Origin: Candidatus Electrothrix aarhusensis
GTDB lineage: Bacteria; Desulfobacterota; Desulfobulbia; Desulfobulbales; Desulfobulbaceae
Length of the DNA stretch: 44,226 bases
Assembly (NCBI GenBank): GCA_004028505.1
Contig: MTKO01000082.1
Location: 1 to 44,226, forward strand
Direction: 5' to 3'
Made by a program: the position numbers and the translations under genes. Position 1 is the first letter of the stretch; every line of letters begins with the position of its first letter. Shown piece by piece: positions 1 to 44,226 of the stretch. The notes under the pieces were generated by a model, which was given only the letters and a program-made list of their open reading frames with translations, searched no databases and was not told where the DNA came from.

Positions 1-191
1 TAACTTATAACTATTTATAAGAAAAAAAGTATCGGTTCAATATCCCAAAAATAGAGCACTATTAATGCAGGTTGCGATTTGGCAATTTAATTTGTCTTTT
101 TCAAGATATATCAGGAGCAAGATAAGCCTGATTTGTTCCAAAAATACAGAATTTGACAAAGCTTTGAATGCTTGAGTAATAGGAGAATCCC

Positions 192-1097
192 TTGTATCTT
201 AAGCATTTCGGGTTTAAACGACTGCCTTTCGAAAACACACCTGATCCAATTTTTTTCTTCATGGGGGACCGCTACCGTAAGATACTTGCGCTGTTGCTTC
301 ATGGCATACGCTCCCGTAAAGGTCTCATGTGTCTTACCGGCCCGGTCGGTTCCGGTAAAACGATGATAGGGGCGGCACTAAAAAAACATCTTTCCAATAA
401 ATGTTTAATTATTGAACTGCCCCATCCCGATGTATCCCGTGTAGAGTTGCTTACGTTTATTGCCCGTCATTTAAGAATTCCCGTTCCTCCATCTGATACA
501 TTATTACTGCTAGGTAAGATTCGAAAAATTCTTGTCCAACTTAACAGCAAGAATAAATATTGCCTGCTGATAATTGATGAAGCTCATTTAATAAAGAAAA
601 GTTTTTTTCAAGAAATCTTAATACTATCAAATTTGGCAACAGCCGATTTTAAGCTTATTCAAATTTTACTCATCGGACAACATGAATTGGCGGAAACTCT
701 CACGTTGAAGGAGATGCGCCAATTTATGCAGCGATTATACGTCGCCGAAACTCTCTGTCCAATGGATCGAGATCATTCTTTGTCTTATATTGCTCATCGA
801 CTTGCAGTAGGTGGGGGCCTAATTGATATATTTTTACCGGAAACTTTAGATGCCATCATTCAGGAATCAGGAGGGTTACCGCGTAATATCAATAAGTTAT
901 GCGACACCTCTCTCTTGAATGCATTTGTTGCCGGGCAATTGAAGGTGAGTTGTACTGACTTTCAAAAAACGCTACGTAGTCAAGAGAAAAAATATATCCG
1001 ATCGGATAGTGAGCTGTTAAAAGAGACGAACAGTGTGACTTGGATGAGCCAACTCTTTTCTGCTCTGACTCGAAAGGTTAAAAACAAGCTACTTTGA
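192..1097 (+). CDS. ExeA/GspA-like AAA ATPase of an exopolysaccharide locus
   Basis: A 301-residue P-loop ATPase of the ExeA family. Walker A is GPVGSGKT (residues 50-57) and Walker B is LLIIDEAH (125-132). The N-terminus YLKHFGFKRLPFENTPDP is the family signature, which fixes the start at a TTG codon at 192; an AGGAG ribosome site at 181-185 sits six bases before it. The protein lacks the C-terminal peptidoglycan-binding domain of full-length ExeA and resembles the short ATPases of exosortase/PEP-CTERM-type polysaccharide clusters (family knowledge). The next gene is a polysaccharide export lipoprotein on the same strand, which supports a role in envelope polysaccharide assembly or its control. 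No membrane segment is evident. The role within the complex is inference; the ATPase call is firm. Confidence 0.85.
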   Translation: MYLKHFGFKRLPFENTPDPIFFFMGDRYRKILALLLHGIRSRKGLMCLTGPVGSGKTMIGAALKKHLSNKCLIIELPHPDVSRVELLTFIARHLRIPVPPSDTLLLLGKIRKILVQLNSKNKYCLLIIDEAHLIKKSFFQEILILSNLATADFKLIQILLIGQHELAETLTLKEMRQFMQRLYVAETLCPMDRDHSLSYIAHRLAVGGGLIDIFLPETLDAIIQESGGLPRNINKLCDTSLLNAFVAGQLKVSCTDFQKTLRSQEKKYIRSDSELLKETNSVTWMSQLFSALTRKVKNKLL

Positions 1098-1117
1098 AAG
1101 TAAATGAAAAGATAGTC

Positions 1118-1136
1118 TTCCCCCTCTTCGGGGGAG
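1118..1136 (+). terminator. Short GC-rich hairpin after the ATPase gene
   Basis: TTCCCCC, loop TCTTC, then GGGGGAG forms a 5-7 bp stem just after the ATPase stop. No U-tract follows, so it may be a weak or Rho-dependent terminator or a processing hairpin rather than an intrinsic terminator. Confidence 0.3.
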
Positions 1137-1253
1137 AACATTAAATCGATGGTTCTTAAATTTCAAGTGTAAAAAAACGCTTTGCATATGCCTTTTTATA
1201 GTTTGAAACTGAAATCATGCCCCTTCATGACATTTTCCACATCCTGTTAATCT

Positions 1254-2237
1254 ATGAAATTCGTCCTGCTCAAACAATTTATGTTGCTATGTTTACTTCT
1301 CATCATTACGGGGTGCGCAAATGAAGAGATCCAGTTGCCGATTAAAACTATAACATCGGAACCTATTATTCCGGCTAACTATTTGATCGGCCCATCAGAT
1401 AAACTGGAAGTTTTATATTATATGGAATTCGGGCTTTCTTCGACCGATTATATAATTGATATAGAAGACGTATTACTTGTTGATTTTTATTATTATCCTA
1501 AGATAAGCAGGTCTGTGACGGTCAGGCCCGACGGTTTCATTACACTGCCCAAAGTCGGCGACATAAAAGCTGTGGGAGAAGAACCCGCTAAACTTGCCAA
1601 AAAGATATCGAAATTATTCTCAGCACACCTTGCTAAGCCGACAGTAACAGTAACATTAACTGAATTCAACGCAAAAATTAAAGAACTCAAAAAGACAATC
1701 TACACAACAGGAGGAGGGCAAGCAAAACAGATTGTTGTCAGGCCAGATGGAAGAATTTCCCTTCCATATCTCAAAGAGGACTCCATGGCAGCAGGAAAAA
1801 CGACGGTGGAGCTCGGTAGAGAGCTGTCAAGTCAATACGGTGAGCATATCAGAAATATCAGCATTACGGTATCGCTTATGAAAGCCGAATCCTTTCAGGT
1901 CTGCATAATGGGAGATGTTAAAACTACAGGTTATTACCCGCTTTTTGGTCCAACAACTCTCTTGCAGCTTATTGCTCGTGCCGGTGGATTCACCAAGGAG
2001 GCTAATATTCGTCAGGTTGTTGTTATCAGTCGTGGCAAAGGTGGAAAACCTGAAGCTGCAGTAGCGGATGTGGAAGGAATGCTTAAAAGAGGTGAGCCTG
2101 AACCCATGATTCAACAGTATGACGTAATCTATGTGCCTCGTACTTCGCTCGCTGATGCGGCTTTTACGGCTGACGCAATTTGGAAATTCATACCAGTTCG
2201 CTTCAGTAGCAATATATACTCTCCCTTAAGTGATTAA
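1254..2237 (+). CDS. Polysaccharide biosynthesis/export lipoprotein (Wza-like, SLBB)
   Basis: A 327-residue exported lipoprotein. A hydrophobic signal ends in the lipobox IITGC with Cys21 as the acylation site. The sequence starting YLIGPSDKLEV is the Poly_export domain, with the typical VRPDGFITLPKVGDI block. A second VRPDGRISLPY block follows, then an SLBB-like region (VCIMGDVKTTGYYPL, LLQLIARAGGF). Wza-family proteins form the outer-membrane channel for capsule or exopolysaccharide export. The doubled VRPDG block suggests a repeated export domain. It is about 155 bp downstream of the ExeA-like ATPase on the same strand. No polymerase or glycosyltransferase is in the window, so the rest of the locus presumably lies to the left. 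The ATG at 1254 has no strong ribosome site but precedes the signal peptide directly. Confidence 0.85.
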   Translation: MKFVLLKQFMLLCLLLIITGCANEEIQLPIKTITSEPIIPANYLIGPSDKLEVLYYMEFGLSSTDYIIDIEDVLLVDFYYYPKISRSVTVRPDGFITLPKVGDIKAVGEEPAKLAKKISKLFSAHLAKPTVTVTLTEFNAKIKELKKTIYTTGGGQAKQIVVRPDGRISLPYLKEDSMAAGKTTVELGRELSSQYGEHIRNISITVSLMKAESFQVCIMGDVKTTGYYPLFGPTTLLQLIARAGGFTKEANIRQVVVISRGKGGKPEAAVADVEGMLKRGEPEPMIQQYDVIYVPRTSLADAAFTADAIWKFIPVRFSSNIYSPLSD

Positions 2238-2561
2238 CAGCTTGTTTCATAATCAATATAAGGATAATTTAGGTGTCTCCTACAATAAACTCTTTGCAAA
2301 CAGTTACAGTTTTATCTGCTCTGCGAAGGAACCTAATTCTGAATATTGCAAAGAGACGTGCTGAATGTCGGATATAAAATAGTAAATTTGATTACTAAGA
2401 CATCAACCAATCAGCGATGATTATTGAATAAAAAGAAATAATCTATCAAGATTATCCCTACATCGCCTCTCGCGCCCTTCCAATATCGGGCTGGCGAGCA
2501 TAGGCTCACCTCGAAACAGCCCGTATCTTTTTCACCTACAGGTCAAAAACTTAAACGCTCT
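2238..2561. other. Intergenic region, nothing recognised
   Basis: A 324-bp AT-rich stretch between the export lipoprotein and the EamA transporter. I see no convincing ORF, tRNA, repeat or terminator. It presumably holds the promoter of the downstream transporter. Confidence 0.4.
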
Positions 2562-3563
2562 ATGATACCCCTGAAGTATACAGCAAGCAATGCTGTCGCA
2601 CAGCATAAAAAAAAGCAACTCTGGCCAATTCACGCCATGATGTTGCTCTGTGCCGGGCTGGTTTCAACCTCCTTCACGGTGAGCAAGGCTATTGCTGACG
2701 GCATGGACCCGGCAGTGCTCACGTTGCTGCGTTTCGTTATCGCGACCCTGCTCTTCCTGCCCTATATCTACTACAAATATGGGCTGCATCTGCCAGAGAA
2801 AAAACGCCTCTTTGGTTATGCTTGCATCAGCTTCACCCTAACCGCTTTTTTTTGGCTCATGTTTCTCTCCATGCGGTCAACTACCGCCCTGAATACCGGG
2901 GTAATCTTCACCCTAGTCCCTGGTATTTCTGGGCTGTATAGCGCAGTACTCCTCAAGGAGCGATTGGGGAAATACAGGCTCATCGCTATGATTCCAGCGA
3001 CTCTCGGTGCGATATGGGTTCTGTTTCACGGCAGTCCGGAAGAGCTGCTCGCCTTTAACCTCAACTCTGGCGATCTGATTTTTTTCGGTAGCTGCCTGCT
3101 CATGGCTTTCTATACCCCCTTGGTCAAATTCTTCCATAAGGAAGAACCCATGTCGCTGATGACCTTCTGGATTCTAGTCACCGGCTGCGGCTGGCTCCTG
3201 CTCTTTTCCGGGTACGAGCTTTTCTCTGTGCCCTGGGGGAGCGTATCGCTCAAAATCTGGAGCGGCATTATCTACCTCTCTATTTTCTCAACAATAATAA
3301 CTTTTTTCCTCAGTCAGCTCTGCATCCTCTTTCTGGGACCGACAAGGGTTATGGCCTACAGCTACCTCTATCCACCTTTTATAGTTTTGATAGAATGGGG
3401 TTTCGGCCATCCCCTGCCTTCTGTACAGATATTACCAGGGGTCGTACTGATTATTGCAGCGATGTTTATTGTTCAGCAGGGAGCAGAGGAGATTGCAGTA
3501 CCGAATGGAGCTACTACAGGAAAATCGGCAGAGAAAAAAGAAAGACAGCACAAAAAAAGATGA
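2562..3563 (+). CDS. EamA/DMT-family transporter
   Basis: A 333-residue integral membrane protein with about ten hydrophobic segments arranged as two EamA halves (drug/metabolite transporter superfamily). The first half starts near MMLLCAGLVSTSFTVSKA and contains the typical PAVLTLLRFVIATLLFLP. The second half contains FFGSCLLMAFYTPLVK and ends with VLIEWGFGHPLPSVQILPGVVLI. The C-terminal tail is short, basic and cytoplasmic. The substrate cannot be predicted; family members export or import small metabolites such as amino acids or nucleosides. It is a monocistronic-looking gene on the plus strand, convergent with the bacteriohemerythrin gene. The start could instead be one of the Met residues just before the first membrane helix; I kept the first ATG. 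Confidence 0.85.
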   Translation: MIPLKYTASNAVAQHKKKQLWPIHAMMLLCAGLVSTSFTVSKAIADGMDPAVLTLLRFVIATLLFLPYIYYKYGLHLPEKKRLFGYACISFTLTAFFWLMFLSMRSTTALNTGVIFTLVPGISGLYSAVLLKERLGKYRLIAMIPATLGAIWVLFHGSPEELLAFNLNSGDLIFFGSCLLMAFYTPLVKFFHKEEPMSLMTFWILVTGCGWLLLFSGYELFSVPWGSVSLKIWSGIIYLSIFSTIITFFLSQLCILFLGPTRVMAYSYLYPPFIVLIEWGFGHPLPSVQILPGVVLIIAAMFIVQQGAEEIAVPNGATTGKSAEKKERQHKKR

Positions 3564-3581
3564 GAGAGACCTTGTGCAACA

Positions 3582-3618
3582 GGGCGGACACGAATCCGGC
3601 GTTCCGCCCCGGTTTTTT
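3582..3618 (+). terminator. Intrinsic terminator after the EamA gene
   Basis: GGGCGGA (3582-3588) pairs with TCCGCCC (3603-3609) across a 14-base loop, followed by CGG and six T (3613-3618). Position and polarity fit the end of the plus-strand transporter transcript. Confidence 0.6.
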
Positions 3619-3653
3619 CTGCAACCGATCTCGTGAGAGAGTAAAGGGATTCG

Positions 3654-4061
3654 CTATTTAATGCCCTTTTCATTTAAAAAACTGCTGTACTTCTGATCAG
3701 TGCCCTTGATATGGCTTTGCAGCCATTTACCGAGAAACTGCAAAACATTGACTGAAACAGTCGCTCTTCCGCTATCAAACTCCCTTTTGAAATCCGTCAC
3801 TTTCTGCACAAAGGCGACATGTTCTCTCTTATGCGCAGCAGCATCAGGATATTTCACCTGTTGGAAATATTTTTCCTCCAGTTGAAAATGAGAAGCCGTG
3901 TAGCTGATCAGCCCGTTCAGAATATCTCCGAGAACATCCTTGCCGTGTCCAGCTTTCATAGCGTCAGTGAGTTCATTAATCATTTCAAACAGTTTTTTGT
4001 GCTCTTGATCAATTTTCACCACATTAACGCTGAAGCTGTCATTCCATTTAATCAGGCTCAT
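3654..4061 (-). CDS. Bacteriohemerythrin
   Basis: A 135-residue single-domain hemerythrin that binds O2 through a non-heme di-iron site. All seven canonical ligands are visible: His21 (IDQEHKKL), His58 and Glu62 (SHFQLEEKYF), His77 and His81 (AHKREHVAF), His117 and Asp122 (LQSHIKGTDQ). The W-N-D-S-F-S-V-N-V-x-x-I-D-x-Q-H start is typical of the bacterial family. It is soluble and lacks any signal or fused sensor domain, so it probably acts in cytoplasmic O2 storage, transport or scavenging. A strong GAGGAGG ribosome site lies upstream of the ATG at 4061. Such proteins are common in bacteria living at oxic-anoxic interfaces, which fits the inferred lifestyle. The call is secure. Confidence 0.95.
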   Translation of the reverse strand: MSLIKWNDSFSVNVVKIDQEHKKLFEMINELTDAMKAGHGKDVLGDILNGLISYTASHFQLEEKYFQQVKYPDAAAHKREHVAFVQKVTDFKREFDSGRATVSVNVLQFLGKWLQSHIKGTDQKYSSFLNEKGIK

Positions 4062-4272
4062 TGTTTACACCCTCCTCTTTTGGTATTCAGGCCCTTTATG
4101 GGACCACAATGTACTGCAAGAATTATACATTTTTTACAGCGAAGAATATAGTATCTTTTACTCGTCAGGGACGAGCCAAGAAAAGGTAAAAAGAACGCTC
4201 GCTGTACGAAACAGAGCCAAGGCATATTGAAAACAAAATTTCTACAACAAGAGACAACCAGACTCCTTAAAT

Positions 4273-5211
4273 TTATTCATGTTTATCCCTCTTCCTGAGA
4301 CGCCCCAACAGCTGCTCATGAATATTATCAAAGCCACCGTTGGAGAGAATTGCAACAACATCACCTGACCTGACCTTTTCCGCAAGAAAGGCGAGGATCG
4401 CAGCAGTATCAGGGAAATATTCAGCAGGGATTCCTTGTTTATTCAGGGCGACTGCCAATTGTTGGGAGGAAAACTGCTCTTCAGCAGGCACATTGGCGAG
4501 CGGAACAATCTCCCGTACAAGAACCTGATCAGCCCCACTGAAAGCCTGCTCGTATTGCTGCTGAAACACCGCTCTCCGGCTGGAGTTGGTTCGAGGCTCA
4601 AAAACGATGAGCAGACGTCGATCTGGCCAGGCCAAACGCAGCGCCTGCACAGTCTCTCGAACCGCAGTAGGATGATGGGCAAAATCGTCAACCACTGTAA
4701 TGCCGTCAACCTCTCCCCGAATCTGCTGGCGTCTCTTGATCCCCTCAAAGGAAGCCAGCCCCTCTCTGATAGCACTCTGACTGATCCCGAGATGATCCAT
4801 CAGGGCAATCACGGCCAAGGCATTGAGTCCGTTATGGCGACCCGACATGGGCAGAGTGAATGCACCGAACAGGATGCCGTCCTTGTAGGCGGCAAAAGAG
4901 GAGCTGAGTCCGTTGACCGTCAAGTCACGTAATTGCCAGGAGCAGTCTTTGCCGGTCCCATAGCTGATGATCGGGCCGGTGCATTGCCCTGCAATTTCTG
5001 CAACCACAGGATCATCCATGCAGGCGATCAAGGCCCCATCTTGGGGAATTAGACTAATAAAATGGGCAAAGGAATCCTTAATCGCGTCAAGATCAGCAAA
5101 GATATCTGCGTGATCAAACTCAATGGACGTCAGAATAGCGTAATGAGGGCGGTAATGGAGGAACTTGGAGACCTTATTGAAAAAGGCGGTGTCGTACTCA
5201 TCCCCTTCCAC
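4273..5211 (-). CDS. mpl: Mpl ligase, C-terminal part (after frameshift)
   Basis: The second half of a Mur-ligase-family protein. It resumes at EGDEYDTAFFNKVSKFLHYRP, the central Mpl signature, and carries the Mur ligase middle and C-terminal domains (FDHADIFADLDAIK, TVVDDFAHHPTAVRETVQALR, EPRTNSSRRAVFQ). Mpl (UDP-N-acetylmuramate:L-alanyl-gamma-D-glutamyl-meso-diaminopimelate ligase) reattaches recycled murein tripeptide to UDP-MurNAc in the cytoplasm. Only a one-base shift near 5231-5234 separates it from the N-terminal part at 5130-5735. Adding one G (TTGGTAAA to TTGGGTAAA on the coding strand) restores one 487-residue ORF. The internal start at 5211 is therefore probably not a real initiation site. 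Confidence 0.9.
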   Translation of the reverse strand: MEGDEYDTAFFNKVSKFLHYRPHYAILTSIEFDHADIFADLDAIKDSFAHFISLIPQDGALIACMDDPVVAEIAGQCTGPIISYGTGKDCSWQLRDLTVNGLSSSFAAYKDGILFGAFTLPMSGRHNGLNALAVIALMDHLGISQSAIREGLASFEGIKRRQQIRGEVDGITVVDDFAHHPTAVRETVQALRLAWPDRRLLIVFEPRTNSSRRAVFQQQYEQAFSGADQVLVREIVPLANVPAEEQFSSQQLAVALNKQGIPAEYFPDTAAILAFLAEKVRSGDVVAILSNGGFDNIHEQLLGRLRKRDKHE

Positions 5212-5735
5212 AACAAAATACTCGCCTTTACCAAGCGATAATTGCGGCCAAAGGCCTCGACAATACCGCCGATAAGGAAACCGGGTGAGCAGTCCGCCCG
5301 ATGCAGGGCTGAGGCCAGTAGGGATGAGGTCGTTGTTTTGCCGTGGGTTCCAGTAACCACCAACGATTTCTTCGGTTTTTCTCCGCCAAGAAAAAAATAG
5401 CCTAAGGCCTGGGGCATGGACAGGTAGGGAATACCAAGCTCAGCCAGACGCTGCGCTTCCGGGAACACCGCCTGGATCACGTTGCCGACAATGACCAGAT
5501 CAGGGCGTGGCTCCAGATTCTCGGGGACATAGCCTTGCATAACGTCGATTCCGGCCTGGGCAAGAAAGTCAGACATGGGCGGATAGACATTCTGATCCGA
5601 ACCGGTGACCCTGTAACCGCTCTCCTTCAGCATCCCGGCTATGGCGGCCATACCGGTTCCACAAACCCCCATAATATGGATATGGCGAATATTATCCGGT
5701 GCAGCATTGAGCTGCGGATCAAGCCGGGTTGTCAT
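5130..5735 (-). CDS. mpl: Mpl ligase, N-terminal part (frameshifted)
   Basis: The N-terminal Rossmann-like domain (HIHIMGVCGTGMAAIAGML) and the Mur-ligase P-loop GTHGKTTTS (residues 129-137) are intact. After FGRNYRL the frame runs into about 27 unrelated residues before a stop at 5130. The true sequence continues in another frame from near 5231 (see the C-terminal part). I place the start at the ATG at 5735 (MTTRLDPQL) rather than the longer possible start at 5795, because this gives the usual short Mpl leader. This start overlaps the 3' end of the preceding small gene by 17 bp, implying translational coupling. The break is most likely a sequencing deletion; if real, the enzyme would be lost. 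Confidence 0.88.
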   Translation of the reverse strand: MTTRLDPQLNAAPDNIRHIHIMGVCGTGMAAIAGMLKESGYRVTGSDQNVYPPMSDFLAQAGIDVMQGYVPENLEPRPDLVIVGNVIQAVFPEAQRLAELGIPYLSMPQALGYFFLGGEKPKKSLVVTGTHGKTTTSSLLASALHRADCSPGFLIGGIVEAFGRNYRLVKASILLWKGMSTTPPFSIRSPSSSITALITLF

Positions 5736-5925
5736 GACAGAGCTCCTTTGCCGATTTCCTGACAGCGTTGAAGACCCGCTCGTAATGTTCCTCAAAATTA
5801 CCAGGGGTCACCCGGCCAATTTCGATAAATTTAACCACGATCTCCTTGGTCACCTTCAAAATAGCCTCATCCGTGACAGGCCGATTATAGGGCTGTTTCG
5901 TCTGTTTTTCGCTCATTGTATACAT
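5719..5925 (-). CDS. Small conserved-looking hypothetical protein
   Basis: A 68-residue soluble protein with no signal peptide or membrane segment, predicted mostly helical (PVTDEAILKVTKEIVVKF, then FEEHYERVFNAVRKSAKEL). I do not recognise a named family. Its stop overlaps the start of mpl by 17 bp on the same strand, which supports a real, coupled gene in one operon. The true start may be Met4 (MSEKQ) rather than Met1; neither has a clear ribosome site. The function is unknown, and a link to murein recycling is suggested only by position. Confidence 0.65.
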   Translation of the reverse strand: MYTMSEKQTKQPYNRPVTDEAILKVTKEIVVKFIEIGRVTPGNFEEHYERVFNAVRKSAKELCHDNPA

Positions 5926-5973
5926 AAAGGAAGTTGTTCTCGTTCAGATAATCCGTGTAAACCACAACAGGAT

Positions 5974-6029
5974 AAAAAAAGCCCCTGTCACCCTAAGAAG
6001 AAGGCCAATTCCAGTCAAAGTAACAGGGG
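5974..6029 (-). terminator. Intrinsic terminator of the 207-residue exported protein gene
   Basis: Read on the minus strand, CCCCTGTTAC (from 6029) pairs with GTGACAGGGG (to 5982) with one wobble and a loop of about 28 bases, followed by a T7 run (5980-5974). It lies downstream of the gene ending at 6105. Confidence 0.6.
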
Positions 6030-6104
6030 ACTTGCCTCACACAGGAAAAACCTCTTAAGCACTCCCTGGGAGGATGTTGTTTTTCTTAGCCTAAAAGATT
6101 CTAC

Positions 6105-6728
6105 TTAGTTCCTGGCCAACCCATCAAAATCAATAGACTCAGCAAATTTCAGCAAGGTTTCTCGCTCAAGCCCATGCCCTTTGACGGTGACCATAAAGCG
6201 GCTGGCAACCACGATATCAATCTCACCCTTACGATCCTTTTCATCGTATTTGATCATAGCGCGTTGCCGTTTGACAGTCTTAATGACCCCACCAGCAGCT
6301 CCGGCAAACATAGGGTTGTTGAGCATGGTCATAATGGATTGAAGCACCGGTGAGTCTGAGACCATCTCAATGGAAAGAGATGCGCCCTTGTTAGTGTAAT
6401 AATCGCGACTCACTGTCACACCACCCCCGAAGACTGCTGTACCCAAGGCCTGGGCAGTGGCGGGCTTGGCCTGCCAGCCACTCAATGGCTCGGGCAGCAA
6501 GGCCTGCATGCGTTCGCTTCTTTTTTGGCGTATCAACTGGGTGGCATAATCAAGGTTGGAGATTGCTCCAGCAAACTCACCGAGTTTATACTGTTTGAGC
6601 GCTTCATTAATGGTTGTCAGTACATCATCGGATTCTTCTTGAGCAAAAACAGACTGTGAGAAAAAACAGGTAAGAAAAATGGATAAAATTATGAAAGAAT
6701 CAAAATAGATTGTTCGTTTTCTCTTCAT
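6105..6728 (-). CDS. Exported hypothetical protein
   Basis: A 207-residue protein with an N-terminal signal peptide (basic start, hydrophobic stretch FIILSIFLTCFFSQSVFA, probable cleavage after VFA before QEES). The mature part starts with a helical segment resembling a TPR unit (INEALKQYKLGEFAGAISNLDYATQLIR). It continues with a domain containing GWQAKPATAQALG, GGGVTVSRDYYT and VKGHGLERETLLKFAESIDFDGL. I cannot name the family. The late part resembles small periplasmic domains that measure or bind lipid or metal, but this is a guess. It has its own downstream terminator, so it is probably transcribed alone. Confidence 0.75.
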   Translation of the reverse strand: MKRKRTIYFDSFIILSIFLTCFFSQSVFAQEESDDVLTTINEALKQYKLGEFAGAISNLDYATQLIRQKRSERMQALLPEPLSGWQAKPATAQALGTAVFGGGVTVSRDYYTNKGASLSIEMVSDSPVLQSIMTMLNNPMFAGAAGGVIKTVKRQRAMIKYDEKDRKGEIDIVVASRFMVTVKGHGLERETLLKFAESIDFDGLARN

Positions 6729-6900
6729 TATATTCTCTGGTTTTTAAGGGCCGGGAATCGTTCTTTTCCTTATTATGTGATACCAATCCACAGAACCCAT
6801 GTCAAGCTGGAACAACGACATGCGTTCCCTCAAGCCCCTAAGCCAGTGATGGGCACGCCAGTCTCCAGCAATCAGTCTCACTGGTTTTCTACAAAGCTGA

Positions 6901-7422
6901 TCAGGACACATCTTCGTCCTCGTCTTTACAGCAGACTGACAAAGCTTTTTCCGCAATAACAACCCGATTTCGACCATTATTTTTTGCCTTGTATAGAGCA
7001 CAGTCAGCAGCCCTAATCACCTCTTTGATACTTCCTCCGTGCTCTGGAAAGAGAGCAACACCTAAGGAGGCCGTCACTGTATGTTCCTCATCATACATAT
7101 CTACAGCCAACCCTTCGATACCTATACGCAGTTGTTCTGCTCGCCGATGGGTATTTTGCAACGAAGCTCCGGGCAAAATAATAATAATTTCTTCGCCGCC
7201 GTAACGACAGGCGATATCTTCGTCGCGAATATTCCCTTGGACAAACGCTCCGATTTCACGAAGTACTTTGTCACCTAGGTCATGACCGTAAGTGTCATTG
7301 AACACATTAAAATGATCGATATCAATCATGATCACCCCGAGAGGTACATCATGGCGTTGGGCCCGACTGATCTCGCGATAAAAGGAGGCCTCCATATGGC
7401 GACGATTATACAGGCCGGTCAA
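6901..7422 (-). CDS. GGDEF diguanylate cyclase domain (C-terminal part after frameshift)
   Basis: A complete GGDEF domain starting LTGLYNRRHME, with the active-site motif GGEEI (R-Y-G-G-E-E) and the c-di-GMP inhibitory I-site R-D-E-D exactly five residues before GGEE. It should therefore be a product-inhibited diguanylate cyclase making c-di-GMP from two GTP. The frame joins the sensor part (7419-8411) after a one-base loss near 7437: coding-strand CAGCTATTCGG would read as Q-A/S-I-R-D-P-L-T-G with one extra base, the standard entry into a GGDEF domain. The repaired protein is 503 residues. On its own this part would lack its sensor. Confidence 0.9.
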   Translation of the reverse strand: MTGLYNRRHMEASFYREISRAQRHDVPLGVIMIDIDHFNVFNDTYGHDLGDKVLREIGAFVQGNIRDEDIACRYGGEEIIIILPGASLQNTHRRAEQLRIGIEGLAVDMYDEEHTVTASLGVALFPEHGGSIKEVIRAADCALYKAKNNGRNRVVIAEKALSVCCKDEDEDVS

Positions 7423-8411
7423 GGGATCCCGAATAGCTGGATCTTCAAGGTTTCGCGTAACCTCAAATCTATCAGGCTCATGGCGTAGCGATCTGCCATG
7501 TTCACAAAAAGACGCTGTTTCGCCTCAAATAACTGCTGCTGTTCCCTTTCCGTCTGCTTCTCTTCTCCAGGACGTATCAGCAAATGCATCATGCCGATCA
7601 CTTGACCATGCGCGGTCATGGGGACACAGAGAGAACTTTCATCCGAGCCCACCTGCGCATGCGGACAAATCGGGGTGATCTGAGGATCCTGAACAGCATG
7701 CATCTTTCCACGTCGGACAGCCCAGCATCGCTGCTGATCAAATTCGAGCTGTTTGTAGCTACGCTCTCCCCAGAAACCCACAACCCTGAGCATTTTCATG
7801 GAATCATCCAGCAAGCTAATATAGCCTGCATCCGCAGGAAATAGGCGGCGACAGCTACTGATGAGGACATGAAAAGTTTCTTCTTCAGACTCGCAAGCCT
7901 GGAGAAATTCACCCAGCTGTTGCAGGGTTATAATCTCAAGATTGCGCTGGGTCAGCTCATTGATGGTCTTGGTCAACCGATTATTGGTCACGGTCAGCTC
8001 TTTTGTCCGTTGCTGGAGCTGCTTTCTTAGCTCTATATGTTCGGCTATTTCCAGCTCCAAGCGGACATTCTTTCTTTTCAGCTGCTCCTGCTGTTCTTGT
8101 ATCTTGAAATCTGCGTTGAGGAGCTTACGTTGGTTAGTGTCGCTTACCTCGGCGAGCTGAACAAGTTGTTGCAGAATGGTCGCGTACTCCTCGGCCAAGG
8201 CGTAACCGTTTTCCCGCAGTGTATCCTGCGACAGGGAGGGATCAGAGAAAGATTCTCGTAGATTCTCCAGAAGACTGTATTTGCCTTTATACGGTACTTC
8301 GGGCTTATCCGGTTTCATTATTTTTTCAGGGGTGGCCTGTCTCAAGCAGAGGTGAACGGGTTCCGACTCTTCTTCTCTGTCACTTTCTCCTGTCTCGATG
8401 ATTCTTCCCAT
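7419..8411 (-). CDS. Coiled-coil and GAF sensor part of a diguanylate cyclase (N-terminal, frameshifted)
   Basis: The N-terminal 330 residues of the GGDEF protein encoded further downstream at 6901-7422. It contains a polar N-terminal extension, a long coiled coil (about residues 85-165, rich in Q, E, L and K: LNADFKIQEQQEQLKRKN and so on) and a GAF domain (about 165-310: LQACESEEETFHVLISSCRRLFP, CVPMTAHGQVIGMMHLL). It ends in the signalling helix DLRLRETLKIQ, where the frame is lost four codons before a stop. No membrane segment is seen, so it is a cytoplasmic sensor. The ligand is unknown. Confidence 0.88.
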   Translation of the reverse strand: MGRIIETGESDREEESEPVHLCLRQATPEKIMKPDKPEVPYKGKYSLLENLRESFSDPSLSQDTLRENGYALAEEYATILQQLVQLAEVSDTNQRKLLNADFKIQEQQEQLKRKNVRLELEIAEHIELRKQLQQRTKELTVTNNRLTKTINELTQRNLEIITLQQLGEFLQACESEEETFHVLISSCRRLFPADAGYISLLDDSMKMLRVVGFWGERSYKQLEFDQQRCWAVRRGKMHAVQDPQITPICPHAQVGSDESSLCVPMTAHGQVIGMMHLLIRPGEEKQTEREQQQLFEAKQRLFVNMADRYAMSLIDLRLRETLKIQLFGIP

Positions 8412-8591
8412 TATTTTAACGTATTCATTTTATTTTTTCTGAAAATTTTACAGCAATCACCCGGAATATCAGCTCAGGGTAACAACCTAAGCTGCAAGTT
8501 CCTGTTGATACAAAAAGAAAGCTTCACCATAATTAACCATAGCGTCCCCTGCTCTTCATACAATTCTTCTGGCTTTATTTTTCAAAAATGC

Positions 8592-8942
8592 TCACCAATC
8601 CACCCGCAGGGTGTTATCTAGGGCATCGACCTTGCTGATACGGACATTAACCGTGTCACCGGGTTCTACCGGAAAGGAGGAATTCGCTGAAAGATCAATG
8701 TCAAAGAGGCAGTCCAGCAGGAGTAGGCTGACCCGTTTAGGGCCGTGACTGACCACTAGGGCAGATACACTTTTCCCGACCAACTCTTCTAAATAGCGGA
8801 GGATCCAATAACGATGCCGATGCTGGCGTACCTTATTGGCCCGGCCCAGTTTCTGCTGAATTGTCCCGGCGAAATTCTTGCACATATCAGCGGAAAACAA
8901 CATACCCCGCCCGTGGATCATATGCGAAATTTGGAGCTGCAT
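8592..8942 (-). CDS. RNB-family exoribonuclease, C-terminal part (after frameshift)
   Basis: The C-terminal part of an RNase II/R-family enzyme. It starts within the end of the RNB domain; the residues preceding this start in the same frame read [18 protein letters not shown], the conserved RNB end. The last segment ([49 protein letters not shown]) looks like a short S1-type RNA-binding fold. One base is missing near 9014-9018: coding CCAAACCGCATTCC would read H-P-N-P-H-S-G-L-G if one C were restored. The whole protein would be 669 residues. Confidence 0.85.
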
Positions 8943-8992
8943 GACTGTATCGAGAAAACGACGGATAGGCGAGGTGATAGTGGTGTAACAGT

Positions 8993-10600
8993 TCAGGCCC
9001 AGACCGGAATGCGGTTTGGATGAACGGTCAGCTCTCCCCGTGCGAGAAAACGACGCTGGCAGGCAATATCCTGAAGACTGTTCTGCACCCCAGAGATCAG
9101 GCGCTTCCTAGGCGGTGGCTGGGAACGGAACAGGCCCGGCGCTTCCTGGGCGGCAAGATAGTCAGCAGCCACTCCGTTAGCTAGGATCATGCATTCCGAA
9201 ACCAGATTCCGGGACGGGCTGTCAGAGGGACTAAGATTGATGGAAACCTTACCCTGATTATTGACATAGACATTGACATCAGGAAAAGAGAGAAGCAGAG
9301 CCCCGCGCTCAACCCGCTTCAGGCGCAGCTGCTGACGAACCCGGTTGAGCAGGCTCAAATCCGGATCCGTGTCCATCATTTTATCTGTCTCAGTGTAGCT
9401 GAGCTGTCGTTTTACCTGGATAACACTGGGGACAATTCTGCTGTTCCTGATCTCGCCATCGGGCGAAACCTTGACCAGAAAACTGATTGCCGGGCGCACC
9501 CTGTCCTTGATCAGGCTGAACACGCCCTGAGAGAGTTCTCTGGGCATCATAGGAATCTGCCCTTCAGGAAAATAAAGGGAGGTGGCCCGCTCCATGCCTT
9601 CGAGAAACAGGGGGTCTTTCGGGGTGAGGAAATAACTGACATCCGAGATATGAATGCCGACCAGAATATCGCCGTTTCCAAGCTCTTCCACATGCAGGGC
9701 ATCGTCGTAATCACGAGTAGAAGCCCCGTCAATGGTCAAAATATTCAGGTCTCGGAAATCTTTCCGCTTGGGATCTGCCAAGAGTTCTTTCGCAGTGGGC
9801 TCTTTAATGCTTTCCGCATGGGCCAGCAACTCCGGGCTGAATTCCACAGGCTGCTCTGCTCGAAGCAGGGGGAGATTTTCATCTTTCCCCCAGAAACCGG
9901 CCTGGACCAGCAGCTGATAGGCCCGGTTGGGTTGATGCAGCTCGGCCTTTTTCAGCAGCTGACTCACCACATCAGCCTGCTCCGCCTCACTACCGAACAA
10001 AACAAAATCGGCAATCCAATTGAGGATCTGCTCCCGATCCGGCCACTGCTCCGCAGTTACCTGCTCGCCTCGCATGATAGCCTGCAAATAAGCCGCGCCA
10101 GTGGTCAGGATCTCTTCTTTCTCCTTTTCCTTCTGCCGCTGATGGCGAAGCTGTTCCACCTGTTCCAGGGTGTGAACATTGACCATGTCATTTTTATATT
10201 TAAAGAAAAAACGATCTGTAAACACGGCTCGAAGAAAGGCTGCCGACTGATCATCGGTTAAATTTTCTCCAAAAGACAGCTCTGCAAGAAAATCCGCCGG
10301 AAACGCCTCTTCTCCTTCTTCACTGGCCAGCTCCCAGATTTCTTCCAGCGGAATAGCGTCGGTCAGAGCGGCCCGGAGGGCGGCCATCTCTTTGAGCAGG
10401 GCAATTCGATCTTCACGACTGCTGTCGATTTGATGTTTTGTTTTGGAAGCCGTAACCACACGAGATGCAGGCAAATTCATTTCTCGTCCGTTCTGGTTAA
10501 GGAGGCGCAAACGGTTATTGCTGTCCTGTAAAACAAGGCCGCAGATAAAACGTCCGCTGTCAAGATATTCTATAATAGTTCCGGGAAGTATCATTGTCAT
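8993..10600 (-). CDS. RNB-family 3'-5' exoribonuclease, N-terminal part (frameshifted)
   Basis: This 535-residue part contains the RNB catalytic domain. The metal-binding motif [13 protein letters not shown] has the spaced aspartates of RNase II/R. It is followed by [12 protein letters not shown], the [13 protein letters not shown] block, and [18 protein letters not shown]. Family members degrade single-stranded RNA processively, 3' to 5', in the cytoplasm. The N-terminal region (about 1-270) lacks an obvious cold-shock domain and is closer to the shorter RNase II-like proteins found in Desulfobacterota and cyanobacteria than to E. coli RNase R; I give no gene symbol for that reason. The frame fails at the end of ...LTVHPN and resumes in the 8592-8942 part. 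The start is Met1 or Met3. It is divergent from era. Confidence 0.9.
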
Positions 10601-10939
10601 AGGGTAAAGGAAATATATAAGACCGGCTTACAGGCTGCCGGAAGAGTTCGGGATAAATGTCAGGTGACAACAATATCAATCTGACTCCGGTCTGTCAAAG
10701 GATGCCTGTATATTTTACATATTCCTTGGACTCTGATCCCCCGCAGCAGAGATGAGCTTTCTTTGAGTATACAGATAACATAATAAAGAGATAAAGGTTT
10801 TACAAAATTATTCCTTTCAGAACCGAGAAAAAGCAGGAAAGAACTTGCATAGCAAAAAACTCAGAGTACATTGATTGGGTACGGAAGTACCGACTCGAAA
10901 CGCCTGCCTGTTAATTATTTACCAAGGAAACGCTCAAAG
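10601..10939. other. Divergent intergenic region between the RNB exoribonuclease gene and era
   Basis: About 340 bp with no convincing ORF. It must carry the promoters of both divergent genes, but I see no clear -35/-10 pair. An AAGGAAA ribosome site lies a few bases before the proposed era ATG at 10940. Confidence 0.4.
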
Positions 10940-11884
10940 ATGAATATCTCCCCTATGGAACAGCCCACTCCGAAAGAATACCGATCCGGTGTTGTTGCAG
11001 TTATCGGACCGCCTAATGCCGGTAAATCCACCCTGCTCAACAGGTATCTGGAGCAAAAAATAGCCATTGTCACTCCCCTGCCCCAAACCACGCGCAACCG
11101 TATTTTGGGCATTGTGACGAGGGCTGATTATCAGATGATCATGCTGGACACCCCAGGGCTGCACAAGGCCAAGGAAATGATGAATCAAGAGATGGTACGC
11201 ATTGCCATGGACACTCTGACCGAGTCTGATGCTGTCCTCTTTCTGGTTGATGCTCAGGATCTCCATACCTTGGCCGGAAATCCAAAGAAAGCGGAAAAAC
11301 GATTTGCAGAATACAAAGACTATTTCAGCAAAATATCATGCCCGGCTGTTCTGGCCTTAAACAAAGTGGATCTACTGGCCAAAGAACAGCTGCTTCCCAT
11401 GATGGAACGGTTCACGAGCCTGCACCCGTTTCATGCAGTAGTGCCCATTTCTGCCCTAGAAGGAGACGGGACCGACATCCTCTTGCAGACCCTAGTAGGG
11501 CATCTACCCATAGGGCCGCAGTATTATCCAGACGATATCCCCACCGACTCCACAGAGCGCTTTATTGTGGCTGAGTTGATCCGAGAAAAAATCTTTTTAC
11601 GCACCCGCCAGGAGATCCCTTATTCCACAGCTGTGCTTATTGATGCATTTAAAGAAAGTCCCCAAGGTGGACCAGTAGTTATTCACGCCACTATCTTGGT
11701 TGAGCGCGGTTCACAAAAAGGGATTATTATCGGCAAACAAGGCAAGATGTTAGGCGAAATTCGCAAAGCGGCGACCAAAGAGATCGAAAAGTTGCTCTAC
11801 TGCAAGGTGCAGCTCAAGCTCTGGATCAAAGTGAAAAAGAAATGGACCTGCAATGAGCAAATCCTCAAGGATTTGGGTATGTAA
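10940..11884 (+). CDS. era: GTPase Era
   Basis: A 314-residue Ras-like GTPase that binds the 3' end of 16S rRNA and promotes 30S assembly. G1 is GPPNAGKST (23-31), the G2 region contains PQTTRN, G3 is DTPG (70-73) and G4 is NKVD (141-144). The C-terminal KH domain contains GIIIGKQGKMLGEIRKAATKEIE. Length and layout are those of complete Era. The frame extends upstream to 10871, but the ATG at 10940 with an upstream AAGGAAA gives the usual start shortly before the G1 loop. It is monocistronic on the plus strand here and faces the CvpA-like gene. Confidence 0.95.
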   Translation: MNISPMEQPTPKEYRSGVVAVIGPPNAGKSTLLNRYLEQKIAIVTPLPQTTRNRILGIVTRADYQMIMLDTPGLHKAKEMMNQEMVRIAMDTLTESDAVLFLVDAQDLHTLAGNPKKAEKRFAEYKDYFSKISCPAVLALNKVDLLAKEQLLPMMERFTSLHPFHAVVPISALEGDGTDILLQTLVGHLPIGPQYYPDDIPTDSTERFIVAELIREKIFLRTRQEIPYSTAVLIDAFKESPQGGPVVIHATILVERGSQKGIIIGKQGKMLGEIRKAATKEIEKLLYCKVQLKLWIKVKKKWTCNEQILKDLGM

Positions 11885-11934
11885 ACGAACGCGTGAAGCA
11901 CCACCTGAAACCTACCGAAAAACCACCTGAAACA

Positions 11935-11952
11935 AGCCTGCTGAGTCAGGCT
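11935..11952 (+). terminator. Possible weak hairpin between convergent genes
   Basis: AGCCTG, loop CTGAGT, CAGGCT forms a 6-bp stem in the gap between era (plus) and the CvpA-like gene (minus). No clear T-run follows in either direction. A direct repeat of ACCACCTGAAAC lies just upstream (about 11900 and 11922). Confidence 0.25.
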
Positions 11953-11978
11953 GACAGGCCGTTTTCAGAACAGCATTT

Positions 11979-12539
11979 TCAAACCAGCACAATGATAACA
12001 AAGGTAAAGACCACGGCCACGACAAAATAGATAATAGGCACTTCCAGCCAGACCGGAGGGAGCCACTCAAGGAGTTGTAAGGCTGCGTCCCCGGCAGGAG
12101 TTCCCACAACGGGCCGTGTCAAAACCCATTCAGGAACAGGGTATTTCGCTGTATCAAGAAAAAACCAGATTGTCCCCACCAAAAGATATCCGTTGCCAGC
12201 ACCCAATATACCACCCAACATCATATCCTGTAACCAATGCCGGGCCGCGCTTTTATTATCCCGAGCCAAATTCTTAGTAACCTTCTGAGAATTCGGCGTA
12301 TGGTAGCCAAAAAGTGCAAATAGGATCATAATTAGAGAGGCTGTATGAAATTGTGTTGAGCCCTCCATAGCATCCCATATTTTTTTTATCGGCCCGACAT
12401 AGGTGAGTGCTATCTGCATGACAAATAAGGCCATAACAAGGCTAAAGGTGACGAGCATTTCTTTTGCCCAACCACGCATTGAGCCGATAATCCCGAACAA
12501 CACAATAAGGGTCCAAAAGAAAAAGCTGATTGTAACCAT
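11979..12539 (-). CDS. CvpA-like membrane protein
   Basis: A 186-residue protein with four or five hydrophobic segments. The first reads FFFWTLIVLFGIIGSMRGWAKEML, with the G-x-x-R-G-W-x-K-E pattern of the CvpA (colicin V production) family. A central HWLQDMMLGGILGAGNGYLL matches the CvpA helix RxxGxxxG region, and the protein ends in a hydrophobic tail. I use the ATG at 12539 (MVTISFF) rather than the ATG at 12587, because GGGGAAG lies just upstream of it and the extension has no hydrophobic character. CvpA-family proteins contribute to envelope homeostasis; the specific role is unknown. It follows PPK2 on the same strand. Confidence 0.75.
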   Translation of the reverse strand: MVTISFFFWTLIVLFGIIGSMRGWAKEMLVTFSLVMALFVMQIALTYVGPIKKIWDAMEGSTQFHTASLIMILFALFGYHTPNSQKVTKNLARDNKSAARHWLQDMMLGGILGAGNGYLLVGTIWFFLDTAKYPVPEWVLTRPVVGTPAGDAALQLLEWLPPVWLEVPIIYFVVAVVFTFVIIVLV

Positions 12540-12597
12540 TGGATCTTCCCCGGATTGGTCTCTGTTGTTTTTCTGCTTATGGCGCACTCGCGCTGCA

Positions 12598-12621
12598 ACT
12601 GCTCTGATTGTACAGAGCAGT
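12598..12621. terminator. 9-bp inverted repeat between PPK2 and CvpA-like genes
   Basis: ACTGCTCTG, loop ATTGTA, CAGAGCAGT is a perfect 9-bp stem. No T-run follows on the minus strand, so it may attenuate or stabilise the PPK2 transcript rather than terminate it. Confidence 0.35.
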
Positions 12622-12654
12622 CCAGGCCCTTGTCAAGCAAGCAGTTTTATCCTT

Positions 12655-13569
12655 TTACCCCCTGAGCTGTTTGGGATGAAAAAGATTTTTTTCCATATGC
12701 TTGATCTCATCAATGCCGGAGATCACAATTTCCGGGTCCGGGATGAGTTTTTCCGGGTCTATCTTTTTGTTATATTCAATATTGGAAAGAATATGCTTCA
12801 TGCAGTTGATCCTGGCCTTTTTCTTGTTATCCGAACGGATGATGGTCCACGGGGTGAGGGTGCGGTTGGACTCATTAAGCATCTGAAATTTCTTGACGCT
12901 GTATTTATCCCAGAGCTGCTGGGCTAGATTGTCCACCGGCGACAACTTATACTGCTTGAGGAGGTCATGTTTGCGGGATGCAAACCGGCTGGCCTGCTCA
13001 TCCTTGGAAACAGAAAAATAGAATTTAAAGAGAAGAATACCGTCTTTGACCAGCATCTCCTCAAACAAAGGCACATCCTTGAGAAAACGTTTATGCTGTT
13101 CATCCGTGCAGAATCCCATGACCGGCTCCACCATGGCCCGATTGTACCAGGAGCGATCAAAAAGAACCAGTTCCTTGGCTGCCGGAAGATGGGGAGCATA
13201 ACGCTGAAAATACCATTGAGTCGTCTCGGTATCGCTGGGTTTTGACAGGGCCACCACTCGGGTGTTGCGGGGATTGAGAAAAGCGGTGATCCGCTTAATG
13301 GTCCCGCCCTTACCAGCAGCATCTCGCCCTTCAAAAATAGCCAGCACCCGCATCCCGGTGGCTTTCATATGCTTCTGCAGCTTCATAAGCTCAATCTGCA
13401 GACTTTTTAACTCGATTTCATAATCAAGCGTGGCCTTTTTAATCCATACGGCACAGCGATCTTTTTTTTCTTTTTTGTCCATATTTTTCACTGCTGTTCC
13501 TTCAAGGAGCTTTACTTTGATCGGAGCATTTTTCTGTTTATCTGCTTTTTTTTCTTTCCCATCCGACAT
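12655..13569 (-). CDS. ppk2: Polyphosphate kinase 2 (PPK2)
   Basis: A 304-residue PPK2-family kinase that transfers phosphate between polyphosphate and nucleotides. The Walker A-like motif GRDAAGKGGT is at 81-90, followed by the basic AFLNPRNTRVVALSKPSD segment, the DRSWYNR motif (138-144) and a lid-type region. A single domain of this size with a lysine-rich N-terminal extension fits class I PPK2. The start at 13569 (MSDGKEKK) follows AAGGAAAT; an upstream frame extension to 13602 is less likely. A PPK1 is also encoded in the window (29178-31385), so the organism probably both makes and uses polyP. Confidence 0.92.
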   Translation of the reverse strand: MSDGKEKKADKQKNAPIKVKLLEGTAVKNMDKKEKKDRCAVWIKKATLDYEIELKSLQIELMKLQKHMKATGMRVLAIFEGRDAAGKGGTIKRITAFLNPRNTRVVALSKPSDTETTQWYFQRYAPHLPAAKELVLFDRSWYNRAMVEPVMGFCTDEQHKRFLKDVPLFEEMLVKDGILLFKFYFSVSKDEQASRFASRKHDLLKQYKLSPVDNLAQQLWDKYSVKKFQMLNESNRTLTPWTIIRSDNKKKARINCMKHILSNIEYNKKIDPEKLIPDPEIVISGIDEIKHMEKNLFHPKQLRG

Positions 13570-13811
13570 GATATATATTTCCTTGTAGCTTATGGACCCC
13601 ATCGCTTGCTTTTTTTGTTTCGTATCAATGCGCCCGAAGAAGTCCTCTTAATGATATGCGCTCAGTGAGCAGAACCACGTAATTATTTTTACAATGAGGA
13701 GACATACCATATTTATGATAAAATGGGAACGCTTCCTGTCCTTACCAGGACATTCTTCGTGCTGTTAGAGCAGAATTGCAACAAACCATCCCCAAAAAGC
13801 TCTATCTGCTC

Positions 13812-14825
13812 CTACCGTAACCACGCAATCAAGCGTTCCATCCCTACCTCTGTCGACACCTTTTCCTGGTAGCCCAACAGCGTCTCTGCCTTTTTCTTGC
13901 TGAACCAATGAGACATGGCCAACTGTTCCGCCAAAAAACGGGTCATCTTGGGTTCCTGCTTGCTACCCAAGAGACCGTGTCCCTTTTCGAGCAACCACCC
14001 TACCGCCTTTGCTGTTCTCAGGCCGATCTGAGACGTGACCGGCGGCACTTCCATCTCGGCAAAGAGCTCATTGACCCACGGCCAGAGTTGCACCGGTTCC
14101 TGCTGGCCGATAAAAAAGGCGTGCCCGGCAGCAGTTCTCTCTCCCGCCAAATTATCCGCTGCCAGCAAATGAGCATGTACCACATTATCTATATAGGCGA
14201 TATCCACCCGGTTCTTCCCGTCCCCGACAATACGCAGGCTTTGTTCCTGACCACGGGCCATGAGCCGGGGAATCAGATTGGTATCACCCGGCCCCCAAAC
14301 GAGATGCGGGCGGATGGCAGCTGTTCTCAGCTCTTCGGAGTTATTCTGCAGCACATGCTGTTCTGCCAAAATCTTGGTGGTAGCATAGGCACAGAGCGGC
14401 TTGGAAGAATACGGCAACGATTCATCCTCTCCTTCCAGATCATGACCGTCAAAAACCACGGACGGGGTCGAGGTATACACCAAATTTCCTACCCCTAACT
14501 TCTGGCAAGCCGCCAGCACGTTCAAGGTACCGAGCACATTGACGGTATAATACTCTTGAAAAGAGCCCCAGATCCCGGCCTTGGCCGCAACATGAAAGAC
14601 TGTGTCACAACCGGCTGCTGCCTGTTGCACATCCTTCAGGTTTCGAATATCCCCTTGCAGAGAAATCGCCCCCGCTGCTTCAGCAGCAGGATACCGATGC
14701 CTGCCCAAGACCCGGACCGTCCTGCCTTGCCGACAAAGTTCCTGCACTAAGGCAAGCCCGATAAATCCTCCACCACCGGTGACCAATACGTTATTATTTT
14801 TCATCATACTCTGCTCATTCGTCAT
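13812..14825 (-). CDS. OleD-like NAD(P)-dependent epimerase/3-beta-HSD family reductase
   Basis: A 337-residue extended short-chain dehydrogenase. The Rossmann motif is GGGGFIG (17-23). The segments VFHVAAKAGIWGSFQEYYTVN and LVYTSTPSVVFDG and the catalytic YATTK (about 147-151) closely resemble OleD, which reduces 2-alkyl-3-ketoalkanoates in long-chain olefin synthesis, and sterol/3-beta-HSD relatives. No oleA, oleB or oleC is adjacent, so the substrate is open. The start at 14825 follows AGGGGAG; Met7 or Met8, closer to the nucleotide-binding strand, are alternatives. The gene stands alone downstream of the large cyclase on the same strand. Confidence 0.8.
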   Translation of the reverse strand: MTNEQSMMKNNNVLVTGGGGFIGLALVQELCRQGRTVRVLGRHRYPAAEAAGAISLQGDIRNLKDVQQAAAGCDTVFHVAAKAGIWGSFQEYYTVNVLGTLNVLAACQKLGVGNLVYTSTPSVVFDGHDLEGEDESLPYSSKPLCAYATTKILAEQHVLQNNSEELRTAAIRPHLVWGPGDTNLIPRLMARGQEQSLRIVGDGKNRVDIAYIDNVVHAHLLAADNLAGERTAAGHAFFIGQQEPVQLWPWVNELFAEMEVPPVTSQIGLRTAKAVGWLLEKGHGLLGSKQEPKMTRFLAEQLAMSHWFSKKKAETLLGYQEKVSTEVGMERLIAWLR

Positions 14826-14872
14826 TGTAAACGTATCAACTCCCCTTACCGAAAAAAGAAGGGTTATCTAAT

Positions 14873-17800
14873 CTATTTGAATTCCAAACTATTGACTCCA
14901 TCCCAACCTTCTCCGATACCAACATGTAAATAATGCTCACACCGTTGGATATAGATATCCGACGCCCTATCCTCCGGACATTTCTGCAAACAATCCTGGA
15001 ATATTTTTTTTGCCTGGACCAACTCTCCAGAACGGAAATGATTAATAGCCTCTTCAAAAGCAGGAGTGGATTGAACTTTTAATGATCGCACAGGCTCAGG
15101 AAGACCATCCAAGGCTTCAAAAACCCTGACCGGTTTCTTCTTACCTTTCACAGCCACGTTATCCAATAACCGCACCTGGTATAAATCTGGGTCAGTCAAG
15201 CCGAGATAGGTATCCTCTGAAAAAAGAATATTCACCCCGTAATAACTGGTCAAACTTTCAAGACGCGCTGCTAAATTCACTGCATCGCTGATCACGGTTC
15301 CATCCATCCTGTTCATTTGCCCGACAGTACCAAGCATCAAGTTTCCGGTATTAATTCCTATGCCGATCTTGACCGGCATTTGATGGTTTTTTATCCGCTT
15401 CTGGCTCTGTTCAATCAGCAAGGTGGTGTTCATCTGAATAGCAGCATGTAGAGCCTGTTGGGCTGTGGGAAACAGGGCCATGATAGCATCACCTATATAT
15501 TTATCAACAAATCCTTCTGACTGATAAACTATCGGCCCCATTTGGCCGAGATACGAGTTGATAAAGTCAAAGGTTTCCTTCGGCGTCATATTTTCTGATA
15601 ATGATGTGAAATCACGAATATCAGCAAATAGAACAGTGAGTTCCTTTTCCACCTGATCTCCCAGCTTCACATCAAGAATGCTCTCTTTTCCTAGAAAATT
15701 AAAAAAGATATGCGGAACAAACCTGCTATACGACTCTGACAGCTGTATTACATGCTCCTTAGCGAGTCGTTCCGCTTCGGTAGCCTTTCTTTCTAATTCC
15801 AGTTGCAGCTTTCGATGTTTCAGTTCTTCATTCAACTTTTTCACACGATGTCGATAAATAAAGCCCCCTGTCAGGACAACCAAAAATACCCCGGTAATTA
15901 TCACCAGAAAACGAAACCAGGAAGTCTCGTAATAATAAGGAACTCTATAAAAACGAAGAACAGCTTCATCTGACGATGAAATACCATCATTATTCATACC
16001 CTTGACTTTAAAGGAATAAGGCCCCGTCGGTAGATTCGTATAAGACACTTCACGCCTATTACTCGGACTCGACCAGTCCTTGTCAAACCCGTCAAGTTTG
16101 AATTGGAGTAAATTTTTCTCAGGAGAAACAAAACTCAGCACTGCAAAATAAAAATTTACCCTGTTCGTATCAGGCGGAATAAACAGCACCCCTTCAGAAT
16201 TCTTTTTACCAACGGTGTTAATATTTGAAGAAAGAATTATTGTTTTAGGCAATATTTCATTAATCGGAATATTCTCTGGATCAATCACTGCAACCCCGCC
16301 GTGGGTCGGTATCCACAGCTTCCCCTCAGCACAGACATCCATCCAAGCGGTTGCTGTCGGATTTTCTTTAAAACCTGAGTGCTTATCAAAAAAAACAATT
16401 GGGAATTTATCTTTTCTTCCCTGAATAACCTCTTCAAGATCTTGCTGGTGAACATAAAAAACACCAAGAGTACTTGTCATCCATAACCTGTCTTTCGAGT
16501 CCGCTGTTATCTCGAAAATACTGTCTGCCAACAAGCCCTGCCTGGAACTGACTGTATAGATATCATCACCTCGAATAATAAATATACCGTTATTGGAGGC
16601 CACCCACATCCCCCCTTCCGGCTCCTGATAAAATCTAAAAATTACATTCCCGGATAGCCTCTTGTCTGTTGCATATCTCCTGTTTATCCTCCCTTGCTCA
16701 TAGATATGAAGGCCACCTCCATCCGTCCCGATCCAAATACGGCCTCCATTATCCTCGTACAAACTCAATATAAAATCATTTGTTAACCCGCTGTCCGTCT
16801 TGGTTGTATGATTAGTAATGTCACCCTGCTGATTAATAACACTGAGACCGGAAGTGGTCCCGACCCAGACATTATGCTCTTGATCTTCCAAAACCAAGCG
16901 CACCTTATCAGAAACAAGCCCATCTCTCACCTTCAGCTGCTGAATAATTTCTCGATTTTCCAGAACCAACAGGCCGTTCCCATAGGTACTTACCCAAATC
17001 CTGTCGAAGCTATCCTTATACAGGTGCCTGATTCGTATTTTTAGTCGCTGGTCTGAGAATTTTTCTACCGTGTTTAAGCGAGGGCGAACCAGGTTCAGCC
17101 CCTGATTAGTCGCAACCAGAAACTCACCGGGCCTGTCTTCCAGTACGGCGTTCACCGTATCACCAAGCATCCCTTCTGATGAACTGTAATTTATAAATTT
17201 CGCTTCAGAAAACTGATCAATCCCAGGACGGGTTCCGACCCAAAAATTCCCCTCTTTGTCCTGGTAGGTCGCAAAAACAATATCATCACTTAGGCCGTCG
17301 GCATTGGAGAAAAAATCAAACTTTTCCTTATAAAATCGAAAAAGACCGCTATCTCCTGTCAACCAAAGGGCTCCGCTATTATCCTGGTAGATCCTGGTGT
17401 TGCTGATCTTTCTCGAAGTTTGCACTTCTTTGTTCAGATTAAAAACCTTAACGACCTTATTATCCTTCACAGAGATAAGCGCATCAGAGGTTATCGCCCA
17501 AAGCCCGTCACCCTCACTATCCTTCACCATGAATTCAAGAACAGTTTTCTTGACTAACCGGGCCAATTCCCCATCGTATAAAACAAATTTCTCCAATTTT
17601 TTATCAAATATATAAACAGCACCAGCTCGCTTCATCCCAACCCAGAGAGCTCCTGATGAATCCTGACAGATAAAATTGACCAATTTATTCCCAGATACGT
17701 CTAACGAAGGGAATCGTTTAAAATTTTTTCCGTCAAAATAGGCAACCCCTGACGTTGTTCCGATCCATAGCCCTCCGTCCCTGTCTTCAAACAAAATCCT

Positions 17801-18211
17801 AACGGAATTATCAGGAAGCCCATCATGAACTGTAAAACTCTTAAACCTATCATTATGATAAAGAAAAAGCCCGTCATCATTAGTACCTATCCATAAGCGA
17901 CCTCTGCTATCCTTTAATAAACTGCGAACCGCTGAAGCCGGAAAATCATCACGAGTCGTGCGGTTATAATGAACAAATTCCTCACCGTCAAATCTGACCA
18001 ATCCTGTATACGTTGCCAGCCAAAGGAATCCGTCATCATCCTGCGTGATATCCAACACACTCTTTATCCTTTCGTCATGAACAAAAGATTTATGCAAGTA
18101 CTGGGAAATATGAATATTCGGATTAAGAGATTGCGCATGCAGGCCGCTTTGCGGGAAGAAAAACACAACCTCGCATAAAAGAAGAAGCATAAAAAACGTT
18201 ATCAATTTCAT
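14873..18211 (-). CDS. Propeller sensor - Y_Y_Y - transmembrane - class III adenylate cyclase
   Basis: A 1112-residue membrane sensor. Residues 1-27 are a signal peptide. About 35-680 contain many two-component-regulator propeller repeats of the G-x-L-W-[IV]-G-T-x-x-G-[LV] type, forming periplasmic seven-bladed propellers. About 690-765 is a Y_Y_Y domain (FKLDGFDKDWSS, YTNLPTGPYSFKVKGMN). One membrane helix (WFRFLVIITGVFLVVLTGGFIY) and a coiled coil follow. The class III cyclase domain has metal aspartates in LFADIRDFTSLSE and YIGDAIMALF, the purine-selecting Lys in FVDKYIGD, and the transition-state Asn/Arg in SDAVNLAARLE. This predicts cAMP production in response to a periplasmic ligand. 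Propeller-Y_Y_Y modules usually feed histidine kinases, so the cyclase output is less common. Confidence 0.9.
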   Translation of the reverse strand: MKLITFFMLLLLCEVVFFFPQSGLHAQSLNPNIHISQYLHKSFVHDERIKSVLDITQDDDGFLWLATYTGLVRFDGEEFVHYNRTTRDDFPASAVRSLLKDSRGRLWIGTNDDGLFLYHNDRFKSFTVHDGLPDNSVRILFEDRDGGLWIGTTSGVAYFDGKNFKRFPSLDVSGNKLVNFICQDSSGALWVGMKRAGAVYIFDKKLEKFVLYDGELARLVKKTVLEFMVKDSEGDGLWAITSDALISVKDNKVVKVFNLNKEVQTSRKISNTRIYQDNSGALWLTGDSGLFRFYKEKFDFFSNADGLSDDIVFATYQDKEGNFWVGTRPGIDQFSEAKFINYSSSEGMLGDTVNAVLEDRPGEFLVATNQGLNLVRPRLNTVEKFSDQRLKIRIRHLYKDSFDRIWVSTYGNGLLVLENREIIQQLKVRDGLVSDKVRLVLEDQEHNVWVGTTSGLSVINQQGDITNHTTKTDSGLTNDFILSLYEDNGGRIWIGTDGGGLHIYEQGRINRRYATDKRLSGNVIFRFYQEPEGGMWVASNNGIFIIRGDDIYTVSSRQGLLADSIFEITADSKDRLWMTSTLGVFYVHQQDLEEVIQGRKDKFPIVFFDKHSGFKENPTATAWMDVCAEGKLWIPTHGGVAVIDPENIPINEILPKTIILSSNINTVGKKNSEGVLFIPPDTNRVNFYFAVLSFVSPEKNLLQFKLDGFDKDWSSPSNRREVSYTNLPTGPYSFKVKGMNNDGISSSDEAVLRFYRVPYYYETSWFRFLVIITGVFLVVLTGGFIYRHRVKKLNEELKHRKLQLELERKATEAERLAKEHVIQLSESYSRFVPHIFFNFLGKESILDVKLGDQVEKELTVLFADIRDFTSLSENMTPKETFDFINSYLGQMGPIVYQSEGFVDKYIGDAIMALFPTAQQALHAAIQMNTTLLIEQSQKRIKNHQMPVKIGIGINTGNLMLGTVGQMNRMDGTVISDAVNLAARLESLTSYYGVNILFSEDTYLGLTDPDLYQVRLLDNVAVKGKKKPVRVFEALDGLPEPVRSLKVQSTPAFEEAINHFRSGELVQAKKIFQDCLQKCPEDRASDIYIQRCEHYLHVGIGEGWDGVNSLEFK

Positions 18212-18329
18212 AGTGCGGGACTCACGTTTTCAAAATTGCTGCTGTAACCTGACAACTTATCGGCTGCTGACTCCAGTCAGGCATTGTCCTGTCAATGATT
18301 TAAGGTGAACTGTTTATTAGAGGTCTTCT

Positions 18330-18343
18330 GACAGGTACCTGTC
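18330..18343. promoter_or_regulatory. Perfect 14-bp palindrome upstream of the cyclase gene
   Basis: GACAGGTACCTGTC is its own reverse complement and lies about 120 bp upstream of the cyclase start codon. It could be a regulator-binding operator; no protein is assigned. Confidence 0.3.
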
Positions 18344-18462
18344 CGGTTCCTTCTTCTGAACGGGGCAAGCGGTATCCGGGCTCTGCCCGCAGTTTTGGCA
18401 GGATTACACTATGAGCACAGTCCGCCGCACTGTCAAGAAAAATGCAGTGCTATAAGCCGCTG

Positions 18463-18508
18463 GGCTAGCCCATCCTGGCTTTCTTCCAGCGAAGAAGGTG
18501 GGCCAGCC
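18463..18508. repeat. Imperfect long hairpin
   Basis: GGCTAGCCCA (18463-18472) pairs with TGGGCCAGCC (18499-18508) with one mismatch. An inner CTTC-CAGC-GAAG stem gives a strong extended hairpin. No T-run follows. It may be a dispersed REP-like element or a structured RNA. Confidence 0.35.
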
Positions 18509-18820
18509 CTCCCCTCTCATCTGAGATGAGCCAGAAAAAATATGTATACAGGTATCACAGGACAAAAATGAATAGCGGAGTGGTGAGGATTACAGGTCGG
18601 AAGAGCGGGTTCGAGTCTCAGAGTCAAGCAGAGGGATAAGGAAAGTTATTACCATTATCTAATAGTGGTGAATATTAATTACACATAATATTCAGTACCA
18701 AAAGATCCTGGCACAAAGATAATCAAACAATACATCGACCTTACAATGTGAGCGTTTTTTACTCATCCGAATAGCCAGAGAAGGAAACATGTAACCGTTT
18801 GAATTTACATAAAAATAAAC

Positions 18821-18849
18821 TTGACATATTCCCTAGCATAGCGTTAGAT
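18821..18849 (+). promoter_or_regulatory. Sigma70-like promoter for the candidate small RNA
   Basis: A perfect -35 TTGACA (18821-18826), a 17-bp spacer and TTAGAT as -10 (18844-18849). The start of transcription would fall at about 18855, exactly at the 5' edge of the hairpin described next. Confidence 0.5.
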
Positions 18850-18854
18850 ACAAC

Positions 18855-18931
18855 TGAAGGCAATTAGCAGAACCGGTTGGCCGAGTTTCACAGCAGGGCT
18901 TCCGGTTTCGGTTAATTGCCTTCATTTTTTT
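18855..18931 (+). ncRNA. Candidate small RNA ending in a terminator-like stem
   Basis: Begins just after a TTGACA-N17-TTAGAT promoter. GAAGGCAATTA (18856-18866) is perfectly complementary to TAATTGCCTTC (18913-18923), so the ends close the molecule, and a T7 run follows (18925-18931). Inside, AACCGG pairs with CCGGTT and further partial pairing is possible. The result is a self-contained unit of about 75 nt in a gene-free region, with no ORF. I cannot match it to a named family. It could also be only a large terminator, but no upstream plus-strand gene needs one. Confidence 0.5.
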
Positions 18932-19006
18932 GAGCAACAGAAAACGATAGTCCTTTGGGTGGCGAAAGATATCAATTGAATAAAATAATATTCCTCCTTT
19001 GCTCGC

Positions 19007-19174
19007 CTACTGCCTGTCCTTCTTCGGATCAGAAGCCAGCAGCAAAATAATACCGATCAACGGAGTGAGCAGGAGTGATCCAAAAAAATATCCCCAGAAC
19101 CCGAATTTCCGGTAACGCCCCAGAAAACCGATAAGCAGACAGACAGCGAACAAAATGGCAATATGTGTGGGCAT
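19007..19174 (-). CDS. Small membrane protein at the end of the exporter operon
   Basis: A 55-residue protein with two hydrophobic segments (AILFAVCLLIGFLG and FWGYFFGSLLLTPLIGIILLLA) joined by RYRKFG, ending in the charged tail SDPKKDRQ. Its ATG at 19174 lies one base after the stop of the SPFH gene, so it is surely co-translated with it. The pattern resembles small phospholipase-D-nuclease-like N-terminal or superinfection-immunity-type membrane peptides. I cannot assign a function. A longer frame to 19297 overlaps the SPFH gene and is not used. Confidence 0.7.
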   Translation of the reverse strand: MPTHIAILFAVCLLIGFLGRYRKFGFWGYFFGSLLLTPLIGIILLLASDPKKDRQ

Positions 19175-19175
19175 G

Positions 19176-20168
19176 TCAATTATCTCCTTGATACAGAGGG
19201 AAAATGGATTGTGTTTTCTGTTTATCAAAGTCAAGTGCTTTTTCCGGCGGCTTTGTTTTCGCCGTTTTTTCCGATTCGGCTGGCCATTCCCCGGCATTGA
19301 GCATCAGAGGAAGACCGTCTTTGCCGCCCCCGATCACCACAACTTTGGCATTGGGTGACATAGCCAATTTCAGGGTCGCCTGAACACCGTGCCAACGCAG
19401 CACCTTTTCACTCATGGTTGCAGCTATATTTTCGGCATAATCCCTGATTCCGCCTGACTCAATCCGCTTCCGCTCCGCTTCCTGTGTTTCAGCCTGCAAA
19501 CGGAAGCTATACGAAAGAGAACGCTGTTCTTCAACAAGCTTATCTTCAATCGCTTTTTTTACTCCAGGCGGCAGCCGCACTTCTCGAATAATGATATCAT
19601 CAACGATCACGAATTTACGTCCGATCTCCTCAATCGCCCGTCGAACAAGGCCTGTTAAGAGTAAATTTTTATTGGTATAGATCTCTTCTGGCGAATGCGT
19701 GCCCAGTCCTTTTCGCAGAACCGATTCAATCTGGGGCAAAATAATTTTATTGGGATAATCCGGGCCGACCCGCTGATGAAGCACTCCCAGCAGTTCAAAG
19801 ATGGGCCGATAACGCACAGCAATTTTGAGGTTGACCGGCAGTCCGCGATTAGTCAGGACATCAAACTCATGCCGGATAATCTGAATCCTGGCATTATAAT
19901 GGGTCATCCGGTTATACGGCATCAGTAGATGTATCCCCTCGGTGAACACCTGATCGGTCACGGTTCCTCCATGAAATGGGCGATAGAGAACCCCCCCCTC
20001 TCCGGTTTCAATCCATATGACAATACGATCCTTGAGGATAATCATTGATAAAGTGAAAGCGATACCTAACAGGATCCAATAGAACCATTTGTCCCGGCAA
20101 GAATAACGAATGTGTTGCCACCGACCCGATGTGCCAGTCTTTTTTCGTGTTGTTTTTTTGAAATCCAT
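19176..20168 (-). CDS. SPFH/Band 7 (prohibitin-like) membrane protein
   Basis: A 330-residue protein with a short basic N-terminus, one membrane anchor (WFYWILLGIAFTLSMIIL, about 29-46) and a prohibitin/SPFH domain. Typical segments are GGVLYRPFHGGTV, EGIHLLMPYNRM, FDVLTNRGLPVNLKIAVRYRP and EEIYTNKNLLLTGLVRRAIEEIGRKFVIVDDIIIREVRLP. A helical region follows (EDKLVEEQRSLSYSFRLQAETQEAERKRIE). Such proteins oligomerise into membrane rings or microdomains and often regulate proteases or organise transporters. The gene starts 9 bp after ABC half 2 and is the penultimate gene of the exporter operon, so a scaffold or quality-control role for the exporter is possible (inference). Confidence 0.88.
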   Translation of the reverse strand: MDFKKTTRKKTGTSGRWQHIRYSCRDKWFYWILLGIAFTLSMIILKDRIVIWIETGEGGVLYRPFHGGTVTDQVFTEGIHLLMPYNRMTHYNARIQIIRHEFDVLTNRGLPVNLKIAVRYRPIFELLGVLHQRVGPDYPNKIILPQIESVLRKGLGTHSPEEIYTNKNLLLTGLVRRAIEEIGRKFVIVDDIIIREVRLPPGVKKAIEDKLVEEQRSLSYSFRLQAETQEAERKRIESGGIRDYAENIAATMSEKVLRWHGVQATLKLAMSPNAKVVVIGGGKDGLPLMLNAGEWPAESEKTAKTKPPEKALDFDKQKTQSIFPLYQGDN

Positions 20169-20177
20169 AAAAGTCTG

Positions 20178-21398
20178 TTATGGGTGAGCTATAAGCAGTA
20201 GAGCCTTGGCCCGACGCAGGACACAGGACAAAGCAATTTGTAAAGTTTCCGGGTCAAGAGCGGCAAAACTTTCATCCAGAATGATCAAATCTGCTTTCTG
20301 GAGCAGAGTACGGGCGATAAATAGGCGACTTCGTTCTCCATGTGACAAACGCCATCCGCCCTCCCCCACCATCTGTTGCAATCCAGAAGGCATGGCCTCT
20401 AAAAGCTCTGCCAATCCTAGTTCTCGACAGACAGTCTCTGCTTCCATCAAGTCCTCCTGAGACGGAGGCCAGCCTCGGCCCATGAGTAAATTAAAGGCAA
20501 GGGTCTCTGTCAGAACATAATTCTGGTGAAATTGAGGTGCAATAACCACCCGCTTGCGCCATGCCTCTTCCCCTAGGCTTGCCAAAGAAAAACCAAACAG
20601 GTGCAGAGAACCGGAATCTGGCTGCTGCAGGCCGCTCAACAGAAGCGCCAAGGTGGACTTGCCGCAGCCCGATGCCCCTTCCAGCAATACAGACTGCCCC
20701 GCTTGTATGGCAAGGTCGCATTCATCAAGGATACCTTGATTTTCCTGGCCTGAATTCGGGTATGAAAAATTCAGCTTCTCTGCCTGTATGACCGGATGCT
20801 TTTCCTTCTGCTGTTTAAAACAGGTCGCCGGGATAAACTGCGGCACTTTTCGTGCATGCTCACGGCAGGCAGCCTGATACAGCGGATAAACCTGCTCCCA
20901 GCTCATCACTGTTTTCAGGAGCTGGTAAATACTTTGCACCAGCTGGTCCAGGGCCAAGGCTGCCAACAGGGTTCCTCCCAGGCTGACCGCGAACATGCTC
21001 ACACCAACCCCGGTGCTGAAAAACATGGTCAGCGTTCCAAGCAGACTCACCGGCAGCCAGCCTCGTCGCCCGGCAGCACTCTTCATGATGACTTCCATGC
21101 TGTCCAGCCGCTTTGACAACATGGCGTAGCGGCTAAGTAATTGGTCTTCTATCTCATGAAGTTGATCAGGCCTTTCCTGGGTCAGCCGGGTACGGTGCCC
21201 CACCATGCGTTCAACAAGATCACAGGTCATAACCCGAGAATGAATCAACCAGTCCCGCATCCTCAGGTAATACATCCAGCCGAGCAGGAGGATCATAGCG
21301 GTCCACCCCAACAGTAACATTCCGTGCAGCAGCCCTCCAGCGCCCAGCATCAACACAACGGCAGCGATAAGCACTTCGAAAAACGATGTGCAGGCCAT
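20178..21398 (-). CDS. ABC exporter half 2, permease end and ATPase domain (after frameshift)
   Basis: The second part of a type I ABC exporter half. It contains the last membrane helices (FFEVLIAAVVLMLGAGGLLHGMLLLG, LLGTLTMFFSTGVGV) and a full nucleotide-binding domain: Walker A GASGCGKST, signature LSHGERSRL, Walker B LIILDESFAALD and the H-loop LLLIAHP, where the protein ends abruptly. It joins the 21350-22375 part after a one-base loss near 21398-21402. Restoring one C makes the junction read S-T-A-S-M-A-C-T-S-F-F-E-V, and the whole protein is 732 residues. It is probably a heterodimer partner of the C39-containing half encoded immediately upstream (inference from operon structure). Confidence 0.9.
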   Translation of the reverse strand: MACTSFFEVLIAAVVLMLGAGGLLHGMLLLGWTAMILLLGWMYYLRMRDWLIHSRVMTCDLVERMVGHRTRLTQERPDQLHEIEDQLLSRYAMLSKRLDSMEVIMKSAAGRRGWLPVSLLGTLTMFFSTGVGVSMFAVSLGGTLLAALALDQLVQSIYQLLKTVMSWEQVYPLYQAACREHARKVPQFIPATCFKQQKEKHPVIQAEKLNFSYPNSGQENQGILDECDLAIQAGQSVLLEGASGCGKSTLALLLSGLQQPDSGSLHLFGFSLASLGEEAWRKRVVIAPQFHQNYVLTETLAFNLLMGRGWPPSQEDLMEAETVCRELGLAELLEAMPSGLQQMVGEGGWRLSHGERSRLFIARTLLQKADLIILDESFAALDPETLQIALSCVLRRAKALLLIAHP

Positions 21399-22375
21399 GA
21401 AGCTGTGCTCATCCCCATGGCTTCCAGCTGTTCAATCTCTTGCACATTACCGATAAAATAGCCGCTCCCTTGATGCTGTATCTCTTCAGGACGCAATTGC
21501 AGGATGCCGTGTAACAGGCGGTTGCGTAAAAGTACCCCAAAATGGAGTGACAAACGATTCTTCAGCTGCATACTGATCAAATGCATTGGGATAACAGTAA
21601 AAAGTAACAAACCCCAAAGCTGAAAATCACCCAAGCCAACGCTTCCCTGTAAGATCGTTTTACCAATCAAAAAAGAGGCGGTCAGGATCAGCAAACGCGC
21701 AGCCAAGGTAGCGCAGACCAACCCGACCAGTTTATGTGGAAATCGAGCCCGACGCAGCTGATGGAAAAATGACGCGCTTGGCGGCAGACGCAGCATCCAG
21801 CATCCTTTAACCCTTGCGCCAGCAAGATATTCCCGAAGCACGGCCCGTCGTACTTTATCTCGCTGCTGTTCTCGAATATTCACCTGTTCTAGGAGAGTAT
21901 CAACCATCGGTCTCAGTGGGGCTTCCAGCTCACGCACCAAAATATCCCGCAGCCTGTGTACGGGCAGACGATACAAGCTTCCATCTTGCTTCAACAGGCG
22001 GAGAGTTCGCCGTCGGCTCGACACTAACAGGACAAAAAAATCTGTAAGTTCAGATAGTTCTCCTTCATCAGGAAGCAACAATAGGGCAGGAGTAGCCCGC
22101 AGCAGTAAATTTTCCTGATCGGGATAGGTAGTTTCCACTTCCACCATTTCCAGACCCATTCGCTGGCTTGTATTCTCCAACCAGGAGGTAAGCTCTTCCA
22201 TGCTCTCGACGTCATCAGGCAGCGGTGGTGGCGTAAGTCCTGTCCTGAGCTCGGTTCTGTCTTGGGCAGCGCCAGACAACAGGGAGGACCGTTCGGCCAA
22301 AAGGGGAATCGCCTCATGTAAAGCACTTAACGGCCAGATGACCTCGGTCGGCAACAAAAAGGTTGGGGGTGTCAT
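21350..22375 (-). CDS. ABC exporter half 2, degenerate C39-like domain and first membrane helices (frameshifted)
   Basis: The first 130-150 residues align by eye with the C39 peptidase domain of the neighbouring exporter. ESMEELTSWLEN...RMGLE matches its SIDTLEDLAVRLGLD, and FFVLLVSSRRRTLRLLKQDG matches HFVVIWRRHGPWVQIMDPGT. Here the catalytic His has become Phe, the Asp has become Lys, and the N-terminal Cys block is missing. It is therefore an inactive, C39-like substrate-binding domain at best. Membrane helices follow (LVGLVCATLAARLLILTASFLIG, FQLWGLLLFTVIPMHLI). The frame breaks after EAMGMSTAS. It starts 15 bp after the upstream exporter gene, so the two are translated together. Confidence 0.85.
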   Translation of the reverse strand: MTPPTFLLPTEVIWPLSALHEAIPLLAERSSLLSGAAQDRTELRTGLTPPPLPDDVESMEELTSWLENTSQRMGLEMVEVETTYPDQENLLLRATPALLLLPDEGELSELTDFFVLLVSSRRRTLRLLKQDGSLYRLPVHRLRDILVRELEAPLRPMVDTLLEQVNIREQQRDKVRRAVLREYLAGARVKGCWMLRLPPSASFFHQLRRARFPHKLVGLVCATLAARLLILTASFLIGKTILQGSVGLGDFQLWGLLLFTVIPMHLISMQLKNRLSLHFGVLLRNRLLHGILQLRPEEIQHQGSGYFIGNVQEIEQLEAMGMSTASWPAHRFSKCLSLPLC

Positions 22376-22390
22376 GCACGTATTCCGCTG

Positions 22391-25189
22391 TCAATGAGTA
22401 GAGTCACAGGGATTTTTTTGTGCATCGGTTTGTTTTTCCCCTGGTACAAGCTTTCCTTTTTCCAAGCGTAAACGAACCCAGTCCGCACTGTTCCAGATCA
22501 GCGCCTGGACAGATTTTTCTCGCTTCAACAATTGAGCATAAGCTGATTGAGCATCCGCTGCCAGACGTTGCGGTTGATCATCCTCCACCAATTCCCCGTC
22601 CTTTATCATCCAGACCCTGTCAAACCCCAGGCTGTCGCTCACGTCATGAGAAATAAAAATCAAAGTAGCACCCTGCCAATAGCGACGGGCTTGGACCAAT
22701 AAATCCCGCCGCTGCTCCCTGGTCAATCCCCGAAAAGGCTCATCCAGAATAACAAGACGCGGAGTATCTCGATTCAGCCCCCGTCCTAAACGTACACGCT
22801 GCCCTTCCCCGCCAGAGAGGAAGCCACCGTTTTCTCCCAGCAGAGTATCCTCGCCATCCGGTAAACGGGATAACACATCCAGCAAATCAGCCTGGCTGAG
22901 TAATTCCACTGTTGGCGGAATCACAGTGTCATTCCCGTAATTCAAATTATCCCGCAGAGAACGATTCCAGAGCTGCACCTCTGGATCCACCCAGACCAGC
23001 TCCCTCCGCAACTGTTGCAGCCGTTCTCCCTGAAGCAGTTCCCCGTTTACTCGAACTGTGCCGCCGGATGCTGGACGATACCAGCCAAGCAGGAGTCCGA
23101 CAAGAGTGGATTTTCCTGCACCGGATGGCCCGACCACGGCCACCTGTTCTCCAGGAAAAAGTTGGGCATCCAGGCCGTTCAAAATCGTTTTCCCAGACAG
23201 AACAATGCGAACATTCTCAAAATGCACTGATAATCCAATCTCCTGTCCTTCACAATCCTCGGAGCAGGATGGGGGGGGGATTTCGGAAATTTCGGAATAT
23301 ACTCGGGAAGATGCCTGCTCTTCCTTATGCTCTTCCTTATACCAGTCATAACTTTCATCAGGTGCATTGAGGGGGTCCATCAAACGCAAGAGGCGATTAC
23401 GCAATGATGGATACAGCTGGGTCAATTCCGCCAAAGAACGACCCAGCTGAGGAAGCGTCAACATCCAATACAGCAGAATAAACGTGCCGCTATTATCACT
23501 ACCGGATTGCATATACGAATACAGCAGCAAAATTGCCAGCCCAGTACTAAACAGCAAATTCAGAGCAGTCATCCGCTCATAGGTGACAAAGAAATCCAAG
23601 CCCGCTTTTGCCCAGTCAACAAGCAGTCTCTCATGTTCACTCCGCAATGCCGGGACCGCGCTGTGGCTGCGAATCGGCAATACCCCCTGAAGGGCGTCTA
23701 AATAAAAACGACTGAGCCCACCTATATGGGTACGAAACCGCATGTCCTGCTCCTGCACCAAGGGCTGGGTGACCAGAGATACAGCAATAACAGAGAGACA
23801 GCTGAACAAAATCAACATGCTCCCCTGAGGATACAGAATAATCAGGCCAGCAGTGATACAGATGATTTCAGTCAATATTTTCAAACTCTGCATTCCTACT
23901 ACCGGTATAATTCGAAGATGGCGCAATTCGTACGCACGCTGGATCATATCTGAAGTGAGTCTGCTGTAAAAATAGCGGTCTCCCAGGCTAGGTATTTTTT
24001 CGAGAAAACGTTGGCGCAAACGCAGTTCAAACCGGCGACCCAAACGGAGCGAGACGCTGTGTAAAGGCCATTCCAGAATCAGCAAGGAGAGCAGAAATAA
24101 AATAACCATCGCAAACGCCTCTGTCTGCTGACCGACCAGAGATAACTGCTGACCAATTTCCACCATTCCTCTCAACACAACGACTTCCATAGCCGTACCG
24201 AGTCCGGCCAACAGCACGGCGCTGATAATCAGCAACGGAGTGAACACACCTTCCAGACAAAGGGTTTGAATGATCTGCTGTTCAGGTGCCTTGGAGTCCT
24301 GAGAAAGCGAGGACTGGAATGCCGCTTCCCCAGCAAAACCTGTTTCTTCATCCACTTCTGATGTGTCCGCATCCGATTCCTCTGCCAGCCCTGCAATATG
24401 CAGCACAACCGCACCTTGAAGAATGATCTGTTCACTGTTCTCAGACGAGAGAAAGGCTGACCAGTATCCCTGGGGAATATGCTCAGGCTGCCCAAGCAAC
24501 TGCTGAATCAGATCACCGGCCTCGGTCCCCTTGCCGATCCCGCCAGCCTGAACCAATGAGGCGGTCATTCGGGTTGCCGCATCCAGCACAGCAAGCCCTT
24601 GTCCTTCCTCCTTGGTTAAGACTTCCTGAAGACGAGCCTCGGACCAGGCAGAATCAGAGCAGAGCGAAGCCATGCGGGCTAAAAGCGGATCGCAGAATTC
24701 CGAGCCAACAGCCCACTCCTGCCAATCAACAGCATCCAGGGTATGTTGATGTATGTAAAGACGTTCCTTTAGGGTGTCTCTACGTACCCAGTGTCGGCCT
24801 GTCCCCGGATCCATGATCTGGACCCAAGGTCCATGTCTTCGCCAAATAACAACAAAATGCGTAAGACCGTTGGGCTGAAGCATGACGGCCAGAGCAGGAA
24901 GGGCCTCTGTCTCGGGCAAAAAAAGATGATCAGCAGGCAAAATAATTTGCAGAGCATCTAAGCCGAGACGAACAGCGAGGTCTTCCAGAGTATCAATAGA
25001 AGTGCCGTCCACATCGGTTTGACAGGCTTCACGCAGCCTTCCATAACTGACATGAATACCGAAACCACCCAATATGGCTTTCAGGGCAGCCGGGCCACAG
25101 TCCATCATCGAGCTTTGGATAACCTGCGGTATCAGGAAACGCCGTTCATCCTGACCATAGCCACCAAGAAGGGAAGATAACCGAAACAT
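22391..25189 (-). CDS. C39-peptidase-containing ABC exporter (half 1)
   Basis: A 932-residue peptidase-transporter. The N-terminal C39 domain has an intact triad: Gln25 and Cys31 (QSSMMDCGPAAL), His111 (THFVVIW) and Asp127 (QIMDPGTG). C39 proteases cut leader peptides after Gly-Gly, Gly-Ala or Gly-Ser during export. An unusually long acidic insert (about 145-320) separates it from the membrane domain (about 325-590). The ATPase domain has Walker A VVGPSGAGKST, signature LSGGEGQRVRLG, Walker B LVILDEPFRGL and H-loop FISHD. The architecture resembles the NHLM-type bacteriocin ABC1/ABC2/HlyD sets (family knowledge). A 9-base poly-C tract lies in the linker before the ATPase (23271-23279 as G). 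The gene starts 17 bp after the adaptor gene. Confidence 0.92.
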   Translation of the reverse strand: MFRLSSLLGGYGQDERRFLIPQVIQSSMMDCGPAALKAILGGFGIHVSYGRLREACQTDVDGTSIDTLEDLAVRLGLDALQIILPADHLFLPETEALPALAVMLQPNGLTHFVVIWRRHGPWVQIMDPGTGRHWVRRDTLKERLYIHQHTLDAVDWQEWAVGSEFCDPLLARMASLCSDSAWSEARLQEVLTKEEGQGLAVLDAATRMTASLVQAGGIGKGTEAGDLIQQLLGQPEHIPQGYWSAFLSSENSEQIILQGAVVLHIAGLAEESDADTSEVDEETGFAGEAAFQSSLSQDSKAPEQQIIQTLCLEGVFTPLLIISAVLLAGLGTAMEVVVLRGMVEIGQQLSLVGQQTEAFAMVILFLLSLLILEWPLHSVSLRLGRRFELRLRQRFLEKIPSLGDRYFYSRLTSDMIQRAYELRHLRIIPVVGMQSLKILTEIICITAGLIILYPQGSMLILFSCLSVIAVSLVTQPLVQEQDMRFRTHIGGLSRFYLDALQGVLPIRSHSAVPALRSEHERLLVDWAKAGLDFFVTYERMTALNLLFSTGLAILLLYSYMQSGSDNSGTFILLYWMLTLPQLGRSLAELTQLYPSLRNRLLRLMDPLNAPDESYDWYKEEHKEEQASSRVYSEISEIPPPSCSEDCEGQEIGLSVHFENVRIVLSGKTILNGLDAQLFPGEQVAVVGPSGAGKSTLVGLLLGWYRPASGGTVRVNGELLQGERLQQLRRELVWVDPEVQLWNRSLRDNLNYGNDTVIPPTVELLSQADLLDVLSRLPDGEDTLLGENGGFLSGGEGQRVRLGRGLNRDTPRLVILDEPFRGLTREQRRDLLVQARRYWQGATLIFISHDVSDSLGFDRVWMIKDGELVEDDQPQRLAADAQSAYAQLLKREKSVQALIWNSADWVRLRLEKGKLVPGEKQTDAQKNPCDSTH
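23271..23279. repeat. Poly-G(9)/poly-C tract inside the exporter gene
   Basis: Nine G on the plus strand, so nine C in the coding strand (I-P-P-P-S), within the linker between the membrane and ATPase domains. The reading frame is intact at this length. A change of one base would remove the ATPase domain. Confidence 0.7.
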
Positions 25190-25206
25190 TGCTCAATAAT
25201 TTACAA

Positions 25207-25722
25207 TCAGGGAGAAACAGGGCGGGCCGTATGAAAAAGAAAAGCCGCCGGGGTCTGGTGAGACACAGCGATTTCCATACGTTCCATAGTTGCGCCTGCC
25301 AAAAATTCTGCGGTTTCAAATCGAAGTTCCAGCTGCACACCAACTGTCCTGTTTGCCGGATCAATCTTATCCACCTGAGCAGTCAAAGCACGGCGAGGAA
25401 GAGTGTCTGAGCTGGTTAACATCAGCCGTGTCTTCTGACCGAGCTTAATCTGATAAAAATCCGAAAGGTCAAAATATGCTCGAACATCATAGCGATGATA
25501 AGCAGTCGCTCGATTTTCACCTTTGGCAATTTTCCATACTGGCTGATCTCCCTGGGTGATTTCTATATGTTTACTGCTGACATAAGAGTAGGTTGAAGCG
25601 GCAAAGAACCAGTACACCCAAAGCAACAGCACAATAATGGCCAACCCCAGCGTCAGTCGACTGTAACGCCCGTGATCGGCCTGCAAGGCACGCATTGTTT
25701 GAGAGAAAGGTATTTTCGCCAT
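25207..25722 (-). CDS. Minimal HlyD-like membrane fusion protein
   Basis: A 171-residue protein with a cytoplasmic N-terminus, one membrane helix (LTLGLAIIVLLLWVYWFFAAS, about 24-44) and a short beta-rich periplasmic part. The region FYQIKLGQKTRLMLTSSDTLPRRALTAQVDKIDPANRTVGVQLEL matches the beta-barrel or macroglobulin-like end of HlyD/EmrA adaptors. The lipoyl domain and the long alpha-helical hairpin that normally contact TolC are absent. It lies 17 bp upstream of the C39 exporter and 27 bp downstream of the lipoprotein gene, so it is almost certainly its adaptor. Whether it can dock to an outer-membrane channel is doubtful given its size. Confidence 0.7.
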   Translation of the reverse strand: MAKIPFSQTMRALQADHGRYSRLTLGLAIIVLLLWVYWFFAASTYSYVSSKHIEITQGDQPVWKIAKGENRATAYHRYDVRAYFDLSDFYQIKLGQKTRLMLTSSDTLPRRALTAQVDKIDPANRTVGVQLELRFETAEFLAGATMERMEIAVSHQTPAAFLFHTARPVSP

Positions 25723-25749
25723 AATAATAAATAAATAACCCCTACAGGA

Positions 25750-27963
25750 TCAAGGATGCTCTTTCGCCTTCAAACGCACACTCAGCTCAACTCGACGATT
25801 TTTCCTGCGTCCTTCCTCTGTTGTGTCGTCCGCAACCGGCTGACTTTCTCCAACGCCTTGCGCATCAATAACCGATTTCGGAATACCCTCCTGCTGTAAA
25901 AATTGGGCAACGGAATCGGCACGCTCTTGCGATAAACGAAGATTAAAGGCTGTTGTCCCCTGTCCGTCTGTGTGTGCAATGATTGTAATCCGCTCTATGG
26001 TATCTTGGGCAAGCGTTCGGGAGAAAGTTCGCAATTTCTGCTTGCCCTTGGCAGATAATGTCGGGCTAGCACTTGCAAAATTGTTATCTGAAAACAGGGT
26101 GATCAGCGTACAGCCCTGTTCATTCACCCGCATCCCCTGAGCAGTATCTGGACAGGCATCATAAACATTATAGACGCCATCCTGATCACTGTCATTGGGA
26201 CATCCGCGTTCATCCGTGCCCTGCGCGAGGTCTGCTGCCGAGTCCAAACGACAGAGATCCTGGTAATCAGGATACTGATCATTATCACTATCCTGAGGAC
26301 AACCGTTACGTCGCACACCGAAACGGAGTTCCTCCGCAGTATTGTCTGAACATGTATCCCAGTAATCCGGCACCCCGTCTTTGTCTTGATCAACAGGACA
26401 TCCGATCAAATTTACCCCCTCCTTGACTTCATCAGGCGCGTTATTGGGACAGGCATCAGTATAGTCTGCTACGCCGTCTTTATCTGTATCCAGCGGACAC
26501 CCTTGTGCCGTTACTCCTTTGCTCAGCTGCTCAGGGGTGTTTTGAAGACATTTGTCACGGTAATCTAAAACCTGATCAAGATCCCTGTCGACCGGGCATC
26601 CCTCAGCATTCACTCCTTCAGCCAACTCTTCAGATGTATTATTGCGACATTTATCCAGGTAATCCGGTACATCATCACCATCCGTATCTAAGGGACAGCC
26701 AACCTGCTCCCCTTCGAGAAAAACGCCCTGTACCAGCTCATCCTTCCTGTTGTCTGGACAAACATCACGTTTATCAACTATGCCGTCCTTATCCCGATCA
26801 ATATTAACGCATCGGGGTAATTCACTCAATTGCGCATCCAGTGCATCTGGTGCATCCGGTGTGACAATGTGATTCTTTAAATCACGATACTCGAATCCTG
26901 TTGGGGTCATCCATTTGATCATATAAGGTTTGTACATGATATCCCCATTATCTTCAAAGGCTATTGCCTGTGTTAACCCCTGACAGGTCCGTAAATAACG
27001 AAGTTCATCCAATACCTTATCCGGTGATGCGGCTCCTGCCTGCTCAACTGCGGCCAACAGTATGTTCACGGAGTCATATCCCAGAGCGGCCAAACTATCT
27101 GGCGGCTGTTTGTAGGTTTGGATAAATTTTTCTCGAAAAAAACGAGTATGGTCACTCTCCGCCTGAAACAAGGTGGGAACACCAACATGAATTGGCTCCT
27201 TTATTTCCTCCTGTAGCCCCTGCATTGCCTGCCAAAAGCTGTGCTCATCAACACCTTCTCCTGTTATAAAAAACGTGTTCCCCACGCCCCGTTTATAAAA
27301 CTCTCGTATAATACTACGAGCCATATCTCCGCTGACCAAAAGAAACACCGCATCCACGGGCTCTTTTTTATGGTGACGCTTAAATTCAACAGCATAGGAG
27401 GTAAATTCCCTCCCGGACATCCCACTGAAAAAGGAGTACTCCACAACCGTCCCAATGCCTTGCCCTGCCAGTGATTGCTTCAGGGCCGCGCTCAATTCAA
27501 GGGCGTACTCGCTTCGTTCATTAAAAATCGCTACCCGCTTGATCCCCCTGGCCGCAGAGTACAAGGCCAGCTGCCCTCCCAACACAGAATTTTTAGGCAG
27601 CATGCGAAAAACATAATCAAAATCCATGCTGGTTAACAAATCATTGGTCGCTGTCGGAGCGATAAAGAGCATCCTATTCTGTTGGTAAAGACCAGCAACA
27701 GAGAGCGCCATAAAAGAATATCTATGCCCGATAACAGCCGTAACAGGACTGGAATGCCGAATAAAATAACGGGCAACCTCTCGGGAGTATTCTTTAATAT
27801 TTTCACCGGCCATCAAACTGGAGGTGTGCTTCAGGATCTCGGATGTCTTGGATTCATTCTGATTAATAATCAGTTTAATTTTTTTTTGCAGAACACCACC
27901 GGATGCATTGGTCTCTGCAACAGCCAACTCTGCGCCCTCAATCAACAGACCGTCCCCTCGCAC
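25750..27963 (-). CDS. LivK-like binding domain - seven TSP3 repeats - OmpA domain (main part)
   Basis: 737 residues in three modules. About 1-375 is a type 1 periplasmic-binding domain like branched-chain amino acid receptors (GAELAVAETNASGGVLQKKI, AVIGHRYSFMALSVAGLY, AALGYDSVNILLAAVEQA). About 390-610 holds seven cysteine-containing thrombospondin type 3 repeats of about 36 residues (D-x-D-x-D-x-x-x-D-x-x-D-x-C), predicted to bind Ca2+. About 620-737 is an OmpA C-terminal peptidoglycan-binding domain (ITIIAHTDGQGTTAFNLRLSQERADSV, GVGESQPVADD, RRKNRRVEL). The signal peptide is in another frame just upstream (27942-28100); restoring one G in the GGG at about 27963 joins them into 783 residues. 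The GTG at 27963 is therefore not a genuine start. It is the first gene of the exporter operon. Confidence 0.88.
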   Translation of the reverse strand: MRGDGLLIEGAELAVAETNASGGVLQKKIKLIINQNESKTSEILKHTSSLMAGENIKEYSREVARYFIRHSSPVTAVIGHRYSFMALSVAGLYQQNRMLFIAPTATNDLLTSMDFDYVFRMLPKNSVLGGQLALYSAARGIKRVAIFNERSEYALELSAALKQSLAGQGIGTVVEYSFFSGMSGREFTSYAVEFKRHHKKEPVDAVFLLVSGDMARSIIREFYKRGVGNTFFITGEGVDEHSFWQAMQGLQEEIKEPIHVGVPTLFQAESDHTRFFREKFIQTYKQPPDSLAALGYDSVNILLAAVEQAGAASPDKVLDELRYLRTCQGLTQAIAFEDNGDIMYKPYMIKWMTPTGFEYRDLKNHIVTPDAPDALDAQLSELPRCVNIDRDKDGIVDKRDVCPDNRKDELVQGVFLEGEQVGCPLDTDGDDVPDYLDKCRNNTSEELAEGVNAEGCPVDRDLDQVLDYRDKCLQNTPEQLSKGVTAQGCPLDTDKDGVADYTDACPNNAPDEVKEGVNLIGCPVDQDKDGVPDYWDTCSDNTAEELRFGVRRNGCPQDSDNDQYPDYQDLCRLDSAADLAQGTDERGCPNDSDQDGVYNVYDACPDTAQGMRVNEQGCTLITLFSDNNFASASPTLSAKGKQKLRTFSRTLAQDTIERITIIAHTDGQGTTAFNLRLSQERADSVAQFLQQEGIPKSVIDAQGVGESQPVADDTTEEGRRKNRRVELSVRLKAKEHP

Positions 27964-28100
27964 CCAGCTATGCCGATATGAATCGTATTTCCTTCATCTT
28001 TCTCAATAACCTGCTCAACGGTTTGCGGCTCGTTACGGCAACCCGACAGAAGAAGAAAGAATAAACAGCAAAAGGCTGCGGCGACTTTTCTCATTTTCAT
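27942..28100 (-). CDS. Lipoprotein signal peptide of the LivK-TSP3-OmpA protein (frameshifted N-terminus)
   Basis: From the ATG at 28100 the frame reads MKMRKVAAAFCCLFFLLLSGC, a type II signal with a lipobox L-L-S-G-C. It continues NEPQTVEQVIEKDEGNTIHIGIAG, which is the first strand of a periplasmic-binding fold. The frame is then lost, while VRGDGLLIEGAELAV continues in the next frame. This identifies the protein as a lipoprotein. The frame is open upstream to 28247, but that segment covers the terminator hairpin and is not plausible coding sequence. No good ribosome site is seen; a C8 tract (plus-strand G at 28116-28123) lies about 16 bases before the start. Confidence 0.8.
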   Translation of the reverse strand: MKMRKVAAAFCCLFFLLLSGCRNEPQTVEQVIEKDEGNTIHIGIAGCEGTVC

Positions 28101-28115
28101 CAAAATAACAAAAAA

Positions 28116-28123
28116 GGGGGGGG
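28116..28123. repeat. Poly-G(8)/poly-C tract in the 5' leader of the lipoprotein gene
   Basis: Eight G on the plus strand (C on the coding strand), about 16 bases upstream of the lipoprotein ATG and where a ribosome site would be expected. Confidence 0.6.
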
Positions 28124-28189
28124 AGAGAAGAATACATTGGCACGGCTCTGCTTCACAACGAGCAACAGGGCAGCTTGTTACAAAATTAC

Positions 28190-28222
28190 AAAAAAGCCAC
28201 ACTTCAGGGCCTGAAGTGTGGC
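28190..28222 (-). terminator. Strong intrinsic terminator downstream of the small Gly-Gly ORF
   Basis: Read on the minus strand, GCCACACTTCAGG and CCTGAAGTGTGGC form perfect 13-base arms around one base, followed by six T (28195-28190). It lies 32 bp after the stop of the 46-residue ORF and before the lipoprotein gene, so the peptide transcript should end here and the exporter operon likely has its own start or depends on read-through. Confidence 0.8.
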
Positions 28223-28253
28223 GAAAAAAACAAACACATCCAATCATAAAGCC

Positions 28254-28394
28254 TTATGAGGATTTCATTCCGTATAACGACCTCATATCCTCCCAGAAAC
28301 CGCCTGCTTTTATCTGAGATTGAAGCACAATTCCTTTTTTCTTTGTCAGCTTTTTCTCAACATTTTTGCTACGTACGTCTTTTTTCGTCTTCAT
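28254..28394 (-). CDS. 46-residue ORF with a Gly-Gly motif, candidate exported peptide precursor
   Basis: The ATG at 28394 is preceded by GGAGGG with a six-base gap, a strong ribosome site, and the ORF is followed by a strong terminator. The N-terminal 20 residues are very lysine-rich (MKTKKDVRSKNVEKKLTKKK), then VLQSQIKAGGF, then a 14-residue tail after Gly31-Gly32 rich in aromatic and charged residues (FWEDMRSLYGMKSS). C39 exporters cut after such Gly-Gly pairs, and a C39 exporter operon starts about 150 bp downstream. The leader lacks the usual hydrophobic residues at -4, -7 and -12, so the precursor role is a hypothesis. A related motif occurs in the ORF upstream of ppk1 (31382-31561). 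No database family is recognised. Confidence 0.6.
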   Translation of the reverse strand: MKTKKDVRSKNVEKKLTKKKGIVLQSQIKAGGFWEDMRSLYGMKSS

Positions 28395-28447
28395 TGCCCG
28401 CCCTCCGTTGGTAAAATATTATCATCCCAGCTGTATTATAGCAGATA

Positions 28448-29044
28448 CTATCCCGGTTGATCACCTTTGTCCCGCAGAGTTTCATTCTTTTTCTTCTTTT
28501 TTAAAGACGCAACAACCTCTTTCCCCTTTTCATACTGCTCGGCAAAATAATCGCGCACCGCTTCAGGATCAAAGGTCAAAAACGTCCCGCCAGAGGCAAA
28601 ATGTCTGGCAAAAACTTTACCCACTGCATAGGTTGAAGCACCGTTTAAAACCAACAATGTTCCGTAAGATAATATATGTCCGACACCTGGGATAAATTTA
28701 CTCAAACTGGCTGCCACAGGGGCGGCAGAGGCCACGGGTGCCACTCCACCGACCAGACTGCTGCTTGCGGATCGCCCCACGCTCGCCTTAAATTCCACCC
28801 CGTAAATTTGAGAAAGCCGGTGGAGCATCCTCAATTGCAGAGCAGCTAATGCAGCCAAATCAAGGAGGGGAAAAGGAACAAAGCCCATTGCCATACCGGC
28901 ATACGTGTAGTAAAGGATACGCTGTTTTGCTTCGGCATCCTTTCCTGCATTATCTCCTTCATGTATTTCTTCATGTACATATTCTTTATGTAGACTTCCC
29001 GCTATTTCTTCTTCAGTTGTTACACGCTCATCAACCCCTATCAT
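28448..29044 (-). CDS. DUF697/YcjF-like membrane-associated protein
   Basis: A 198-residue protein when started at the ATG at 29044 (MIGVDERVTTEEE). The first 50 residues are acidic and polar. The rest is the DUF697/YcjF-type region with hydrophobic helices (ILYYTYAGMAMGFVPFPLLDLAALAALQLRML, GVAPVASAAPVAASLSKFIPGVGHILSYGTLLVLNGASTYAVG) and the conserved end ARHFASGGTFLTFDPEAVRDYF. A lysine-rich tail follows. Family members are often paired with GTPases or envelope-stress functions, but none is adjacent here. It is upstream of the Gly-Gly ORF on the same strand with a 53-bp gap and no terminator in between, so the two may share a transcript. The longer frame to 29110 is less likely. Confidence 0.75.
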   Translation of the reverse strand: MIGVDERVTTEEEIAGSLHKEYVHEEIHEGDNAGKDAEAKQRILYYTYAGMAMGFVPFPLLDLAALAALQLRMLHRLSQIYGVEFKASVGRSASSSLVGGVAPVASAAPVAASLSKFIPGVGHILSYGTLLVLNGASTYAVGKVFARHFASGGTFLTFDPEAVRDYFAEQYEKGKEVVASLKKKKKNETLRDKGDQPG

Positions 29045-29177
29045 CCGGTCCTCCTTACCGTGCAATAATCTTAAACAAATAATGTACTCTTCAAAGGTAA
29101 AAGGAGTCAACCCCTATTCATTGTAGCCTCTCTTTAGCAACGCGTTACAAGGAGCGCGTACAAGGAGCTTCCTGAAT

Positions 29178-31385
29178 TCACTTCTTCCCTCGCCCCTTTT
29201 TTCGCTTCACAAGCCTTTTCTGCTCCAAGCTGCAAAGGGCCTGGGCATCGGATAAGCGTTTCTCTGCCTTCTCAATCAGGATTTCATGACAGCCTTTTTT
29301 GCGTTCACCGGTGCATTGGATATAGCTGCCGTCCGGCAGCATTTCCCAAGCGCTGCGCTGATCAGCAAGCTGCACATCAAGGACTTCCCGCAAGACCTTA
29401 CGCAGTTCTTCGGGCTCTACCGGCGTGATGACCTCCACCCGATATTCCAGATTGCGCTTCATAATATCAGCAGAACCGATGAAATACTCTTCCTCACCGT
29501 TATTCTGAAAATAATAGATACGGGTATGCTCCAAAAACCTCCCCACTATGGAGACAACCCGGACATTTTCCGACAGACCGGGTATACCGGGCCTGAGCCG
29601 ACAGGAATCCCGAATCAGGAGATCCACCTGCACACCAGCCATAGAGGCCTTGTACAGGGCTGCCGTGATATCCTTATCCTCCAGGGCATTGGTTTTGAAC
29701 TGAATTCTCCCCGGATTCTTAGTGCTATGATTGGCAATCTCCCGCTCTATTTTGTCCAGCAAGGCCTTTTTCAGCACCCTGGGGGAGGGCAGCAATTTAC
29801 GATAATTTCTCTCCGGCGCATAGCCGGTGGTTAGATAATTAAATAACTCGGTAAGATCCTGGGCAATCACCCTATCACTGGTCAGCAGTCCCAGATCAGA
29901 ATAGATCCTAGCCGTGCCTGCATGATAATTCCCTGTGCCGATATGGGCGTAACGGCGCAGACCGTCAAAATCCCTACGTACCACAAAGATGACCTTGGAA
30001 TGGGTCTTCAGGCCGACAACCCCGTAAGTGACATGCACCCCGGCCTCTTCAAGATGCTCGGCCCAGCGAATATTGGCAGACTCATCAAACCGGGCCATAA
30101 GCTCCACCACCACAGCAACCTGCTTGCCGTTCTGGGCTGCATCCAACAGATAGGGAATAATCCGGGAGCCTGCCGAGGTGCGATACAGGGTCATTTTTAT
30201 CGCCAAGACCTTGGGATCTCGGCTGGCCTCTCGGAGAAAGCGTTGCACAGAGCTGTCAAAGGACTCATAGGGATGTTGAAGCAAAAGAGAGCCCTTTTCC
30301 CTAATGATATGAAAAATATTGGGAGAATCTCCGGAAAGACAGAAATGATCAAAAGGCTGATGCAGGGGATAATGAAATTCCGGGATATCAATGGAGGCAA
30401 TCTCAAAAAGATCCCGTTTACCGATAATGCCCTCCACAGTGAACACATCTTTTTCCTCATCAATACCCAGTTCAGCAGCCAGCATCCCCCGATGAAGCGC
30501 TGACATATCGGCATCCACTTCCAGGCGGACAATCTCGGCAAATTTTCGATTGCGCAGAGCCGTCTCAATCACGGCCAGCAGATCATTTGCATTGGCTCCG
30601 TCCTGCTCGGTAATGGCATTCCTCGTGACCCGGAAAAAGGCACAGGATTCAACAACCAGGCCGGGAAAGACCACCGTCAAATTATTGGCGATCAGATCCT
30701 CAAAACGAATATAGAGATGCCCCTCCCCCACTCGAAGAAACCGGGGAATACCTACTCCAGTGGGCACCTTGATTCGATTGAGAAAGGGGTGCGCATCGTG
30801 CTGATATTTGGTCACGACCAGCAAGTTAACAGACAGGTTGGAGATAAAGGGGAAGGGATGCGCCGGATCCATACCTTGGGGGGTCAGGAGAGGGTAGATG
30901 TTTTCCTGGAAATAATTATCCACCTCTTTTTGCTGGTCCTTATCCAGCTCCTGATAACCGACAATGCGTATGCCCTGCTCAGAGAGCTTGCCGAGCAACT
31001 CCTGCTCCAGCTGCTTCTTTTTTACCAGGATACTGCGCACCACCGCATGACATTCATCGATCTGCCCGCCCGGTGTGCGACCGTCCACGGTCAGCTTGCG
31101 CACCCCGGCCCCGACCTGCTGTTTCAGGCCACCGATCCGCTTCATGTAAAATTCATCGAGGTTACCGCCGACAATGGACAGAAACATAATCCGCTCCAGG
31201 AGCGGGGTTCGTTCATCCTCGCCCTCGTGCAGGACCCGACGATTAAATTCCAGCCAGGTCAGCTCCCGGTTCAGGTACCATTCCGGCGAGGTGAGATCAA
31301 ACTCCGGCTTGTCCGTGTTGCTGTTTTCTGCGCCGGGGTTCTTTTCCTTGGGTTCCACTACCGCAACCTCATTTTTTTTAATCAT
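29178..31385 (-). CDS. ppk1: Polyphosphate kinase 1
   Basis: A 735-residue PPK1 that makes polyphosphate from ATP. The N-domain reads YLNRELTWLEFNRRVLHEGED and LERIMFLSIVGGNLDEFYMKRIG. The middle includes PLLTPQGMDPAHPFPFISNLSVNLLV. The catalytic region has MTLYRTSAGSRIIPYLLDAAQNGKQVAVVVEL, the phosphorylated-His motif GLKTHSKVIFVV, YAHIGTGNYH and LFNYLTTGY. The C-domain ends with IGSADIMKRNLEYRVEVITPVE. The length is normal, with a charged extension at both ends. Its ATG overlaps the stop of an upstream small ORF as ATGA, implying coupling. With the PPK2 at 12.7-13.6 kb, both polyP enzymes are near each other on the chromosome. Confidence 0.95.
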   Translation of the reverse strand: MIKKNEVAVVEPKEKNPGAENSNTDKPEFDLTSPEWYLNRELTWLEFNRRVLHEGEDERTPLLERIMFLSIVGGNLDEFYMKRIGGLKQQVGAGVRKLTVDGRTPGGQIDECHAVVRSILVKKKQLEQELLGKLSEQGIRIVGYQELDKDQQKEVDNYFQENIYPLLTPQGMDPAHPFPFISNLSVNLLVVTKYQHDAHPFLNRIKVPTGVGIPRFLRVGEGHLYIRFEDLIANNLTVVFPGLVVESCAFFRVTRNAITEQDGANANDLLAVIETALRNRKFAEIVRLEVDADMSALHRGMLAAELGIDEEKDVFTVEGIIGKRDLFEIASIDIPEFHYPLHQPFDHFCLSGDSPNIFHIIREKGSLLLQHPYESFDSSVQRFLREASRDPKVLAIKMTLYRTSAGSRIIPYLLDAAQNGKQVAVVVELMARFDESANIRWAEHLEEAGVHVTYGVVGLKTHSKVIFVVRRDFDGLRRYAHIGTGNYHAGTARIYSDLGLLTSDRVIAQDLTELFNYLTTGYAPERNYRKLLPSPRVLKKALLDKIEREIANHSTKNPGRIQFKTNALEDKDITAALYKASMAGVQVDLLIRDSCRLRPGIPGLSENVRVVSIVGRFLEHTRIYYFQNNGEEEYFIGSADIMKRNLEYRVEVITPVEPEELRKVLREVLDVQLADQRSAWEMLPDGSYIQCTGERKKGCHEILIEKAEKRLSDAQALCSLEQKRLVKRKKGRGKK

Positions 31386-31561
31386 CGCTCCCTCTTCTCT
31401 TTGTTTAAAGACCGCAGCTTGCGGATGTTGTCAAAAGACCCAGCTTTCACCTCAGCAGGCAGAACCTGCCGTCCCGATTCTTCCGCTGTAGTATTGAGCA
31501 GTTGTGGTGGGAAGTCAACATTTTTCGCTTTGCTGACTTGGTTTTTGGATTGCTTGATCAT
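31382..31561 (-). CDS. Small ORF coupled to ppk1, sharing the K-A-G-[GS]-F motif
   Basis: A 59-residue ORF from the ATG at 31561 (MIKQSKNQVSKAKN). Its stop overlaps the ppk1 start (ATGA), and coding strand AGAGGGAGC serves as the ppk1 ribosome site within it. Residues 33-43, VLPAEVKAGSF, match VLQSQIKAGGF of the 46-residue ORF at 28254-28394, and the following DNIRKL resembles EDMRSL there. Both start with a lysine-rich segment. Gly-Ser is also an accepted C39 cleavage pair. The start has no clear ribosome site, and an earlier in-frame ATG at 31597 or 31642 is possible. The function is unknown; the two ORFs appear to be one small-protein family in this genome. Confidence 0.5.
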   Translation of the reverse strand: MIKQSKNQVSKAKNVDFPPQLLNTTAEESGRQVLPAEVKAGSFDNIRKLRSLNKEKRER

Positions 31562-31870
31562 GGAATTTGAATCTGTGCCCCTGCCTGTACCCCGCATCAC
31601 TGCGCGGCCTAATTTTGGCCTGCAATACCGGGGTGAGTACATTTCACCCTGTCAATTACTGTTTCTTGTTTACTTTTCATTCAAGATGGTTAAGAGTTGG
31701 CTTGACAGAATGATGACTTTATTTTTCATGTTTGCCCTTTTAATATCCTGTTCGATCATGCAATATGAAAACATGCTTTTCCTCTGAAATTGTCGTCAAA
31801 ATAATCAAACTAAACTTTTAACACTGTATTCGCTGGCGTACAGGGTTCTCACGAAAGAGGCATTAAAAAT
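31562..31870. other. Divergent intergenic region, nothing recognised
   Basis: Between the ppk1-linked ORF (minus) and the DUF21-CBS gene (plus). It is AT-rich in its right half. A TTGACA occurs near 31703 on the plus strand, but no -10 box stands at proper spacing. No other structure is seen. Confidence 0.35.
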
Positions 31871-33127
31871 ATGAACGCTGATGGTCTGTTATTAATAATT
31901 TATGTACTGCTAGCATTGGTTTTTTCATTTCTCTGTTCTGTGGCGGAATCGGTACTTTTAAGTATTACGCCTTCATTTATTGAAGGACAGAAAGAAAGGC
32001 GGCCTAAGCAAGCCGCGCTTTTAAAACGACTGAGACAAGATAAGGTGGACCAATCACTTGCAGCCATTTTGACACTCAACACTATTGCGCATACGGTTGG
32101 CGCGATCGGTGCTGGGGCCAAAGCGACAGTCGTCTTTGGAAGCGCATGGTTTGGTCTGTTTTCTGCTGTCATGACGCTTTTGATTCTTTTTTTCTCCGAA
32201 ATCATACCTAAGACTTTAGGAGCCGTCTACTGGACAACACTTGTAGGTCCAATTTCGTCTTTTCTAAAGATCCTGATTGTGCTGCTTTATCCCATTGTGT
32301 GGATTTCGGAGAGACTAACAAAGCTTATTTCACACGGAAAAAATATTCACATTTTCAGTAGAGACGAATTTATCGCCATGGCTCAGGTAGGCGTCCAGAC
32401 GGGGCATATTCGCGATAAGGAATCAAGGCTTATCCGAAACATATTCCGATTCGATTCGCTCAAAGTGGACGATATCATGACACCACGTACTGTTATCTCC
32501 GCATTACCTGAGGATATGAAGATTATCGATTCGTTGAAACACGTTACCCAAATTCCTTTTTCACGTCTGCCGCTCTATACGACGGACCTTGACAACATAA
32601 CTGGTTTTGTTCTTAAAGAGGATATTCTCATCAACGCAGCTCAGAATCAGAAGCAAGGCGATCAAAAACTTAATGCATTGAAACGTGAAATACTTACTGT
32701 TCCAGATTCGGTATCGTTGACAGTATTATTGGAGCAGTTTCTTAAGGATCGTCAGCACATCGCTATAGTCGTCAATAATAAGCATGGCGGGACGGATGGA
32801 CTGGTGACACTAGAGGATTTAATCGAGACGATTATGGGTATGGAAATTATGGATGAAACAGACGATGTTGAAGACATGCGTGCTCTAGCACGGAAACAAT
32901 GGAAGAAACGTGCTAAGGGAATGGGACTTGATGCTGATACCTTTGATCAAAGAAAGGACGAACAAGCCACTTCAGCCGACGCAAAAAGCTGCGCGGTTGA
33001 TGAGACTCCACCCCTGCGTAAATCACGGGGCTCTAATCGGATGTCCCTCCGGGACAGGGCAGCAAATATGATGAATGGATTATGTGGCGTAGCTGGTACG
33101 TTGGAGAGGTTGGGTTATGGGGGGTGA
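31871..33127 (+). CDS. DUF21-CBS (CNNM/CorC-type) membrane protein with an unusual tail
   Basis: A 418-residue protein. Residues 1 to about 165 form the DUF21/CNNM membrane domain with three to four helices (LLIIYVLLALVFSFLCSVAESVLLS, FSAVMTLLILFFSEIIPKTLGAVYW). About 180-330 is a CBS pair (VDDIMTPRTVISALPEDMKI, FSRLPLYTTDLDNITGFVLKEDIL, HIAIVVNNKHGGTDGLVTLEDLIETIMGMEI). Relatives transport or sense Mg2+ or other divalent cations. The last 70 residues (from KKRAKGMGLDADTFD) do not look like the family and end in GTLERLGYGG, overlapping the start of the next gene by 11 bp. This tail may derive from a recombination junction with the restriction-type locus that follows. Confidence 0.85.
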   Translation: MNADGLLLIIYVLLALVFSFLCSVAESVLLSITPSFIEGQKERRPKQAALLKRLRQDKVDQSLAAILTLNTIAHTVGAIGAGAKATVVFGSAWFGLFSAVMTLLILFFSEIIPKTLGAVYWTTLVGPISSFLKILIVLLYPIVWISERLTKLISHGKNIHIFSRDEFIAMAQVGVQTGHIRDKESRLIRNIFRFDSLKVDDIMTPRTVISALPEDMKIIDSLKHVTQIPFSRLPLYTTDLDNITGFVLKEDILINAAQNQKQGDQKLNALKREILTVPDSVSLTVLLEQFLKDRQHIAIVVNNKHGGTDGLVTLEDLIETIMGMEIMDETDDVEDMRALARKQWKKRAKGMGLDADTFDQRKDEQATSADAKSCAVDETPPLRKSRGSNRMSLRDRAANMMNGLCGVAGTLERLGYGG

Positions 33128-34595
33128 GTGGCCACTTGTAAACTTAGGTGATCTTATTGAAGTAACAACTGGTTTCCCGTTTAAAAGCTCTCAGTATTCA
33201 ACTAATAATAAAGGATTCAAACTTCTCAGGGGAGACAATGTAGTCCAGGGGACTTTCAGATGGGAAAACGTGAAACTTTGGCCGAAAACCGAACTTACAG
33301 ATAAACATAATGCTTACTGGCTTCAAGAGAATGACGTGATTTTAGCAATGGATCGTCCGTGGATTGAAGCTGGGCTCAAAACATCTCAAATCAAAAAATA
33401 CGATATACCATGTTTGCTTGTTCAACGAGTAGCAAGCCTAAGAGCAACGGAAGGCCTTGACCAGAACTATTTACGATATGTAATCTCGTCATATTGGTTT
33501 GTAGAGTATGTGAAATCAGTTCAAACTGGTACAGCTGTTCCACATATTAGCCCAACTCAGATTAAATCATTTGAATTCAAACTTCCTTCTACTCAAGAAC
33601 AAAAAGCGATAGCCCACATCCTGGGTAGCCTCGACGACAAAATCGAAATCAACCGCCGGATGAACACCACCCTGGAAGCAATGGCGCAGGCCCTGTTCAA
33701 GAGCTGGTTTGTTGATTTTGACCCGGTCATTGATAAGGCCCTCGCCGCAGGTAATCCCATCCCCGAATCGTTCCACAAACGGGCTGAGGCCCGCAAGGCG
33801 TTGAGTAAGCGGCGCAAACCGCTGCCCGCAGATATTGCGCAGCATTTCCCTGATCGTTTTGTTTTTAACGAGGAGATGGGCTGGGTGCCTGATGGGTGGA
33901 AAATATGTCCTCTCAAATCCATTACTACTGAACTTCGTCGTGGAATTTCACCCAAATATGTTGATGTTGGAGGAGTGCGTGTAGTCAACCAGAAGTGCAT
34001 ACGAGATCATACTGTCAACTATTGTTTAACTCGCAGGAATGATAAAACTAAGAGAAAGATAAACGGTCGAGAATTAATGGTTGGGGATGTTCTTGTTAAT
34101 TCTACAGGTGTTGGAACGCTGGGCAGGATGGCTCAAATCCTTTGTCTCGACGAAACGACAGTTGTGGATTCTCATGTGACAGTTGTTCGTTCAAGTAACG
34201 ATATATACAAGCCATATACATTTGCAAGAATGATACTGTCTTTAGAGCCAAAAATAGAAGCAATGGGGGAAGGCAGTACAGGACAAACAGAACTCAGTCG
34301 TGCAAATTTACAGGAAATAACAGTTTTGGCACCACCGTTGAATTGCCAAAAGGGGATTGAAAGAATCTTGTTTAATAATGCACAAAAAATGGTTGTTTTA
34401 TCGAAAGATAACGAGTTGTTAACAAGCCTTCGCGACACCCTCCTCCCCAAACTCCTCTCCGGCCAACTCCGCATCCCCAATGCTGAAAACTTTTTCAAGG
34501 ATGCTGACAAAGCACTGCAATTCGAAGAAGCCGCTCAAGTGGATGAAGAATGGCTGGATGCACCCTTATCAGACGATGAGGTTTGCAACAGTTGA
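33117..34595 (+). CDS. hsdS: Type I restriction-modification specificity subunit (HsdS), orphan
   Basis: A 492-residue S subunit that gives DNA sequence specificity to type I methylase/restriction complexes. It has two target recognition domains: TRD1 (about 1-155, WPLVNLGDLIEVTTGFPFKSS) and TRD2 (about 255-430, WKICPLKSITTELRRGISPKYVD). Each is followed by the conserved helical spacer: TQEQKAIAHILGSLDDKIEINRRM...SWFVDFDPV in the middle, and NELLTSLRDTLLPKLLSGQLRI at the end. The spacer DNA (33590-33890) is visibly GC-richer than both TRD segments, the usual sign of TRD exchange. No hsdM or hsdR is in the window, so it is an orphan or uses subunits elsewhere. It overlaps the DUF21-CBS gene by 11 bp. 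Confidence 0.92.
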   Translation: MGGEWPLVNLGDLIEVTTGFPFKSSQYSTNNKGFKLLRGDNVVQGTFRWENVKLWPKTELTDKHNAYWLQENDVILAMDRPWIEAGLKTSQIKKYDIPCLLVQRVASLRATEGLDQNYLRYVISSYWFVEYVKSVQTGTAVPHISPTQIKSFEFKLPSTQEQKAIAHILGSLDDKIEINRRMNTTLEAMAQALFKSWFVDFDPVIDKALAAGNPIPESFHKRAEARKALSKRRKPLPADIAQHFPDRFVFNEEMGWVPDGWKICPLKSITTELRRGISPKYVDVGGVRVVNQKCIRDHTVNYCLTRRNDKTKRKINGRELMVGDVLVNSTGVGTLGRMAQILCLDETTVVDSHVTVVRSSNDIYKPYTFARMILSLEPKIEAMGEGSTGQTELSRANLQEITVLAPPLNCQKGIERILFNNAQKMVVLSKDNELLTSLRDTLLPKLLSGQLRIPNAENFFKDADKALQFEEAAQVDEEWLDAPLSDDEVCNS

Positions 34596-34636
34596 TCAAA
34601 TAACTATAACAACTCAACACTAAAGGTAAATTTTAC

Positions 34637-34846
34637 ATGAAAAAAGAATTTAATGTAATCATAGAAAAAGACGAAGACGGGTATTTTATCGCTTCAGTGC
34701 CTTCACTGCATGGGTGTCATACTCAGGCAAAATCACTTGATACTCTTATAGTAAGAATTCAAGAAGCCATAGAGCTTTGTCTTGAAGTTGAAAATCCTGT
34801 AACAAATGAATTTATAGGTGTGCAGAAGGTGGCGGTAAACGTATGA
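34637..34846 (+). CDS. hicB: HicB-family antitoxin
   Basis: A 69-residue protein with the HicB partial RNase H fold: FNVIIEKDEDGYFIASVPSLHGCHTQAKSLDTLIVRIQEAIELCLE. It neutralises HicA by binding it. A separate DNA-binding tail is absent, so regulation may need other sites. Its end overlaps the hicA start by 4 bp (ATGA), which ensures coupled translation. The antitoxin-first order is one of the two known arrangements. Confidence 0.9.
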   Translation: MKKEFNVIIEKDEDGYFIASVPSLHGCHTQAKSLDTLIVRIQEAIELCLEVENPVTNEFIGVQKVAVNV

Positions 34847-35067
34847 GCACTTTCCCCTCGTTGACCGGAAAGAGACTGATTAAAATTCTCCGAAAATTCG
34901 GATTTGAAGTCGCCAGAATCAAAGGAAGTCATCATTTCCTGATACATAAAGACGGTCGATGCACGGTGGTCCCTGTACACGGAAACGAAACAACAGGCAG
35001 AGGGCTTCTTGTCAAAATACTGCGAGATGCTGATCTTACCAAAGAAGAATTGCAAGAAAAATTGTAA
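34843..35067 (+). CDS. hicA: HicA-family mRNA interferase toxin
   Basis: A 74-residue double-stranded-RNA-binding-fold toxin. The family signature SLTGKRLIKILRKFGFEVARIKGSHHFL contains the catalytic histidine (His30 in GSHH), followed by VVPVHGNETTGRGLLVKILRDADLTKEEL. It cleaves mRNA when released from HicB. All expected residues are present, so the toxin looks active. It ends only 8 bp before mqnC, so the module sits directly in front of a metabolic operon. Confidence 0.92.
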   Translation: MSTFPSLTGKRLIKILRKFGFEVARIKGSHHFLIHKDGRCTVVPVHGNETTGRGLLVKILRDADLTKEELQEKL

Positions 35068-35075
35068 CTCCAATC

Positions 35076-36164
35076 ATGCAGCAAATAACAGATAAAGTCA
35101 CCGCCGGAGAGCGCATCACCGGCGAAGAATTCCTCCTCCTTGCCGACAAGGCCGACCTCTACCAACTCGGCTTCATGGCTGATGCCGTCCGTAAACGGCT
35201 GCACCCTGAGCCCCAGGTCACCTATGTCATTGACCGGAACATTAATTATACGGATATCTGCATCTCGGCCTGTAAATTCTGCGCCTTTTTCAAGGCCCCG
35301 GAAGACCCGGAGGGCAGCGTTCTGAGCAAGGACGAACTGCTCCAAAAGATCAGCGAGACCCAGGATCTGGGCGGTACGCAGATCCTTCTCCAAGGCGGTC
35401 TCCACCCGGACCTGTCTTTGGAATATTACGAGGACATGCTCCGTTTTATGAAGGCCACTGGCATTCATATCCACGGTTTTTCTCCGCCGGAAATCTGCCA
35501 CTTTGCCGAACTCTCCGGCCTGTCCGTTAAAGCAGTACTAGAGCGCCTCATAACCGCAGGCCTGGATTCCATCCCCGGCGGCGGGGCTGAGATCCTCACC
35601 GACCGGGTCCGGCAGCAGCTGGCCCCGCGTAAATGCTCGGCAGATGAGTGGATTGCGGTCATGGAAACAGCCCATACCCTCGGGATGCGCACCACGGCCA
35701 CCATGATGTTCGGTCATATCGAAACCTGGGAAGAACGGTTGGAGCATCTGCAACGCCTGCGTGATCTCCAGGACCGCACTGGCGGCTTTACCGCCTTTAT
35801 CCCCTGGCCATTTCAGCCTGACAACACCGCCCTAGCTGAGGCCATGCAATCTCATCAGCAAGCTGGCATCGAAAAATCCTCAGCCTTCACCTACCTGCGC
35901 ATGCTGGCCCTGAGCCGGATCTTTCTTGATAACTTTGATAATATCCAGGCATCCTGGGTAACCCAAGGCCCGAAGATCGCCCAGCTCTCCCTCTTTTTTG
36001 GGGCCAATGATTTCGGTTCCACCATGATTGAGGAAAACGTAGTCGCAGCAGCAGGAGTGCATTTCCGCCTGTCTGAGCAGGAGATCCGAAACCTGGTCAG
36101 TGATGCCGGTTTTAGCCCGCAGCAGCGCCTGATGGATTACACCTTGGTTGGGCAGAAGCAGTGA
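35076..36164 (+). CDS. mqnC: Cyclic dehypoxanthinyl futalosine synthase (MqnC)
   Basis: A 362-residue radical SAM enzyme of the futalosine route to menaquinone; it cyclises dehypoxanthine futalosine. The Fe-S motif is C62-x3-C66-x2-C69 (ICISACKFCAF), preceded by VIDRNINYTD. Further signatures are TQILLQGGLHPDLSLEYYEDM, GFSPPEICHFAELSG, GLDSIPGGGAEIL, TTATMMFGHIETWEERLEHL and FIPWPFQPDNT. The end, FGANDFGSTMIEENVVAAAGV, is conserved in the MqnC/MqnE/CofH group; the overall pattern fits MqnC best. The stop overlaps the start of the next pathway gene by 4 bp. Menaquinone by this route is usual in Desulfobacterota. Confidence 0.9.
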   Translation: MQQITDKVTAGERITGEEFLLLADKADLYQLGFMADAVRKRLHPEPQVTYVIDRNINYTDICISACKFCAFFKAPEDPEGSVLSKDELLQKISETQDLGGTQILLQGGLHPDLSLEYYEDMLRFMKATGIHIHGFSPPEICHFAELSGLSVKAVLERLITAGLDSIPGGGAEILTDRVRQQLAPRKCSADEWIAVMETAHTLGMRTTATMMFGHIETWEERLEHLQRLRDLQDRTGGFTAFIPWPFQPDNTALAEAMQSHQQAGIEKSSAFTYLRMLALSRIFLDNFDNIQASWVTQGPKIAQLSLFFGANDFGSTMIEENVVAAAGVHFRLSEQEIRNLVSDAGFSPQQRLMDYTLVGQKQ

Positions 36165-37450
36165 GAGTAGAAGCGGTGACAGACAGGCTGACTAGTAGGC
36201 TGACAATTCATCGTGCCCCCTGGCTGCTCCCGATACGCCATCCCCCGCTTGCAGACGGCGGCATTGCGGTTCGAGCGGGCCGGATTGTTGACATCGGCGA
36301 TTTTAAGCAAGTGGCCCGAAGTTATCCCGGAGCAGAAATCATTGATCATCCTGATGCCGTGCTCATGCCCGGTCTGATCAACGCCCATACCCACCTGGAG
36401 CTGTCCCATCTCGCCTATCTTTCCCAAGATCCCTCCCCTACAAGCTTTACCGGCTGGATCGGCCACATGCTGGCTGAACGGGCCAAGGCTGATGCTGATA
36501 AAAAGACCATCCAGGATGCGGCCCTTGCCGTGCTTGTTGAACAACAACGACAGGGAGTAATCGCGATTGCCGACATCTCCAATACCGACCTAGTCCGCGA
36601 ACTGATCCCTGAGTTTCCTGGAAACCTGCTCTGCTTGAAAGAATACCTCGGTCTGCGGGCATCCGAGCTTACCGCCTCCCTGAACAGCCTGAAGGAAGAA
36701 GCGGGTTACCCGGATTACCCGGAGGTATACTGTACCGCCCATGCGCCCTACTCCACCCATATTGATCTGTTGCGGGCTCTGAAAAACAGAGCGATCCAGT
36801 TGGGTCAGATCTTTTCCATCCATGTTGCTGAATCAACAGCCGAGCATGACATGATCAGCCAGGGCACAGGAGAGATGCGGGAATTTCTTGAGCAACGGGG
36901 CTTTTGGGAGAGCAGCTTTCAGCCCACAGGCTCGGACAGTAAAGGCTCAGTGTCTTATCTCCATCAACATGGTCTTCTTGACAGCCGGACGCTTTGTGTG
37001 CATTGTATTCACGTTACAGAGCAGGAAATGGACCTGTTGGCTGAAAACGGTGCAAAGGTCTGCCTCTGTCCTGGCAGTAATCGCTATCTCGGTGTGGGCA
37101 CAGCCCCGGTGGAGCACTACTTGCGCAAGGGTATCCTGCCCGCCCTGGGTACGGACAGCCTGACGAGCAATCCCGAACTGTCCATTTGGCGAGAGATGCG
37201 CCTGCTGGCTGAGGAGCATCCGGGGATTGATCCGGCGGATATCCTCCGTATGGCAACCTTGGGCGGGGCCGAGGCCTTGGGCCTGGACAGGCAGCTCGGT
37301 TCGCTGGAAACGGGCAAGGCGGCGGCAATTTCGGTTGTAAAATTGCCAGAGTCTGTGCAGAATGCTTTTTCCTTGGCCGAATGCTTAGTATATCAAGATA
37401 TCAAGAGCAATTCCGTTTATTCTCTTGCATATCCACTTAATTTTTATTAA
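36161..37450 (+). CDS. mqnX: Aminofutalosine deaminase-like amidohydrolase
   Basis: A 429-residue amidohydrolase of the chlorohydrolase/deaminase type. Metal ligands are visible in LINAHTHLELS (His76, His78), in the HVAES block, in CVHCIHVT and in LGTDSLTSNP (Asp). It starts at a GTG that overlaps the mqnC stop (GTGA). The family converts aminodeoxyfutalosine to futalosine in the menaquinone pathway. Position next to mqnC supports that assignment over generic S-adenosylhomocysteine or guanine deaminase, but the substrate is not proven by motif. An HIP1-like GCGATCGC lies shortly after the stop, with no clear terminator. Confidence 0.8.
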   Translation: MRVEAVTDRLTSRLTIHRAPWLLPIRHPPLADGGIAVRAGRIVDIGDFKQVARSYPGAEIIDHPDAVLMPGLINAHTHLELSHLAYLSQDPSPTSFTGWIGHMLAERAKADADKKTIQDAALAVLVEQQRQGVIAIADISNTDLVRELIPEFPGNLLCLKEYLGLRASELTASLNSLKEEAGYPDYPEVYCTAHAPYSTHIDLLRALKNRAIQLGQIFSIHVAESTAEHDMISQGTGEMREFLEQRGFWESSFQPTGSDSKGSVSYLHQHGLLDSRTLCVHCIHVTEQEMDLLAENGAKVCLCPGSNRYLGVGTAPVEHYLRKGILPALGTDSLTSNPELSIWREMRLLAEEHPGIDPADILRMATLGGAEALGLDRQLGSLETGKAAAISVVKLPESVQNAFSLAECLVYQDIKSNSVYSLAYPLNFY

Positions 37451-37525
37451 AAAATGCAAATATCATAATGAACGCGATCGCATTCGACCTGTTCGACCTA
37501 TTCAACATTTTCAGAGGATACAACC

Positions 37526-38887
37526 ATGTCGCAAAATCAAGATCTGTTTTCCAGTCTGCTGGACGATACAACAACCAATCTGGATGTAATGGCCAAAGGC
37601 CCGGTAGACGTGGCCTCCCGACTGGCAGAGTTGGAAAAGGAGCATGAGGAAATTTCCAAAATCGACGATGATCAGGAACGATTGAAACGCGAAGCCATTC
37701 TGACATCCAAATTTGACACCCTGCGCCAAACCATCGTAGGCGATGAAAAGGACATGGCCAAGGCCGTGTACGGGATGAAGGTGCTGATCGACGGCATGGA
37801 TAAGGAATTTCAGAATCTGGTTGAAGATTCCCCCGAAGAAAAAAAAATAGTGACTGAGGCACAACAATCTCTTGAAGGAGCGAAAAGCGGGCTTGAGCAG
37901 GCAAAAAACTATAAAGGCTTCTTGGGACTTGGTTTCGGCAAAGAAAGCAAGATGCGAGAAGCGGAACAGACCTTGAAAGAGTCTGAAAGCCATATTGAAC
38001 ATGCCCGGAGAAAAGCCGAATCCATGAAACGGGAACGACTGATGTCCGCTGAGATTGAGCAAACCTTGAATATCATCCAGGTTATGGGACAAAAAACCAT
38101 TGATATCATGTCTGAAAGAACCTCAAGCATTCGGAATCAGCTGGAGGCGATCAAGGCCCGCAAGGAACAAGCCTTTGAGATTAAAAATGAGGCGTCGTCA
38201 AGAGCGACCAAGCTGGTGGAAGTTGTGGAGCAGCTGGAAAGCGAAGTGCAGAACGAAGAACTGGCTGTTGACTCCTTTGAAACAGGTTCTGCTGAACATA
38301 CAACCCAACTGGCCAAGGTCTCCATGCTCCGTTCCACTCTCCAAGAGGAGCGCGGAAAATTAAAAGTTGTCCAGACGGTCTTGGATGAAAAAACCAAATC
38401 CATTCAGGAGCATGAATCTCATCAGGAAGCTCAGCAAAAATTGCTCAGTAATCATCAGATGTGGATCGCCACCCTGAAGTCCAAGCTCCAAGAGGATCTG
38501 GTCAAGGATCAGTCCTACCTGGAAATGCTCAAGGCGGCGGCTGATCAGGAGATTGCCCAGAACGTGGACACCATGACCGATGAAAAAAACGCCCGTCAGA
38601 TGGAGAACGTGGCCAAAATCATCGTGGCCTCGGACAATGCCTATATTGAAAAGATGAAGCTGACCCCAGATCAGATTCGCCGGCGGGCAAATGTGGCGCA
38701 GGCCTTGGCAAAACATGCAGCGGATCTCAGTGAAGACGAGGCGAAGTTGCGCGAAGAAATGATCAGTAATTACGGGATTGATCCCCTGAGCGCCTCTGAG
38801 TTCACCTACAGAGAAGACGGCACGCCCCAAGGTGCTGGCGGGACTGCTACCGCTCCTTCAGCGGCTGACGATAATCTTTTCGCTTAA
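37526..38887 (+). CDS. Long coiled-coil protein, first gene of the AAA cluster
   Basis: A 453-residue soluble, highly charged protein without signal peptide or membrane segment, almost entirely helical. Long heptad-like stretches occur at about 20-50, 100-170 and 200-340. A short glycine-rich segment (YKGFLGLGFGKESK, about 130-143) interrupts the first coiled coil. The region near MSAEIEQTLNIIQVMGQKTIDIM vaguely recalls TelA-type toxic-anion-resistance proteins, but I do not assign it. The C-terminus is acidic and low-complexity (GAGGTATAPSAADDNLFA). An AGAGGA ribosome site precedes the ATG. It is followed 15 bp later by the 381-residue protein, forming an operon with the AAA ATPase further on. 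Confidence 0.75.
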   Translation: MSQNQDLFSSLLDDTTTNLDVMAKGPVDVASRLAELEKEHEEISKIDDDQERLKREAILTSKFDTLRQTIVGDEKDMAKAVYGMKVLIDGMDKEFQNLVEDSPEEKKIVTEAQQSLEGAKSGLEQAKNYKGFLGLGFGKESKMREAEQTLKESESHIEHARRKAESMKRERLMSAEIEQTLNIIQVMGQKTIDIMSERTSSIRNQLEAIKARKEQAFEIKNEASSRATKLVEVVEQLESEVQNEELAVDSFETGSAEHTTQLAKVSMLRSTLQEERGKLKVVQTVLDEKTKSIQEHESHQEAQQKLLSNHQMWIATLKSKLQEDLVKDQSYLEMLKAAADQEIAQNVDTMTDEKNARQMENVAKIIVASDNAYIEKMKLTPDQIRRRANVAQALAKHAADLSEDEAKLREEMISNYGIDPLSASEFTYREDGTPQGAGGTATAPSAADDNLFA

Positions 38888-38902
38888 CAAGACATCACCG
38901 CT

Positions 38903-40048
38903 ATGCTGCAATGGGACGATTACTCCATCCATGACCTGGTCGCGCTGGACCAACGGGATGAGCATGTCAAATATATGACCAAGACCCTGACGGCGTTCAA
39001 GGCGGTTGAAAAGATCTACGAGTTAAAAAAGGAGAGGGATCAGGAGGCGATGACCGAACACGGGATTATCCTGTCTTTCCTGAAAAAACTCTCCTACACC
39101 TTTGAACTCCTTCGGATCAAATACCTCTTCAACCCGTCGGACAGGCTGAAAATTGACAAAAGCGATTCCGGGTTTGTCAATTTTTATGAGATCTCTCAGC
39201 TTGAGACTGACCTCCTGAGAAAAAAGGACAAGGCCGTTTTTCAGGATAAAGGATATATCCTGAAAGAGCGGATACTCTCACACCTTTTAGAAAAACAAAC
39301 AGATCCTGAAGAGCTACTCGCAGAAATGGCGACTAATGCCTATCAGAAAGGGCTGATCCGGGAAAATTTGTTCCTCTTTTTTAATGAGGGCGAACTGATT
39401 TTCCAGAAAAATGGCAACCCGAACAGGAGAAAATATCTCTATTACTGGGCCTGCTACGATAAAAAGAGCAACATGCCCTATATTTATCTGCTTGACTTTG
39501 AACAGGATGCGCAGGAAGAGGCTCTGCATGAAAGCAAGGATGCCTTTGATGCATTCGTCAAGGTCATCCGTTCCGAAGGTTCACGGGCTCCAGCGGTGGG
39601 TATTGTGGCTATGGCTATTGACCAGCGGCTGGAGTCTGTTCATCCCAAAATGCTCAAGCGTATCTGCATAGGACCACTCTACTCGCAGTCTTTTTCCGTG
39701 AATCTCCCTGAAGAAACAGAGCAACTTTTTCAGGCGGGTGACAACGGCAGAAAATTCGCGTTCCATCTGACTGAGCAGTTTGTTTTTTCTGTAGGCCAGA
39801 CGATTATCAAGGATCAGAAAATTTTAGGAAATCTTTTAACCGAAAAACGGGTCAGGGAACGCTTTTATATTCCCAAGGCCACTGATGTTGATGAATATTC
39901 CGTTTATAACGAGCTGGAGGGGCAGAAAGCCTCGCTGATCCGCAAGACGGTTGTTATGCCCTATAAACTCCATCAACATCGACAGAATTTGTATAACGGT
40001 TTCAAAATAATATCTTTCAGCAGGGACGGAATAATCAATGGACTCTGA
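38903..40048 (+). CDS. Uncharacterised 381-residue protein of the AAA cluster
   Basis: A soluble protein with no recognised motif. The N-terminal third is helical and charged (HVKYMTKTLTAFKAVEKIYELKKERDQ). The middle looks like an alpha/beta domain (YLYYWACYDKKSNMPYIYLLDFE, GIVAMAIDQRLESVHPKMLKRICIGPLYS). The end has LIRKTVVMPYKLHQHRQNLYNGFKII. The last residues GIINGL-stop overlap an ATGGACTCTGA start sequence, which originally coupled it to the next gene (the AAA ATPase). In this copy that next gene is only a 23-codon fragment, because a toxin-antitoxin segment separates them. I do not know the family. Confidence 0.75.
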   Translation: MLQWDDYSIHDLVALDQRDEHVKYMTKTLTAFKAVEKIYELKKERDQEAMTEHGIILSFLKKLSYTFELLRIKYLFNPSDRLKIDKSDSGFVNFYEISQLETDLLRKKDKAVFQDKGYILKERILSHLLEKQTDPEELLAEMATNAYQKGLIRENLFLFFNEGELIFQKNGNPNRRKYLYYWACYDKKSNMPYIYLLDFEQDAQEEALHESKDAFDAFVKVIRSEGSRAPAVGIVAMAIDQRLESVHPKMLKRICIGPLYSQSFSVNLPEETEQLFQAGDNGRKFAFHLTEQFVFSVGQTIIKDQKILGNLLTEKRVRERFYIPKATDVDEYSVYNELEGQKASLIRKTVVMPYKLHQHRQNLYNGFKIISFSRDGIINGL

Positions 40049-40098
40049 CAATGGCGGCTTTCTGCCGATCAAGCAGGCTGAACTGGAAGAACAGATCA
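40014..40098 (+). repeat. 85-bp direct repeat, left copy (flanks the toxin-antitoxin module)
   Basis: Begins CTTTCAGCAGGGACGGAATA and runs to ACAGATCA. It matches 41248-41332 with about three mismatches. It covers the end of the 381-residue gene and the first 20 codons of the AAA gene. Confidence 0.9.
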
Positions 40099-40109
40099 AG
40101 GAGAAATAG
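40038..40109 (+). pseudogene. Fragment of the AAA ATPase gene start (23 codons)
   Basis: ATG at 40038 encodes MDSDNGGFLPIKQAELEEQI, nearly identical to the N-terminus of the AAA protein starting at 41272 (MDSDNGGLLPIKQAELEEQI). It then reaches KEK and a stop where the inserted segment begins. It is a remnant created by duplication of the gene junction, not a functional gene. Confidence 0.85.
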
Positions 40110-40250
40110 GGAGAAATAGGGGACAGACCCCGATTTGCCATTTTTTGACTTTTTACGAGATCATCAAAGTTGGTTGCTAAATTGTAGGCGGGCTGGTTAA
40201 CTCGGTCGTTATGTTTCTTTAGAGCCACAAAATAAATCTTGCAAACCCAC

Positions 40251-40283
40251 TTGATTAATTATAGGGTGCAACCTATAATTAAT
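40251..40283 (+). promoter_or_regulatory. Promoter and palindromic operator of the toxin-antitoxin operon
   Basis: -35 TTGATT (40251-40256), 17-bp spacer, -10 TATAAT (40274-40279). A perfect 12-bp inverted repeat ATTAATTATAGG / CCTATAATTAAT (40254-40265 and 40272-40283) spans both boxes, so repressor binding would block RNA polymerase. The start of transcription would be at about 40286, 13 bases before the toxin ATG. Autoregulation by the HTH antitoxin is the obvious model. Confidence 0.75.
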
Positions 40284-40298
40284 TCTAAGAGAGTATTT

Positions 40299-40649
40299 AT
40301 GTGGGATGTTATAACTACAGACAGATTTGATGAATGGTTCGACAGTATGGATGATAACGATAGGGCAAATATCATTGCTGGCATGTTATTATTGGAGGCA
40401 AAAGGTCCAGCTTTATCTCGACCGTACGCTGACACTGTTGAAGGCTCAAAATTTTCAAATATGAAAGAGTTGCGTATTCAGAGCAAAGGAAAACCCTTGA
40501 GGGCATTTTTTGCATTCGATCCTAAACGAAAGGCTGTTCTTTTATGTGCAGGTAATAAATCTAAAAATGAAAAGCGTTTTTACAAAACGATGATCCCTCT
40601 TGCAGATAAAGAATACCAGAACCATCTTGATAGTATGGAGGTAAGATAA
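40299..40649 (+). CDS. higB: RelE/HigB-type toxin
   Basis: A 116-residue toxin from the ATG at 40299 (MWDVITTDRFDEWFDSMDD), preceded by AAGAGAG. The frame extends to 40239, but that would place the promoter inside the gene. Signatures of the RelE/ParE superfamily (HigB/Gp49-like) include GPALSRPYADTVEGSKFSNMKELRIQSKGKPLRAFFAFDPKRKAVLLCAGNKS. These toxins cut mRNA on the ribosome. It is toxin-first, as in higBA, and its last base overlaps the start of the antitoxin gene (TAATGG). The module lies in an otherwise foreign segment between direct repeats. Confidence 0.88.
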   Translation: MWDVITTDRFDEWFDSMDDNDRANIIAGMLLLEAKGPALSRPYADTVEGSKFSNMKELRIQSKGKPLRAFFAFDPKRKAVLLCAGNKSKNEKRFYKTMIPLADKEYQNHLDSMEVR

Positions 40650-40951
40650 TGGCTAAGACATTAAAAGAAATAATGGCCCAGGAAAAACCGGAAGTTGTAA
40701 AAAAAGCAAAAGATATGGCATCTGAAATGTTGCTTAATATTCACTTGGCAGAACTTCGGGAAAAAGTCCAATTAACTCAAAGTGATATTGCCAATGCTAT
40801 GGGAGTAAAGCAACCAACCGTAGCCGGTATGGAGAAGAATGGTCAGGATATCAAGCTGTCAACTCTCAAAAAATATATTGAAGCAGCAGGTTGTAAATTA
40901 AAACTGGATATTGAAATGTCAGATGGTAGTTATTATGGATTCTCGGTTTGA
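40649..40951 (+). CDS. higA: XRE-family HTH antitoxin (HigA-like)
   Basis: A 100-residue protein. The C-terminal half is a helix-turn-helix of the Cro/XRE type (LREKVQLTQSDIANAMGVKQPTVAGMEKNGQDIKLSTLKKYIEAAG). The N-terminal half is basic and helical (LKEIMAQEKPEVVKKAKDMASEMLL) and probably contacts the toxin. It should bind the inverted repeat in the promoter and repress the operon. The start overlaps the toxin stop by one base. Confidence 0.88.
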   Translation: MAKTLKEIMAQEKPEVVKKAKDMASEMLLNIHLAELREKVQLTQSDIANAMGVKQPTVAGMEKNGQDIKLSTLKKYIEAAGCKLKLDIEMSDGSYYGFSV

Positions 40952-41080
40952 TATAAGATCAGTAAAACAAGGGTATATCAAAACAAAGTAATTGAAGGCA
41001 GAGCCTGATTAATCCACGATATTGGAAACAATCACAGTCTGCTGGAAGAGTAAGTAGACAGAATAACCCCTGAAAGATAC

Positions 41081-41117
41081 AGCCCTGAATCCAATGAGGA
41101 TTCAGGGCTTTGTTTTT
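41081..41117 (+). terminator. Strong intrinsic terminator after the toxin-antitoxin operon
   Basis: AGCCCTGAATCC (41081-41092), loop AATGA, GGATTCAGGGCT (41098-41109): a perfect 12-bp stem followed by TTGTTTTT. It would also stop transcription from the upstream AAA-cluster genes before the AAA ATPase. Confidence 0.88.
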
Positions 41118-41247
41118 CCTGCCGCCTTCAATGTCCCACTTTTTCTCCGTCGCTGTTGACACATATACTTCGGAGCTTTATCATGCAAAATACACTGAAC
41201 ATTATCTTGTTTTTGCAGGACCTCTATAAAGAGATACAACATAATAG

Positions 41248-41332
41248 CTTTCAGCAGGGACGGAATAATCAATGGACTCTGACAACGGCGGCTTGCTGCC
41301 GATCAAGCAGGCAGAACTGGAAGAACAGATCA
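41248..41332 (+). repeat. 85-bp direct repeat, right copy
   Basis: Right partner of 40014-40098. It contains the intact start of the AAA ATPase gene and, in frame, the residues A-F-S-R-D-G-I-I-N-G-L-stop that end the 381-residue protein, without the rest of that gene. Confidence 0.9.
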
Positions 41333-42483
41333 CCAAGGCAACGGCTTTTCTCCGGCGGGCAAGCTGGCATCCCAGAGTGAAAAAAGAACGTCTCAAGGAC
41401 TCAGCCAATGCCCATGAGATCATCAGAAGCATCACCAATGCCTCATCCCAGGAAACGGTCTGCATTGCGGACAAGGCTAAAAAGCTCAGTAATGATTCGC
41501 TGCTCATCTATCACCCGGATGTGGCTTTTTGCATGAACGCGGTCCGTAAAGGCATCGCTTTAGGAATGCATGCGGCCAACCTCTATTCCAAGGCTTCCAA
41601 TTTTTACACGCTCAAGGAACAGCAGGCCAGCGGTGCTTTAAAAAACAACCCGGAAGCCCAGACCGAGTTCCGGCAGAAAAACATCACCACATCGGCTGTG
41701 CTGATGTTTGTCACGGCCAACTATATTGTTTCCTCCCTGAGTTCCTACAAGAGCCAGGCCCTGGATTCGGTGCAGGTCAGTTTCCCCGGTCTGCCGGAAG
41801 AACTGCACCTGGCCAATTACATCCATGCGCTCAACTATATGCTCTACTACCACGGTTTTTTCTTGGCAGCAGACAATATCAAGAGCCCGCTGGACTTTGT
41901 TAAGCTGACCCAGCTCTATTATCAGGAAGTGCTCAACGAAATAGAGTTTATCCGGGATTCCCTCAAGTACACAGAAGCCTTTGAGAACAAGGGCTATAAG
42001 CTCGAAGGCGAGGACTTTGTTATTGAGGGTTTTACTGCCCATATGGTGCAGGTGAGCGGCAGCATGAACTTCAACCGGCTGGAATGGGGTGAGATTGTCG
42101 GTAATACCATGTACAAACACAGCTCGAAACGCACCATCCAATTTTTGATGTGCTATGATGTGGAGCGGAAGAAAAATCCCATCAATGAACTGGGCGGTTT
42201 TCCAGCGGTGACTATGGAATACGGTCCTGCCGGGACTGGCAAGAGCATGGGGATTTCCGCCACGGCAACGGAACTTGATGACCGGTGCAAAGATTTGGGT
42301 ATCAAATTCCTTTATCATCCTGTTCCTCAATCGGTTGTCTCCACCTATCAGGGCGGTAGCAGCGAGAACATGGAAAAATGGTTCCGCCCCACCACCTCCC
42401 CTGATATGATTATCTATGCGCCTGTTGATGATGGCGACGGTAAGCTCCGTGACCGGGGAGCAAGGGAACCTCTGCCGGGGTGA
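41272..42483 (+). CDS. AAA ATPase of the uncharacterised cluster, N-terminal part (frameshifted)
   Basis: 403 residues. About 1-300 is a mainly helical domain with no match I recognise (ETVCIADKAKKLSNDSLLIYHPDVAFCMNAVRKGI, LANYIHALNYMLYYHGFFLAADNI). Then the AAA core begins: EYGPAGTGKS is Walker A (GPAGTGKS, 318-325), followed by STYQGGSSENMEKWFRP and Walker B-like DMIIYAPVDDGDG. The frame is lost after D-R-G, in GGGG at 42455-42458; one more G lets it read D-R-G-S-K-G-T-S-A-G-V-I-E-V-V-E into the next part. The repaired protein has 659 residues. The substitution of DE by DD in Walker B is unusual and worth noting. Confidence 0.88.
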   Translation: MDSDNGGLLPIKQAELEEQITKATAFLRRASWHPRVKKERLKDSANAHEIIRSITNASSQETVCIADKAKKLSNDSLLIYHPDVAFCMNAVRKGIALGMHAANLYSKASNFYTLKEQQASGALKNNPEAQTEFRQKNITTSAVLMFVTANYIVSSLSSYKSQALDSVQVSFPGLPEELHLANYIHALNYMLYYHGFFLAADNIKSPLDFVKLTQLYYQEVLNEIEFIRDSLKYTEAFENKGYKLEGEDFVIEGFTAHMVQVSGSMNFNRLEWGEIVGNTMYKHSSKRTIQFLMCYDVERKKNPINELGGFPAVTMEYGPAGTGKSMGISATATELDDRCKDLGIKFLYHPVPQSVVSTYQGGSSENMEKWFRPTTSPDMIIYAPVDDGDGKLRDRGAREPLPG

Positions 42484-43250
42484 TCGAGGTGGTGGAGAGT
42501 TTTCTGGTCAACACCGAGGGGGCTTCGGCAGCCAAACAGGGCAATCGGTTGATTCAGATCTACACCAACCTGCCCGAAACCCTGGACAAGGCCGTGCTCT
42601 CCCGGATTCAGAAGCGCTCCCTGCTTGCAGGGGCCACCACTGTTGAGGATTTCCTGGATCAGGATTATATCTGGTGGCAGACCTATGAGACTATGGTGCC
42701 CGGTTTTGTGGATATGGGGCATCCAGAAGAATATGAGTTCATGTCAGCCCAGGATATTATGGGGCAGATCAATGAAAGATACGATGAACAGAGCGAGGCC
42801 CAGGTTTACAAAGTCAAGACGATTATCGAAAAGACCACGCAGGACCACAGCATTGAGGAACATCTCTTCTTTGCCCGACTCTTCCATCATGTCAAAACTG
42901 AGTTTCCCGGTTTCACCTCACGGGATGTGCGGAACATCCAGACCGCTGTCAATACCCGGCTGACAGACTTTGATTTCCCTGCCGATTGGATGAATGATCA
43001 CGCCTGTTTTTTTGCCAGATCCTATGATGAAAAACTGAACATGCTCAAGGAGCTGATGAAGGCCAATATGCAGGGCCTGTCTTTCGCCAGTATCCGTTTT
43101 CAGGAGGTGGTCCGCTATCTGGACAATATGGCCATGATCGTGGACAAGGATTTTGAAAATAAGGTCGCTCAGCGCCTGGAGGAATACCGGGTGGAACAGG
43201 AGGCCCGTCGGCGTCTTGCGGAAATAATAGCGGTATCCCCAGCGGCATGA
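42480..43250 (+). CDS. AAA ATPase, C-terminal part (after frameshift)
   Basis: Continues the AAA module: VIEVVESFLVNTEGASAAKQ, the sensor-1-like LIQIYTNLPETLDKAVLSRIQKRSLLAGATT (the T-N-x-P-x-x-L-D pattern and arginine-finger-like R of AAA proteins), and a C-terminal helical lid extending to AEIIAVSPAA. The GTG at 42480 falls inside the AAA core and is not a real start. The gene is followed one base later by the last gene of the window, so both are co-translated. Confidence 0.85.
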   Translation: MIEVVESFLVNTEGASAAKQGNRLIQIYTNLPETLDKAVLSRIQKRSLLAGATTVEDFLDQDYIWWQTYETMVPGFVDMGHPEEYEFMSAQDIMGQINERYDEQSEAQVYKVKTIIEKTTQDHSIEEHLFFARLFHHVKTEFPGFTSRDVRNIQTAVNTRLTDFDFPADWMNDHACFFARSYDEKLNMLKELMKANMQGLSFASIRFQEVVRYLDNMAMIVDKDFENKVAQRLEEYRVEQEARRRLAEIIAVSPAA

Positions 43251-43251
43251 G

Positions 43252-43701
43252 ATGAAATTACTCAAGGAAAAAGGCCTGCACGGCAACGGTCTGATACACA
43301 TTTCCTCTGCGCAGATGATTGCGCGGTATAACGATGCACTGGTCTCTATGGGTTTTCAGCCCACCGGGTTGGATCGATTTTCCGTGGATATGTTCGGCTG
43401 GAGTCCGGAAATCGCCACGGAAAAGAGAAAACTTTATTACCTGACCCGTTCCCTGGCCAATCCTATGGGGATCATCATCAGTATCCATCAGCGCCATGCC
43501 CCGGTCTATTTTCCCTACCATTCCTTTGACCGGGCCATGATCTCCGCTTTCTTTGACCGATTCACTGCCGAGATCATGGATATCACCACCACGGATGCCT
43601 GTGTATTGATCTGGAAAACGGGCTTTCTGCGTATTCCAGCCTTGAAGATCTCCTGCTGGTGGATTCCTTTGTCCTGCGGGCGGAAACACCGCACGGCCTG
43701 A
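43252..43701 (+). CDS. Uncharacterised protein downstream of the AAA ATPase, N-terminal part (frameshifted)
   Basis: Begins MKLLKEKGLHGNGLIHISSA and encodes a soluble alpha/beta region (MIARYNDALVSMGFQPTGLDRFSVDMFGWSPEIATEKRKLYYLTRSLANPMGIIISIHQ). After TDACVLI the frame is lost near 43609-43611. The remaining residues to the stop at 43701 are probably out of frame. One extra T (GAT to GATT) restores continuity with the open frame to the window end. I cannot name the family with confidence. The start lies one base after the AAA stop, so it belongs to the same operon. Confidence 0.7.
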   Translation: MKLLKEKGLHGNGLIHISSAQMIARYNDALVSMGFQPTGLDRFSVDMFGWSPEIATEKRKLYYLTRSLANPMGIIISIHQRHAPVYFPYHSFDRAMISAFFDRFTAEIMDITTTDACVLIWKTGFLRIPALKISCWWIPLSCGRKHRTA

Positions 43702-44226
43702 TCGCACAAGCACAAAAACAGCAGCAGCTTATTGTCGATTTTCTGGACAGCGATGAGCAGTGGGAGGATGAGGACAAGCGGCAGGAGATCATTGATTCAG
43801 CGAAAAAACACGGTGACATGCGCCAGCGTAAAATGCGCATTGCCGATTTTTCCTACCCGAATATTGATATCTTTTATACAGAAGCCTTGGGTGGTGTCTA
43901 TATTTTGAAGCACCCTGCTGACGAAAAGCAGCCTGTCGTTGTTGTCTGCAAGACCCCGGATCGGCTCAACTGCGCAGGCATGGAGGACGCAGATGTTCAA
44001 ATATTGCCGATTGACCAGAAGGACCTGTTACGGGATCTGAGAAAAGCGGATTTTTTGCAGCTGGACATGAAGGCCTATCAGAAAAATCCGGAACTGCTTG
44101 AATATAAGAAAGAATTATTGCTGGCGAATTTTATCTGCGAACAGGAACAAAGCTACAGCGGTTGGAACGAGATGCGAAAGAAAAATTTTATCGCCCGCCA
44201 TGCAAATGAGATCCCGCCCCTGTTTT
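43611..44226 (+). CDS. Continuation of the downstream protein, runs off the window
   Basis: The open frame from CTG-GAA-AAC-GGG (L-E-N-G-L-S-A-Y-S-S-L-E-D-L-L-L-V-D) continues without a stop to the last base. It contains LIAQAQKQQQLIVDFLDSDEQWEDEDKR (charged helix), YTEALGGVYILKHPADEKQPVVVV, and VQILPIDQKDLLRDLRKADFLQLDMKAY. It has no membrane segment. With the 43252 part, at least 325 residues are encoded. The 3' end is outside the window. Confidence 0.7.
   Translation, partial: MENGLSAYSSLEDLLLVDSFVLRAETPHGLIAQAQKQQQLIVDFLDSDEQWEDEDKRQEIIDSAKKHGDMRQRKMRIADFSYPNIDIFYTEALGGVYILKHPADEKQPVVVVCKTPDRLNCAGMEDADVQILPIDQKDLLRDLRKADFLQLDMKAYQKNPELLEYKKELLLANFICEQEQSYSGWNEMRKKNFIARHANEIPPLF

Follow-up and report, generated by a model that had tools for sequence, protein, structure and literature searches.

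The leaders of double-glycine peptides usually carry Val, Leu or Ile at position -4, and mutations at -4 and -7 are harmful, according to sections of PMC6363468. For cyanobacterial leaders, parts of PMC3140520 give the consensus M(R/K)ELX3E(I/L)X2(I/V)XG(G/A), and they describe a three-gene cassette of HlyD, C39 ABC and C39-less ABC proteins. The locus considered here lies in a 44,226-nucleotide stretch (the window) of Candidatus Electrothrix aarhusensis, a member of the cable bacteria. Genome mining targets GG leaders or known modification enzymes, and small precursors are easily overlooked by gene callers. We report that a small gene of the window, ORF1, very probably codes for a secreted peptide in precursor form. 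As far as sequence comparison can tell, it is very probably one member of a widespread precursor group in which a short "VKTxVKAG"-type leader is combined with a dedicated peptide-cutting exporter.

ORF1 and the operon that it heads

ORF1 (28254..28394, reverse strand) encodes a peptide of 46 residues, MKTKKDVRSKNVEKKLTKKKGIVLQSQIKAGGFWEDMRSLYGMKSS, with a very lysine-rich N-terminus, and a GGAGG ribosome site lies 5' of it. A search of 56 other genomes retrieves it with E values of 7e-16 to 4e-24 in four, all of them among the seven congeners (G003, G004, G006 and G007; 72-96% identity), the remaining matches being weak (E 0.3-0.8, four further genomes). E. scaldis GW3-3 is among the carriers of an orthologue. 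For the pairs where it is computable, dN/dS is about 0.1 (0.09 against G003, 0.11 against G006), dN being far below dS, and F33, M37 and Y41 are invariant across six aligned members. Orthologues, substitution pattern and synteny indicate that ORF1 is a real gene on which purifying selection acts. It is followed by a terminator, a hairpin with a T run (28190..28222, reverse strand; -20.9 kcal/mol, z -6.2), with none of 200 shuffles equally stable. The hairpin is seen in five genomes, i.e., the window and the four congeners, with one two-sided pair change and some one-sided ones, two pairs being broken in G004 and G007. Rfam at gathering thresholds gives no match in 27900-32000.

All further members of the block lie on the same strand. 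Upstream of ORF1 is a DUF697 protein (28448..29110; PF05128, 5.4e-11), and downstream follow a periplasmic-binding / thrombospondin-3 / OmpA protein (25750..28247, by Pfam), a short HlyD-like adaptor of 171 aa (25207..25722), a C39 peptidase ABC exporter of 932 aa (22391..25189; Peptidase_C39 1.6e-19, ABC_tran 6.6e-23), a second ABC exporter without C39 domain (20178..22375) and a Band 7 / SPFH protein that closes the conserved block (19176..20168; PF01145, 2.3e-23). Two of these genes are split by frameshifts in the window, the binding/OmpA gene into 27942-28247 and 25750-27963 and the second ABC gene into 21350-22375 and 20178-21398, and both are intact in G003 (801 and 732 aa). The adaptor has no Pfam match of its own in the window; it is assigned by operon position and by BLAST similarity to proteins at the same position in other loci, one of which (L101) matches HlyD_3. 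Neither a known modification enzyme nor a recognisable outer-membrane channel is present among the operon proteins scanned.

The order ppk1-DUF697-ORF1-SBP/OmpA-HlyD-C39 ABC-ABC2-Band 7 is common to the four congeners with ORF1, which heads the same operon in each, and the DUF697 and Band 7 proteins also belong to the block at two Mariprofundaceae loci. Within the genus, the exporter is found in six of eight Electrothrix genomes and ORF1 in five of those six. The exception, G001, has no ORF1 match, but assembly of its exporter contig starts inside the binding-protein gene and does not extend to the position of ORF1. Tests of co-occurrence within the genus give p 0.048 and 0.036, values that rest on seven and eight genomes. 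The claims of the earlier note on this part of the window are thereby borne out: both small reading frames exist, ORF1 has its strong ribosome site and strong terminator, a C39 exporter operon follows on the same strand, and the homologue search that it proposed finds ORF1 conserved together with the exporter.

The exporter combines an N-terminal Peptidase_C39 domain (about residues 1-150) with an ABC domain, as in PCAT/AMS transporters (PF03412, 70.5 bits against a cut-off of 22; PF00005, 82.3 against 25), its membrane domain scoring below threshold (PF00664, 17.6 against 28). The catalytic residues C31, H111 and D127 are the same in all 37 C39 domains of the alignment, the Cys partly by construction since the search patterns included it. 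A model of the domain (mean pLDDT 74.6, the first 24 residues below 50) finds its best structural matches in the peptidase domains of PCAT1, ComA and LahT. Judged by these residues, the C39 active site is intact.

The frame upstream of ppk1

The earlier note had placed beside ORF1 a second putative precursor, ORF2 (31382..31561, reverse strand), on the ground of a shared motif V-L-x-x-[QE]-[IV]-K-A-G-[GS]-F and of an ATGA coupling to ppk1. Both frames do read VLxx[QE][IV]KAG[GS]F. However, when the corresponding ppk1 upstream region of five congeners (G003, G004, G005, G006 and G007) is aligned to it, indels of 1, 2 and 8 bases appear, and the frame of ORF2 through to KAGSF is kept in none of them. 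At that site G003 reads KYRF, and G004 and G007 read LEAESF; the letters KAGYF or KAGSF survive in G005 and G006, but in a frame that differs from that of the N-terminal part. The local score between ORF1 and ORF2 is 36, which 30 of 2000 ORF2 shuffles reach, and among the 408 window ORFs of at least 30 aa a frame at 38367-38477, inside a 453-aa ORF, scores 41 against ORF1. By these measures the two resemble each other no more than expected by chance. The ATGA, found in each of the six sequences, consists of the ppk1 start codon and the base that opens the next codon, and the coupling dissolves with this. The same DNA carries a sigma-70-like box, TTGACT-17-AATACT (31490..31518, reverse strand), which is conserved in the alignment, a longer pattern around it being found in six of eight genus genomes, the window's included. 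On this comparison ORF2 is not a gene but promoter or leader DNA of ppk1; therefore the motif was misread as a family mark, and a two-gene family of precursors is hardly credible.

K-A-G small ORFs beside related exporters

Further small ORFs of this kind are found in the genus. A second exporter, 45% identical to the first, occurs in only two of the eight Electrothrix genomes (G000 and G004), and in the same two it is adjoined by a 51-aa ORF with VATNVKAG; no second ABC gene is seen beside it. The small ORFs at its two loci (L058 and L059) share with ORF1 little beyond V-x-T-N-V-K-A-G, and they were listed through a filter requiring KAG or a G-rich pair, so that KAG is there partly selected. 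The peptide of this exporter has a helical moment above that of shuffles (0.4-0.8% reach it). An amphipathic helix considered for the ORF1 core is unsupported, 54% of shuffles reaching its moment.

The genome-wide motif scan that the earlier note had called for yields few plausible precursors. A first scan of the own genome for KAG[GS]-like codons returned 13 places, eight of which were translated, with only ORF1 precursor-like; a second returned 29, against 24 for the reversed pattern, with ORF1, one ORF each on contigs 74 and 129 and C46:24860-25000 as plausible small precursors. The last has no relative in the seven congeners, and a 22-aa frame in contig 7, opposite a 592-aa ORF, was set aside as chance-like. 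The contig-129 place was one of the five left untranslated in the first scan and surfaced through the homologue search with ORF1.

A radical SAM gene precedes this contig-129 paralogue of ORF1 by 41 bp, and a sulfotransferase gene lies upstream of the second exporter (by Pfam in L058, a look-alike by eye in L059). Both could be read as signs that the peptide is modified before export, as a RiPP, by an enzyme of one of these types. The radical SAM gene is, however, present in 8/8 genus genomes and followed by a KAG ORF in one only, and we rejected it as a partner of the paralogue; nor is a known modification enzyme seen in the ORF1 operon. We regard modification of this kind as unlikely.

Across nine aligned small ORFs from the two exporter loci and one orphan locus, K-A-G is kept in all nine (three of them picked with KAG as one criterion), while the lysine-rich part varies. 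This pattern bears on whether ORF1 might instead be a small cytoplasmic or regulatory protein, e.g., a lysine-rich nucleic-acid binder, with a coincidental K-A-G and a promoter region shared with the exporter operon. The lysine-rich N-terminus and the terminator that parts ORF1 from the transporter genes would suit such a role, but the variability of precisely the lysine-rich part, and the enrichment of the strict motif near the exporter family (mostly within 5 kb, see below), make it rather improbable.

Beyond the genus, small ORFs with [VIL].[TS].[VIL][KR][AG]G lie near 33 of 80 related exporter loci, which are not independent of each other; 100 permuted motifs over the same loci gave a mean of 2.67 and a maximum of 7. 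The motif is found in 0/11 loci of other C39 proteins (Fisher p 0.006), this control consisting of 11 regions that contain 12 of the 38 C39 matches obtained from other genomes, picked for longer open frames, three of them only 10-11 kb long. A looser motif reaches 39/80 loci, but also 1/11 controls and up to 22/80 loci when permuted. A strict variant is found at 22/80, which differs from 33/80 because motif and start-codon rules differ; we prefer these two figures to an uncurated 40/80 that includes chance frames. Strict-motif small ORFs number 29 of 10798 within 5 kb of the exporter versus 2 of 5742 farther away (p 0.0004); with the same 5-kb limit, one permuted motif was found at 15 loci. 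On two Mariprofundaceae contigs, which show no second ABC gene, a small ORF with RTNIK[AV]G, listed without motif filter, sits exactly at the position of ORF1. Taken together, sequence comparisons establish that ORF1 travels with its exporter and that the K-A-G stretch recurs beside exporter relatives in several phyla.

At the other 47 of the 80 loci no motif small ORF is present. These include variant forms (L062, L063, L086) and loci on short or edge contigs (for example L061), and at L064-L069 (Beggiatoa relatives, Desulfobacterota) at most chance-like frames are seen. These loci would favour an exporter whose true substrate is something else, the KAG ORFs being immunity or accessory peptides. 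Elsewhere, however, KAG ORFs often come in tandem groups in which varied C-termini follow the same conserved leader, as one would expect of precursors, and this alternative seems very unlikely. We thus retain the precursor reading, which the conservation, synteny and co-distribution of ORF1 with the exporter and the KAG ORFs of other loci uphold for ORF1, while its extension to ORF2 falls.

Proposed export and comparison with known systems

LQSQIKAG (residues 24-31; 28302..28325, reverse strand) fits [VIL]-x-[TS]-x-[VIL]-K-A-G, and the lysine-rich N-terminal ~31 residues of ORF1 would be a leader ending in this stretch. We consider it likely that ORF1 is a precursor cut at K-A-G and exported by the downstream C39 ABC protein. 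The N-terminal C39 domain of the exporter would recognise the leader stretch and cut after K-A-G, leaving GFWEDMRSLYGMKSS (residues 32-46; 28257..28301, reverse strand), or one residue later after K-A-G-G. The exported product would be the C-terminal 14-15 residues, (G)FWEDMRALYGMK, with Ser or Ala after the M-R pair, and the second ABC protein and the HlyD-like adaptor may assist. Since the terminator lies between ORF1 and the transporter genes, the peptide may be made in excess of its exporter. Its role would most likely be that of a signal or of a bacteriocin-like peptide.

A profile of 51 distinct candidates has V/I/L at -4 in 48, K/R at -7 in 41, A at -2 in 35 (G in 11) and G at -1 in 48; +1 is G in only 16, so that a GG pair is no general feature, and -12 is most often absent, K or P. 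The resulting consensus, M-K-V-[KR]-[TS]-x-[VIL]-[KR]-[AG]-G, is by this profile a variant of the double-glycine leader. Of the motif first proposed, the stretch ending in K-A-G is conserved, while '[GS]-F', like the '[ED]-[DN]-[MI]-R-x-L' once thought to be shared, belongs to the variable core; the reported absence of a hydrophobic -4/-7/-12 pattern holds for -7 and -12, mostly not hydrophobic, but not for -4. The minimal leader would often be just M-K-V-K-T-N-V-K-A-G, and the cores behind it would be interchangeable, comprising aromatic helical and Cys-rich ones, tandem 'NHNQ' repeats and even a glutaredoxin-like domain.

We lean towards a large, unmodelled class of exported peptides in about six phyla (as named in the sequence records), defined by a minimal leader and its own HlyD / C39-ABC / ABC lineage. 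Cable bacteria would have two or more systems of this type, which might serve in communication between filaments or in conflict among them. The literal KAG motif strings do not occur in the literature text searched, where only NHNQ is found among the matches listed for motif and repeat strings, and the titles and abstract openings of related literature contain no description of a KAG leader. Terms for the operon parts are absent from the main text of PMC11976967, and excerpts of PMC10231218 contribute nothing further. Papers that mention both 'bacteriocin' and 'cable bacteria' look unrelated by their titles and abstract openings, and neither 'bacteriocin' nor 'C39' appears among the cable-bacteria matches listed. 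The ORF1 system may offer a first hint that cable bacteria secrete peptides. More generally, a K-A-G leader beside a recognisable exporter offers a simple rule by which candidate secreted peptides can be sought in phyla that have been little studied.

With the C39/PCAT (AMS) double-glycine systems (LahT, ComA, PCAT1, microcin V) the present one shares a Cys-His-Asp C39 domain of the same fold, small precursors, and a conserved leader that ends in two small residues with a hydrophobic -4. In contrast to the classical G-G, G-A or G-S at -2/-1, KAG leaders end in [KR]-[AG]-G, with Lys/Arg at -3; that of ORF1 ends in A-G, which would become G-G with a cut one residue further on. Position -6 is Thr/Ser, the hydrophobic residues stand at -8 and -10 in place of -7 and -12, and at many loci the leaders are only ~10 residues long. 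The cassette of HlyD, C39 ABC and C39-less ABC proteins, found in the window's operon and at many other exporter loci, resembles NHLP/NHLM export (TIGR03794, TIGR03796, TIGR03797), whose leader is nitrile-hydratase- or Nif11-like. Here, however, all three components stay below the curated NCBIfam cut-offs (ABC1 164.1 vs 853.3 in the window, ABC2 125.4 vs 709.4 in G003, HlyD 53.7 vs 156.2 in L101), and the leaders have ~10-40 residues. For nine peptides tested (ORF1 and eight other KAG peptides), hits up to E 1 include no NHLP or Nif11 leader family and no convincing Pfam or NCBIfam family, only weak unrelated ones. Compared with the cyanobacterial consensus, the KAG leader is likewise short, with an M-[RK] start and a hydrophobic -4, but it is without Glu at -8 and carries K/R at -3 and -7 and T/S at -6.

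ORF1 and the neighbouring C39 exporter in Electrothrix

ORF1, the 46-residue frame described in the earlier note, is indeed open on the minus strand (28254-28394) and lies in a block whose order on that strand is ppk1 (29178-31385), a DUF697 protein (28448-29110), ORF1, a periplasmic-binding/thrombospondin-3/OmpA protein (25750-28247), a short HlyD-like protein, a C39 ABC exporter (22391-25189), a second ABC protein (20178-22375) and, last, a Band 7 protein. The binding-protein/OmpA and second ABC genes are split by frameshifts in the window and both unbroken in the congener G003, where the exporter is 95% identical; these frameshifts may stem from sequencing error or from early decay.

Conservation, on which the earlier proposal hinged, was found as orthologues with 72-96% identity in G003, G004, G006 and G007, placed between the DUF697 and binding-protein genes in all four. 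Pairwise dN/dS is 0.09 against G003 and 0.11 against G006, while for G004 and G007 synonymous sites are saturated and dN is only 0.16-0.18. The terminator hairpin, previously described as strong, is so and occurs in five of five genomes (the window's own and the four congeners), with one two-sided change, some one-sided changes, and two pairs broken in G004 and G007. Judged from sequence, ORF1 is a gene.

A search of 57 genomes recovered the exporter in six of eight genomes of Candidatus Electrothrix, the cable-bacterium genus to which the window belongs, and in none of the 49 others at E 1e-60, and the anticipated co-occurrence holds, ORF1 being present in five of the six exporter-bearing genomes. 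No ORF1 match was found in the sixth, G001, whose contig with the exporter starts inside the gene for the binding protein and so does not cover the ORF1 position. Neither exporter nor ORF1 was found in G002, nor in G005 (69% complete).

In this search a second exporter, with 45% identity, is confined to G000 (the window's own genome) and G004. Upstream of its HlyD-like gene, both carry a 51-residue ORF (two of eight Electrothrix genomes) with V-A-T-N-V-K-A-G and little else in common with ORF1; an additional 63-residue ORF at the G004 locus has V-R-T-N-V-K-A-G. These three ORFs came through a filter naming KAG, so that their motif is partly selected and their position is not. In the 49 further genomes the 51-residue ORF had no match except a weak partial one in G049 (E 0.005). 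At one locus of the second exporter (L058:284-4247), Pfam identified genes for a P-type ATPase-like protein, a sulfotransferase and a DnaJ-TPR protein immediately upstream; at the other (L059:12148-18279) it identified the P-type ATPase-like gene, and sulfotransferase and DnaJ-TPR look-alikes were judged by eye. They could possibly form a modification or assembly set.

The window's genome also holds an ORF1 paralogue on contig 129, reading ...VKTQLKAGSFGDGMKTVYA..., with KAGSF (L018:1474-1626, minus strand, equivalent to L039:1516-1668), 41 bp downstream of a radical SAM gene. The latter occurs in eight of eight Electrothrix genomes and has a KAG ORF behind it in only one; the paralogue is perhaps a recent insertion. 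On contig C46 (24860-25000; L146, L170), a 47-residue lysine-rich ORF with an AGGAG site contains V-R-V-K-S-S-V-K-A-G; it has no relatives in the seven congeners, and no exporter lies within the 3 kb examined.

The region upstream of ppk1

The earlier note had derived a shared motif, V-L-x-x-[QE]-[IV]-K-A-G-[GS]-F, from ORF1 and ORF2, a 59-residue frame upstream of ppk1. ORF2 is open at 31382-31561 (minus strand) as claimed, and as a gene it is rejected: of the five congeners whose DNA ahead of ppk1 could be compared, none retains ORF2's frame through to KAGSF. These five share a sigma-70-type promoter-like block, TTGACT-17-AATACT (31490-31518, minus strand, in the window), and then diverge by indels of 1, 2 and 8 bases; G005 and G006 still spell KAGYF or KAGSF, but out of frame with the N-terminal part. 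One copy of the block is present in the window's own genome, G003, G004, G006 and G007, and two in G005. Since the ORF2 frame is broken and a different frame, among 408 window ORFs with 30 or more residues, is more ORF1-like, the shared motif is a coincidence. One half of it nevertheless points to something real.

KAG-type small ORFs beyond the genus

Small ORFs with a KAG-type leader, a stretch like [VIL]-x-[TS]-x-[VIL]-K-A-G, are common and often tandem beside exporter relatives, as seen at the best 80 of 190 relatives confirmed in a genome collection with an alignment of eight exporters as query. Labelled taxa include Mariprofundaceae, Beggiatoa relatives, Nitrosomonas, methanotrophs, Acidobacteria, Chloroflexi, myxobacteria and Nitrospira; one locus, L061, is apparently the contig from G001. 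The strict motif [VIL].[TS].[VIL]KAG occurs at 22 of 80 loci, against a mean of 0.39 and a maximum of 2 for 200 permuted motifs, and 20 of 31 such ORFs lie upstream in the exporter's direction. Within 5 kb the count is 20 of 80 against a permuted mean of 0.38; a single permutation, perhaps overlapping with the true motif, reached 15. With ATG starts, the main motif, [VIL].[TS].[VIL][KR][AG]G, is found at 33 of 80 loci (100 permutations: mean 2.67, maximum 7) and at none of 11 control loci, which surround other C39 proteins from the same phylum. A looser form, [KRQAVT][TS].[VILM][KR][AG]G, raises the count to 39 of 80, with a mean of 6.85 and a maximum of 22 for permuted versions, and also occurs at one of the 11 controls. 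No small ORF with the main motif was found at 47 of 80 loci. Some of these have variant forms (L062, L063, L086) or are short contigs, but L064-L069, whose exporters are closely related to that of the window, gave at most chance-like frames.

The strongest single evidence comes from two Mariprofundaceae contigs where the genes for Band 7, DUF697, the binding protein, the HlyD-like protein and the C39 ABC protein form a single block, with no second ABC gene seen beside them. Between DUF697 and the binding protein lies a 53- or 58-residue ORF with Q-R-T-N-I-K-[VA]-G. Position and motif agree here while the rest of the peptide differs, and no motif filter was applied in listing these ORFs.

Other arrangements were also observed. 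On a Parabeggiatoa contig (L073:8581-8808, minus strand) a KAG-type leader, TKTGLRAG, precedes a domain resembling glutaredoxin (PF00462, E 1.4e-5); here an entire small protein may be the cargo of a similar export system. At acidobacterial loci (L091:3385-3765, L099:3353-3736, L100:8434-8694, L131:7197-8681) KAG leaders are repeated in tandem, every copy with a conserved N-H-N-[QE] core behind it, either inside a single ORF or spread over a series of tiny ORFs; L100 and L101 also have a gene for a TPR protein near by.

Leader, protease and known systems

A leader profile was built from 51 distinct candidates, gathered with the motif itself and including a few chance frames; seven of the input rows are cable-bacteria peptides and the others have ribosome-site-like sequence. 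It shows M/L/I at -10, V at -8, K/R at -7, T/S at -6, V/I/L at -4, K/R at -3, A (35/51) or G (11/51) at -2 and G (48/51) at -1, with few preferences beyond, G being commonest at +1 (16/51). ORF1 fits as L-Q-S-Q-I-K-A-G, and members with K-G-G or R-G-G connect this leader with the classical double-glycine site.

In the most likely mechanism, ORF1 would be cut by the C39 domain of the exporter behind K-A-G (or K-A-G-G), and about 15 residues would leave through the ABC proteins and the short adaptor, as a peptide that may signal or inhibit. Helix amphipathicity is strong for the core of the second system and not for that of ORF1. Cys, His and Asp are conserved in every one of the 37 C39 domains aligned.

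A KAG-type leader was not found described in the literature searched, in the parts available, subscription papers being mostly absent from it. The predicted C39 domain model (mean pLDDT 74.6; N-terminal 24 residues below 50) matches the peptidase domains of PCAT1, ComA and LahT. By NCBIfam cut-offs the exporter falls outside NHLP/NHLM. Compared with what PMC6363468 gives for LahT, the KAG leader disagrees at -7 and -12 but agrees at -4.
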